Shown one piece after another: positions 1 to 64,000 of a stretch of DNA of 64,000 nt. The notes beneath the pieces were generated by a model that made no database searches, had not been told where the DNA came from, and saw only the letters and a list, made by a program, of their open reading frames with translations. Each line of letters starts with the position of its first letter. The first letter of the stretch is position 1. The translations under genes and the position numbers were made by a program. The stretch comes from Henckelia pumila (taxonomy: Eukaryota > Streptophyta > Magnoliopsida > Lamiales > Gesneriaceae), in NCBI RefSeq assembly GCF_033568475.1, contig NC_133121.1, positions 50,815,905 to 50,879,904 on the forward strand, written 5' to 3'.

Positions 1-371
1 ATGTATAAAGTAAAAACGAGACCACGTCTGCCACCGCCGGAGGGAGCAGAGGGAGGTGGCAATGGCGGCGGTAAAAGCTGGAGAGGTAGAGGGATATATT
101 GTTGGAATTGTACTCACTATGCAGAATCAGAAAAAGATGAAATTATTAAAATAACTAGTGATCAGAAGCACACCGCGTCTTTTAGAGTATTTTTTTAATA
201 AAATTTGTTTTTTATTTGAGAGAAAGAACGTGTGTTTGAGAATTACGTGAGAAAGACGTGAAATGAAATTACAATTATGAAAGTTGGGTAAAAGGGAGAA
301 GAAAATTGGTGTCATCTTGACACATCAAAAATAGTTATTAAAAGGTGTCTAAGTTTTATATAATAGTATTG

Positions 372-409
<38 letters not shown>

Positions 410-830
410 TGTTATAAGTGAAAATGATCAATAAATCCTATAAGCAAACTTATCTTTGCCTTCAGTCCCCATGCCAGCAAATAGTTATTCCCACTTTCCG
501 ACAAAGTTTTGGCATTTTTTTCAACTCCCTATTTGAGCAATAAATACGAAAATGCCCCCACTTTCTTTTGAAACCCAACAATACCCCTTACTCTTTTAAA
601 ATAAAATAAAAATTACTTGTAAGACAACATACAGTATGAGTTTCTTTCCCTCATTTTTGTTGAAATTCTCCACAAATTTATCCATCAATCGTAAACGACT
701 AATCCACCGATCGCAGTATTGCAGATCTGCTTCGAATCGGATTGAAGATAGTTGTTAATCGTTGTGAATTATTTTTGGACCATGAAAATCTTTTTGAAGA
801 ACCATTATTTCAAATATTTTAAGGTACTAT
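1..830. other. Unclassified AT-rich flank
   Basis: No gene is supported here. A short open frame at the left edge (1-198) is glycine-rich and has no recognisable domain; it could be the end of a truncated feature. The rest is AT-rich and ends where the LTR of an older Athila-like element begins with TGTTGTGA. The 5 bases before that LTR (ACTAT) would be its target duplication, but the partner end is not in view. Confidence 0.4.
372..410. repeat. ATA trinucleotide microsatellite
   Basis: An uninterrupted run of ATA/AAT units about 13 copies long. It is a simple sequence repeat with no sign of function. Confidence 0.9.
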
Positions 831-1744
831 TGTTGTGAAAAATGCTCGAAAGCGTACGAGTGTCAAGTTTTAATAAAGTGATAATCAAGTATCGTTCCCA
901 CAGAGAGTAAAATGAAAATAATCAGTTTTTGTAATTAAAATAGTCCTAATTTTATCTAGAAAATCAATGATCAAGAATTTTGCAGAAAAATAAAATAATC
1001 AAAGAGTTTTTGATAGCACACACACAACTTTCAGATAAAAATCAATTAGAGAAAAAATGGTCTAGAGGTTTAGATTTCACCTAGTTTCAACAACAATCAA
1101 TCCTAATTAATTTAGTTTCATGAATTCCAGTCAATTAATAACCAAGAACACTTAAGTTTATTATTTTCCTCTCCCGAGCAACAAATAATATTTATCAACT
1201 ACAATTCAATTCCAATATCTCTATTAAGAATCTACTTGCAGTGATTTATCACAGAACAATGTTCTTTTTAAAGCTCTGTTAAAATTATACACTCTCCCGA
1301 GTTATATAAAAAATTAACAGTGTATTTTCTATTGGTCCTATTCAAAAACTCCTCTCCCGAGTGCCATATTTCAAATAAATATTACAATTCAATTATTGAT
1401 CAGGTAATTGAAAAGACAATCAATTCTAGAAAAATAATTAATCTAGAAGAAACTCAATTCAATAAAATCAAAAATTCATGAAAGTGTTTACACCAGGTTC
1501 CATCCAACCTCTAGACTCTAAAAAATTAGTTCATAATAAAATTCTGAATAAAACAAATCATGTTCAAAAATCCAAACATATTCAGAATTAAATAAAAAGT
1601 AGAAAACAAATCCGTCGTCAACGTCGTGTTCGCACTCTCGATCTCCGTCTTTGTTCTTCAAGTATGCCTAAAATTCCAGAAAATCACACATTCAAGCTCT
1701 CTGATATTTCTCTGATGTACGCTCCTGTTGTGGCGGACCCCCCC
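831..1744 (-). mobile_element. Athila-like LTR, first part, split by insertion
   Basis: This sequence aligns by eye with the start of the minus-strand element LTR at 31860: TGTTGTGAA, then a shared block with GCGTACGAGTGT, a 'CCCACAG.GAGTAAAATGAAAA' block, and three CTCTCCCGAG motifs at 1169, 1292 and 1352. It stops in a C-run at 1744, where the LOG-bearing element begins, and continues at 23767. The two parts add up to about 1.42 kb, matching the 1405-1418 bp of the related intact LTRs. In the minus orientation this is a 3' LTR. Confidence 0.85.
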
Positions 1745-2318
1745 TGATGAAACTTAAAATTTGTAATTATTTATATGTTAAAAAGTGTGTTTTAAATTTT
1801 AAGTTTAATTAAAATTATGAAGTTGTATTATTTTAGTGTTATGTGTTTATATTTAAATGTTTTACTAAAATGTTGTATTTTACGGTTTGCGCAGGTTTGG
1901 TAAAAATAAAATTACTCAAGCTACAGAGGTCATAATGGAGTAACCTCAAAACCTGTAGAATCACAAAAGAGGCATCTTCAACTTTGTAGAAGACAAGAAA
2001 TTCCAAAAACTTCATTAAGATGATCAAAATAATCAAACATCAAAATGGAGATAGATTTACTTTTACTATGACCAGCTTGGAGTAAAAATATCATAAGTAT
2101 TTCATATTTTATCCAAAAGGGGTGAATGAGTTGTCCAAACACATCTACACAAAATATCCTACGTGTTCTATGTTGAAAAAAAAGGCTGAATCGGTGGTCT
2201 AAGGTATCAAACATGCCAATTAAAGTTGGGTCATGGTATTGACATTCAAGGAGACAAGCACCCACCAACTTTACTATTTCACATTTAATGAGCCTTGGAC
2301 TCTTGCTCTCATTTGGCC

Positions 2319-2327
2319 TATAAATAG
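2319..2327 (+). promoter_or_regulatory. LTR 1 TATA box
   Basis: TATAAATAG, a good plant TATA box placed about 570 bp into the LTR, with a likely transcription start about 30 bp downstream. Identical copies occur in LTR 2 (from 12431) and LTR 3 (from 22545). It would drive the genomic RNA. Confidence 0.7.
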
Positions 2328-2755
2328 ATGTGTTGTATAAGCTTTGTAGTGTGCAAAAGTGTAGAGAATTCTTCATTTGTAAAATAAATATTGTGTGTGT
2401 GAGAATAAAAGTTTGAGTGTGCAAGTTTCTCAAGTTCAAGTATGAAATTTCTTTTATCTTTATTCTTGAGTTTCATGTTCATGGAAAGCTAAATCTTTTT
2501 ATGTCAAGGTGAAAAGGTTTCATTGTTGGTCAAGTAAGATTGTCTATATTTTGTATATTCTTTTATTTTCTATTTTTATTTTTACTAATTGATCTTTATT
2601 TGTAGGTATAATTTTGGATGATTTGTTGTTATCTATTTACATCAAATGCTTGGTACCTTGAATGTGGTTACCTTGATTTGTTGTCAAATATGATACAATA
2701 AATACTACAATAATTATATACTATAAATATATGTATCTATTTATAATAAAATCAT

Positions 2756-2807
2756 ATATATTATTTAGACGATAGCGTGACACTGTCGGTTGTTCTAAAT
2801 AATATAT
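2756..2807 (+). repeat. LTR hairpin 1
   Basis: Perfect 14-bp inverted arms (2756-2769 and 2794-2807) around a 24-base loop containing CGATAGCGTG and CGGTTG. A second hairpin with the same loop theme lies at 2960-3011, with one compensated base-pair difference in its stem. Confidence 0.75.
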
Positions 2808-2818
2808 TGTGATTTGAA

Positions 2819-2950
2819 CTAACATTTACTTTTTCGCATCTAACTTTTACTTTATCGCAACTAACATTTATTTTTCCGCAACTAACATTTACTTTCTCGC
2901 ATCTAACTTTTACTTTTCCGCAACTAACATTTACTTTATCGCATCTAACA
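2819..2950 (+). repeat. Tandem 20-bp repeat in LTR
   Basis: Six full units and a partial seventh of about 20-21 bp with the pattern CTAACWTTTACTTTNTCGCAW. Units alternate between CATCT and CAACT junctions. The array sits exactly between the two hairpins and is repeated in LTR 2 and LTR 3. Confidence 0.85.
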
Positions 2951-2959
2951 TAAAGTCAT

Positions 2960-3011
2960 ATATTTTATTTAGACGATAGCGTGGCTCTGCCGGTTGTTCT
3001 AAATAAAATAT
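2960..3011 (+). repeat. LTR hairpin 2
   Basis: Perfect 14-bp arms (2960-2973 and 2998-3011) around a 24-base loop with CGATAGCGTGGCTCTGCCGG. It resembles hairpin 1, but one A-T stem pair is replaced by T-A in both arms. Confidence 0.75.
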
Positions 3012-3045
3012 TGTGATTTGATCTAACATTTATTTTTATGTCAAT

Positions 3046-3298
3046 TTATATTTATGCATTTATATATATATTATGGGTACCATGTATTAAATATCGGTTG
3101 ATATTAATATAGTGGGAACTATATTATATGATATACTTGTTTAAATATTTAATTGTTCTTTTTATGTTTATATTTATTCATCTATATATATATTATGGGT
3201 ACCATGTATTAAATATCGGTTAATCTGATATTAATATAGTGGGAACTATATTATATGATATACTTGTTTAAATATTTCATTGTTCTTTTATGTTTATT
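3046..3298 (+). repeat. Tandem duplication of about 125 bp in LTR
   Basis: Two consecutive copies of a block containing TATTATGGGTACCATGTATT and GTGGGAACTATATTATATG. They differ by a small insertion (about 5 bases) near 3222 and a few substitutions. The same pair is present in all three LTRs, so the duplication predates the array. Confidence 0.85.
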
Positions 3299-3546
3299 TT
3301 TATTTTAGTTTCTTTTATTTATTTTTATTAAACAATCTTAAATAAACCAACAATGAACCTTTGAAACCTTGACAATTTTATAATTTGTGTATTTGAAGTT
3401 TTATAATAATATTTTCATCTATAATATATTATTGCTAAAATTAAACTTACAACATCCTCTCCGTGGATCGATCTCGTACTCACGAGTATATTACTTGCAG
3501 ACAACCTACACTTGGGTGAATTACAATTTAAGTTGTAGCAAGTTTT

Positions 3547-3564
3547 TGGCGCCGTTGCCGGGGA
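3547..3564 (+). other. Primer binding site, tRNA-Asp
   Basis: TGGCGCCGTTGCCGGGGA, an 18-base perfect complement to the 3' end of plant tRNA-Asp, as is usual in the Athila lineage. It lies 6 bases after the LTR. Reverse transcription would start here. Confidence 0.93.
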
Positions 3565-3565
3565 G

Positions 3566-3567
3566 GT
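3566..3567 (+). promoter_or_regulatory. Candidate 5' splice site after PBS
   Basis: GAG|GTATAA directly after the PBS resembles a plant splice donor. With the acceptor at 8939-8940 it would remove the whole gag-pol region and join the leader to the CRP-like/LOG part. This is inferred from motifs only. Confidence 0.35.
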
Positions 3568-3592
3568 ATAAATTAAGTTTAATTTTGTTATT

Positions 3593-3598
3593 ATGTAA
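3593..3598 (+). promoter_or_regulatory. Minimal AUG-stop upstream ORF
   Basis: ATGTAA, a start codon followed directly by a stop, 27 bases ahead of the polyprotein ATG. AUG-stop units are known to stall ribosomes in some plant mRNAs. A second short upstream frame (3604-3639) overlaps the polyprotein start. Copy 2 has the same arrangement. Confidence 0.45.
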
Positions 3599-3619
3599 AT
3601 AGTATGTTGTTTTTATTGT

Positions 3620-6600
3620 ATGATTGTTTGGAGTCGTAAACAAAGTGGTAGACTTGTTCGAGTAACTGAAAATATTTTAAACATGGACGATAATTCTAAT
3701 AATCAAGATGATAATAATAATAATAATAATCATCAAGAACATGAACAACCAAGAACACTTAAGCACCATATGAATCCAATAAGAACTAGTACACCATCTT
3801 GTTTAGTTTTTCCTCCTGATGCATCTAATTTCAATTTTAAGCCACAAGTCATTCAACTTTTACCAAATTTTCATGGCTTAGATTCTGAAAATCCATATTT
3901 GCATTTAAGAGAATTTGAGGAGGTTTGCAACACTTATAATGATCAAAATTGTAGCATGGATACTGTTCGATTAAAGCTTTTTCCTTTTTCCTTAAAAGAT
4001 AAAGCTAAAACATGGTTGCAAAATTTGAGATCAAGTTCAATAAGATCATGGGAAGAAATGCAACAACAATTTCTAAAAAAGTTTTTTCCTTCCCATAGAA
4101 CAAACTCTTTTAAAAGACAAATTACAACTTTTTCTCAAAAACAAGGGGAAACATTTTATCAATGTTGGGATAGATATAAAGAGTTACTTAATACATGCCC
4201 ACATCATGGTTTTGAAATATGGAGAATAGTTTCTCACTTTTATGAAGGTTTAATACCTAAAGATAGGCAAATGATAGAATTCATGTGTAATGGAACTTTT
4301 GAAGATAAAAACCCAAATGAAGCTATGGAATATTTGGAGTCATTAGCAGAAAATGCTCAAAATTGGGATAATATAGGCTCAATTGAACCACCAAGTAAAA
4401 CCAATAATTCAACAAATGGGGGTGGTATTTATCATCTTAAAGATGATGTAGATGTTCAAGCTAAACTTGCATCTTTAGCAAGAAAAATCGAGTCATTAGA
4501 AATGAAAAAGAGTGATCAATTAAAAAGTGTTCAAGAAATTGTTTGTCATATATGTGACACACATGATCATCTTACAAAAAATTGTCCTACTTTGCCTTCA
4601 TTTAAAGAATGTCTCCATGAACAAGCCAATTATGTTAACAATTTTAAAAAACCAACATTAGATCCTTTTTCACAAACATACAATCCTGGTTGGAGAAATC
4701 ATCCCAATTTTAGTTGGAGGAACGATAATAATGCACAACCTTCACAACAACCTCTTCAAAATAACCAAAATCATCAAGGTTATGCTCCTTATATCCCACC
4801 TCCAAGAAAAAATTTTGAAGATGAAATTCATGCATACATTCAAAAGCAAGAGTCTATCAATATTCAAAACATTCAATCTATGAATGATTTGAAAGAAACT
4901 CTTGCAAAATTTGCATCTGCACTTAATATTCATGAAAAAGGAAAATTTCCATCTCAACCACAACCTAATCCTAAAAATCAAAATCAAGAAAAATTTGATC
5001 AAGTAAAATCTGTTATTACTCTTAGAAGTGGTAAAATAGTTAATGATCCATATAGTGATGAAAACAAAGATCAATTAAACTCAAAGAGTAAGGATTCAAA
5101 TCTTGATACTTTTGAGAAAGATGATGCTTTGAGTCCTAAAAATAAGAAAATTGATGATAAAATAAATAAACATGTTCCTTTTCCTCATGCATTAGTAAAT
5201 AATAAAAAACAAAAAAATGATTCTGATATTTATGAAGTTTTTAAACAAGTAAAAATAAATATTCCATTATTAGATGCTATTAAACAAGTGCCTTCTTATG
5301 CAAAGTTTTTAAAAGATTTATGTACTGTGAAAAGACAATTGCATGTAAAGAAGAAAGCATTCTTAACGGAGCAAGTAAGCTCTATTATTCAAAATAATTC
5401 TACCTTGAAATATAAAGATCCCGGTTGTCCAACAATTTCATGTATTATTGGAAAAAATAAAATTAAAAAAGCTTTGTTAGATTTGGGAGCAAGTGTGAAT
5501 TTAATTCCTTATTCAGTTTATGAAAAGCTTAAGTTGGGAGATTTAAAACCTACATCTGTTACTCTTTTACTAGCCGATAGGTCAATCAAAATACCTAGAG
5601 GTATCGTAGAAGATGTGTTAGTTCAAGTCGATAAATTCATATATCCTGTGGATTTTATTGTCTTGGATACACAACCAATAGAAGTACATAACGAAATTCC
5701 AGTAATATTGGGACGTCCATTTCTAGCAACTTCAAATGCTTTAATTAATTGTCGAAATGGAATAATGAAATTGTCTTTTGGAAATATGACTTTAGAACTT
5801 AATGTGTTCAATTTATGTAAACAACCAAGTATTAATGAAGATGAAGATGATAATGCAATAGAAACAATTGTGGAAGAAAATATACACCAAGAAAACTTAA
5901 ATCAACAATCTGAAGTTTGTTTAGTGGAAAGTTTTGATTCAAAAAATGTTTTTAAATCAAAGTTATTTGAAGAAATTAATGAACTTGAAGAAGTAAAAGA
6001 AAATGATCGTCCAAAACTTGAATTAAAACCCTTGCCAATAGAACTAAAATATGCTTTTCTTGGTGAAAATCAAACATATCCTATTGTAATATCTTCTACC
6101 CTCTTACCAAAACAAGAAGAAGATGTAATAACACTACTTAAAAAACACAAAAATGCAATTGGATGGACTTTGCAAGATATAAAAGGTATAAATCCTTTAA
6201 TCTGCACACATAGAATTCACTTGGAAGAAAATGCTAAAACATATCAACAACCACAAAGAAGATTAAATCCACACATGAAAGAAGTTGTTAAAAATGAAGT
6301 TTTAAAACTATTAGATGCCGGAATTATTTATCCAATCTCGGATAGTAAATGGGTAAGTCCAACACAAGTAGTACCAAAAAAATCAGGCATCACTGTTATA
6401 AAAAATGAAAAGGGAGAATTATTACAAGCTAGGATTCCATCTAGTTGGCGTATGTGCATTGATTATAGAAAATTAAATGATGCAACTAGAAAAGATCACT
6501 TTCCGTTACCATTTTTAGATCAAATTTTAGAGAAAGTGGCAGGTAATCCTTATTATTGTTTTCTTGATGGGTATTCGGGGTATTATCAAATACCAATATC

Positions 6601-8908
6601 ATTAGAAGATCAAGAAAAAACTACTTTCACTTGTCCGTTCGGAACTTTTGCTTTTAAAAGAATGCCATTTGGTTTATGTAATGCCCCGGCTACTTTTCAA
6701 AGATGCATGCTAAGTATTTTTAGTGACATGATTGAAGAATTTGTGGAAGTTTTTATGGATGATATAACTGTTTTTGGAAACTCATTTGAAAACTGTCTTA
6801 AAAATTTGGAAGAAGTTTTAAAAAGATGTGAAGAAAAAAATCTTGTTTTAAATTGGGAAAAATGTCACTACATGGTTAAATCCGGAATTGTGTTAGGGCA
6901 TGTCATATCTGAAAAAGGAATTGAAGTTGATAAAGCTAAGGTTGATGTTATTGCTAATCTACCATCACCAAACACGATCAAAGAAATTCGATCATTTTTG
7001 GGTCATGCGGGATTTTATAGAAGATTTATAAAAAATTTTAGCATAATATCGAAACCAATTTCAAATCTTTTAACAAAAGATGCACAATTTGAATGGACTC
7101 AAGAATGTGAAACTGCTTTTAAAAAAATAATTAATCTTTTAACTACATCACCTATTTTACAACCTCCTGATTGGTCTTTACCATTTGAATTAATGTGTGA
7201 TGCAAGTGATTATGCTGTAGGAGCCGTGTTAGGACAAAGAAAAGAAGGTAAACCTTATGTGATCTATTATGCAAGTAGAACCTTAAATAGTGCTCAAATC
7301 AATTATTCAACAACTGAAAAAGAATTACTTTCAGTAGTGTTTGCATTAGATAAATTTCGATCCTATTTAATTGGTTCTACTACTATTGTTTACACTGATC
7401 ATTCTGCCATAAAATATTTATCAAATAAACAAGATGCTAAGCCGAGATTAATAAGATGGATTTTGTTGTTACAAGAATTTGATCTTGTAATAAAAGATAA
7501 AAAAGGAAAAGAAAATGTAGTAGCCGATCATTTATCAAGAATAATTTCTGAATCATCTCAAAATGAAATACCAATAAATGAAAATTTTCCGGATGATCAA
7601 CTATTTTATGCTACTACTATGCCTTGGTTTGCTAATATTGTAAATTTTCTTGTGACAAATAAAATGCCTTCTCATTGGAGTTCACAAGATAAAAATAAAT
7701 TCTTGAAAGAGGTCAAAAAATTTTATTGGGATGATCCTTATTTGTTTAAGTATTGTCCTGATCAAATTTTTCGACGATGCATACCCGACAATGAGGTAAG
7801 TAGTGTCATTAAATTTTGTCATTCTGAGGCATGTGGAGGTCATTTTTCGTCAAAGAAAACAGCTGCAAAAATCTTTCAATGTGGATTTTATTGGCCTTCT
7901 TTATTCAAAGATACACATTCATTTTGCAAATCTTGTGAAAATTGTCAGAAAATGGGTTCAATTTCAAAACGAAACATGATGCCTTTAAATCCAATCATGA
8001 TTATTGAAATATTTGACAGTTGGGGAATAGATTTTATGGGTCCATTTCCATTATCTTTTGGATTCACTTATATTTTAGTAGCTGTCGATTATGTTTCAAA
8101 ATGGATTGAAGCAATTGCATGTAGAACTAATGATCATAAAGTTGTGATAAAATTTTTGAAAGAAAATATTTTTAGTCGATTTGGAATACCTAGAGCTATA
8201 ATAAGTGATGGGGGAAGTCATTTTATAAATAAATCATTTTCTTCGTTGTTAAGAAAATATGGTATTACACATAAAGTTTCTACTCCATATCACCCTCAAA
8301 CGAATGGTCAGGTTGAACTTGCAAATAAAGAAATAAAACAAATTTTGGAAAAAACAGTCAATCCAAATCGAAAAGATTGGTCTTTAAGATTAAGTGATGC
8401 ATTATGGGCATATAGAACTGCATTTAAAACATCATTGGGGATGTCACCATATAGATTAGTTTTTGGAAAGCATTGTCATTTACCTGTTGAAATTGAACAT
8501 AAAGCTTATTGGGCAATTAAAGCATTTAATACTAATTTAGATGATGCATCTAAATCAAGAAAATTGCAATTAAATGAACTAGAAGAATTAAGAAATGATG
8601 CATATGAAAATGCAAAGATTTATAAAGATAAAACAAAAGCATTTCATGATAAAAATATTATGAGAAAATCTTTTGAAATCGGAAAAAAAGTTTTACTTTA
8701 TAATTCTCGCTTGCATTTGTTTCCAGGAAAACTTAGATCGCGATGGTCTGGACCATTTATTGTTAAATTTGTCTATCCTCATGGTGCTGTTGATGTTGAA
8801 AATCCTAAAAATAATAATGTATTTAAAGTTAATGGGCAAAGACTTAAACCGTTTATAGAAAATGAAGTTCTTAATGAAGAGTTTATGCCTTTATATGATC
8901 CAACTTAA
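3620..8908 (+). CDS. Athila-like gag-pol polyprotein, copy 1 (intact)
   Basis: A 1762-residue single-frame polyprotein that would provide capsid, protease, RT, RNase H and integrase for this Ty3/gypsy element. Visible in order: retrotransposon gag domain (about 85-215); CX2CX4HX4C zinc knuckle (C309 to C322); aspartic protease with DLGAS at D621; reverse transcriptase with IDYRKLN near 945 and FMDD at 1045-1048; RNase H with CDASDYAVG (D1194) and TDHS; integrase HHCC zinc finger (about 1400-1445) and D1471, D1530, E1566, exactly DD35E. Fusion of gag and pol in one frame fits this lineage. The start is the first long in-frame ATG; a second ATG at 3683 is an alternative. All catalytic residues I could check are present, so copy 1 may be competent. 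Confidence 0.93.
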
Positions 8909-8919
8909 TTGTTACTTAT

Positions 8920-8940
8920 ATTTTTATTTTATTTTTGCAG
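8920..8940 (+). promoter_or_regulatory. Candidate 3' splice site before CRP-like ORF
   Basis: A U-rich tract ending TTTTATTTTATTTTTGCAG, a textbook plant acceptor, 11 bases after the polyprotein stop and 114 bases before the CRP-like ATG. Envelope-like ORFs of Athila elements are thought to be expressed from spliced RNA. Copy 2 has it ending at 19051. Confidence 0.5.
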
Positions 8941-9054
8941 AATTGAGTTCACTTCCCGGTTAAGTGGCGGATAACGGTACTCCGTGACTACTTTCAGTCG
9001 GTTTTATTTCAATTTCCCAAAATAATTGAATATATATATATATAAATATATATT

Positions 9055-9605
9055 ATGGATGAAGATATCAAAAACTTGGTAAATATTTTCCATCTGTTTC
9101 TAAAAAAGTTCTGAGAATGATTTATGAAGGCAGATGTGAAAGATTGAGAATGCTTATGCAAAAAGGAATCCCGGAGGATATTCGTCTTATAATTGAAGCC
9201 AAGGTTCGATTAGGTGGTGAAGTTCCAAAATTCTTACTTGTTCGAAATATGTCTGGACTAGGAAAAAGTACCTATGCGAAGAAAAGAAGGGCTAAAATGT
9301 TAGATGTTTGTCATAATTGTGCCAGATGGACTTGTAATAGACAATGCAGATCTTTGGGATATGTTTCCACAAATAGAGAAGATAAAATTGATTTCATTAA
9401 GAATGGGCTGAGTAAAGAGTCATTGGATGATATCTCATTGACTCTTGAGACGCATTCTAGTGGAGATGTACAAGGTCAACTTCTCCATTTATGGAAACTA
9501 TTCCAAGCGCAGCGTCATGGTGATGGTCTTGGGAATCTGACTAAAAAAGACCCTATTTGCCAATTTATAAGAAAATTGGATGGTAAGCCAACCCTCGACT
9601 CATAA
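9055..9605 (+). pseudogene. CRP-like (viral nucleic-acid-binding-like) ORF, copy 1, frameshifted near start
   Basis: A small basic protein in the envelope position. The ATG at 9055 is separated from the rest by loss of one A in an A-run near 9071; an open frame resumes at ATG 9117 and runs 162 residues. Counting from 9117: a segment with IPEDIRLIIEA (18-28), then GKSTYAKKRRAK (49-60), CHNC (65-68), C73 and C77. The order 'helical P-E-D-I segment, G-(K/R)-S-x-Y-A plus basic stretch with RRA, then CHxC and further cysteines' matches the cysteine-rich nucleic-acid-binding proteins of carlaviruses and relatives (Pfam Viral_NABP), which bind nucleic acid and affect silencing or host transcription. 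The C-terminal 75 residues are unrecognised. The full frame would be about 183 residues. Identity rests on motif memory and is unconfirmed. Confidence 0.6.
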
Positions 9606-9745
9606 ATATTGAAGGAACACTGTGAGCCACAATCACATCACTGTTTATACGCATGCATGTTATTATTATATATTATTTTTTTTTACTATTTTCATCATTT
9701 TGTTCACATCTGTATTCCTATTTCTGTCTTATTCCTTGTTTTCCT

Positions 9746-9753
9746 TATAAAAT
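9746..9753 (+). promoter_or_regulatory. TATA box ahead of LOG, copy 1
   Basis: TATAAAAT, 42 bases before the LOG ATG, preceded by a pyrimidine-rich stretch (TCTGTCTTATTCCTTG) and followed by CTCTCTCT. It would give a short A-rich leader. This suggests LOG can be transcribed from its own promoter, apart from the LTR. Copy 2 has it at 19860-19867. Confidence 0.5.
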
Positions 9754-9795
9754 CACTCAACTCTCTCTATATTTTTTAAAAGAAAAGAAAAAAAC

Positions 9796-10434
9796 ATGAC
9801 AGGATCTTCTTCACAAAAATTGAAAAATATTTGTGTCTTTTGTGGTTCTAATACTGGAAAGAATGAAATATTTGTTGATGCAGCAATTAATCTTGGAAAA
9901 AATTTAGCAGAGAGAAAAATTCACTTGGTTTACGGAGGAGGCAATATTGGGTTAATGGGATCTATTTCAACAGCAGCTCATCTTGGAGGTAGTCAGGTTT
10001 TGGGTATTATTCCTACAGCTTTAGCTGAAGGAAATATTACAGGTGTTACGGTTGGGGAAGAGTTGAAAGTTTCATCAATGTACGAGAGAATAACTAAAAT
10101 GATAGAAAATTCTGATGCTTTTATTGCCTTGCCTGGTGGTTTTGGTACTTTAGAAGAAATTTTTCATGTTGTTTCTTGGGCACAACTTAATATACATAAT
10201 AAACCTGTTGGCTTGTTGAATATCAATAAATATTATGATGGTTTGTTGACTTTTCTCGATGTAGCCGTGGAACAAAATTTTATTTCAGAAAATTCACGAA
10301 GGATGCTCATCTCTGCTTCGAATGAAGACCAATTAATTGATGATCTCCAAGCTTTTGTTCATCAACCTGATTCAGCTATAACAAAGATCAATTGGTCTCA
10401 ACCAACCAGTAAGAAAAGAAAACTGGATCATTGA
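9796..10434 (+). CDS. LOG-type cytokinin riboside 5'-monophosphate phosphoribohydrolase, copy 1
   Basis: A 212-residue protein of the lysine decarboxylase-like/LOG family. Plant LOG enzymes hydrolyse cytokinin riboside monophosphates to active free-base cytokinin and ribose 5-phosphate in the cytosol and nucleus. Visible: ICVFCGS near the N-terminus (12-18), VYGGGNIGLMG (45-55), MYERITKM (95-102) with R98, and PGGFGTLEE (113-121), the family signature PGGxGTxxE, with E121. R98 and E121 match the usual catalytic positions. Length is typical of plant LOGs. The C-terminus KKRKLDH could act as a nuclear signal. Plant LOG genes normally have several introns, whereas this frame is uninterrupted, suggesting capture from a spliced RNA. 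It lies 190 bp after the CRP-like ORF, inside the retroelement. The protein is identical in copy 2. Confidence 0.9.
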   Translation: MTGSSSQKLKNICVFCGSNTGKNEIFVDAAINLGKNLAERKIHLVYGGGNIGLMGSISTAAHLGGSQVLGIIPTALAEGNITGVTVGEELKVSSMYERITKMIENSDAFIALPGGFGTLEEIFHVVSWAQLNIHNKPVGLLNINKYYDGLLTFLDVAVEQNFISENSRRMLISASNEDQLIDDLQAFVHQPDSAITKINWSQPTSKKRKLDH

Positions 10435-10487
10435 TTCAACATGTCATGAAATGGTTTGTGTTTGTTCCTCATCTTCAATAATTCCAG

Positions 10488-10603
10488 GTGATATCTCTTT
10501 CATCATGTACTCTTTATTTTTCTTAAAAAAAAAAAAAAAAAAAAATTTAAAATTTAAAAAAATATATTTCTATAATAATATTTATTTTTTTTTTCAATGG
10601 CAG
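10488..10603 (+). other. Possible small intron in LOG 3' UTR
   Basis: CAG|GTGATA at 10485-10493 and a T-rich tract ending CAATGGCAG at 10603 would bound a 116-bp, very AT-rich intron 53 bases after the LOG stop. It contains an A-run of about 21. Alternatively that A-run is the trace of a captured poly(A) tail. Both readings are motif-based. Confidence 0.25.
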
Positions 10604-11019
10604 AGTAAGGAGTCAAAAACTCCTGACACGCATTAGTTTTTATTTATCATCTTATCACAATAGATTAGATTTTAATATTCCGTATATATTTAAATTGCAA
10701 ACTACTAAGAAAATGAAGTCTTTTTGTATAGATGTTTATTTATTCTTCTTTTTATCAATTTAATAGAAAATATATAATTGATGGGATATAAGTTATAAAT
10801 AATATATAATTGTGTGTTTTCAAATACATATTTTCTAAAACTTTTATGAGTATATAATTAAAGTGATATTGATTGAATAAATAATAACATGTATAATTGA
10901 GGGAATTAATTTGTAAAAGTTCAATAGTTACTCACATAAATTTTGTGAGTGAGGGGTAAGAATTGAGAAAACAACTTATAAGCTTTTATTGATTATTAAG
11001 AAATGGTTGATTACTAGAT
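10604..11019 (+). other. Non-coding 3' part of LOG element, copy 1
   Basis: AT-rich with no ORF. It holds a small hairpin AGGAGT/ACTCCT near 10606-10622 that might be a 3' end signal; the rest shows nothing recognisable. Confidence 0.5.
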
Positions 11020-11343
11020 TAAACCCATTTTGAAAAAAAAAAAGAAAAAAAAAGAAAAATGAAAATTGGCTGCAAAGTTGTTTGAAGTTTGATTGTAAAG
11101 TTGTAGAGTATTAATATCTCTACTATAATTATTAATGTAATAGATTTACCTCATAAAAAATAAAAAAAATAAATAAACTTTGAAAAAAAAATGTTACATT
11201 TTCAAAGTTTATTGGAGGTATTTGATTATGTAAAAACAATTTTGCAGCCAAGCAAAAAAACAAAAAAAACAAAAAAAAAAACAAACAAACAAAAAACCAA
11301 AAACCCAAAAAAAAAAAAAAAACAAAAAAAAAAAATGGGTTTA
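11020..11343 (+). repeat. Foldback (MITE-like) sequence, copy 1
   Basis: Nested inverted repeats: outer arms TAAACCCATTTT at 11020 and AAAATGGGTTTA ending 11343; inner arms TTGGCTGCAAAGTTGTTT near 11065 and AAACAATTTTGCAGCCAA near 11235; central arms ATAAACTTTGAAAA and TTTTCAAAGTTTAT around 11172-11213. Long A-runs sit between arms. It could be an old MITE or a structured 3' RNA. Copy 2 is at 21132-21455 with different A-run lengths. Confidence 0.6.
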
Positions 11344-11847
11344 TTCTTTGTAAATCATCCTATCTTATTTTCAATATTAGGTTATTTGATTGTCTGCTTT
11401 ACTAGCCATTTTCAAAGAGTGTATAATTTCTTCCAACTCCATGAGTGAAAAACAGCTATATATGAAATACTTTAACCCGAGAGAATATGGAGTTGAGACT
11501 TTTACATTAATATTCTTGATGATATACATGTTATGAAAATGATTTCTATTATCCTTTTAATTATATTATTCTCAAAGTTTTTAGAAAATATTTATGTAAA
11601 AAAAAAAAAAATTATATATATTTAATATTTTGATATTGTGTGAAATATATATGTATAGCCCATCCAATTACATATTGATGTATTGGTTGATAATGAGATT
11701 TATAAATAAACATATGATCTCCTCACAAGTGTGTTTTTAAAATTTCAAAGTTTGCAAATTTGAATATATATATTAAGGAATAAAAATCTAACTTGTGATT
11801 TTATGATATTTTATGATATTTTATTACTAAGGGACTAGTAATTAGCC
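11344..11847 (+). other. Non-coding spacer before PPT, copy 1
   Basis: AT-rich, no gene recognised. It ends in the polypurine tract of the element. Confidence 0.5.
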
Positions 11848-11859
11848 GGTTTGGGGGTG
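11848..11859 (+). other. Polypurine tract, copy 1
   Basis: GGTTTGGGGGTG directly before the TGATGAAAC start of LTR 2; it would prime plus-strand synthesis. Copy 2 (21960-21970) has one G fewer. Confidence 0.7.
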
Positions 11860-13652
11860 TGATGAAACTTAAAATTTGTAATTATTTATATGTTAAAAAG
11901 TGTGTTTTAAATTTTAAGTTTAATTAAAATTATGAAGTTGTATTATTTTAGTGTTATGTGTTTATATTTAAATGTTTTACTAAAATGTTGTATTTTACGG
12001 TTTGCGCAGGTTTGGTAAAAATAAAATTACTCAAGCTACAGAGGTCATAATGGAGTAACCTCAAAACCTGTAGAATCACAAAAGAGGCATCTTCAACTTT
12101 GTAGAAGACAAGAAATTCCAAAAACTTCATTAAGATGATCAAAAATAAACATCAAAATGGAGATAGATTTACTTTTACTATGACCAGCTTGGAGTAAAAA
12201 TATCATAAGTATTTCATATTTTATCCAAAAGGGGTGAATGAGTTGTCCAAACACATCTACACAAAATATCCTACGTGTTCTATGTTGAAAAAAAAGGCTG
12301 AATCGGTGGTCTAAGGTATCAAACATGCCAATTAAAGTTGGGTCATGGTATTGACATTCAAGGAGACAAGCACCCACCAACTTTACTATTTCACATTTAA
12401 TGAGCCTTGGACTCTTGCTCTCATTTGGCCTATAAATAGATGTGTTGTATAAGCTTTGTAGTGTGCAAAAGTGTAGAGAATTCTTCATTTGTAAAATAAA
12501 TATTGTGTGTGTGAGAATAAAAGTTTGAGTGTGCAAGTTTCTCAAGTTCAAGTATGAAATTTCTTTTATCTTTATTCTTGAGTTTCATGTTCATGGAAAG
12601 CTAAATCTTTTTATGTCAAGGTGAAAAGGTTTCATTGTTGGTCAAGTAAGATTGTCTATATTTTGTATATTCTTTTCTTTTCTATTTTTATTTTTACTAA
12701 TTGATCTTTATTTGTAGGTATAATTTTGGATGATTTGTTGTTATCTATTTACATCAAATGCTTGGTACCTTGAATGTGGTTACCTTGATTTGTTGTCAAA
12801 TATGATACAATAAATACTACAATAATTATATACTATAAATATATGTATCTATTTATAATAAAATCATATATATTATTTAGACGATAGCGTGACACTGTCG
12901 GTTGTTCTAAATAATATATTGTGATTTGAACTAACATTTACTTTTTCGCATCTAACTTTTACTTTATCGCAACTAACATTTATTTTTCCGCAACTAACAT
13001 TTACTTTCTCGCATCTAACTTTTACTTTTCCGCAACTAACATTTACTTTATCGCATCTAACATAAAGTCATATATTTTATTTAGACGATAGCGTGGCTCT
13101 GCCGGTTGTTCTAAATAAAATATTGTGATTTGATCTAACATTTATTTTTATGTCAATTTATATTTATGCATTTATATATATATTATGGGTACCATGTATT
13201 AAATATCGGTTGATATTAATATAGTGGGAACTATATTATATGATATACTTGTTTAAATATTTAATTGTTCTTTTTATGTTTATATTTATTCATCTATATA
13301 TATATTATGGGTACCATGTATTAAATATCGGTTAATCTGATATTAATATAGTGGGAACTATATTATATGATATACTTGTTTAAATATTTCATTGTTCTTT
13401 TATGTTTATTTTTATTTTAGTTTCTTTTATTTATTTTTATTAAACAATCTTAAATAAACCAACAATGAACCTTTGAAACCTTGACAATTTTATAATTTGT
13501 GTATTTGAAGTTTTATAATAATATTTTCATCTATAATATATTATTGCTAAAATTAAACTTACAACATCCTCTCCGTGGATCGATCTCGTACTCACGAGTA
13601 TATTACTTGCAGACAACCTACACTTGGGTGAATTACAATTTAAGTTGTAGCA
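11860..13652 (+). repeat. LTR 2 (shared middle LTR)
   Basis: 1793 bp, almost identical to LTR 1 and LTR 3, but with a small deletion where the others read AAAATAATCAAAC (about 12137-12146). It serves as the 3' LTR of copy 1 and the 5' LTR of copy 2. Confidence 0.92.
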
Positions 13653-13658
13653 AGTTTT

Positions 13659-13676
13659 TGGCGCCGTTGCCGGGGA
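13659..13676 (+). other. Primer binding site, tRNA-Asp, copy 2
   Basis: Same 18-base tRNA-Asp complement as at 3547. The donor-like GAG|GTATAA follows directly. Confidence 0.92.
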
Positions 13677-13731
13677 GGTATAAATTAAGTTTAATTTTGT
13701 TATTATGTAAATAGTATGTTGTTTTTATTGT

Positions 13732-16700
13732 ATGATTGTTTGGAGTCGTAAACAAAGTGGTAGACTTGTTCGAGTAACTGAAAATATTTTAAACATGGAC
13801 GATAATTCTAATAATCAAGATGATAATAATAATAATAATAATCATCAAGAACATGAACAACCAAGAACACTTAAGCACCATATGAATCCAATAAGAACTA
13901 GTACACCATCTTGTTTAGTTTTTCCTCCTGATGCATCTAATTTCAATTTTAAGCCACAAGTCATTCAACTTTTACCAAATTTTCATGGCTTAGATTCTGA
14001 AAATCCATATTTGCATTTAAGAGAATTTGAGGAGGTTTGCAACACTTATAATGATCAAAATTGTAGCATGGATACTGTTCGATTAAAGCTTTTTCCTTTT
14101 TCCTTAAAAGATAAAGCTAAAACATGGTTGCAAAATTTGAGATCAAGTTCAATAAGATCATGGGAAGAAATGCAACAACAATTTCTAAAAAAGTTTTTTC
14201 CTTCCCATAGAACAAACTCTTTTAAAAGACAAATTACAACTTTTTCTCAAAAACAAGGGGAAACATTTTATCAATGTTGGGATAGATATAAAGAGTTACT
14301 TAATACATGCCCACATCATGGTTTTGAAATATGGAGAATAGTTTCTCACTTTTATGAAGGTTTAATACCTAAAGATAGGCAAATGATAGAATTCATGTGT
14401 AATGGAACTTTTGAAGATAAAAACCCAAATGAAGCTATGGAATATTTGGAGTCATTAGCAGAAAATGCTCAAAATTGGGATAATATAGGCTCAATTGAAC
14501 CACCAAGTAAAACCAATAATTCAACAAATGGGGGTGGTATTTATCATCTTAAAGATGATGTAGATGTTCAAGCTAAACTTGCATCTTTAGCAAGAAAAAT
14601 CGAGTCATTAGAAATGAAAAAGAGTGATCAATTAAAAAGTGTTCAAGAAATTGTTTGTCATATATGTGACACACATGATCATCTTACAAAAAATTGTCCT
14701 ACTTTGCCTTCATTTAAAGAATGTCTCCATGAACAAGCCAATTATGTTAACAATTTTAAAAAACCAACATTAGATCCTTTTTCACAAACATACAATCCTG
14801 GTTGGAGAAATCATCCCAATTTTAGTTGGAGGAACGATAATAATGCACAACCTTCACAACAACCTCTTCAAAATAACCAAAATCATCAAGGTTATGCTCC
14901 TTATATCCCACCTCCAAGAAAAAATTTTGAAGATGAAATTCATGCATACATTCAAAAGCAAGAGTCTATCAATATTCAAAACATTCAATCTATGAATGAT
15001 TTGAAAGAAACTCTTGCAAAATTTGCATCTGCACTTAATATTCATGAAAAAGGAAAATTTCCATCTCAACCACAACCTAATCCTAAAAATCAAAATCAAG
15101 AAAAATTTGATCAAGTAAAATCTGTTATTACTCTTAGAAGTGGTAAAATAGTTAATGATCCATATAGTGATGAAAACAAAGATCAATTAAACTCAAAGAG
15201 TAAGGATTCAAATCTTGATACTTTTGAGAAAGATGATGCTTTGAGTCCTAAAAATAAGAAAATTGATGATAAAATAAATAAACATGTTCCTTTTCCTCAT
15301 GCATTAGTAAATAATAAAAAACAAAAAAATGATTCTGATATTTATGAAGTTTTTAAACAAGTAAAAATAAATATTCCATTATTAGATGCTATTAAACAAG
15401 TGCCTTCTTATGCAAAGTTTTTAAAAGATTTATGTACTGTGAAAAGACAATTGCATGTAAAGAAGAAAGCATTCTTAACGGAGCAAGTAAGCTCTATTAT
15501 TCAAAATAATTCTACCTTGAAATATAAAGATCCCGGTTGTCCAACAATTTCATGTATTATTGGAAAAAATAAAATTAAAAAAGCTTTGTTAGATTTGGGA
15601 GCAAGTGTGAATTTAATTCCTTATTCAGTTTATGAAAAGCTTAAGTTGGGAGATTTAAAACCTACATCTGTTACTCTTTTACTAGCCGATAGGTCAATCA
15701 AAATACCTAGAGGTATCGTAGAAGATGTGTTAGTTCAAGTCGATAAATTCATATATCCTGTGGATTTTATTGTCTTGGATACACAACCAATAGAAGTACA
15801 TAACGAAATTCCAGTAATATTGGGACGTCCATTTCTAGCAACTTCAAATGCTTTAATTAATTGTCGAAATGGAATAATGAAATTGTCTTTTGGAAATATG
15901 ACTTTAGAACTTAATGTGTTCAATTTATGTAAACAACCAAGTATTAATGAAGATGAAGATGATAATGCAATAGAAACAATTGTGGAAGAAAATATACACC
16001 AAGAAAACTTAAATCAACAATCTGAAGTTTGTTTAGTGGAAAGTTTTGATTCAAAAAATGTTTTTAAATCAAAGTTATTTGAAGAAATTAATGAACTTGA
16101 AGAAGTAAAAGAAAATGATCGTCCAAAACTTGAATTAAAACCCTTGCCAATAGAACTAAAATATGCTTTTCTTGGTGAAAATCAAACATATCCTATTGTA
16201 ATATCTTCTACCCTCTTACCAAAACAAGAAGAAGATGTAATAACACTACTTAAAAAACACAAAAATGCAATTGGATGGACTTTGCAAGATATAAAAGGTA
16301 TAAATCCTTTAATCTGCACACATAGAATTCACTTGGAAGAAAATGCTAAAACATATCAACAACCACAAAGAAGATTAAATCCACACATGAAAGAAGTTGT
16401 TAAAAATGAAGTTTTAAAACTATTAGATGCCGGAATTATTTATCCAATCTCGGATAGTAAATGGGTAAGTCCAACACAAGTAGTACCAAAAAAATCAGGC
16501 ATCACTGTTATAAAAAATGAAAAGGGAGAATTATTACAAGCTAGGATTCCATCTAGTTGGCGTATGTGCATTGATTATAGAAAATTAAATGATGCAACTA
16601 GAAAAGATCACTTTCCGTTACCATTTTTAGATCAAATTTTAGAGAAAGTGGCAGGTAATCCTTATTATTGTTTTCTTGATGGGTATTCGGGGTATTATCA

Positions 16701-19019
16701 AATACCAATATCATTAGAAGATCAAGAAAAAACTACTTTCACTTGTCCGTTCGGAACTTTTGCTTTTAAAAGAATGCCATTTGGTTTATGTAATGCCCCG
16801 GCTACTTTTCAAAGATGCATGCTAAGTATTTTTAGTGACATGATTGAAGAATTTGTGGAAGTTTTTATGGATGATATAACTGTTTTTGGAAACTCATTTG
16901 AAAACTGTCTTAAAAATTTGGAAGAAGTTTTAAAAAGATGTGAAGAAAAAAATCTTGTTTTAAATTGGGAAAAATGTCACTACATGGTTAAATCCGGAAT
17001 TGTGTTAGGGCATGTCATATCTGAAAAAGGAATTGAAGTTGATAAAGCTAAGGTTGATGTTATTGCTAATCTACCATCACCAAACACGATCAAAGAAATT
17101 CGATCATTTTTGGGTCATGCGGGATTTTATAGAAGATTTATAAAAAATTTTAGCATAATATCGAAACCAATTTCAAATCTTTTAACAAAAGATGCACAAT
17201 TTGAATGGACTCAAGAATGTGAAACTGCTTTTAAAAAATAATTAATCTTTTAACTACATCACCTATTTTACAACCTCCTGATTGGTCTTTACCATTTGAA
17301 TTAATGTGTGATGCAAGTGATTATGCTGTAGGAGCCGTGTTAGGACAAAGAAAAGAAGGTAAACCTTATGTGATCTATTATGCAAGTAGAACCTTAAATA
17401 GTGCTCAAATCAATTATTCAACAACTGAAAAAGAATTACTTTCAGTAGTGTTTGCATTAGATAAATTTCGATCCTATTTAATTGGTTCTACTACTATTGT
17501 TTACACTGATCATTCTGCCATAAAATATTTATCAAATAAACAAGATGCTAAGCCGAGATTAATAAGATGGATTTTGTTGTTACAAGAATTTGATCTTGTA
17601 ATAAAAGATAAAAAAGGAAAAGAAAATGTAGTAGCCGATCATTTATCAAGAATAATTTCTGAATCATCTCAAAATGAAATACCAATAAATGAAAATTTTC
17701 CGGATGATCAACTATTTTATGCTACTACTATGCCTTGGTTTGCTAATATTGTAAATTTTCTTGTGACAAATAAAATGCCTTCTCATTGGAGTTCACAAGA
17801 TAAAAATAAATTCTTGAAAGAGGTCAAAAAATTTTATTGGGATGATCCTTATTTGTTTAAGTATTGTCCTGATCAAATTTTTCGACGATGCATACCCGAC
17901 AATGAGGTAAGTAGTGTCATTAAATTTTGTCATTCTGAGGCATGTGGAGGTCATTTTTCGTCAAAGAAAACAGCTGCAAAAATCTTTCAATGTGGATTTT
18001 ATTGGCCTTCTTTATTCAAAGATACACATTCATTTTGCAAATCTTGTGAAAATTGTCAGAAAATGGGTTCAATTTCAAAACGAAACATGATGCCTTTAAA
18101 TCCAATCATGATTATTGAAATATTTGACAGTTGGGGAATAGATTTTATGGGTCCATTTCCATTATCTTTTGGATTCACTTATATTTTAGTAGCTGTCGAT
18201 TATGTTTCAAAATGGATTGAAGCAATTGCATGTAGAACTAATGATCATAAAGTTGTGATAAAATTTTTGAAAGAAAATATTTTTAGTCGATTTGGAATAC
18301 CTAGAGCTATAATAAGTGATGGGGGAAGTCATTTTATAAATAAATCATTTTCTTCGTTGTTAAGAAAATATGGTATTACACATAAAGTTTCTACTCCATA
18401 TCACCCTCAAACGAATGGTCAGGTTGAACTTGCAAATAAAGAAATAAAACAAATTTTGGAAAAAACAGTCAATCCAAATCGAAAAGATTGGTCTTTAAGA
18501 TTAAGTGATGCATTATGGGCATATAGAACTGCATTTAAAACATCATTGGGGATGTCACCATATAGATTAGTTTTTGGAAAGCATTGTCATTTACCTGTTG
18601 AAATTGAACATAAAGCTTATTGGGCAATTAAAGCATTTAATACTAATTTAGATGATGCATCTAAATCAAGAAAATTGCAATTAAATGAACTAGAAGAATT
18701 AAGAAATGATGCATATGAAAATGCAAAGATTTATAAAGATAAAACAAAAGCATTTCATGATAAAAATATTATGAGAAAATCTTTTGAAATCGGAAAAAAA
18801 GTTTTACTTTATAATTCTCGCTTGCATTTGTTTCCAGGAAAACTTAGATCGCGATGGTCTGGACCATTTATTGTTAAATTTGTCTATCCTCATGGTGCTG
18901 TTGATGTTGAAAATCCTAAAAATAATAATGTATTTAAAGTTAATGGGCAAAGACTTAAACCGTTTATAGAAAATGAAGTTCTTAATGAAGAGTTTATGCC
19001 TTTATATGATCCAACTTAA
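13732..19019 (+). pseudogene. Athila-like gag-pol polyprotein, copy 2, one-base frameshift
   Basis: Same polyprotein as copy 1, but an A-run at 17233-17238 has 6 A where copy 1 has 7 (7121-7127). The frame stops at 17241 after 1169 residues, keeping gag, zinc knuckle, protease and RT but losing RNase H and integrase. The remainder is open in another frame from 17304 to 19019 (571 residues) and still shows [13 protein letters not shown], the HHCC finger and DD35E. The change is in a homopolymer, so it could be a real slip or a consensus error. Confidence 0.9.
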
Positions 19020-19165
19020 TTGTTACTTATATTTTTATTTTATTTTTGCAGAATTGAGTTCACTTCCCGGTTAAGTGGCGGATAACGGTACTCCGTGACT
19101 ACTTTCAGTCGGTTTTATTTCAATTTCCCAAAATAATTGAATATATATATATATAAATATATATT

Positions 19166-19719
19166 ATGGATGAAGATATCAAAAAACTTGGTAAATATTT
19201 TCCATCTGTTTCTAAAAAAGTTCTGAGAATGATTTATGAAGGCAGATGTGAAAGATTGAGAATGCTTATGCAAAAAGGAATCCCGGAGGATATTCGTCTT
19301 ATAATTGAAGCCAAGGTTCGATTAGGTGGTGAAGTTCCAAAATTCTTACTTGTTCGAAATATGTCTGGACTAGGAAAAAGTACCTATGCGAAGAAAAGAA
19401 GGGCTAAAAGGTTAGATGTTTGTCATAATTGTGCCAGATGGACTTGTAATAGACAATGCAGATCTTTGGGATATGTTTCCACAAATAGAGAAGAGATAAA
19501 ATTGATTTCATTAAGAATGGGCTGAGTAAAGAGTCATTGGATGATATCTCATTGACTCTTGAGACGCATTCTAGTGGAGATGTACAAGGTCAACTTCTCC
19601 ATTTATGGAAACTATTCCAAGCGCAGCGTCATGGTGATGGTCTTGGGAATCTGACTAAAAAAGACCCTATTTGCCAATTTATAAGAAAATTGGATGGTAA
19701 GCCAACCCTCGACTCATAA
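19166..19719 (+). pseudogene. CRP-like ORF, copy 2, frameshifted after the cysteine motif
   Basis: Here the 5' end is in frame from the ATG at 19166 (MDEDIKKLGKYF...), giving 21 residues ahead of the point where the copy 1 frame starts. GKSTYAKKRRAK, CHNC and the two later cysteines are intact. A two-base GA gain in a GAGA context at about 19491-19496 shifts the frame, which ends after 119 residues; the C-terminal part remains open from 19537 in another frame. One position differs from copy 1 (R for M just after the basic stretch). See copy 1 for the family argument. Confidence 0.6.
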
Positions 19720-19859
19720 ATATTGAAGGAACACTGTGAGCCACAATCACATCACTGTTTATACGCATGCATGTTATTATTATATATTATTTTTTTTTAC
19801 TATTTTCATCATTTTGTTCACATCTGTATTCCTATTTCTGTCTTATTCCTTGTTTTCCT

Positions 19860-19867
19860 TATAAAAT
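19860..19867 (+). promoter_or_regulatory. TATA box ahead of LOG, copy 2
   Basis: TATAAAAT, the same distance from the LOG ATG as in copy 1. Confidence 0.5.
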
Positions 19868-19909
19868 CACTCAACTCTCTCTATATTTTTTAAAAGAAAA
19901 GAAAAAAAC

Positions 19910-20548
19910 ATGACAGGATCTTCTTCACAAAAATTGAAAAATATTTGTGTCTTTTGTGGTTCTAATACTGGAAAGAATGAAATATTTGTTGATGCAGCAA
20001 TTAATCTTGGAAAAAATTTAGCAGAGAGAAAAATTCACTTGGTTTACGGAGGAGGCAATATTGGGTTAATGGGATCTATTTCAACAGCAGCTCATCTTGG
20101 AGGTAGTCAGGTTTTGGGTATTATTCCTACAGCTTTAGCTGAAGGAAATATTACAGGTGTTACGGTTGGGGAAGAGTTGAAAGTTTCATCAATGTACGAG
20201 AGAATAACTAAAATGATAGAAAATTCTGATGCTTTTATTGCCTTGCCTGGTGGTTTTGGTACTTTAGAAGAAATTTTTCATGTTGTTTCTTGGGCACAAC
20301 TTAATATCCATAATAAACCTGTTGGCTTGTTGAATATCAATAAATATTATGATGGTTTGTTGACTTTTCTCGATGTAGCCGTGGAACAAAATTTTATTTC
20401 AGAAAATTCACGAAGGATGCTCATCTCTGCTTCGAATGAAGACCAATTAATTGATGATCTCCAAGCTTTTGTTCATCAACCTGATTCAGCTATAACAAAG
20501 ATCAATTGGTCTCAACCAACCAGTAAGAAAAGAAAACTGGATCATTGA
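19910..20548 (+). CDS. LOG-type cytokinin riboside 5'-monophosphate phosphoribohydrolase, copy 2
   Basis: The 212-residue product is identical to copy 1, with PGGFGTLEE at 113-121, R98 and E121. I found one synonymous difference (ATC for ATA at codon 133). While the neighbouring polyprotein and CRP-like frames differ by indels between copies, LOG is intact in both, though the copies are too young for this to prove selection. Confidence 0.9.
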   Translation: MTGSSSQKLKNICVFCGSNTGKNEIFVDAAINLGKNLAERKIHLVYGGGNIGLMGSISTAAHLGGSQVLGIIPTALAEGNITGVTVGEELKVSSMYERITKMIENSDAFIALPGGFGTLEEIFHVVSWAQLNIHNKPVGLLNINKYYDGLLTFLDVAVEQNFISENSRRMLISASNEDQLIDDLQAFVHQPDSAITKINWSQPTSKKRKLDH

Positions 20549-21131
20549 TTCAACATGTCATGAAATGGTTTGTGTTTGTTCCTCATCTTCAATAATTCCA
20601 GGTGATATCTCTTTCATCATGTACTCTTTATTTTTCTTAAAAAAAAAAAAAAAAATTTAAAATTTTTAAAAAAATATATTTCTATAATAATATTTATTTT
20701 TTTTTTCAATGGCAGAGTAAGGAGTCAAAAACTCCTGACACGCATTAGTTTTTATTTATCATCTTATCACAATAGATTAGATTTTAATATTCCGTATATA
20801 TTTAAATTGCAAACTACTAAGAAAATGAAGTCTTTTTGTATAGATGTTTATTTATTCTTCTTTTTATCAATTTAATAGAAAATATATAATTGATGGGATA
20901 TAAGTTATAAATAATATATAATTGTGTGTTTTCAAATACATATTTTCTAAAACTTTTATGAGTATATAATTAAAGTGATATTGATTGAATAAATAATAAC
21001 ATGTATAATTGAGGGAATTAATTTGTAAAAGTTCAATAGTTACTCACATAAATTTTGTGAGTGAGGGGTAAGAATTGAGAAAACAACTTATAAGCTTTTA
21101 TTGATTATTAAGAAATGGTTGATTACTAGAT
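20549..21131 (+). other. Non-coding 3' part of LOG element, copy 2
   Basis: Equivalent of 10435-11019, with the A-run shorter by several bases and the same intron-like donor and acceptor signals. No gene is seen. Confidence 0.5.
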
Positions 21132-21455
21132 TAAACCCATTTTGAAAAAAAAAAAGAAAAAAAAAGAAAAATGAAAATTGGCTGCAAAGTTGTTTGAAGT
21201 CTGATTGTAAAGTTGTAGAGTATTAATATCTCTACTATAATTATTAATGTAATAGATTTACCTCATAAAAAATAAAAAAAATAAATAAACTTTGAAAAAA
21301 AAATGTTACATTTTCAAAGTTTATTGGAGGTATTTGATTATGTAAAAACAATTTTGCAGCCAAGCAAAAAAACAAAAAAAACAAAAAAAAAAACAAAAAA
21401 ACAAAAAAACAAAAAAACAAAAAAAAAAAAAAAACAAAAAAAAAAAATGGGTTTA
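21132..21455 (+). repeat. Foldback (MITE-like) sequence, copy 2
   Basis: Same nested inverted arms as at 11020-11343; the A-rich spacer differs in pattern. Confidence 0.6.
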
Positions 21456-21970
21456 TTCTTTGTAAATCATCCTATCTTATTTTCAATATTAGGTTATTTG
21501 ATTGTCTGCTTTACTAGCCATTTTCAAAGAGTGTATAATTTCTTCCAACTCCATGAGTGAAAAACAGCTATATATGAAATACTTTAACCCGAGAGAATAT
21601 GGAGTTGAGACTTTTACATTAATATTCTTGATGATATACATGTTATGAAAATGATTTCTATTATCCTTTTAATTATATTATTCTCAAAGTTTTTAGAAAA
21701 TATTTATGTAAAAAAAAAAAAAAAATTATATATTTAATATTTTGATATTGTGTGAAATATATATGTATAGCCCATCCAATTACATATTGATGTATTGGTT
21801 GATAATGAGATTTATAAATAAACATATGATCTCCTCACAAGTGTGTTTTTAAAATTTCAAAGTTTGCAAATTTGAATATATATATTAAGGAATAAAAATC
21901 TAACTTGTGATTTTATGATATTTTATGATATTTTATTACTAAGGGACTAGTAATTAGCCGGTTTGGGGTG

Positions 21971-23766
21971 TGATGAAACTTAAAATTTGTAATTATTTAT
22001 ATGTTAAAAAGTGTGTTTTAAATTTTAAGTTTAATTAAAATTATGAAGTTGTATTATTTTAGTGTTATGTGTTTATATTTAAATGTTTTACTAAAATGTT
22101 GTATTTTACGGTTTGCGCAGGTTTGGTAAAAATAAAATTACTCAAGCTACAGAGGTCATAATGGAGTAACCTCAAAACCTGTAGAATCACAAAAGAGGCA
22201 TCTTCAACTTTGTAGAAGACAAGAAATTCCAAAAACTTCATTAAGATGATCAAAATAATCAAACATCAAAATGGAGATAGATTTACTTTTACTATGACCA
22301 GCTTGGAGTAAAAATATCATAAGTATTTCATATTTTATCCAAAAGGGGTGAATGAGTTGTCCAAACACATCTACACAAAATATCCTACGTGTTCTATGTT
22401 GAAAAAAAAGGCTGAATCGGTGGTCTAAGGTATCAAACATGCCAATTAAAGTTGGGTCATGGTATTGACATTCAAGGAGACAAGCACCCACCAACTTTAC
22501 TATTTCACATTTAATGAGCCTTGGACTCTTGCTCTCATTTGGCCTATAAATAGATGTGTTGTATAAGCTTTGTAGTGTGCAAAAGTGTAGAGAATTCTTC
22601 ATTTGTAAAATAAATATTGTGTGTGTGAGAATAAAAGTTTGAGTGTGCAAGTTTCTCAAGTTCAAGTATGAAATTTCTTTTATCTTTATTCTTGAGTTTC
22701 ATGTTCATGGAAAGCTAAATCTTTTTATGTCAAGGTGAAAAGGTTTCATTGTTGGTCAAGTAAGATTGTCTATATTTTGTATATTCTTTTCTTTTCTATT
22801 TTTATTTTTACTAATTGATCTTTATTTGTAGGTATAATTTTGGATGATTTGTTGTTATCTATTTACATCAAATGCTTGGTACCTTGAATGTGGTTACCTT
22901 GATTTGTTGTCAAATATGATACAATAAATACTACAATAATTATATACTATAAATATATGTATCTATTTATAATAAAATCATATATATTATTTAGACGATA
23001 GCGTGACACTGTCGGTTGTTCTAAATAATATATTGTGATTTGAACTAACATTTACTTTTTCGCATCTAACTTTTACTTTATCGCAACTAACATTTATTTT
23101 TCCGCAACTAACATTTACTTTCTCGCATCTAACTTTTACTTTTCCGCAACTAACATTTACTTTATCGCATCTAACATAAAGTCATATATTTTATTTAGAC
23201 GATAGCGTGGCTCTGCCGGTTGTTCTAAATAAAATATTGTGATTTGATCTAACATTTATTTTTATGTCAATTTATATTTATGCATTTATATATATATTAT
23301 GGGTACCATGTATTAAATATCGGTTGATATTAATATAGTGGGAACTATATTATATGATATACTTGTTTAAATATTTAATTGTTCTTTTTATGTTTATATT
23401 TATTCATCTATATATATATTATGGGTACCATGTATTAAATATCGGTTAATCTGATATTAATATAGTGGGAACTATATTATATGATATACTTGTTTAAATA
23501 TTTCATTGTTCTTTTATGTTTATTTTTATTTTAGTTTCTTTTATTTATTTTTATTAAACAATCTTAAATAAACCAACAATGAACCTTTGAAACCTTGACA
23601 ATTTTATAATTTGTGTATTTGAAGTTTTATAATAATATTTTCATCTATAATATATTATTGCTAAAATTAAACTTACAACATCCTCTCCGTGGATCGATCT
23701 CGTACTCACGAGTATATTACTTGCAGACAACCTACACTTGGGTGAATTACAATTTAAGTTGTAGCA
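21971..23766 (+). repeat. LTR 3 of LOG-bearing element
   Basis: 1796 bp, ends GTAGCA at 23766 and is followed by eight C and the resumed older LTR. It agrees with LTR 1 in length and with LTR 2 at the base near 22788, so it has features of both. Confidence 0.92.
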
Positions 23767-24276
23767 CCCCCCCCTCTCAATTGTCTGACTTCAAATCCTT
23801 TTATATACCGTCATCCAAAATCCCAACAAAAAGCCAACAAAATATTTGCCGAAATAATTAAAATTTGAGATCGCGCGATGGAGCGGGCGCTCCAGAAATC
23901 CTAGGCGGGCGCGCACATGTCTCGGTCTTGATTTCTCACTTCACAAAAGTATATGCGTGTTTGCTCCTCATGATGCGCTAAAGAGAAGCGCTAACAATTT
24001 TCCTTCTTAAGCCCAATATGAAAGCCCAAATATCCTCTTCTCATTTTCCTGTTACTCTGTTCTTTTCTTTTCTTTTTCTCTTCTTTACTGCTTCAATTTT
24101 CTTTTCTCCATTTTATTCTTTTCTCTTCTCAAATTCTTATTTTTCTTCTCTTTTCCACAATACTTACTAATTTCTTTCAATCACAAAAACAACAAAACCC
24201 ACACATAAATCTGCTCGAAACCAATAGTTAATAATTAAAATCATATATAAATTAAGTGTATAAAATACACTTATCA
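23767..24276 (-). mobile_element. Athila-like LTR, second part
   Basis: Continuation of 831-1744. It has a weaker form of the GC motif (GCGGGCGCGCAC near 23905) and ends AATACACTTATCA, matching the end of the related LTR at 33264. Confidence 0.85.
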
Positions 24277-25935
24277 AATATCCCCAAACTTAGACTTTTG
24301 CTAGTCTCGAGCAAAAACTCACTCAAATCACCAAACTAACAACCAAACATCAACAATGATAGTCAAGAAATATTATGGAGCAATGACCTCCGCAATAATT
24401 TTAAAAATTCAAATCCAATCTCATCCTACCTTCTAACACTTGAAAATTTCAATCATAACTAAATAACTGCATAAACATACAATCTCCGCACCTCACATTT
24501 CAAAACACTCTTATCCAAGTTCAATTCACACATTCATAGATCATGAGGACTTTTCAAGGTAACAAGGGATCAAATATAGGGATATAAAAAACACTCACAT
24601 TCAGGTAAATGCAAAGAATAATAGTGTGTGCGTGTTTTGATCAAAAATTCATAATCATTAAAAGTATCAATCAACAGTCCATAGGCTAAATTCTCGCAAC
24701 TCTTCTCCACTAGTATATTGGGCAACTGAGACTCGGTCAATAGGACTTAATCAGCTTATAATGTAAGGCATGGCTCATGGCTACAAACGAAGGAATAAAA
24801 ATTCAAAAAGAAGGAGTAATTTATGCTTAAACTCTAATTTCCACTCCTTTTCATTTACACTTCACACTTTTTCTTCCCATTGATTTTTCAACTTTTTCAC
24901 AACTTTTTTTTTCAAACCCCATTTTTTTTTCCTTTTTCACTACTATCTTTTTCTTTTCAATTCATCCACCACACCATTCCATAGTCACAAATAAAAACTA
25001 GGAGCATATAACATTTTAACATTCAAATTACTCCCTTAAAGGTAGGAAATAGTGTTTAAGTTATTCATAGGTAGTTAATATAGGACCTTGAAACAATGAC
25101 GAATGGGGTTTATCACACGTTTACACGCATGTCATTCGATTTTCAATAAAGCTCAAACAAGGTACTAGGGATAACATATATTAATGGGTAGCTTAAAAGG
25201 CTCAAACGAATATCAGAAAAATTTGCCTAAATCATTCCTAATCATAGTTATGCCCTTATTTCGCCTCAAAGAGTGTCCGAACTAGTTCTAGACAAATCTC
25301 AATCCACAATTAAATCATACGAATTTCAATCAGTGCAGAAAGAACAATCATCAGCAGTAAACGATGATTTTCACAACAAATTCAGATTTTTGTACCTCAA
25401 TGTACTGATATACGTGTAGAGTCAAATGAGAAACTAAGGATAAAATTATTCAATAAAAATTAGGCCCAAAAATTCAAACAATGCCTCAATCATATCTATG
25501 TCTGTATGTTTAAAAAATCAGATTCAAGCATTAATCGCAGAGTATATAGGAAATTATTCATCCAATTGGTTCCATTTTTCAAAATTCAGAATTTGGTTAA
25601 ATAGGTAGACAGTCATGGATTTCAGTTATAACACAAAAATAAAAAAATTTCAATTTTTCATCATTGGCCATGCATTCCAATTATTTCTTGACTCAGTTCA
25701 AAACTACTCACTTAAACAACAAATAAAGTCAAACAAAAATTTTAACTATGAAGCACACAATAAAACTCAACTAATCAACTTTCAACAATTCAAATCATCA
25801 ACCAAGCAACTAACTAAATCATTGACCAAATGATACATCCCCCCAAACTTAGTACGATCATTGTTCCTAATGATTAAAAACAAGAAAAAGAACAAGGGAC
25901 GCGTACCTCCCAACACCGAGCATCAGGACTCGATG
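24277..25935 (-). mobile_element. Non-coding 3' internal region of the older Athila-like element
   Basis: It begins with a PPT complement (TATCCCCAAACTTAGAC) next to the LTR. It matches by eye the non-coding block at 33265-34880 of the intact minus-strand element: shared stretches include TATTGGGCAACTG, ACTCGGTCAATAGGACTTAA, GGTACTAGGGATAACATATA and AGCAGTAAACGATGATTTTCACAA. A second CCCCAAACTTAGTAC is at 25841. Homology stops near 25935. No ORF is credible. Confidence 0.75.
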
Positions 25936-28900
25936 TTATCAAAATATTCATAACAAAAATACGCAGCGCCTTACTACCATGGTGCAGTGGTTGAGAGTAC
26001 GACATCTCGCGATACTTGTTAATTGCCTCATTAAAAACCTTGTTGTGAAAAACCACGTGGGAAAAATCATAGACAAGGGAAAAAGATTACAACTTTGATT
26101 GCTCCCCCTCTTGCAAGCATCACTTGAAATTATTAACTCGTCTTATTCCAATCTTGTGCACATATTTGCCAAAAATTGATCCAGATGCTGATTTTGCCAT
26201 ATATATGGTACTTCAAGACCAAATATCTTTTCTTCTTCTTCAAGTTGGCAAAAAAATATTTTGAGCATCGAATCCTTCGAGGATGGTTCTATATGTATCA
26301 CCATCAAATCAGTACATCCATGTCAAGTGCAAATATTTTCTCATAATCCGCTTGCAATATTTTGACAAACTTTGCTAAAATTTGCTCATATTACCACATA
26401 TCATTGTTATTGAAAATTTCAACAAACTGTAATTCAAAATAATCATCATTTTTCATAATAGCAAAACACACGAATGATTATATCACTTCAATCCCAAATA
26501 ATTTGTGAAATCTAATCTTTTAATATATTTGTTATTCTTCAGGAATAACATAATCCAAACTGGATTTATTGAAATAATTTGTCGTTCACGCTTCTAGCGT
26601 CTTTTTCATTTACTTGCAAGTAATATAAGATATGTTCATGCAGGACATTAATTTTTTTTCACAACGACCAGCCTCCATTATTCTTTTCACATTTAGATAT
26701 TCACTCATTTTCTTTAAATGGGTTCTTCATCACTAAAAATTATTTATATAAATTTTTCAACTTGAACATAAATGAAGCTAAACGATCTCATATACAAGAT
26801 CAAATAATAAATTTTGATATTTAAACTTTCAACGCCATGTTCACTTTATATTTCATTGGGATCGATCTCAAAAATTATTCTTGTAGCTTCTATTTTCTTT
26901 CCTCATTGTTGGAAACATTGTTTCACACGAATAACGAATGAGAATTTTGCGTCATAAAATCTCATTGTTCAAAATAATTGATCATAAGATCCAATTTATT
27001 TTCAACATATTTACAATCTTTTCGAGAAATTTATGTAGTACATTTCTCGCACAAACATTAACCTTCAGTACATAATCATTTGACATAATATTTATAATAT
27101 ATATTTCAGATATCCCCAAATATGACGCATTTATTCTCATGGTTTAATAGTTGATTGGGGACAAAAGAAATCAACTAAACCAAAATATTTATAATCATAA
27201 ATGCATATCCTCTTTTTTGATCAAGCTTATCTTGATTATATATTCTGGAAGTTTTTCTCAATACGTATTTTTGCAAACATTATGTTGCGTTTTGTGGGCC
27301 CACGTTATTTATTCATTCTAGATAATATGGGGATTCTCTACCAATTTGAGCTAATGATAGTGATATCAAATTTGATAAGCCAATAAAAATTCATAAAATC
27401 TTCTGGATCTTTGATTAATTAATCAAAAACATCCATATTTATCGATCCAAGAACTTTTGGCTTATTCGTTAATATCTTTGTGCACTATCAATAGTTTTTC
27501 AACTATTTAAATAATTTGAATGCTCAATTCAATCCATTATGTCAAACTCTGAAAGTATTTGTATCAATGATACTTTTGGATCTCTTTAGCTCTTCTAAAA
27601 ATATTGATTTGTAATATACTATTTAAACAAAATCAATATCTACTAGATTCAAAAATACATATACGTCAATATTGTGTATCACTATTCTATAATATCAAGT
27701 ACATCATTTTTTTCCATCGTCAATCAAACGATCTTCAAGATCTTTTAGACATTCAATCAACATATGATGAAATATATGATTTAGGTAGACATCAACAGTC
27801 TCCACAAATTTTTATATCTTACTTGATATATATCAATAAATCTTTTACGTACTCCAGGTACGATTGTGATACGAGATACCGATGTACGTTTACAATACTT
27901 GAATATGACGTATATATCAATATTTTGTGTCATTCATGATTCATATCTCTTTTCATATGAGATAAGATATTATTCTTTCAAGAAATAATCAACAACAATG
28001 TATCAACTGTGTCCATTGACACTGTCACATTCACTTAGAATGGACCACATTAATTAGACAACTTTCATAATTGTCTTTTCTTGAACAAAATACTATAAAT
28101 AAGATATTATATTAAAAGAATTGAAATTGAGAAATCGGACGTACCTATTTAAATTCTTTTATGCACCAAGTAGATATTTTACTTTCAACAATGACATTCA
28201 ATCTATCACAAATGTCATCTCACATTAAATTTATGTTCCTACATGTAAGACGATAACATGTGATAAAAATATTTTATCATTCATTTAAAAGTGATAGCTT
28301 AATCAAATGACTTTGAAAAATTCAAAATTTATATCCACAATCAAAATTGTGGAATTTAAAATCCATAATCAAATTTTATGGAATAAAGATTTAACAACTC
28401 AATATATCCTTAAAATATAAAATTTTCAAATCAGAAAAATTATAACCAAATTGCATAATAAATATCGCATGCAATATATTGACCAATAGAAAAAAATTAC
28501 AAATTTTGTAGATATTATGTTATATCATCAAAATAATTTATGTGAATCAAAACAAAACACATGCTAGAGTTTTTCAAAATTTAGTTTAAACAAATACAAA
28601 CTAAATTTACCAAAAATAAATTAGTTCAATAAATAAAATAAAATGACTTGAAATTAGTCATAAATCAACCCATTGACATCATCATTAAACATCACGTTGC
28701 TATTCATAAAAATAGTGACAAATAATAGATCATGCTTATTCTAGAGCATTAAGAACGAATATATGATTTAAATCAATATCAATTCAATATCTTTTGATAT
28801 ATATCTCACATATATCTTTAATAAACTTTTCTTATGAATATTGACAATTTTAAATCACACATCGATATTCTTTAAGAAATTTTGATGAATTTCTTTATTT

Positions 28901-29516
28901 ATAAGATCCTCAAAAAATCATTCAACCAAAGACACTTTAAATTAATATTTTTCAAGAATATTGCTGCATCTTGGATCTTATATTAATATTCTTCATGAAT
29001 ATTATCAAATCTTGCATCTTTTTTTTTTTTTTATCAATATTTCAATATTGAAATATTTTGACATGAGATCTATTTCTTCAATGATATTTATAGATATTTG
29101 ATATCATATCAGATATCAATCATGATTTCTTCAGTTTCGCAATATATGAAATCATATATCATATATTTTATCATGAATCTCTAAGATTCTCTATACATTA
29201 TATCATAATCATGAATCTCTTTTCATATATCAAAATCGTAATCATGAACCTCTCAAAATTCTCAATATGTTATACAATGATCATGAATTTCTTTAAATTT
29301 CGAATGTAAAATCATGTTGTGCTATATAGCCATCAACATATTCATGATATTTCATGGGAACCAATATATCAATTATTTTGATTGTGCTACTTCTAGAGAA
29401 CCAATGAATATCTCACATAAATTTGAGTATTGACAACACGTTGTGCTATTCCAATAACATCAATAAAATAAAAATTATTTTCATTCTTAGTTGGTTACAG
29501 CATCGTGCTGATAACG
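25936..29516 (-). mobile_element. AT-rich copia-like remnant without coding capacity
   Basis: A CTCCCCCTCTTG stretch near 26101 is a PPT complement. At the other end, ACAGCATCGTGCTGATAACG next to an LTR is the complement of the TTATCAGCACGATGCT leader seen at the 5' end of some plant copia elements. The sequence between is AT-rich with no ORF above about 110 codons and no recognisable pol motif. It is either a non-autonomous element or very decayed. Confidence 0.4.
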
Positions 29517-29843
29517 TGTTATAAATCATAATATAAATAGAGAGATGAGTAGAGAGAATTCATGAGAGAAGAGAAAATTCATATGAGTCAATACTCAGGT
29601 GCAATTTTCATTGAACTCAATCACCCCTATTATAGGGAAAGATGACTAGATACAAATCTTTACAAATATTATCTTGACATATTTATCTTGATCACATATC
29701 TTTAATAAGATAATCATCTACAGTAATAATATATTTATACAATAATAATAATCATCTTTCTTCTTTCTATCTTTCTATATATTATGACAATCAAAAAAAA
29801 AAATCTTTCTATATATTTTGGTAAATGACATTTTACCTATACA
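29517..29843 (-). repeat. Short LTR of copia-like remnant
   Basis: 327 bp beginning TGTTATAAATC and ending CCTATACA, next to the PBS-like leader. In minus orientation it contains a TATTTATATTATG box. I did not find a matching partner LTR near 25936. Confidence 0.45.
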
Positions 29844-30256
29844 GGCCTCAATGTAGATTCAAGGGTTGAGATCTATCAATATATGTGGATCTTACTTTAT
29901 TTTTCAATGGACCCAACAAATCTTCATCCCTTAGAATAACTGATTTGGTATTTTATGTGTTAGAACTTAATTATCCCCTCTAACAATATAAATTATGTAT
30001 GCCTTTCCGGATGGAAATTCATTTACCTCACTTTTGAAAACTCACGTATCCACTGGACACACTTTCTCCACCACTACATGCTTTTGAGTAATGGTAATTT
30101 GTATTGCACTTTTCAAAATTTTATTATATACACATGTTTCATAATTTTTAAAATTTTATGTCTCATTCATTTTATATATTTTATTTTAAAAAATTAAATA
30201 TTTTAAAATAAAAATTAAACATAAGTATGCAGCACGTGATATATATATATACATAC

Positions 30257-30299
<43 letters not shown>

Positions 30300-30671
30300 T
30301 TTCGTTACACTCGCAAAAGCGTGTGCCATAGTAGCTAGTAATAATAATACAATGGTATACAATTGTAAGTTTCTACAATGGTGTGTGGTGACATTGCAGT
30401 GATGATGTTGAAATATTATTTTTATTATTATATTTAATTTTTTTTAAGATAATAAAATTGCACATAACTATAATAAATTTAAAATAGACATAATTAAAAT
30501 TTAAAACATAATTGAAATATAAAAACACACAAAATAAAAATTACATGTAATAAAAAAAGACAAGAAATAAAATAAAAAACACACAAAATTTAAAAGATTA
30601 CAACCGAATAAAATATAATGAAATACCACTGAAATAAATTACTAATTGAATTTTTTTCAAAGAATTTGTTC
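29844..30671. other. AT-rich spacer with no gene
   Basis: No ORF or element is recognised. It contains the microsatellite listed separately. Confidence 0.5.
30239..30299. repeat. TA/CA dinucleotide microsatellite
   Basis: A TA run with two ACAT interruptions passing into a CA run of about 12 units. Confidence 0.9.
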
Positions 30672-31046
30672 TTACATCTTCATGTAATACTGACGTTGAA
30701 TGTCAGTAAGCTTTGAATCGTTAACATCTTTTTCCATGATTCTTTCTTGCTCCATCCATATTCTTTCTTGTTCCCTCACCCTCATCTCGTGCTCCATCGT
30801 CCTCATTTGAAACTTATTTTCAATATTTTGAGTCATTGTTGCATAATGCTCTTTTGTCAAAGCACTCCTCTCATCATTATTTTTTTTCTCTACTTCATGT
30901 ATTATTTTCAACATTTTCACCATGTTTGCATCTTTCGATCATTTTCCTCTCATTGCCTTTTTGAAGGCCTTCCTTTCCACCGGCCTAGTGATTTTGCTCA
31001 CTTTTTGCTCATCATCTCCTTCTTCGACGATTTGTGTATTAGATGA
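30672..31046 (-). pseudogene. Fragment of NAM-associated / GST-T3-like gene (PIF-type transposon partner)
   Basis: Read on the minus strand, the fragment has an acidic stretch, then RPVERKAFKKAMRGK (the RPxGRKxAK signature), a frame break, and a coiled-coil tail with ERIM and IQRQYYMKM. This is the usual C-terminal layout of plant NAM-associated C-terminal domain proteins, often PIF/Harbinger-related. The reading starts abruptly at 31046, where an LTR starts with TGTAGTGACC, so the gene was cut by that insertion. A stop after the basic stretch splits it. Only about 120 codons remain. Confidence 0.55.
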
Positions 31047-31859
31047 TGTAGTGACCCTAACCCGGATTCACTACTAATCAGAGATTTAATCTTAAACAAG
31101 CATGCAATAAACGATAATTAGAGATAAGCTACGAAAACCAAATAAATATTGGACCGAAAGAATACAACCGGTAAAAAAAATCCAATTAAAATGAAATCAA
31201 TATATAATACTACTCCTATAGAGATGAGCATGTCTTGATTCCATTTGAGTAAGGTTATATCTCTACCAAAGTCCAAGATAGTTCCGTTCTTCAAATAACG
31301 AAGACAAGTATAATTTTAAAGGTTTTGAAACCACCATTCAAAATATAATTATTTTGATATGAAAAGATGTATGTTGAGATATGTATGCATGATTTTCAAT
31401 AATTTCAAGATCATGAAAATTTGATTTTAAGGGTTTGAAGAAAATGTTATGTGATGGTATGAAATCGTGAAGCATAAGTCGTTCTTGTCAAGTTATTAAG
31501 TTTGATTCAAGAGATACATGTTTATTATAAAGTTTTGATGAGTTCATGAGGTTATAAGATATGTTTTAATTAAATTATATAGCTAGAGTAGTAGAAATAT
31601 CATATTTTGAAGTATTGAGTTAGTTTAAGTTAAAGCTTTGAAATGTTGCATGTGCTGGATTGTCCTAGATTAGCGATACTCATTACGATTTTGAAGATCA
31701 AAATTAGTGTACTGATTCAAATGATATGAGGCCAATTTTATGGTAAATCTAGCTTATTTATATACAACTTTCATGTTTTGAGTTTTGTCAAAATCATTTT
31801 AGAGGATTGGCCAAAGTCTCCCCGAAGTGTGTCGAGTGGTTTGAATTTTTGGTAGTGAC
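31047..31859 (-). mobile_element. Minus-strand LTR piece, interrupted
   Basis: It begins TGTAGTGACCCTAACCCGGATTC, the complement of the LTR end seen at 45522 in another family, so it is an LTR in minus orientation. It is broken at 31859 by the element with TSD GTGAC and resumes at 43828. No coding sequence. Confidence 0.6.
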
Positions 31860-33264
31860 TGTTGTGAATTTTCCTCGCAAGCGTACGAGTGTTAAGTTTT
31901 AGTATAGTGAAAGAAAGAGTGTCGATCCCACAGGGAGTAAAATGAAAAGATTCAATACTTGTAATTAAAATAGTCTTAATTTTATCTAGAAAATCAAACT
32001 TCAAGAGTTTTGCAGAATAACTAAAATAAATAAATAGAAATTATTCAGCTCACACACACACAAATTTTTAGGAATTATCAATCAGAGAAAAATAGTCCAG
32101 AGGTTTTGATTTCACTTGGTCTCGACAATATTCAATCCTAATTAATCTATTTTATGAATTTCCTTCGATTAATAACCAAAAACACTTAGAGTATTCTATT
32201 TCCCTCTCCCGAGCAATAAATAGAGTGTATCAACTTACAATTCGATTTCAATATCCCTATTTAAAATCTAAATGTAGTGATATGTGTAAAATGATGTTCC
32301 TTAAAGGTTCTATTAAAGCTATATACTCTCCCGAGCTATATAAACAATTAACAGTGTAGTTCCTATTGATCCTACTCAAAATCCCCTCTCCCGAGCAATG
32401 ATTCTAAGTAAATATAACAACTCAATTTATGGCCAATAAATTAAGAAGACATTCAATTCTAGAAACACAATTAATCTATAGAAATTCAATTCATTAAAAT
32501 CAAAGATTCATGAATAGGTCTCAACCAAGCTACGTCAACCTCTAGACTAAAAAAGTTTAGTTCATGCTCGAATTCAATAAAAACCAAATCATGTTTAATA
32601 TCTCAAACATAATTCAACAATCAAAAGAAACTAAAAAGAAGAAACAAAGCCGTAGTCTTTCTTCCGTGTCCGGTCAAAAAGTCTTCGTCTTCGTTCCAAG
32701 CAATCTTCAGTTCTTCAACTCCAAAAAACTCACAGAAGTGCTCTCCCGAATATTGTGTGTATTGGTGGCTGATCGATCCCTACTATGACTCCGAAAAATC
32801 CCTTAAATATGACCTAGAAATCGTCCAAAAAAATACCAAAGATATCCCCCAAGTTTCCATAAACAATCGGACTCTAAAATTCCAATCAGACGACGGCGCG
32901 GGCGCGCCTTTAGCTCGAAAAACATTCTTTAAAAATTTCCTCGACGACGCGGGCGCGCCTAGGGTCAGCGCGGGCGCGCCTCTAGCTCGACTCTATATCT
33001 CAAACTCTTCATTAACAGCGCGGGCGCGCCTAAGGATAGGGCGGGCGCGCCTCGTGCTCGAACTCAGCCTTTTTTTCTTCACTTTTCCAACTCTTTTTTT
33101 CCTTGTAGAATTCCATCTTGTAAGCTTATTTCCACTTGAACACATCAAAATCCATAACTTCCTACAAACACAAAAACAACAACAATTTCACGCAATATCT
33201 ACCAATAAATTCCAAAAGTCAAGTAAAACCATATACAAATTAAGTGCACAAAATGCACTTATCA
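31860..33264 (-). repeat. 3' LTR of the minus-strand element
   Basis: 1405 bp, TGTTGTGAATT to CACTTATCA in plus orientation. It contains repeated CTCTCCCGAG motifs and a GC-motif cluster at 32891-33063. Confidence 0.95.
32891..33063 (-). repeat. GCGGGCGCGCC motif cluster in 3' LTR
   Basis: Five copies of a GC-rich motif containing the palindrome GGCGCGCC, several ending CTAGCTCGA or GTGCTCGA, separated by AT-rich spacers. The same cluster appears at 43438-43622 in the other LTR, with one copy more. Confidence 0.85.
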
Positions 33265-34922
33265 AATTCCCCCAAACTTGAACTTTTGTTCGTCTCGAGC
33301 AAAACTAACTCAAACTCCACTCAATTGCAAGAACAATAACCATCAAGAATGACTATGGATTAATGACCTCAGTATGGAATTTCAAAAAAATTTAAATCCA
33401 ATCATCTCTGCCCTACTATCACTTGAAAAGTAAGATGTTCAGAAAAGTAATTCAACCTCATAAACTCATAAACTCCGCAACTCACGTTTCAAAATACTCT
33501 TCTCTTAACTCAATTCAAACATTCACAAATCATGAGGACTTTCATGGTAAAACAGGATCAAATTCAAGGATATACCATCACAACCACACTCAATTGGTTT
33601 AATTCAAAGAACATAGTGTGTGTGTGTTTCGATTAAGAATTCATAATCATTTAAGTTTCAATCAACAGTCCATAAGCTAAATTCTCGCAACCCCTCTCCA
33701 CTAGTATATTGGGCAACTGTGACTCGGTCAATAGGACTTAATAAGCTTATAATGCAAGGCCTGGCTCATGGCTACAAATGAAGGAAAAGAATTCAAATAA
33801 GGAGTAATTCACATTTATGCTCAAACTCAATTCTAATTTCAACTCCTTTTCTTTCACAATTCACTTCTATTTCAATTCACTTCATTAAAATTTCAACTTT
33901 TTCACGTTCTCTTCTTTTTCACAACTTTTTCAACCACATTTTTCAACTCTTTTTCTACTACCTCTTTTCATCTTTTCAATTCATCCACCACACCAATCCT
34001 TTTTTTCACAAATAAAGCTAGGAGCATACAACATTTTAGCATTCAAATTACTCCCTTAAAGGTAGGAATTAGTGTTTAGGCTATTCAGGTAGTCAATGTA
34101 GGACCTTGAAATAATGACGAATGTGGGTTTAATCACACGTTTACACGCATGCCATTCGATTTTCAATCAAACTCAAACAAGGTACTAGGGATAACATATA
34201 TATAATAGGTAGCTTGAAAGGCTCAAACGAATTCAGAAAAATCGCCTAAATCATTCCTAATCACAGTTTTGCCCGTATTTCGCCTCAAGGGGTGTCCAAA
34301 CTAGTTCTAGACAAGTCTCAATCCACAATTAAATCATACAAATCTCAATCAGTGCAGAAAGGGATAATCATCAGCAGTAAACGATGATTTTCACAAGTAG
34401 TTTCAGAATTATCGTACCTCTAAGTACAAATATGCGTGTAAGCTCAAATGGGCAACTAAGGATGCACTGATTCAATCAAATTCAAGGCCCAAAAAAAAAA
34501 ACATCCAAACAATGCCTCAATCCTTTTTATGTTTGTCTGTCTCAAGATTCAGATTCAAGCAAAATCACAGAATATATAGGAGTTCAATTGTTCACTTGGT
34601 TCCATTTATTTCAAAATTTTGTCAGCTAGGCAGGTAGTCATGGACTTCAGTTACAAAACAAACAAAATTAACATCATTGGTCATCAATCCATATCAACAC
34701 AACTACATAAATTTCTCAAAAAATTTTCAAATGCAGCCACACACCAACACAACACAACTCCTAAGAACCAAACAACTAAAATAAAAAAAACAAAACCAAA
34801 AGCAACTAAATAAAAACAATAAAAGTCAGAATTGACACAACTCCCCCAAACTTAGTACATTCGTTGTCCTCAAGGAATTAAAACAAGAAAGCATAAAGGA
34901 CATGTACCACAAACGACGACCG
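33265..34922 (-). other. PPT and conserved non-coding 3' region
   Basis: 33265-33283 is the complement of the polypurine tract (AAGTTTGGGGGAATT). The rest is non-coding but clearly related to 24277-25850 of the older element. A second PPT-like CCCCCAAACTT is at 34843-34853. Confidence 0.7.
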
Positions 34923-36086
34923 TCAATGGTTGTCGCCATCATCAGCAGCATCATCAGGGGACGGATCAGAAGGGCCAAAAGTGGGTGGCCACTGTGGATA
35001 CAGAGGAAATGGATGAGCCGAACTAGCAGCCTGTGGAAACTGATGTCTCAAAGCATCTGTAAAATCCATCATGTAGTCCATAAAGACACCAGTAGTCTGC
35101 TGAAATGTCCGAAACTCTTGACGGTGTGCTCTCAATTCATCCTCCAGAATAGCAACACGATCGGGCGCAACAGGGGGTGCTTGAGGTCGGGGTGCAGGGC
35201 CGCTTCGTGCAGCTGCTCGCTCATTAAAATCTCGCCTCTCAGCGCGAGTTCGGTGCTCAGAAGCTGGTATCATGCGAAAAGGAGTATGACAAGCAATAGG
35301 AGCAGTAGCTTTCAACAATTCTTCATTTTGACCCCACTCAACTCCAGCCGCTTCACAAAGATCAGTGATAAGTGCGGGCAAAGCAAACCCGCCAGTTATC
35401 TTACCTGCCGCCACACCCTGAATAGTTGCTTGACAAATCTGTCCCAAGTCGATTGCTTTGCCCTCCAAAATACAATAAACAAGAATCGCTCATTCTCGTG
35501 TCACCTCATGCTCGTGGTCAGTCGGTTTAAGACGAGCACACACAAAGTTGTACCATAGCTTATCATCAGGAAGTAGCTCGGTCTTCTTCAACTTAGAAGG
35601 CTGATGATCACGACCCATGCGCCATTCCGCACCCGGAACACAAATACGGCTCAGAATCGCCGTGTAATCCACTTCATTCGCTCGGTACTCCGCATACTCA
35701 TCGTGAAATACTGGTGGAAGATTGTACAAGGTGTTAATAGTGTGAGCATCAAAAGGCACCAGCTGGCCTCGGACAAGCACTTTCAACTGCATGTGCTTTA
35801 CTTTCAAGTTTGCATAAAATTCACAAACGATTGGGACGACAGCAACCTGCGGTGGCTTAACAAAATTTAATCATTGACGCCCATTCACAGCCCTACCAAT
35901 TGTATGCAAAAACTCATCGTTCCCAAACCCCAATGTCGTGTCGAACCCACGCTCCGGTAATATCGTTTTGCCTAGACAATTTTGATAATGCTGTTCGGCA
36001 CTCTCATTCCAGAAACGCTGCGGCTCATGCTCTGGATTAGCATGAGAAGAGGATGCAACAGATTTTTGCTTCTTCTTTGGGGCCAT
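34923..36086 (-). pseudogene. Third ORF (plant transposon protein domain-like), two in-frame TGA
   Basis: One frame of 387 codons from MAPKKKQK at 36086 to a proline/acidic C-terminus at 34923, broken by TGA at 35871-35873 and 35490-35492. The flanking contexts (GRQ-stop-LNFVKPP and TRE-stop-AILVYCILEGK) suggest lost tryptophan codons, TGG to TGA. The readable parts resemble the 'putative plant transposon protein' domain found after pol in many Athila-like elements: FWNESAEQHYQ near the N-terminus, a middle with LYNLPP and DYTAIL, and a C-terminal coiled coil (RVAILEDELRAHRQEF). Function unknown. It lies in the envelope position. Confidence 0.6.
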
Positions 36087-37040
36087 GAATCAAACACTTA
36101 GTAGGCACCACACGTCACGCACAAATAACCAAATTACCACAATCACAACTTCCCCAAACTTAAATCCACTCCACAATCCACACACAACAACAACCGCTTC
36201 CGCAACAATCCAATAGAATTCACACTTCAAAGATCGATTAATCAATTAATAGTTCAAGACCCACGTATCGCACGAGTAGAATTTTGCGAAATACTCACCA
36301 CCCAAAACAATTGTAGAAGTACCAAAAGAATGACTTACTCCATATGAGTTCAAGAAGAGTAGATAATCAAAAGCTTCCCCAATCTCCAATCCTCCAAACA
36401 TTAAAATAGGCGTTCCCCGGATAAAAGTGGTTCGACCGTCCTGCGTCAAAGATAGGAAGAAAGAAATTAGATTGGGGGGAATTTGGAGAGGATGAGAGAC
36501 ACTAGCCGATATAACAAGAAAAGAGGGGAAGAATTCGTGAGGAGGAAAGTGGACAAGAAATTAGGGAAAAGATTTGGGAGAAAGGAAAGAAAATAGTAGG
36601 TTAGATAGAAGAGATCGGTGACGGGGCGGGCGCGCAAGAGGTACGGGCAGGCGCGCCTCTTGCTCGTTCGTGAAATAGCAGGGCCGGGGCGGGCGCGCTG
36701 AAGACGGGGCGGGCGCGCCTACGTCTCGAAATTTTTTTTAAAATAGGGTATAGAGACGGCGCGGGCGCGCTGAAGACGGGGCGGGCGCGCCTTGAGCTCG
36801 AAAAAATCACAATATCATTGCAGGAGAGGCGCGGGCGCGCCTTCACCTCGAGATTTGCATCCAAAATTTTGAAAAAATCAAAGAAAAAAAAACAAATTAA
36901 TTCCAAAACAAAAAAATTAACAGTAAAAACTAAAGAACAAAAATTAAAACGAGAAAGCAAAGACAAAAAACTAAAAAAAATTTGGGTTGCCTCCCAAAAA
37001 GCGCTTGTTTTAAAGTCATCAGCCCGACGTGCACCATTCT
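36087..37040 (-). other. Spacer between pol and third ORF
   Basis: No credible ORF; open frames here run through GC-motif repeats. It includes a PPT-like CCCCAAACTT at 36152 and the GC cluster at 36621-36851. Confidence 0.6.
36621..36851 (-). repeat. Internal GCGGGCGCGCC motif cluster
   Basis: About seven copies of the same GC motif as in the LTRs, partly as pairs 'GCGGGCGCGCTGAAGACGGG / GCGGGCGCGCC' followed by CTCGA. It lies outside the LTR, between pol and the third ORF. Confidence 0.85.
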
Positions 37041-39743
37041 TTAGTTGGGATCATTAAGCAATGCGCTGGATGCGGGTGGTACTTCATTGCCAAAGTAGTG
37101 CTTGACTCTCTGCCCATTGACCTTGAAAACTCTTCCATCTGTACATCGCAATTCAATGGCACCATGTGGATACACAGTCTCAACGAGAAACGTCCCTGAC
37201 CATCGCGATTTCAACTTTCCTGGAAATAATTTCAACCGAGAGTTAAATAGCAAAACTCTCTGACCCTTTTCGAATTCCCTATGCACAATAACTTTATCAT
37301 GCCACTTCTTTGTTTTCTCTTTGTAGATCTTGGCATTCTCATATGCTTCACTCCGGAATTCATCCAATTCATTCAACTGTATTTTCCGCAACTCTCCGGA
37401 TGCTTCGAGATCCATGTTTAGCTTCTTGATAGCCCAAAACGCCTTGTGCTCTAACTCCAACGGTAAATGACATGCCTTACCAAAAACCAGCCTGAAGGGA
37501 GACATCCCAATGGGGGTTTTGAATGCAGTGCGGTAGGCCCAAATGGCGTCATCTAGCTTGATTGCCCAATCTTTTCGATTTGTCTTAACCGTTTTCTCCA
37601 AGATTTGCTTAATTTCCCGGTTAGAGATCTCCGCCTGGCCATTGGTTTGAGGATGGTATGCGCACGCCACCTTATGCCTGACACCATACTTCGTGAGCAA
37701 GGTATTAAAAATCTTATTGCAGAAATGCGTACCTTCATCACTGATTATTGCTCGTGGAGTTCCAAACCGCGTGAAGATATTCTTTTGCAAAAATTTAACT
37801 ACAACACGAGCGTCATTAGTCGAGGTGGCAATGGCTTCCACCCATTTCGAAACGTAATCAACTGCTAACAAAATATAAGTGTACCCAAAAGAAGGGGGAA
37901 AGGGACCCATAAAATCAATACCCCACACATCAAATAATTCTACTTCTAAAATATTTGTGAGGGGTAATTCATGCCTTCTTGAAATATTTTCCGTTCTTTG
38001 ACACTTATCACATGATTTCACCAAGGTATAACTATCTTTAAACAACGTAGGCCAATAAAAACCAGATTGTAATACCTTAGCAGCAGTGCGGGTGGGTCCA
38101 AAATGTCCTCCATAGGGGGAGGAATGGCATTGCTCCAAGATTTCATTTGCCTCTTGTCCCGCCACACATCTCCGAATCACTTGATCGGCACAACGTTTGA
38201 AAACATAGGGATCATCCCACAAGTAGAACTTAATGTCATGGAAAAACTTCTTCTTTTGATGTCTATTCAACTCTGGAGGCATAGCACCACAAGACAAGAA
38301 ATTTGCAATATCAGCAAACCATGGAATAAAGGAACTTACCTCAAAGATTTGTTCATCCGAAAACAATTCCTTTATGCTCTCCTCCTCCTTCACGTCTTCT
38401 AGCTCCAATCTTGACAAGTGATCAGCAACTTGATTTTCACTACCCTTCTTGTCCTTGATCTCAAAATCAAACTCTTGTAAAAGTAGAATCCACCTTACCA
38501 AGCGTGGCTTGGCATCCTTTTTTGCAAACAAGTAGCGAATTGCTGCATGGTCAGTAAAAACAACTACTTTAGTACCAATTAAATATGGACGAAATTTATC
38601 AAAAGCAAAGACTACTGCAAGCATCTCTTTTTCAGTGGTAGTGTAGTTTTGCTGTGCGGCATCCATGGTGCCACTGGCGTAATATATAGCTCTGAAAATC
38701 TTATCTCTCCTTTGGCCTAATACCGCACCCACTGCATAGTCACTAGCATCACACATAAGCTCAAAGGGCTCCTTCCACTCTGGCACAATCATGATGGGTG
38801 CTGTGGTCAATGCCGTCTTGATCTTTTCAAATGCCTGCAAACAATCATCATCAAAAATGAATGTAGAATCTTTTTCAAGTAAATTACACAGAGGTTTTGT
38901 GATTTTAGAAAAATCCTTGATGAAACGCCGATAAAACCCTGCATGGCCTAAAAAACTTCTGATGCCCTTGATATTCTTCGGAGGTGGAAGCTTCTCTATT
39001 GCAACCACTTTGGCTCGATCCACCTCTAATCCATTGGATGACACTTTATGTCCAAGGACAATGCCCTCTTGAACCATGAAGTGACATTTTTCCCAGTTAA
39101 AAACTAAATTCTTTTCTTGGCACCTCTGCAAAACAAGAGACAGATTATGAAAACAATGATCAAAAGAGGAACCAAATACTGAAAAGTCATCCATAAACAC
39201 TTCCATCACGTCCTCCACCATATCTGCAAAAATTGCCATCATACACCTCTGAAAAGTTGCAGGTGCATTACACAGTCCAAACGGCATCCTCCTGAAAGCA
39301 AACGTGCCATAGGGACACGTAAAGGTAGTCTTCTCCTGATCTTCCGGTGCTATAGCAATTTGATTATAGCCTGAATAACCATCTAAGAAACAGTAATAGC
39401 AATAACCAGCAAGTCTATCAAGCATTTGATCAATAAAAGGAAGTGGAAAATGATCTTTACGAGTAGCTTTATTCAACTTCCTATAATCTATACAAACTCG
39501 CCAGCCAGTTACTGTACGTGTGGAGATTAACTCATTATTCTCGTTCTTAACCACAGTAATCCCACCCTTCTTAGGCACCACTTGAACAGGAGATACCCAA
39601 CTACTGTCAAAAATAACATAAATCACTCCTGCATTCAACAGCTTTAAAACCTCTTTCTTAACTACCTCTTTCATGGTGGGATTCAACCTTCTCTGATGAT
39701 CAACATAAGGAGTATACGACTCTTCCATCAAAATTTTATGCAT
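37041..39743 (-). CDS. RT-RNase H-integrase of the minus-strand Athila-like element
   Basis: 900 residues, directly in frame with the gag-protease ORF upstream and separated from it only by TGA. Visible: IDYRKLN (85-91), RT catalytic FMDD (183-186), RNase [10 protein letters not shown] (331-339) and TDHAA (397-401), integrase finger H540, H547, C578, C581, and D610, D669, E705 (DD35E). The apparent start MHKILMEE follows the stop directly and is probably not a true start; the natural product would be one polyprotein. All catalytic residues checked are present. Confidence 0.92.
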
Positions 39744-42278
39744 TCAAATTGTTGGACTAATACCCTTAATGTCAGAAATTGACCATCCTAGAGCGGTTTT
39801 AAAATTTCTCAGAACTCTCAACAGCTTATCTTTTTCTACAGCAGACAAATGTGCAGATATAATAACAGGACAAGTAGAATTTTCACCAAGAAATTCATAA
39901 CATAAGTGCGCAGGCAATGCTTTCAGATCATGAGTTGCAGGAGATACCTCTGGTGCACTATTTTCCAAAGTTTCAGATTCCTTAGACCTTACCATTTTTT
40001 CTTTCAGAGCGCTGTCTAGGAATACTTTTTGTTCATGTAACTCCCAATCCTCTTCCTTCTCAACCATCTCGTCTGCCACCAAACATCGTTCGAGCGGATC
40101 CGTACTTTCTACACATGAAAAAGAGTTATAAGAATCAATAATTTCAATGCTCTTACATGTACTTACCTCATTTGGGCCCCTCATGGTGTGATAAATATTA
40201 AAAATCACCGCTTCACCACCAAATCGAAGTGTGAGTTCTCCCTTGTGTACATCGATCAATGCGCGTGCAGTAGCTAGAAAAGGTCTCCCAAAAATTAAGG
40301 GAGTTTCTTCATCTTCATCCATGTCCAAAATCACGAAATCTGCTGGAAATATGAACTTATCGACCTTTACCAATACATCCTCCACAATACCCCGTGGGTA
40401 TGTGATACTCCGATCCGCCAGCTGTAATGTGATGGTGGTCGCCCTGACTTCTCCAAGCTCCAAAGTCCTGTAAACAGAAAAAGGCATTAAATTTATACTT
40501 GCTCCTAAATCACATAAAGCTCTATTTACCTTAGAACCACCAATAAAACAAGGGATAGTAAAACTCCCTGGATCCTTCAACTTTTGTGGCAATTTTTTCT
40601 GCAGGATTGCGCTACATTCTTCTGTCAAATTCACCACTTCGTTGTCCTGCAATCTCCTCTTCTTAGACATTACATCTTTGATGAATTTTGCATAATTAGG
40701 CATTTGTTCCAAGGCATCTGCAAATGGAATATTGATGTGTATCTTCTTGAAGATATCTAGAAACTTGGAAAATTGCTCATCAAGTGCCTTCTTCTTAAAC
40801 CGCTGTGGATAAGGAAGTTGTGGCTTGTACATCGGTTTATATTCAGCTTCCTTCTTGGGTTCTTCAACCACAATTTCTTCAGTCACTGGTTCTTCACTTT
40901 CTTTTGCTTTGCTCTGCTCTTTCTCTTCTAACTTCTTCCCACTTCTCAACTCAACTGCTTTGCACTGCTCTTTTGGATTTACTTCAGTATTGCTGGGAAA
41001 CTGTCCTCTGTTTTGATCCTTCAAAGCATTTGCAAGCTGTCCAATCTGTGTCTCCATGGATTTCATCATAGCTCCCAAACTACACATGTGTGTCTCCATG
41101 CTATCCATTCGAGTTTCAGTTCTTGACATCCGCTTGTTAGATTCAGTAACAAATGTAGACACCACATCCTCCAACAATGCTTTACCTTCCCCTTGATTTG
41201 TATTGAATCCCGGAGGGGAGTTCAACACATTCTTGTTGTTGGCATAAGAAAAGTTTTCATGGTTACGTAAACCAGGATGATAAGTATTAGGAGGAGGGTT
41301 ACCTCGATAGTTTCCATAGCCTCTGGGATTTATATATTGAGCTTCCTCAGGTGGATGAGATTCATCTATGGAAACCGACACACCTGCAGGTTCTGCGATA
41401 TTTTCCTTGTTCAGAGAAGCCACTTGTGTACTCAACGCAGATAACTGTGCAGTAATGGATGTAAGAGGATCCACACTGTACACTCCCCTCTTGACTCCCG
41501 TACGTTCAGATGGCCATTGATAACTATTGATAGTCATCTGTTCCAGCATATCATAAGCTTGAACTAGGTCCTTGGCAAATATAGTACCTCCAGCAGCAGA
41601 GTCCACCGACATTCTTGTATGCGTATTTAATCCATTGTAGAAAAACTCTATTTCTTCCCAATCTGCAATATTATGATTAGGACAACGCCTTAACAAATCT
41701 TTGTACCTTTCCCATGCCTCATATAGCTGTTCAGAATCATGCTGTTGGAAGGTACTGATCTCAATCTTTAGCTGGGTTGCCTTGGATGGTGGAAAGAATT
41801 TCTCTAAGAATTTCACAGCCATGCCCTCCCAAGTTGTTATGCGTCCTAGTGGCAATGCCTGCAGCCAACTCCGTGCTTTGTCCCTAAGAGAAAAAGGAAA
41901 CAAACGTAAGCGTATTGTATCCTCAGAAACACCATTTATTTTAACAGTATCAGTAATCTCTAGAAAAGTGCGCAAGTGTAAATGAGGATCAGCTGTGGCA
42001 GTTCCATTAAATTGGTTCTGCTGAACCATGTTGATTAAGGCCGGCTTCAACTCGAAGTTGTTGGCATTTATTGTCCCTCTAGCGATTCCAGAATAGTGAG
42101 CCTGGATCGTTGGCCTGAAATGATCTCTAATTGGCACCAAAGGCAATTCATTGACATCTTCTTCAGCCATGTTTAATTGTTCTTCTCTCCTAGCTTTTCT
42201 CAAAGCTCTTGCAGTTCGTTCAATCTCTGGATCAAAGAGCAAATAATTCGCACTTTGAGATCTTCGCATAAACTGCAA
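39744..42278 (-). CDS. Gag-protease of the minus-strand Athila-like element
   Basis: 844 residues ending in TGA at 39744-39746. The gag domain is visible around residues 95-230 (LRLFPFSLRDKARSWL, WEGMAVKFLEKFFP), with coiled-coil stretches near 350-420 and the aspartic protease CDLGAS near residue 590. Unlike the LOG element, I see no CX2CX4HX4C zinc knuckle; the region where it would be reads EEAQYINPRGYGNYRG. It starts 103 bp inside the PBS, with an alternative ATG downstream (MAEEDVNEL). The stop falls where the LOG element has a cysteine codon. Confidence 0.92.
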   Translation of the reverse strand: MQFMRRSQSANYLLFDPEIERTARALRKARREEQLNMAEEDVNELPLVPIRDHFRPTIQAHYSGIARGTINANNFELKPALINMVQQNQFNGTATADPHLHLRTFLEITDTVKINGVSEDTIRLRLFPFSLRDKARSWLQALPLGRITTWEGMAVKFLEKFFPPSKATQLKIEISTFQQHDSEQLYEAWERYKDLLRRCPNHNIADWEEIEFFYNGLNTHTRMSVDSAAGGTIFAKDLVQAYDMLEQMTINSYQWPSERTGVKRGVYSVDPLTSITAQLSALSTQVASLNKENIAEPAGVSVSIDESHPPEEAQYINPRGYGNYRGNPPPNTYHPGLRNHENFSYANNKNVLNSPPGFNTNQGEGKALLEDVVSTFVTESNKRMSRTETRMDSMETHMCSLGAMMKSMETQIGQLANALKDQNRGQFPSNTEVNPKEQCKAVELRSGKKLEEKEQSKAKESEEPVTEEIVVEEPKKEAEYKPMYKPQLPYPQRFKKKALDEQFSKFLDIFKKIHINIPFADALEQMPNYAKFIKDVMSKKRRLQDNEVVNLTEECSAILQKKLPQKLKDPGSFTIPCFIGGSKVNRALCDLGASINLMPFSVYRTLELGEVRATTITLQLADRSITYPRGIVEDVLVKVDKFIFPADFVILDMDEDEETPLIFGRPFLATARALIDVHKGELTLRFGGEAVIFNIYHTMRGPNEVSTCKSIEIIDSYNSFSCVESTDPLERCLVADEMVEKEEDWELHEQKVFLDSALKEKMVRSKESETLENSAPEVSPATHDLKALPAHLCYEFLGENSTCPVIISAHLSAVEKDKLLRVLRNFKTALGWSISDIKGISPTI

Positions 42279-42380
42279 TTACGAACAATAGCAATTTATT
42301 AGTACTTAAACTAAAATAAGAAAAACTCTAAATTAAAACTTCGACTAATTGGTAACAAGATTAAAAATAATCAAAATTAC

Positions 42381-42398
42381 TCCCCGGCAACGGCGCCA
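42381..42398 (-). other. Primer binding site, tRNA-Asp (minus)
   Basis: TCCCCGGCAACGGCGCCA is the complement of the Athila-type PBS, 6 bases from the 5' LTR. Confidence 0.93.
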
Positions 42399-42404
42399 AA
42401 AACT

Positions 42405-43822
42405 TGTTGTGAATTTTCCTCGCAAGCGTACGAGTGTTAAGTTTTAGTATAGTGAAAGAAAGAGTGTCGATCCCACAGGGAGTAAAATGAAAAGATTCAA
42501 TACTTGTAATTAAAATAGTCTTAATTTTATCTAGAAAATCAAACTTCAAGAGTTTTGCAGAATAACTAAAATAAATAAATAGAAATTATTCAGCTCACAC
42601 ACACACAAATTTTTAGGAATTATCAATCAGAGAAAAATAGTCCAGAGGTTTTGATTTCACTTGGTCTCGACAATATTCAATCCTAATTAATCTATTTTAT
42701 GAATTTCCTTCGATTAATAACCAAAAACACTTAGAGTATTCTATTTCCCTCTCCCGAGCAATAAATAGAGTGTATCAACTTACAATTCGATTTCAATATC
42801 CCTATTTAAAATCTAAATGTAGTGATATGTGTAAAATGATGTTCCTTAAAGGTTCTATTAAAGCTATATACTCTCCCGAGCTATATAAACAATTAACAGT
42901 GTAGTTCCTATTGATCCTACTCAAAATCCCCTCTCCCGAGCAATGATTCTAAGTAAATATAACAACTCAATTTATGGCCAATAAATTAAGAAGACATTCA
43001 ATTCTAGAAACACAATTAATCTATAGAAATTCAATTCATTAAAATCAAAGATTCATGAATAGGTCTCAACCAAGCTACGTCAACCTCTAGACTAAAAAAG
43101 TTTAGTTCATGCTCGAATTCAATAAAAACCAAATCATGTTTAATATCTCAAACATAATTCAACAATCAAAAGAAACTAAAAATAAGAAACAAAGCCGTAG
43201 TCTTTCTTCCGTGTCCGGTCGAAAAGTCTTCGTCTTCGTTCCAAGCAATCTTCAGTTCTTCAACTCCAAAAAACTCACAGAAGTGCTCTCCCGAATATCG
43301 TGTGTATTGGTGGCTGATCGATCCCTACTATGACTCCGAAAAATCCCTTAAATATGACCTAGCAATCGTCCAAAAAAATACCAAAGATATCCCCCAAGTT
43401 TCCATAAACAATCGGACTCTAAAATTCCAATCAGACGACGGCGCGCCTTGAACAGGGCGGGCGCGCCTTGAGCTCGAAAAACATTCTTTAAAAATTTCCC
43501 CGACGGCGCGGGCGCGCCTAGGGTCAGCGCGGGCGCGCCTCTAGCTCGACTCTATATCTTAAACTCTTCATTAACAGCGCGGGCGCGCCTAAGGATAGGG
43601 CGGGCGCGCCTCGTGCTCGAACTCAGCCTTTTTTCTTCACTTTTCCAACTCTTTTTTTCCTTGTAGAATTCCATCTTGTAAGCTTATTTCCACTTGAACA
43701 CATCAAAATCCATAACTTCCTACAAACACAAAAACAACAACAATTTCACGCAATATCTACCAATAAATTCCAAAAGTCAAGTAAAACCATATACAAATTA
43801 AGTGCACAAAATGCACTTATCA
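42405..43822 (-). repeat. 5' LTR of the minus-strand element
   Basis: 1418 bp, nearly identical to 31860-33264. The first GC-motif unit is rearranged: this LTR has GCGCGCCTTGAACAGGGCGGGCGCGCC where the other has a single motif. Confidence 0.95.
43438..43622 (-). repeat. GCGGGCGCGCC motif cluster in 5' LTR
   Basis: Six motif copies versus five in the other LTR of the same element. Confidence 0.85.
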
Positions 43823-43827
43823 GTGAC

Positions 43828-44080
43828 ACATCTTGGGAGAATGAGCATAACATTTTACTGAAAACTCCAATTGAGGTGAAGTCATCGCTATTGGAAATCC
43901 AAGATCAGGGGCTACAACTTTTATGTTTACCACGTTTCAGAATTCTGAACGAAAAATATAGTTTGAGCGCCTGCAACACTTCTCCAAAACAGGTCTCGCT
44001 CGAGCGAGGATGTTTCTGTCCCAAAATGTTGTGATGCATGGTTTTAAGTTCTAAATGTATGTTTATTATGTGTGAAGGTG
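43828..44080 (-). mobile_element. Resumed piece of the interrupted LTR
   Basis: Continues 31047-31859 beyond the inserted 12-kb element. It contains a perfect 14-bp palindrome CTCGCTCGAGCGAG at 43995-44008. It is cut at 44081 by the next LTR. Confidence 0.55.
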
Positions 44081-44228
44081 TGTTGTGACCCGTATTCAGA
44101 ATAGACGATTAATGAGTAATTAATCGTATAATCATGTTTAGATTAAGTAAAACATGATTAATGAAATTCCAAATGGGTTAACGGAGTCCAGAAATGGATT
44201 CAGGACACTCGAAAATGGTCGGGAAGGT

Positions 44229-44491
44229 TCCGAGGGTTCGGATGGTTCGGAGGCTCCGAACCGGGTTAGGAGGCTCCGAACTAAAGATCGGAGGATCCGA
44301 ACGGGTTCGGAGGATCCGAGCTCGGATCGGAGGCTCCAAAGATAATGCGTCATGGGTGACATCATTGATGGGACTTCGGAGGATCCAAAGTCAAGATCGG
44401 AGGCTCCAAACAGGAACGGAGGCTCCGAAGTCAGGAACGGGGGATCCGAACCAGTTCGGAGGATCCAAAGTCGAGTTCGGACGGCCCGAAC
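44229..44491 (+). repeat. GGAGGMTCCGAA array upstream of LTR promoter
   Basis: More than ten copies of a near-palindromic unit TCGGAGGATCCGAA / TCGGAGGCTCCGAA at variable spacing, ending 7 bp before the TATA box. Confidence 0.85.
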
Positions 44492-44497
44492 TTTGCT

Positions 44498-44506
44498 TAT
44501 AAATAG
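44498..44506 (+). promoter_or_regulatory. TATA box of LARD-like 5' LTR
   Basis: TATAAATAG followed by GGGGCCGAG; the 3' LTR equivalent is 49989-49997. Confidence 0.75.
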
Positions 44507-45527
44507 GGGGCCGAGATTTCATTTTCAAGTGCACCTTTCCCTCTCTTCTCTCTGATTCCTAGGCCTTCTAACTCAGATCTAGGGAGTTCTAGGCATCCTA
44601 TTGGGAATCCGAAAGTGACATAGCGATCCAGGCGTCGAGGCGAAGATGTGCCTAAGTTTTGAGGCAATTGTTATCAGCGGGCTGATGACGGACGCAGGTA
44701 TAGCTATGGTCTCCTTAAATTATCTAGGAGTATGCAATAGCTTAATTAAGGCTTTTAGGGCTTAATTATTGATGCATGAGTATTTGCATTGTAGAGCTGA
44801 TATAGGCTTGGAACCTAAAGCGGGACTGCTAGGAACTGCCTGTAGAAAGGCACGTAAGTACAAACTGAGATAGCCAGCGGGTTTTGCATGCTTATATGTT
44901 GCATTTGTGTGTCATATTATTATGCAGCATATGCATATCATATTGTGCCTGTCCATCTTGTGAGATGAGCCATGTAGGGCCGCTCAGCCCTGTCTGGACG
45001 GTTGATGCTTAGTGCCCAGTGACCGACGGGTTATGGGTTACTACATCTGGGGGACACGGTCCACGTCCTATAGGAATGAGCAGTGTACGCAGGGTTTGCT
45101 CCCCTGGTTGTACCACTCATGTCCTAGGCACCATTACTGAGCAGTTATATACAGTTATCCCAGATATGGATACCCTATCATTTGCATGCATCATATTTGT
45201 ATGTTTTACCCAGTGCTTTCATATTGAGCTTAGAGTTCACGTCCAGTCTTTTCTGCGTATTTGGACACCCAATTCGACGGGGCAGGTGTAGGTGCAGGAT
45301 TGAGCACCCGGAGCTTGGAGTAGCCAGTGACCAGTGAAGACAGCAGGATTAGCTGTAAGATTTGCCTTTAGGCCATTTATTCGATTTGGTTGTATAAATC
45401 GAATTGGTTTAACTGGTTTTATTCTGCCGGTCTGTTTTTATTTAAGTCTTCCGCTTATTTAATGCATGTTTAATTATGCTCTTAACTCTGATTAGGTAGC
45501 GAATCCGGGTAAGGTCGCTACACTTTT

Positions 45528-45541
45528 TGGTATCAGAGCAT
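45528..45541 (+). other. Primer binding site, tRNA-Met type
   Basis: TGGTATCAGAGCAT, the common initiator tRNA-Met PBS of chromovirus-like elements, 5 bases after the LTR. Confidence 0.85.
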
Positions 45542-48500
45542 ATGCATGCAAGAGACTTGGGATATAGTAATGAGACTTTGGGTCATCCTTATAGGATTGA
45601 TTAGACCTTGGAAGAGGTGATGATGCGGCGATTAAGTTGCCCGAAGACTATCATCATCGGCAGGATTTCTAAAGATTTGGCTTATGGGATTCCAGCAAGT
45701 GTGGACAGGAGTGATGGATCGTGTTCGAGTTTTCAAGACTTCTACTCATGTGGATCCTAGTTTTGGATCGAGTACCGGATGCTAGAGGATTGGTGGGGAC
45801 TTACTTGATGCTTGCATCTGTACAGTCATTACCATGATGACACTACTCTGAAGATTTCCAGTCGTAGTTGGAGAGATTTTCATGCGGAACATATTTTTGC
45901 CGGTATGCTTGTATCGATGCGTTCGGTAGGCACACGGGAAACTTCATGTTCAAAAGCATGATTTTGTTACAAGAAGAAAGCTGACGGTAGAACGTGAGCA
46001 AAAGAGGTCGACCGACATGCACTGATGCAGAGCATAGCTGGTTAGCTATCACGTGTCATTTCTTCGGAGTTCTTCGTAGGAGGACATGTAGAGAGACTTG
46101 GACGGGAGTATTCTTGCATCGATGCGTGTGTCGATTAGAAGCTTCTTGCTCAAGGAACAAGACTAGTACGATGATTTAAATGCTGTATCATTGTAGTTGT
46201 AAACAGTATTTTAGTTGTAAAGAATCATCATACTTTGGTTGTATCATTTCAAGTTTGATTGTACATTTCATTGTATTTTGAATACTATATGTATTACATG
46301 AGATTGTAATAAAGAGAATTGTACATAACTTGAAATAAGTGATACATGTTTTATTTATCCAGCAATTCGTGGATGATTGCATGATTGTGTGGAAGTTTGG
46401 ATTGGGTTTAGTTGATTAGCGTTCAACTATTGCAGCTCATGGGATTTGAGTGGGCCGATTATGACAGTGTGACTTGTGGTTAGTCTAGGCGTTTTCCTAG
46501 GATTGACCTAGTTAGTCAGTGGACTATGTTAGTGCCAGTGATGAGTGGACTCATCTAGAGGCATTAAGGGTATTGTTCGGTTTAGAACATTTGGGCTTTG
46601 TTCTAGGTTGTTTCCTTGAGAACAGTAGGCTGTCTGACCTTTTTTAGGTTGAGGCTTGTGATGATGGGTTTTCATCGGGATACCATGTCCAGTATATGCC
46701 GAGAGTTGTGGACTATGACCAGGACTAGACGTGATGGGGCGCGACCCTATGCCAGTATTACTCTGGGAGTCTTTGTACTTCAGAGGATACCTGGGAGCTT
46801 TGTGCTTCAGGAGATGGCGGTGGGAAGGCTACTCAGTCTAGGGATTTGGTGACAGTCACGACGAGGTATTACCTTGAATTAGATATCAGGTTTGATGTCG
46901 ATGGTTCGATATCGTCTGGTGTGCCAGAGATATTGATTATGTTCTGCTGTGGGAACCAGTCATGGAGGGATTTCCTTGACAAGTGTATACTCTGAGAAGA
47001 TAGGTTTTAAACTTTGGGTTACTGCTAGACGTGTGGATCTAGTAGGTGGACGGATTTCTACCAGCGATGACTAGGGGTTGTCATCAGAGTTGTGATTAGA
47101 ATTTCCTTGTAATAGGAGTCATCCGAGATACGGGATGGGATACTGATTCAAGACTTAGACTCGAATAGGAGAATTACTTCATGATGATGGACTTTATTTG
47201 TGATGGTTTATACCGTATGCTAAGGATTGTATAAACATTAATTGAGATGTGAGGGAAGCGTGGCCTATACCCGTGAAACCTTGGTGATTGTCCAGGTGGG
47301 TTATCGTGGTAAGCTACCTCAGTCTTAATTTGTTGCACAATCTTAGCGAGGGATATAATCAGGAGCATGTCCGGGAATGTTGGGAATTTTTGGAATTTCT
47401 TAGGTATAACTTTGGACTTGACGAATCGCGATGTTCATCCTGAATGAACGAGGCAAGGATAGTGAGTCCGGTGATTGCACTAAGTACTGCCTGACATTTT
47501 CAGAGATTGAGCGTAGGATTTCCATGGGATGGAAATGGGCTTAGTTTATCTTGATGTTTGCCTTGGGTGAACAAGACAACGATTAGTAGTGCTGAAAAGG
47601 CGCAGGACTTGTGCCAAGTAAACTACTTATGTACCGTGATCTGACACCGTTTGGAAATGGTTCTTTGTGGCAGCTGAGTCATGGTTATTGACCGAGCCAT
47701 GTAGGTTTGGATGATCAGTGGTGGTCTGATCTGATAAGTGCGAGCTTAAGTAGATCGACGAATTCGATTGGTTGAGCCAATCAGGGTTGATCAGGATGTA
47801 GCAATTAAGAAATACTTGGGATAGTATTTTGTCAGTAAATGCTTATGGGATGAGTACCTAATACCATCTCAGAGAAATCAGAGATTTGATTTATTTAGAA
47901 TCTCTAGGTTTGCCAGAGACGAATCTACCGAAAGATTATGATTGACTTGTATGGTCGAGTTAGATGTTAACTTGATAGGAGGAACAAGCGAAGGAATTGG
48001 TAACTCTCAGGATAGTGCTTTTGTGATGATGTCTTAGTATACCGTTGGGTTGAGATCCAACGAGGAATGTGTACTTGTATGGACATTAGTTGTTTGATTG
48101 TGAGGTGTGACATTTGCTGAGACCTAATTCTCGAGATCCAGTAGGTTGTGTCATTAATTTTCAGCGAGTGATGTGCGATATGTGACTGAGATAGTCAAGG
48201 ATCGACTTAGTAGCCAATGAGGTTTGCCTTTGGGATCGAAGATTTCGCAAGATCAAGACGGATCAAAATTGTTCTTTCGAGTCAGTGAGTCACATCTATG
48301 CGGATTGTTTGTCAAGAATATTACGCGTTAGCAATAATCAATATTCGGATGTGCATCGAGTGGCAAGTTACTTCGAGCACAAGTATTTCCCAGGATTGAC
48401 TAGGGAATCGACGAATTAGATCGTTCAGTGCTGAGACTGATGCGTTTGGCAAGGGAGCGATTTGACTATTGAGAATCCGTTGGGATTTAGTTCCAGGATC

Positions 48501-49535
48501 AGTATGTTCAACCTTGGGAGGTTGGTATGAGCTGATGGTATTATCAGAGACTCCGAGTTGAGTTATACCAGGTGCAATGACTATCGAGTTTTGAGACGGA
48601 ATAGGAAGTGTTTCCATATGTCTGTGCACTGTGGAATGTCCCAGTTGAGCATATTGGTGGGAGCTTGCCTTAGTCTTGATGTGTGTACAGTGATTGCGAG
48701 TATGTATAACTAACCAGAGGATGTCTATCGATTGAGATTCATGGGTGAATAACATATGATCGAGATGGTGTAGATCATCAGAGGCGTGATGACTTCCATT
48801 GCAATGTATGCGTGATTTCGCAGGCCAATGGCTAGGAGATGACGTAGCGTCATGAATTGCAAGTGATGATAGTTATCATCAGGGCACGGTGTTGAGGTTA
48901 TACTAAGAAACGTGGACAGCAGAATGTACTAGACATGATGGTTTAAGTTCCCAGTATTCCTTGGGAAGCCGGTTGTGCTTCAGGGAGAGTGGGGAGGGTA
49001 ACCAGTCTAGGGAACATTGTGAACAGTTACGTTGAAGTATAGACTTGAATCCACTGGATTATCTTAAAGCGAGATTCATGTTAGAATGTGTCAGCACAAT
49101 GTTGGGATTAGTGTTTTCCTGACTAGAGGTGTTGAGCACCGAGAACTTTTGGAACCAGTAGATGGTTAATTTGATTAGTGATTCGACGAATGTCGTAAAT
49201 CAGTAAGGTTATGACTTGTTCTTCGTCAGTATAAGATTTCCTTTGAGATGATGATCTTGATCAAATGGGTGTTTGCATCCTTCGTGATCAGTGAGAGCGT
49301 GGTTACGAGAGAGGACGTATCAGTGCTGTGATACGTTAGTGTCAAGAAATATTGGTTGTCATCAAGTAACGCAGTGGTTTTCAGCTAGGAGAATGCTAAT
49401 TTGGTTTAGCATTTATGCAGTAGCAGATAACTCGACGGGAGTCTGAGTGTGTCGGAGGATATTTCGACCAGACACTCGAGCAAGGGTTTCTTGTGCATTC
49501 TCGAGGTTCTACCCTAGATTTCGAGGACGAAATCT
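45542..49535 (+). other. Internal region of LARD-like element
   Basis: No gene recognised on either strand. Some stretches recur in diverged form, such as TTTGTGCTTCAGG near 46799 and TTGTGCTTCAGGG near 48973 followed by 'CAGTCTAGGGA', hinting at old internal duplication. Confidence 0.5.
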
Positions 49536-49552
49536 TTTAAGGATGGGGAGAA
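49536..49552 (+). other. Polypurine tract of LARD-like element
   Basis: TTTTAAGGATGGGGAGAA directly before TGTAGTGACCCG. Confidence 0.7.
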
Positions 49553-50429
49553 TGTAGTGACCCGTATCCAGAATTGACGATTAATGAGTAATTAATCATG
49601 TAATCATGTTTAGATTAAGTAAAAAATGATTATGGAAATTCCAAATGGGTTAACGGAGTCCAGAAATGGATTCAGGACACTCGAAAATGGTCGGGAAGGT
49701 TCCGAGGGTTTGGATGGTTCGGAGGCTCCGAACCGGGTTAGGAGGCTCCGAACTGGATCGGAGGATCCGAACCAAAGATCGGAGGATCCGAACGGGTTTG
49801 GAGGATCCGAGCTCGGATCGGAGGCTTCGAAGATAATGCGTCATGGGTGACATCATTGGTGGAACTTCGGAGGATCCGAAGTCAGGATCGGAGGCTCCGA
49901 ACTGAAACGGAGGCTCCGAAGTCAGGAACGGGGGATCCGAACCAGTTCGAAGGATCTGAAGTCGAGTTTGGACGGCCCGAACTTTGCCTATAAATAGGGG
50001 GCCGAGATTTCATTTTCAAGTGCACCTTTCCCTCTCTTCTCTCTGATTCCTAGGCTTTCTAACTCAGATCTAGGGAGTTCTAGGCATCCTATTGGGAATC
50101 CGGAAGTGGCATAGCGATCCAAGCGTCGAGGCGAAGATGTGCCTAAGTTTTGAGGCAATTGTCATCAGCGGGCTGACGACGGATGCAGGTATAGCTATGG
50201 TCTTCTTAAATTATCTAGGAGTATGCAATAGCTTAATTAAGGCTTTTAGGGCTTAATTATTGATGCATGGGTATTTGCATTGTAGAGCTGATATAGGCTT
50301 GGAACCTAGAGCGGGACTGCTAGGAACTGCCTGTAGAAAGGTACGTAAGTACAGATTGAGATAACCAGCGGGTTTTGCATGCTTATATGTTGCATTTGTG
50401 TGTCATATTATTATGTAGCATATGCATAT
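49553..50429 (+). repeat. 3' LTR of LARD-like element, truncated by insertion
   Basis: Matches 44081 onward with scattered substitutions, including its own GGAGGMTCCGAA array at 49700-49981 and TATA box at 49989. It stops at 50429 (target CATAT), where a TGTAAGGCCCGG LTR starts. Confidence 0.85.
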
Positions 50430-53233
50430 TGTAAGGCCCGGGATTATTTGAATTAATCCGAAAATAATTGAATTTTAATCCGAGTATATTTAATTTGGGA
50501 ATATTTAGAGTTTTGATTTAAATTCTAATATTCTTAAATTATTTAGGATTAAAATTGAATTAAAAAGATTTGTCGAGGACCGATTTGCAAATAATGAAGA
50601 CTTGAAGGGCCAAAGTGCAAATAATGGAAAATTTGCATGTAAACTTGGCTTTCAATGTATATTTGAACGTGTTATGTCTTTTATCATTATCATTCTCCCA
50701 GAATTATCAGAAACCATCGCAAACCCCATTTTCAAGTTCCTTTGTGATCTTCTAAATTTAAAAACTTTTGCTCCGGTTGTTCGAATTCAATTCCGAAAAA
50801 AGTTTCGGACTCCTTGCAAGAAGGGCTATCATTTGATGTAAGTATTGATGAGATTTATTGTGTTTCAAAATTGTGTGATGGGGGAGGAATCAAATTTGAG
50901 AATGATTATGTGTTCTGGAGTTCATACGTATCGTTATATCGAAACCGGATTGAAGATTGAACGTCGTATGTTTTTCTTATGAAATTCTAGCAATTATTTC
51001 GAGATGATCACCTTTGATTATGCTGGTGTATGATGTTAAGAGATGAATTCGATGTTCAGATCATGGTTAAATGCGATATGTATGGCGATATCGAAGACGG
51101 ATTAAAGAACGGTTATTGTATGAAATTGTTATGAGTTTTAGCTATGGTTTGAAATTCCTACCATCTCACCTTGCTGGTTTGAACATGTATGTGCTGGTTC
51201 TTATTGATATCTTGCTGGTATGAAGTTTATTAGAAGTTAATATGATGTTTAGAAATGATATATATTACGATATCGAAGTTGAACCAAAGAATAAGCACCG
51301 TTCGCATGTGCTATGATTTTTCAGAAGTTGGATTCGACCCTATGCTTCTTATTTAGATGATATATGATGATATTCAGCTGTCATAATATGTATATGAAGT
51401 TGATAAGAATGATAGAATGGTTGGAAATGAATTACGGTTGCCGAACTTATATCGTTATGCCGTCAAGTCAAGAATTGACTAGTTTTGGATTCTCTTTGAT
51501 TGAGCTGAACATGGTTTGAGTTCTTGCTGATGTTCTTCTATATATATGATGCGTTTTCAGATTGAAAACAGGGGACAGCGAGCTTGGAAAGTTCAGTGTC
51601 GAACCTTGAAAGAATTGATCAAAGTTTGTGCATTTTATGACTTGAAGAGTGATTGGTGGTTGAGCAGATTTTTCCAAGGGACTTGTTGTGTTGCTTGACT
51701 AGAGTTGAAGAGTTTGAAAACCAAGATTGAAAGGTATAAGACAACCTTTAAAGAAAGGGCTTGCACACTCAATATGAATCTATTGAGTATTCCTTTCTAA
51801 AACCACATACTTTGTTCTTCTATTGTTAATAGATGCTTATATGATTACTTACTTGATTTAGTTCGTATTGTTGGTCTTGACTTGATGCGTTTGAGTTTGT
51901 TGCATTCATATTGGGCCAACTTTCTTTCGAGTTTTGAGGGCTGAGTTACCCAGATAAAATGATAGGACGTTTGGTCGTATATTGAGGAATTTAGGTGATT
52001 GAGTTGTCCCTAATGTTTAACGGTTGGGTGATTGAGTCATCCCTAACGTTTGACGATCAATATAGTGGACCAAAGTCCAGGAATAAACACTCAACGTCAC
52101 CTTGAATGGAGAGTAGGTGGATGGGTTGACGTGTTTCTTTCTCAGGGATCCCAAAACGAGAACCGATACCGATATGATAACCGATTTTAAATCATGCATT
52201 GCTTTTGATTTTAATATATGAGTTTCTATTATTTGTTTAAGTTGAAGTATTGCATGATTGTTTGAAGAGTTGATAGCATGTCTTGCTTGACTACAACGTT
52301 TGCAACTTGATTAATAGCATGTTGAATTACTATGCCTTAAGTTGCCTTGTGTCCTATTTGTTGAATGATTGGTATTATGCTTCAAGTTGAATTACTTGAG
52401 TTTATGCATGTTTATGTTGTTTTATACTGGGATTAAATTTTCACCGGAGTCTCTTCGGCTATTGTCTTGTTTGTATGTGTACATGACAATAGGTGGGACT
52501 GGAACGAGTCCGGGAAGACCGTGAAGAACTGAGATCGAGAGAGATTAGAGTGGTGATCCGGGTTTAGATATGAGTTGCTGTCAAGTTGTACCAATTGGAT
52601 ATGTAGTTGGGATTTGGCTTGTATGCTATGACCTTAGCTTGTGTTGTATTGAACTCTAGTTTATGAAATTCTAGTTGACATCTTCATGAGATATTATGTT
52701 AGTGATAATGCTAGATAGTGTTGGATTATGAAGTATAGATATAATCTATTGAGTTGTATATGAAAAGAAGCATGTTGAAACTCATGTTGTGAATCTTAGT
52801 ATTGCCTTGATTCTTCTTAGACTTGAGATAACATGCATATGATTTTGTAGCTTGTACAAGACTAGATGATTTATTATCCCACTTTCGACAGCAATCTTTG
52901 TGTAGCAGAATTTTTAGAGTTAAGAGCCCGCTCGATCGGCTAAAGTTCACCGATCGAGCGAGGCCTGTAATTGTGCAAACAGAGAATTCAATTTTTTTGG
53001 CCGCTCGATCGGTTGAAGTTCACCGATTGAGCGAGGCCAAATTGTGCAGACCCGAGAGCTTGATTATTCCAGCTCGCTCGATCGGCTGAGTTTGCCCGAT
53101 CGAGCGAGGCTCTTGAAGTTTTTTTTAAAAAAAAAAAATTTTTTTTTTAGCTCTTGGTTCTTAATTGCTTTGTTTTAATTCATGATCTTGGATTAAATGT
53201 TGGATTTGAGAGATTAGCACCCGGGTCATCACA
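50430..53233 (+). repeat. 5' LTR of chromovirus-like element
   Basis: TGTAAGGCCCGG to GGGTCATCACA, about 2804 bp, with three hairpins near its 3' end. An open frame near 50602-50841 is in LTR sequence and probably incidental. Confidence 0.75.
52929..53108 (+). repeat. Three CGCTCGATCGG hairpins in LTR
   Basis: Hairpins at 52929-52960, 53002-53033 and 53073-53108, each CTCGATCGG - about 10 bases - CCGATCGAG, spaced 40 bases apart by AT-rich DNA. One arm of the second hairpin has a C-to-T change. Confidence 0.85.
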
Positions 53234-53238
53234 ACAGG

Positions 53239-53252
53239 TGGTATCAGAGCAT
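53239..53252 (+). other. Primer binding site, tRNA-Met type
   Basis: TGGTATCAGAGCAT shortly after the LTR end. Confidence 0.85.
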
Positions 53253-53677
53253 AGGTTCTGGACTGGTTTAGAATGAGCGGGGTAGATTGAGTCCGCTCGA
53301 TTTCTTTATTCGCATGTGATTGAATTCTTATGTGATTACATAACGTACATGCGAATATTATGTTATAATTCTAGAACTGTATGATCGCATGATTTTGTGA
53401 TTTAAATTATCGAGCATGCTTTACTGTTTTTCGAATTATATGATGATATAATTATGTGATCATGTGATCAAATGGTATGACTAGCATGCCGTATAGATGC
53501 AAGAATTACATGCTTAATTTCCTTATTATCTGAGTTGATTGGAAGCGTGTATTATTCGAGAATGAATCAGAACTCGATATTTTGAGAATGCACGAAAGTG
53601 TTGATTAGAGGAGAACTGAGAAAAAAATTGTTATACATGAGATTGTAGCATACACTAATCTGTTTGAAATATCAGAT

Positions 53678-54751
53678 ATGCCTCCTCGTCGAATGATGAA
53701 TAGACAGACAGAGACAGTTCCTCAGCCAGAATAGGTGAATGTAGCCCTGATAGTGCCACAAACACCTGAAGCTCCGAGAACAGAGCAAGGCAGTACATTG
53801 AAAGATATGAGTGATGTTACAGCATCACCAATGGAGATACTTCTGAAAAGATTTCAATCTTTCAAGCCGCCTACTTTGAAAGGAACTGAGACTTCAGTTG
53901 AGTGTGAAGGTTGGTTAGAAGATATTGAGATGATGTTTGATTCCCTTGATTATGCAGATGATAGAAGAATTAGACTGATTGGGTATCAATTGCAAGATGT
54001 TGCAAAGAGCTGGTGGATTACAACCAAGAAGGCTCTTGAGAATCGAGGTATGATGATTAATTGGAAAGTGTTTAAAACTGAATTTTATCAACGATTCTTT
54101 CCGGTGTCGTACAGAAAAGATAAGAATGCAGAGTTTTCCAATCTGAAGCAAGGCAATCTGAATATCGAGGAATATGTTGCTAAGTTCTCTACTTTGCTGA
54201 AATTCGCTCCACATATAGCTGAGAACGAAGAAGCTAAAGCTGATCAGTTCATTAATGGACTGAATCCAGATGTATTTACACTGGTGAATGTTGGTAGACC
54301 AAACAACTTTGCTGATGCACTTGATAAAGAAAAAGGAGCAGAGGCTGGTCTGATGAAACAACGAGAAGAATTGTTTGAGTTATAGTCTCAAAGAGAGCCA
54401 CAGACACAGTTTCAGCAACCATTTCCTAGATCTGAGGAAGGTGGTAGCAGTAGTGGAAATAAAGATTCTTTGAAAGCAAGAGAAAAGCAGTTTAAGAAAT
54501 GAGGAGATAGTTCATCTAGCTCTAGTGGACAGAGGCACATTAGTTCAGAGTATGCGGGAGTTTATTGCAACAAAAGTAGAGGAGGACATCCTAATGATCA
54601 GTGCAGAGGTGTACTTGGGAGTTGTCATATATGTTATCAAGCGGGACATTTTGCCAAAGTATGTCCGCAACGTGGTTTGAAAAGATCACATAGTGCAAGG
54701 TCATCGAGAGAAGTGACTCAGCCGGAAAAGCAAGCATCAGATGATGTTTAG
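53678..54751 (+). pseudogene. Chromovirus-like gag with several stops
   Basis: Starts MPPRRMM at 53678. TAG at 53732 is followed by a 216-codon open stretch with a retrotransposon gag domain (ECEGWLEDIEMMFD, AKSWW, FKTEFYQRFFP, NLNIEEYVAKF). TAG at 54383, TGA near 54500 and TAG at 54749 interrupt the rest, which still reads a CX2CX4HX4C zinc knuckle (CHICYQAGHFAKVC, about 54625-54666). The stops fit CAG-to-TAG and CGA-to-TGA, i.e. C-to-T changes. It would have formed the particle; it is now dead. Confidence 0.8.
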
Positions 54752-56960
54752 CAGGTAATTATTCTTTGTATGATTATTTTGCTTATGTGCTTGAAGATAT
54801 TGGAGCATCCCTTATGTTATCTCTGAACGACATTTCTAGATTATGTGCATTACCTGTTGATGTATTATCTACTGTGGTATCTATTCTTGATTTTAAGGAA
54901 GTGATATCTGTCCGAAAATTTTATACTACAGTTTGAAGGTAATGTGAGAGAGATAGATTGTATTGTGCTTGGTTTGTCAGATTTTGACTGAAGTATCGGT
55001 TTCGATATGGTAACCAAGTACAGGGATGTCGTAGATTGATTCAAAAAGTTAGGAGATTCAGAATTGAATTGATAGAAGGATGGGAATTCTACGGTAAGAG
55101 TTCAAAATTTCGAATTCATTCGATATCTATTCTATCTATGATTTCATTATTGCAGAAAAGAGCAGAGAAAATTCCTTATTATGCAATCGATGTATTGGAA
55201 GCTAGCTCAGAATTGGTTGATTTGCCAATTATTATCGAATTGCTGATATTTTCCAGATGAAATTTCTGAGATTACTTCCAGTCTGTGCGATGGAATTTGA
55301 TATGTAATTGATGCCAGGTATCTTATTGATGTTTCCAGTACCTATAGAATGGCACCAACAGAACTGCAAGAATTGAAAGAAATCCAGATCAGTAAGATTT
55401 TGTGCTACTTATCAGCAATTGAATAAGGCTACAATGATGAATTGTTATATTTTTGCCTTGATTAGATGATTGCTTTGAGTAGTTATAGAATTTATCGATT
55501 CTAACAGATGAGAAATGAATGCAGATGTGATAGAATTATTAGTTCTAAAGCCTAGACTGTCAATGAATTAGACTGAGCAAGATCAATTGAATGCTTTATG
55601 AACAGATTAGTAGTTCAGAATCAAAAGAAGATCAAATGTTGTTGAATTTTATTCTGAAACTATCTATATCGGTATGAGATTGTGATATAATATTTGATAG
55701 TTCTTACAGATGGCAAGATATGTTGTATTTGAAGCTATACAATATGATGTAATAGCGAGGAACTATACAAGAAATGTTATTCCTTGCTATGAAATATCGC
55801 CAAAAGAATTTGATTCGGGAATGGATGTGACTCGATGATATTGCAGAGATGTTGAAATCTAGTATGTCAGAGTATTATTTTGAGTTGTATAGTACTGTTG
55901 TGCTACTGGTTGTTTGGAGTTTGTGATTGCCTGAAGTAGATTTCAACAAATGCAAGAATATGTTGTATTGGATATGCTACAGATATGAGAAGATAGTTGT
56001 AAAAGAATTTAATGACATGATGAGATGACAGGAATTATTCAAATCTATTGTCGAATTGGAAACTTTAGATTTATTTGATTGAGTGTGGCATCGATTGTCA
56101 AATAGTTTGAGTATTTGGTTATATGGGATAACATACGACCATTGTCTTATCAATGGATTGTCTGAGTTGATTATCCACAATTCGAGGAGATGCTCAGAAC
56201 TTTAGTACCTGATTCGGTATTAGGAGACTAATATTGCCACTAGGAGATTGTAATTCCTATAACAGCTATCTAATAGATGTAACGATACTGTTCTGAATTG
56301 TGAAATGATAAGAAAAGCAGAAATTTTCTGACTTGAGATAGTATTTCAGAAGTATCAGCTATCAGATCTCTTATGCTTTTCAATGAAGATAGAGAAAGAT
56401 AAGCTTATTCAGAAGTGAATGAAGATAGTTGATGATCGAGAAGCAAAACATACACAGATCAAACACTGACTTTTGTGTTTTGAACAGGGAGACCAAGTAT
56501 GTTTACAGATTCTTTTATTTTCAGAGGCATTGTTTGATTCGATAAGCGAAGAAATTTTCTCCGAGGATTATTGAAGCTTATGAAACTTTTGAATAAGTAG
56601 GCAATCTTGCCTATTGCCTTATATTGTCTTTATTGCTTTCTGATATTCGCGATGTATTTTATGCCGCGAACGTATTAAAATGAGACTTCTTATGTGCTTC
56701 AGTCAGATGAGATTGAGTTTGATGAGACATTGATCTATGCCGAACTGCTGATACGAATATTTGATAAGAAAGAAAAGCAACTCAGAATCGAATCAGTGAA
56801 GTCGTTGTAGAACTGAAGAAGCTATTTGAGAAGTTGAATCCGTTATGAAACAGTGTATTCTGAGTTATTTCACTGAGGTGAATTCTTATTCAGTATTTCT
56901 ATTATCTCAGTATCTTATGTGCAGACAGATTGTTTACGATTTCGAGGACGAAATCCGATC
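54752..56960 (+). pseudogene. Chromovirus-like pol remnants
   Basis: No long frame survives, but short islands are readable: RMAPTELQELKE near 55345 and LNKATMMN near 55420 (start of RT), and FSPRIIEAYETFE followed by VGNLAYCL and DIRDVFYAANVLK near 56555-56690 (integrase C-terminal end). The end has TTTCGAGGACGAAATC. About 2.2 kb remains of an expected 3.5 kb or more, so deletions and frameshifts are numerous. Confidence 0.65.
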
Positions 56961-56975
56961 TTAGAGGGGGAGAAT
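56961..56975 (+). other. Polypurine tract of chromovirus-like element
   Basis: TTAGAGGGGGAGAAT directly before TGTAAGGCCCG. Confidence 0.75.
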
Positions 56976-58917
56976 TGTAAGGCCCGAGATTATTTGAATT
57001 AATCCAAAAATAATTGAATTTTAATCCGAGTATATTTAATTTGGGAATATTTAGAGTTTTTATTTAAATTCTAATATTCTTAAATTATTTAGGATTGAAA
57101 TTGAATTAAAAAGATTTGTTGAGGACCGATTTGCAAATAATGAAGACTTGAAGGCCAAAGTGCAAATAATGGAAAATTTGCATGTACACTTGGCTTTCAA
57201 TGTATATTTGAACGTGTTATGTCTTTTATCATTATCATTCTCCCAGAATTTTGAGAAACCATCGCAAATCCCATTTTCAAGTTCCTTTGTCATCTTCTAA
57301 ATTCAATAACCTTTGCTCCGGTTGTCCGAATTCAATTCCGAAAAGAGTTCCGGACTCCTTGCAAGAAGGGATATCATTTGATGTAAGTATTGATGAGATT
57401 TATTGTGTTTCAAAATTTTATGATGGGGGAGGAATCAGATTTGAGAATGATTATGTGTTCTGGAGTTTATACATATCGTTATATCGAAACCGGATTGAAG
57501 ATTGAACGTCGTATGCTTTTCTTATGAAATTCTAGCAATTATTTCGAGATGATCACCTTTGATTATGCTGGTATATGATGTTAAGAGATGAATTCGATGT
57601 TCAGATCATGGTTAAATGCGATATGTATGGCGATATCGAAGACGGATTAAAGAACGGTTATTGTATGAAATTGTTATGAGTTTTAGCTATGATTTGAAAT
57701 TCCTACCATCTGACCTTGCTGGTTTGAACGTGTATGTGCTGGTTCTTATTGATATCTTGTTGGTATGAGGTTTATTAGAAGTTAATATGATGTTTAGAAA
57801 TGATATATATTACGATATCGAAGTTGAACCGAAGAATAAGCACCGTTCACACGTGCTATGATTTTTCAGAAGTTGGATTCGACCCTATGCTTCTTATTTA
57901 GATGATATATGATGATATTCAGCTGTCATAATATGTATATGAAGTTGATAAGAATGATAGAATGGTTGGAAATGAATTACGGTTGCCGAACTTATATCGT
58001 TATGCCGTCAAGTCAAGAATTGACTAGTTTTGGATTCTCTTTGATTGAGCTGAACATGGTTTGAGTTCTTGCTGATGTTCTTCTATATATATGATGCGTT
58101 TTCAAATTGAAAACAGGGGACAGCGAGCTTGGAAAGTTCAGTGTCGAACCTTGAAAGAATTGATCAAAGTTTGTGCATTTTATGACTTGAAGAGTGATTG
58201 ATGGTTGAGCAGATTTTTACAAGGGACTTGTTGTGTTGCTTGACTAGAGTTGGAGAGTTTGAAAACCAAGATTGAAAGGTATAAGACAACCTTTAAAGAA
58301 AGGGCTTGCACACTCAATATGAATCTATTGAGTATTCCTTTCTAAAACCACATACTTTGTGCTTCTATTGTTAATAGATGCTTATAAGATTACTTACTTG
58401 ATTTAGTTCGTATTGTTGGTCTTGACTTGATGCGTTTGAGTTTGTTGCATTCATATTGGGCCAAATTTCTTTCGAGTTTTGAGGGCTGAGTTGCCCAGAT
58501 AAAATGATAGGACGTTTGGTCGTATATTGAGGAATTTAGGTGATTGAGTTGTCCCTAATGTTTAACGGTTGGGTGATTGAGTCATCCCTAACATTTGACG
58601 ATCAATATAGTGGACCAAAGTCCAGGAATAAACACTCAACGCCACTTTGAATGGAGAGTAGGTGGATGGGTTAACGTGTTTCTTTCTCAGGGATCCCAAA
58701 ACGAGAACCGATACTGATATGATAACCGATTTTAAATCATGCATTGCTTTTGATTTTAATAGATGAGTTTCTATTATTTGTTTAAGTTGAAATATTGCAT
58801 GATTGTTTGAAGAGTTGATAGCATGTCTTGCTTGACTACAACGTTTGCAACTTGATTAATAGCATGTTGAATTACTATGCCTTAAGTTTCCTTGAGTCCT
58901 ATTTGTTGAATGATTGG
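56976..58917 (+). repeat. 3' LTR of chromovirus-like element, truncated by insertion
   Basis: Matches 50430 to about 52374 with scattered differences. It stops after ATTGG at 58917, where TGTGAGGCCTCG starts. Confidence 0.85.
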
Positions 58918-61178
58918 TGTGAGGCCTCGATTCTAATCATCTAATTAGTAATAATCCAAACTAAGTCATACAAGAACCAAGATGGAAAACAAATAAAAAA
59001 AATTTTTATTTGCTGATGAACAGTGCCCGCTTGATCGGTTAATTCTTACCGATCGAGCGGCCAAGAATTCCAGTTCTCTGCCCAAACTAAAATAGGACCC
59101 CCGCTCGATCGGTAAAATCTTACCGATCAAGCGGGCACAAAATATCAAAACCTCTGCCTCGCTGAAAGGGGTGCTCGCTCGATCGGTGAAAGTCTGCCGA
59201 TCGAGCGAGACATTCTGCCTAGAAAAAGTTGGTTTTTCTTCTTCAAAATCAATCCTCAACTCTTCCAAACATACAACAACAACATGTATCAATTCATTCA
59301 ACATGCAATAACAATACCAAGTAGTTCTAAAGTCATACATTCAACCAACTATTAGAACATGCTTCAATCTAGTTTGAACTTATACAACTACAAAAAGGAG
59401 TTCGAAAATGTAAACGACTCTTAAACATCAAAGCCTCACTTCTATCATCTTAACCACCTAGTCATGCTGCCTCTGACTCGGTCCTGCCCCACCTGTTGCC
59501 ATGCACACATACAAAAACAAGACAACAGCCGGATAATTCGTTGAGAATTGATATTCCCAGTAAAAGAGACAATCATGCAGTATCAATCAAACATATCAAT
59601 CAAGACATGCATCAATCCAAATCATATATCAACTTCAGATATAAATCAAGTAAACATATCAAGTCATGACATGTATCAACTTCCATATATCTATCACATC
59701 AAGATAGAATTCAAGTAATTAATCCAAGTACTGAATTAAAATGATATGCATGTCTTTAAAACTTCTGAATTATCAGACTCAGATAATCAAATGGAATTAT
59801 TCTTTCTTTCTTTCTTCGGTTTGGGATACCGAGGTTAAAATATCCAACAATCACACCGAACTCCCCTCTCGAGGTGGACGAGGCATATTTTAATCCTCTA
59901 GACTCCAGAGCATTATAAAGAGTTTGTTTGACAAGGTATAAAATCTCCAACCAGGTCGCTCAACTACAATCTCTAGATCGTCTAATCAAATTGAAATGAA
60001 TCAAGGCTCAATATGAATGCATATGTCATCTCATGCATTCTAATATCATTTCAATCATCAGTTCATATAAGAATTCAATTATGCTTTCATTCATCAATTC
60101 AAATAATCATTCAAACATGATTTTGTCAATATAAATGCATATATAATCTCATGCATTCAAATAAACATTCAAATATGATTTCAAATAAGCATTCAATCAT
60201 GCAAGTATGTGATTTCTTCGGAACACTCGAATAAATTCTAATTCGAGTTAATCGTTCCATTCAATTCTAAGTCGTCTTTTACCTTATTCTCTTCAAAGGT
60301 ACTGAAATCTGAAAATCAATAATAAGGATAATAATATATATCCAAACAAATTCATTCGAAACTCAATCAACTTCTTCAATCGATAAATAAGAAAATCGAT
60401 ACTATACCGACTTCAATCTTCCAACTGGCCAAAGCTGCTATCTCGCAACTCTGCTGACTTCAATTCAATCTATCTGAAGAAGTCATAAGGATCAATATCG
60501 ACATCCAAAAGCTCAATCAAAATCGATACGATCAAAATAATGAACGATGTCCAAAACTCAAACTGACGGCATAACGGCTATAAACTGATCAAACCGGAAA
60601 TGCAGGCAGTAATACAACAATCTAATATACTCATAATCATCTCAATATCATCAAAACAATTCAAATCCTTCAAATCTAAAAGCTCCAAATTTCAAATTTC
60701 GCAACAAAATTCAAATCAATTCCATTCGTCGTTATTTCTTCGAACCGTTCTAGATATACTATCACAGCTATCTCATAATCATCCTCTCCAAATATAAATC
60801 AATTCTAAAGATATCCAAAAATTCAAACCTCTCAGAAATAAGATAAACTTACTTCCAAACGGAGCACTCGTCGCTGTGATCGCAAATATCAACTTCAGAT
60901 CAAAATCCAACGGACGGATCGAGCTAAAATTGAAATCACAAAGCTTGGGGAAGCTTTTGGCCACCTCCCATGGTGGAACACGTTGTGGAGGGATGAGGGT
61001 GAAGAATGGAGACTTAGTCAATGCTTCTAATATATAACAATTCCATATTTTGCATTTTAGACCCTAAAAATTCCGAAAATTGCATTCTAGTCCCTGATCA
61101 AAATCGAATCGGCCCTCGACTTCTAAAATCTCTGATTATCTCAAATAAAGTCCATTAAGATAATTTTGGGGCGTTAAA
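58918..61178 (-). repeat. LTR of an inverted chromovirus-like element
   Basis: On the minus strand it runs from TTTAACGCCCC (next to AGAGGGGGAGAAT) to CGAGGCCTCACA. It is a relative of the 50430 LTR in the opposite direction, with three hairpins at 59027-59210. The expected TG start has become TT, suggesting age. Confidence 0.7.
59027..59210 (-). repeat. Three CGCTCGATCGG hairpins in inverted LTR
   Basis: Hairpins at 59027-59060, 59100-59135 and 59174-59210 with the same stem as those at 52929-53108 but different loops and flanks. Confidence 0.85.
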
Positions 61179-61945
61179 ATTCTCCCCCTCTAAGAATCGA
61201 TTTCGTCCTCGAAATCAATCACTGTTCTATCACAAGGTCGAGGATATAGTCAAAGGACTGCAATAAGAATTTACATCTCGGAACTAAGTCCAGAATCTGC
61301 TTCTAATCAAAATCTGAATCGTTCGTCTCAAACAGTTCGACATCTCAATCAATCAAAGAATTCAGAAACTCTAGTCGATTACTTCATCAACACTCCGTCC
61401 ATCTATCAAGAGTCAACTCATCGTCGTCAGAAAATTCTTCTAAACTCAGACACAATTCGAATCATCTTACGTTCTAAACCAAGAGCTAAAGGGAATCAAT
61501 CCCAAAATTCAATTCGATCATCATTTACTCTCTCACAACTTCTATAACGTGCTTCCAATAACTCGTCAAACTCTGTCAATGCACGAAATTTCCACAAACA
61601 TCAAGAATTTTGCCAACTAGTGCTAAGTCGAGCACTACAACTCAAGGCAATTCCTCTAATGTTTGACTCATCTGATCTGGCTGTCCGTCGTTCTAAGGGT
61701 ATCAAATCGAAATAAGTTGAAGTCAACCACAAAATTCTCTTCGAAGTCTATGCCGAAAGAACAATGCATCAAGGATCTCAGTAAAAACTGACAGACTTCG
61801 GAAATTCATGACATCTGACAACCTCTGACAAGATATCAGTTCTCTGTTCTTCATCAAAAACATTATGTACAGAAAACTGTAGTGGATTCCATAAATCAAT
61901 CAATCAAAATCAGGCAGCAGAAGAAATAAGAATAAATTCTTGAAA
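61179..61945 (-). mobile_element. PPT and 3' internal end of the inverted element
   Basis: 61179-61191 is a PPT complement (ATTCTCCCCCTCT), followed by GATTTCGTCCTCGAAATC, the complement of the FEDEI-type end of chromovirus pol. The rest has no open frame and is cut near 61945 by the next LTR. Confidence 0.6.
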
Positions 61946-63787
61946 GAGTAGGTGCCCGGTGAGCCAACTTGTGGCTAAGGGCTTTGATGACTCTTTGTAT
62001 AAACAATCTTTTGTTTAATATAATTTACACTTTTATTAATGGCAATGACTTTATCTTTCTTCATATTGTTATATTGTGATATAATATTGTTGTTTTGATA
62101 AAGACCTTGAATATACTATAGTGTATGTAAGATGTGGTAGAACATGGAGATGTCTATCATGAAACACATCTTATAGTCAATGTGTATTCTAAACTGTTCC
62201 TAGTCGATTGAACCGTCCGATAATAAGTATAAGGATCGCTCGAGTTTGAGACGAGCATTTGCGATGCAGAGTACCACGTTTCATTGGTAAGGAATATAGA
62301 GATGTTCGAAGCATGCAAATGGATATTCATACGATGAATGATCGAACTACCCTATCCGGACTTTCCAAGTGGTTATCACTTATCGAGTGGATAAAGTCCG
62401 CGGTTTTGGTTGTACACCATTAGTCTTTATTACTTGAAACATCATTGAGACTCTATATGCTAGTACTGTGCTTTGACTCGTTTACCGACTCTATTGGGGT
62501 CATCAGGTGTCGGGATTGGGTACAGTTACAATACATATAGGAGTCGATGCTTTGTTGTCAAGGATTCACCACATACTTGCGAGAGTGGATATCCTATGCG
62601 ATCTGAGGAGATATTAGTTTGACGAATCTCTGGCCAGAGTACATGATGTGTTTTAAGAAATGGTTTCTTAGTAACACATGCGATGTAACTATTTGATCTT
62701 CAAGATGTATTGCATAGTTATCGAATCTCGAACGACTCTCGATATACCAATGGTTGTTGATTCGATCGGGATATATGGATGAAGGGACCGTACTGTACGC
62801 TAACCAAAATCTATTGGTTCTTGCAGGCACTATCAGTGATACCTAGGGAATCATGGGGCGATGTTGCTAGGCGCTCTTACCATGATTCGATGGGCAAGTC
62901 GAAAATTGTTGTTCCGAGTCACAAGGAGTTGTGAGCCCACAGCTAGCTGTATCCCTGAACCATTGAGTGTCATACAGAGTAATGGATTTTTAATCCCCGT
63001 TGAGATAGTTAAATTTAAAGAGTTAAATTTAATGAACAAAGAAGTTGGACTTCTTAATTATGAGTAGAGGAGTGAGATTTCCTAAAATGACATAGGGATG
63101 GGCATTTTTGGAAACCACTGAATTCGGATTCAGAAAAATTTATCTTGACTTTAAAAAGTGTAGAAATGGTTTCTGTGCACATTGGTGAAATCGGTTTATC
63201 AATCGGAGTCACGATGAATTTTATATTAATTTCTGAAAATGCGGGCTTTGTTTGTCGGGCTTGAACTTATGAATAATGGGCCCTAAGCTGTTAGCGGCCT
63301 ACATTATAAATAAGTTATTGCAGTACAGAAATTACACACAACAGGTCACAAAATTTTCGAAAAACCCTAGTATTTTTCCTCTGAAGTGGCCGCCCCCTTT
63401 TCCCCTCTGCTCGGTAAAATCCAGTCTGTGAATTTTGAATTACAGTCTGGTTTAACGGATCAAATTTGTTAATCTCTTCGTAGAAACTTCTGATAGATTT
63501 TCTAGTGCAATCTATCAGAGGGATTAAATATCCGTTCGTGGACCTGATTGAAGAACAGTTCGTCCTTCAGTTCCAGGGATATACAACAAGAGCAGAGCAA
63601 TCTGTTGGTGTCCAAAATCTCGATTCGAGATTGAAGGTAAAAATTTATAATTGTTATTTAATTTTTACACACACAATTTAATCGTAAGGTTTTGATACCC
63701 ACTATGGAATCGTTTCATATAAAATTTTTAAACTTCCGCTGCACCGGGTATCAATCCTGATTGATCTGATCGCCGCGTTCTCCAACA
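61946..63787 (+). repeat. 5' LTR of a copia-like element
   Basis: Starts near TGCCCGGTGAGCC and ends TTCTCCAACA just before a TGGTATCAGAGAC PBS. The exact 5' end is uncertain because the expected TG start is not clear. The layout resembles large plant copia LTRs of the SIRE/Maximus type; small open frames inside are incidental. Confidence 0.55.
63305..63312 (+). promoter_or_regulatory. TATA box of copia-like LTR
   Basis: TATAAATA about 480 bp before the LTR end. Confidence 0.55.
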
Positions 63788-63788
63788 G

Positions 63789-63801
63789 TGGTATCAGAGA
63801 C
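63789..63801 (+). other. Primer binding site, tRNA-Met type
   Basis: TGGTATCAGAGAC, two bases after the LTR end. The internal region continues past the window with only AT-rich leader visible. Confidence 0.7.
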
Positions 63802-64000
63802 AGGTTGCTCAGATCAAGCGATTAAATTAATCGATTGTCGTGGACCAATCAAAAACAATTTTCGATCGGACCAAAAATAGAATTTTAACATATTAAAATT
63901 TAATTTAAAATTAAAAAATTAATTTTTGGATAAATTTGAATTTTTGGAAAATTTAAATATTTTATCCGTTAAATTGAATTTTGAAATTAATTATTTTTGG

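What the first reader, a model, noticed from the sequence alone, without database searches (positions are those of the whole stretch)
9796..10434. LTR retrotransposon carrying an intact, intronless cytokinin-activating LOG gene
Seen: a complete 212-residue LOG with PGGxGTxxE, R98 and E121 lies between pol and the PPT of an Athila-like element, inside the LTRs, in two copies. Known: plant LOG genes have introns, and LOG releases active cytokinin. Inference: the element captured a spliced host LOG RNA and may alter cell proliferation or cytokinin status where it is transcribed, perhaps keeping host cells dividing and so open to transposition. I do not know of a described LTR element with such a cargo.
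Basis: partly seen in the sequence, partly recalled or inferred. Interest (0 to 1): 0.92.

Follow-up and report, generated by a model that had tools for sequence, protein, structure and literature searches.

The report
Retrotransposon with remodelled hormone-enzyme gene
A plant jumping gene carries a full-length relative of LONELY GUY, a plant enzyme that normally activates the hormone cytokinin, next to a gene resembling a plant-virus silencing suppressor; relatives in other plants suggest the enzyme gene was kept for a long time and reshaped rather than simply borrowed.

Summary
In detail: window 9796-10434 encodes an intact 212-aa LONELY GUY (LOG) protein between pol and the 3' LTR of an Athila-like Ty3/gypsy element. 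The 'two copies' are one LTR-interior-LTR-interior-LTR array, not two insertions. LOG in such elements is known in kind: a 2022 survey reports it in Citrus and Populus and credits a 2011 paper. What my searches did not find in print: (1) between pol and LOG lies an ORF matching the carlavirus cysteine-rich nucleic-acid-binding protein, with 353 relatives; (2) LOG relatives keep catalytic Arg and Glu (107 of 115 both) but 111 of 115 have lost both the Lys and the Glu of the adenine/prenyl pocket that 114 of 114 sampled host LOGs keep; (3) 98 of 120 relatives end in LxLxL-COOH, an EAR-type (TOPLESS-binding) motif, usually behind a basic patch, against 0 of 120 host LOGs. The window copy keeps KKRK but lacks LxLxL. 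Best reading: an old captured LOG turned into a nuclear accessory protein of the element, beside a virus-like suppressor; plain cytokinin activation is doubtful. The host genome could not be searched (tool did not complete); LOG dN/dS is untested; function is inferred.

The parts
1745..23766 (+). Whole three-LTR, two-interior retrotransposon array
   Evidence: Self-comparison of the window; C-rich flanks on both outer sides, compatible with a 5-bp target duplication but low in complexity
1745..3540 (+). LTR 1 (TG...CA), with a TATAAATAG at 2319-2327
   Evidence: 1 mismatch in 1794 positions against LTR 3
3541..3566 (+). Primer-binding-site region; the match to tRNA-Asp is recalled, not tested
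   Evidence: same letters at the start of both interiors
3620..8908 (+). gag-pol ORF, 1762 aa, open in the first interior: gag, protease, RT, RNase H, integrase
   Evidence: Pfam on three pieces
9117..9605 (+). CRP ORF, 162 aa: carlavirus-type cysteine-rich nucleic-acid-binding protein homologue; starts at an internal ATG, the N-terminus seen in relatives is not in frame here
   Evidence: Pfam Carla_C4 E=4.9e-6, Viral_NABP E=1.2e-4; 353 relatives; tblastn
9796..10434 (+). LOG ORF, 212 aa, ends in KKRKLDH
11847..11859 (+). G-rich polypurine-tract-like stretch before LTR 2
   Evidence: Sequence
11860..13652 (+). LTR 2
13732..19019 (+). gag-pol of the second interior, split by a frameshift into two ORFs
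19166..19716 (+). CRP of the second interior, interrupted by a frameshift
   Evidence: tblastn in two frames
19910..20548 (+). Second LOG ORF, identical protein
21971..23766 (+). LTR 3

Best explanation
An Athila-like LTR retrotransposon lineage long ago captured a spliced plant LOG RNA and kept it beside a second accessory gene, a flexivirus-type cysteine-rich protein (CRP) homologue. Inside the element the LOG kept its fold, phosphate loop and catalytic Arg/Glu, lost the Lys/Glu of the adenine/prenyl pocket, and in most listed relatives carries a basic NLS-like patch followed by a C-terminal LxLxL (EAR-type) motif. I think the two genes form an accessory module acting on the host cell: the CRP weakens RNA silencing or acts as a transcription factor, as viral relatives do, and the LOG acts in the nucleus, in LxLxL-bearing relatives by recruiting TOPLESS co-repressors, possibly also as a nucleotide hydrolase of changed specificity. 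The window's subfamily keeps the basic patch but lacks LxLxL. Shown: anatomy, homology, residue and tail counts, branch support, integrase-CRP order in a second sequence. Inferred: capture from RNA, selection on LOG, nuclear entry, TOPLESS binding, silencing suppression, catalysis. My odds: captured gene maintained as an accessory gene 0.85; nuclear 0.6; TOPLESS recruitment in LxLxL-bearing relatives 0.45; still some phosphoribohydrolase 0.55; normal cytokinin activation 0.3.
For: Catalytic Arg and Glu both kept in 107 of 115 relatives (window included), pocket Lys and Glu both lost in 111 of 115, kept in 114 of 114 hosts. LxLxL-COOH in 98 of 120 relatives, 0 of 120 hosts; basic patch in the last 25 residues 108 of 121 against 1 of 120; in 30 of 41 thinned rows that bear it the three Leu are fixed while the residues between vary. 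Relatives and hosts are two sides of one branch, support 100. Column variability in relatives follows that of hosts (Spearman 0.52, 180 columns). CRP: Carla_C4 in 24 and Viral_NABP in 25 of 28 aligned rows; dN/dS 0.13-0.30 against L001, one pair. Integrase-CRP order in L001 and in P0181. Three contig lengths shared between the LOG and CRP hit lists, reached in 9 of 20000 jittered draws. Viral CRPs as suppressors and one as transcription factor: PMC12172455 and PMC3689765, abstract and passages.
Against: The window LOG itself lacks LxLxL, as do its four nearest rows. L001 has CRP but no LOG in the 983 bp that follow, so the pair is not universal. Both CRP copies and one pol of this window are damaged. 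The relatives are mostly unplaced proteins; their position in elements is shown only for a few. LOG DNA-level selection untested. Zinc-finger spacing of the CRP (C-x2-C-x4-C-x3-C) differs from that quoted for a carlavirus (C-x2-C-x9-C-x4-C), and its model is poor. No experiment on any of these proteins.
Confidence: 0.5

Rival explanations
1. The element carries an ordinary cytokinin-activating LOG and raises active cytokinin where it is transcribed, keeping cells dividing and open to transposition.
For: Fold, PGGxGTxxE, catalytic Arg/Glu and Trp are kept. Another LOG with a changed prenyl site is discussed in PMC4979012 as possibly making other cytokinins (passages). Four relatives keep Lys and Glu.
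Against: Lys and Glu of the adenine/prenyl pocket are replaced in the window and in 111 of 115 relatives; in CgLOG alanine at the AMP-binding residues nearly abolished activity, S19A excepted (passages). The LxLxL tail has no place in this view.
Confidence: 0.25
2. The LOG fold is kept as a scaffold or nucleotide sensor; catalysis no longer matters and the conserved tail does the work.
For: Pocket residues lost, tail fixed at three Leu.
Against: Catalytic Arg/Glu and the phosphate loop are among the most conserved columns of the thinned core (mean top-residue fraction 0.98 against 0.76; 0 of 20000 random column sets reached it).
Confidence: 0.15
3. Passive recent passenger: a host LOG transcript caught by chance and not yet decayed.
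For: Transduced host genes in plant LTR elements are described, in one or a few copies (PMC7264820, part 1 of 3 read). Neighbouring CRP and one pol are damaged here.
Against: Relatives 51-86% identical to one another, in several plant families, keep length, catalytic positions and tail; the two window copies differ only by a silent change. Caution: protein databases hold open frames by construction.
Confidence: 0.07

Closest known systems
LOG/YgdH-bearing plant Ty3/gypsy elements (Alvarado-Marchena et al. 2022, PMC9289625, section 12 read; Steinbauerova et al. 2011, not held, abstract recalled only)
   Same: YgdH/LOG domain found in LTR-retrotransposon consensuses of two Citrus species and, with a laxer filter, Populus trichocarpa; recalled: two Athila-like elements with LOGL4 similarity
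   Different: The passages seen say nothing of a neighbouring CRP gene, the pocket changes or a C-terminal LxLxL
Plant LOG1/3/4/8 enzymes (AtLOG3 2a33, AtLOG8 1ydh)
   Same: Fold, phosphate loop, catalytic Arg/Glu, Trp; 52-53% identity to AtLOG3
   Different: Pocket Lys and Glu replaced, basic tail, intronless, inside an LTR element
Carlavirus/flexivirus cysteine-rich proteins (CRP/NABP)
   Same: Pfam Carla_C4 and Viral_NABP, basic stretch before a Cys finger
   Different: Finger spacing, a longer C-terminal part, lies in a retrotransposon; direction of transfer unknown
Phalaenopsis Ty3/gypsy elements with an AlkB RNA demethylase (PMC9289625, abstract)
   Same: LTR element with a captured enzyme, there active in vitro and proposed to counter host control
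   Different: Different enzyme, element and hosts

Membership tests
LOG (cytokinin riboside 5'-monophosphate phosphoribohydrolase) | LOG fold and family profile | tested here: met
   TIGR00730 above its cut-off, 2a33 top fold hit; the LOG equivalog NF058542 is below its cut-off
LOG (cytokinin riboside 5'-monophosphate phosphoribohydrolase) | PGGxGTxxE and catalytic Arg/Glu | tested here: met
   Window sequence; both residues in 107 of 115 relatives
LOG (cytokinin riboside 5'-monophosphate phosphoribohydrolase) | Pocket residues Met, His, Lys, Glu, Trp (CgLOG 96, 97, 100, 125, 129) | tested here: not met
   Window has M, Y, I, H, W
LOG (cytokinin riboside 5'-monophosphate phosphoribohydrolase) | Activity on cytokinin riboside monophosphates | not testable with these tools
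   Needs an enzyme assay
Athila lineage of Ty3/gypsy | gag-protease-RT-RNase H-integrase order, one RNase H, no chromodomain found, extra ORFs 3' of pol in sense | tested here: met
   extra ORFs in OTA elements and aRH in Tat as in PMC6317226 passages
Athila lineage of Ty3/gypsy | RT/RH/INT phylogeny among reference lineages | not tested
   No named reference element was at hand; the name Athila-like rests on organisation and recall
Carlavirus-type CRP | Carla_C4 / Viral_NABP profile | tested here: met
   Carla_C4 26.9 bits against a cut-off of 20.9; Viral_NABP 22.6, just below 23; 24 and 25 of 28 relatives at E<=0.01
Carlavirus-type CRP | Zinc-finger spacing and fold of viral CRPs | tested here: inconclusive
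   Finger C-x2-C-x4-C-x3-C against C-x2-C-x9-C-x4-C quoted for potato virus H; model pLDDT 59, best viral fold hit E=0.0098
EAR-motif repressor | LxLxL motif | tested here: not met
   Absent from the window LOG; present at the C-terminus of 98 of 120 relatives
EAR-motif repressor | Binding to TOPLESS co-repressors | not testable with these tools
   Needs an interaction assay

The most novel reading that the evidence does not exclude
A widespread lineage of plant LTR retrotransposons carries a two-gene host-control module: a plant-virus-type silencing suppressor and a captured hormone enzyme remodelled into a nuclear, TOPLESS-recruiting protein with altered nucleotide specificity. Such elements would act against host control at both RNA and chromatin level, and shared ancestry of the CRP would mean that flexiviruses and retrotransposons exchanged a suppressor gene.
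Probability: 0.33. Interest if true: 0.85.

Novelty: new variant of a known kind. Interest (0 to 1): 0.64.

Why it matters
Plant LTR elements carry many extra ORFs of unknown role. Here two adjacent ones resemble proteins with known biochemistry, so anti-silencing, co-repressor recruitment and enzyme specificity can each be tested directly. It would show a retrotransposon reshaping a captured hormone enzyme rather than simply using it. It also warns that some database 'LOG' proteins (for example three Populus rows named LOGL10, which carry the LxLxL tail) are probably element-borne.

Tried and rejected
Peroxisomal C-terminal signal for the tail: 0 of 121 fit [SAC][KRH][LM]-COOH. Two independent insertions: rejected in favour of one array. 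CRP structure by AlphaFold: too poor to rely on (pLDDT 59). Scans of viral contigs with CRP and LOG alignments found no relative. PDB profile search with the CRP: nothing below E=0.57. Literature (titles and starts of abstracts in the listings): the two papers holding Carla_C4/Viral_NABP/PF01623/PF05515 are on glyoxalases; EAR motif + LTR retrotransposon + TOPLESS, carlavirus + LTR retrotransposon + cysteine-rich and Betaflexiviridae/retrotransposon/suppressor list no report of such elements. Not done: LOG in other copies of this genome, and dN/dS of LOG. The second AlphaFold-based viral fold search is weak evidence and used only as a lead.

Full report
What is there. Window 1745-23766 is an LTR retrotransposon array of three LTRs and two interiors (LTR1 1745-3540, LTR2 11860-13652, LTR3 21971-23766). 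LTR1 and LTR3 differ at 1 of 1794 aligned positions; the interiors differ at 10 of 8315 aligned bases plus six gaps, so the element looks young, unless recombination has evened the copies. Outer flanks are C-rich on both sides, compatible with but not proving a 5-bp target duplication. In the first interior a 1762-codon gag-pol ORF is open (gag, protease, RT, RNase H, integrase by Pfam on three pieces); in the second it is split by a frameshift. As both LOG copies belong to one array they are not two independent insertions.

The LOG ORF. 9796-10434 is a complete LOG-family protein with a confident model (pLDDT 88.9) closest to AtLOG3. The HMMER alignment to AtLOG3 runs without a gap over residues 6-202, so no intron interrupts it; that host LOG genes have introns is recalled. 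Both window copies encode the same protein. It passes TIGR00730 but scores below the cut-off of the NCBIfam LOG equivalog.

9117-9605, between pol and LOG, matches Carla_C4 (E=4.9e-6, above gathering) and Viral_NABP (22.6 bits, just below its 23). At E<=0.01, 25 of 28 aligned rows match Viral_NABP and 24 Carla_C4. It has 353 relatives at E<=0.001 among 375 candidates, 120 listed, named hosts including Populus, Xanthoceras, Rhamnella and Orobanche. A poor AlphaFold model (pLDDT 59), searched against viral structures, ranks plant-virus proteins first to seventh, five of them named RNA silencing suppressors, best E=0.0098 and low TM-scores; that these viruses are betaflexiviruses is recalled, and with such a model the ranking mostly reflects sequence. 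The Cys finger (C-x2-C-x4-C-x3-C; a pattern allowing this spacing fits 112 of 121) differs in spacing from that quoted for a carlavirus. Viral CRPs suppress silencing, and one is reported as a transcription factor inducing hyperplasia (PMC12172455 abstract and passages; PMC3689765 passages). Both CRP copies of this window are damaged: in the first the N-terminus of relatives is not in frame, the second is frameshifted.

Relatives of the LOG. Of 7971 proteins at E<=0.001 among 8000 scored, 120 are listed; 26 of those rows (my count) are from Reevesia pubescens, on many long contigs, others from Diplodiscus, Pterospermum, Populus, Xanthoceras, Primulina, Paulownia, Melia, Parasponia, and many from unnamed sources. 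As a control 120 host LOGs were drawn with AtLOG3 and AtLOG8; they are LOG1/3/4/8-like, so other paralogues are under-sampled. In a tree of 41 thinned relatives and 50 thinned hosts each set is one side of a branch, SH-aLRT 100; with 14 hosts, 100/100. Both sets were chosen by similarity to their queries, which favours such a split. P0067 and P0091 lie at the base of the relatives on short branches; they are among the four rows that keep pocket Lys and Glu and have a basic tail without LxLxL, and look like an intermediate stage.

Pocket. In CgLOG, Met96, His97, Lys100, Glu125 and Trp129 are proposed to line the prenyl site and Arg99/Glu122 to catalyse; alanine at AMP-binding residues nearly abolished activity, S19A excepted (PMC4979012 passages). 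Among 115 relatives (window included) 111 have lost both Lys and Glu; 114 of 114 hosts keep both. In those 111 the Lys is M 42, I 35, L 34; the Glu is Q 58, H 49, other 4; His is kept in 45. Catalytic Arg is kept in 110, Glu in 112, both in 107 of 115. Lys and Glu are also present in the Pseudomonas and Bacillus proteins. So the active centre is conserved while the base-recognising part changed.

Tail. 98 of 120 relatives end LxLxL-COOH, 0 of 120 hosts. A basic patch lies in the last 25 residues of 108 of 121, hosts 1 of 120; by the stricter K[KR]x[KR] in the last 16, 83 of 121 against 1 of 120. In the 30 of 41 thinned rows with LxLxL the three Leu are fixed and the residues between vary. The query lacks the motif, so the search did not select for it. 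That LxLxL is an EAR motif binding TOPLESS, and that KKRK is an NLS, is recalled knowledge. The window, P0002, P0005, P0010 and P0014 form a supported group (100/99) without LxLxL; loss or primitive absence cannot be told.

Linkage and exceptions. L001, a plant-like contig in a bacterial MAG, holds integrase (75% identical to the window's over 440 aa), then CRP, and no LOG in the remaining 983 bp (best match a 13-residue stretch at E=0.008). P0181 (Rhamnella) fuses the integrase end to CRP (111 aa, 77%); P0003 (Xanthoceras) holds LOG parts around a 29-aa piece 52% identical to the polyprotein. Three contig lengths occur in both hit lists; jittered lengths reached three in 9 of 20000 draws. A second Athila-like element of the window (31860-42704) shows neither gene by tblastn. 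CRP is thus probably more widespread than LOG.

Selection. CRP dN/dS against L001 is 0.30 (NG86) or 0.13 (YN00), one pair; integrase 0.15 by NG86, YN00 failed. LOG could not be tested at DNA level. Protein evidence: the catalytic set is near fixed (0.98 against a mean of 0.76), and column variability in 39 thinned relatives correlates with that in 50 hosts (0.52). Databases of predicted proteins favour open frames, which weakens this. The host genome search did not complete (14 tries).

Prior work. PMC9289625 (section 12) reports the YgdH/LOG domain in LTR consensuses of two Citrus species and, with a laxer filter, Populus, in line with Steinbauerova 2011 (not held). The CRP neighbour, the pocket changes and the EAR-type tail I did not find in my ten literature searches, nor in the passages seen of PMC6317226, PMC7264820, PMC11728184 and PMC11963269.

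Conclusion. A real, selected-looking accessory gene of an Athila-like lineage, derived from LOG but changed at substrate pocket and, in most listed relatives, at the tail, beside a virus-type suppressor-like gene. Its role is inferred: nuclear host manipulation first, ordinary cytokinin activation second.

Noticed in passing
window 4102-4212 (-), 14214-14324 (-), 41668-41773 (+): Rfam snoR71 (RF00097) matches above gathering, antisense inside the gag region of both element types of the window; the family may include retroelement-derived sequence.
   Followed up: no
window 31860-42704: A second Athila-like element on the minus strand with two long ORFs; its integrase part is about 61% identical to that of the LOG element, and it shows neither CRP nor LOG.
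   Followed up: partly
window 1978-2376, 12093-12488, 22204-22602 (-): A 131-132 aa antisense ORF in each LTR; the first copy has no Pfam match.
   Followed up: no
P0201 (CRP relative): One CRP relative of 121 also ends in LxLxL-COOH.
   Followed up: no
L001 (DAIEQH010000041.1): A plant retrotransposon contig is filed in a Candidatus Nomurabacteria MAG, evidently contamination.
   Followed up: partly
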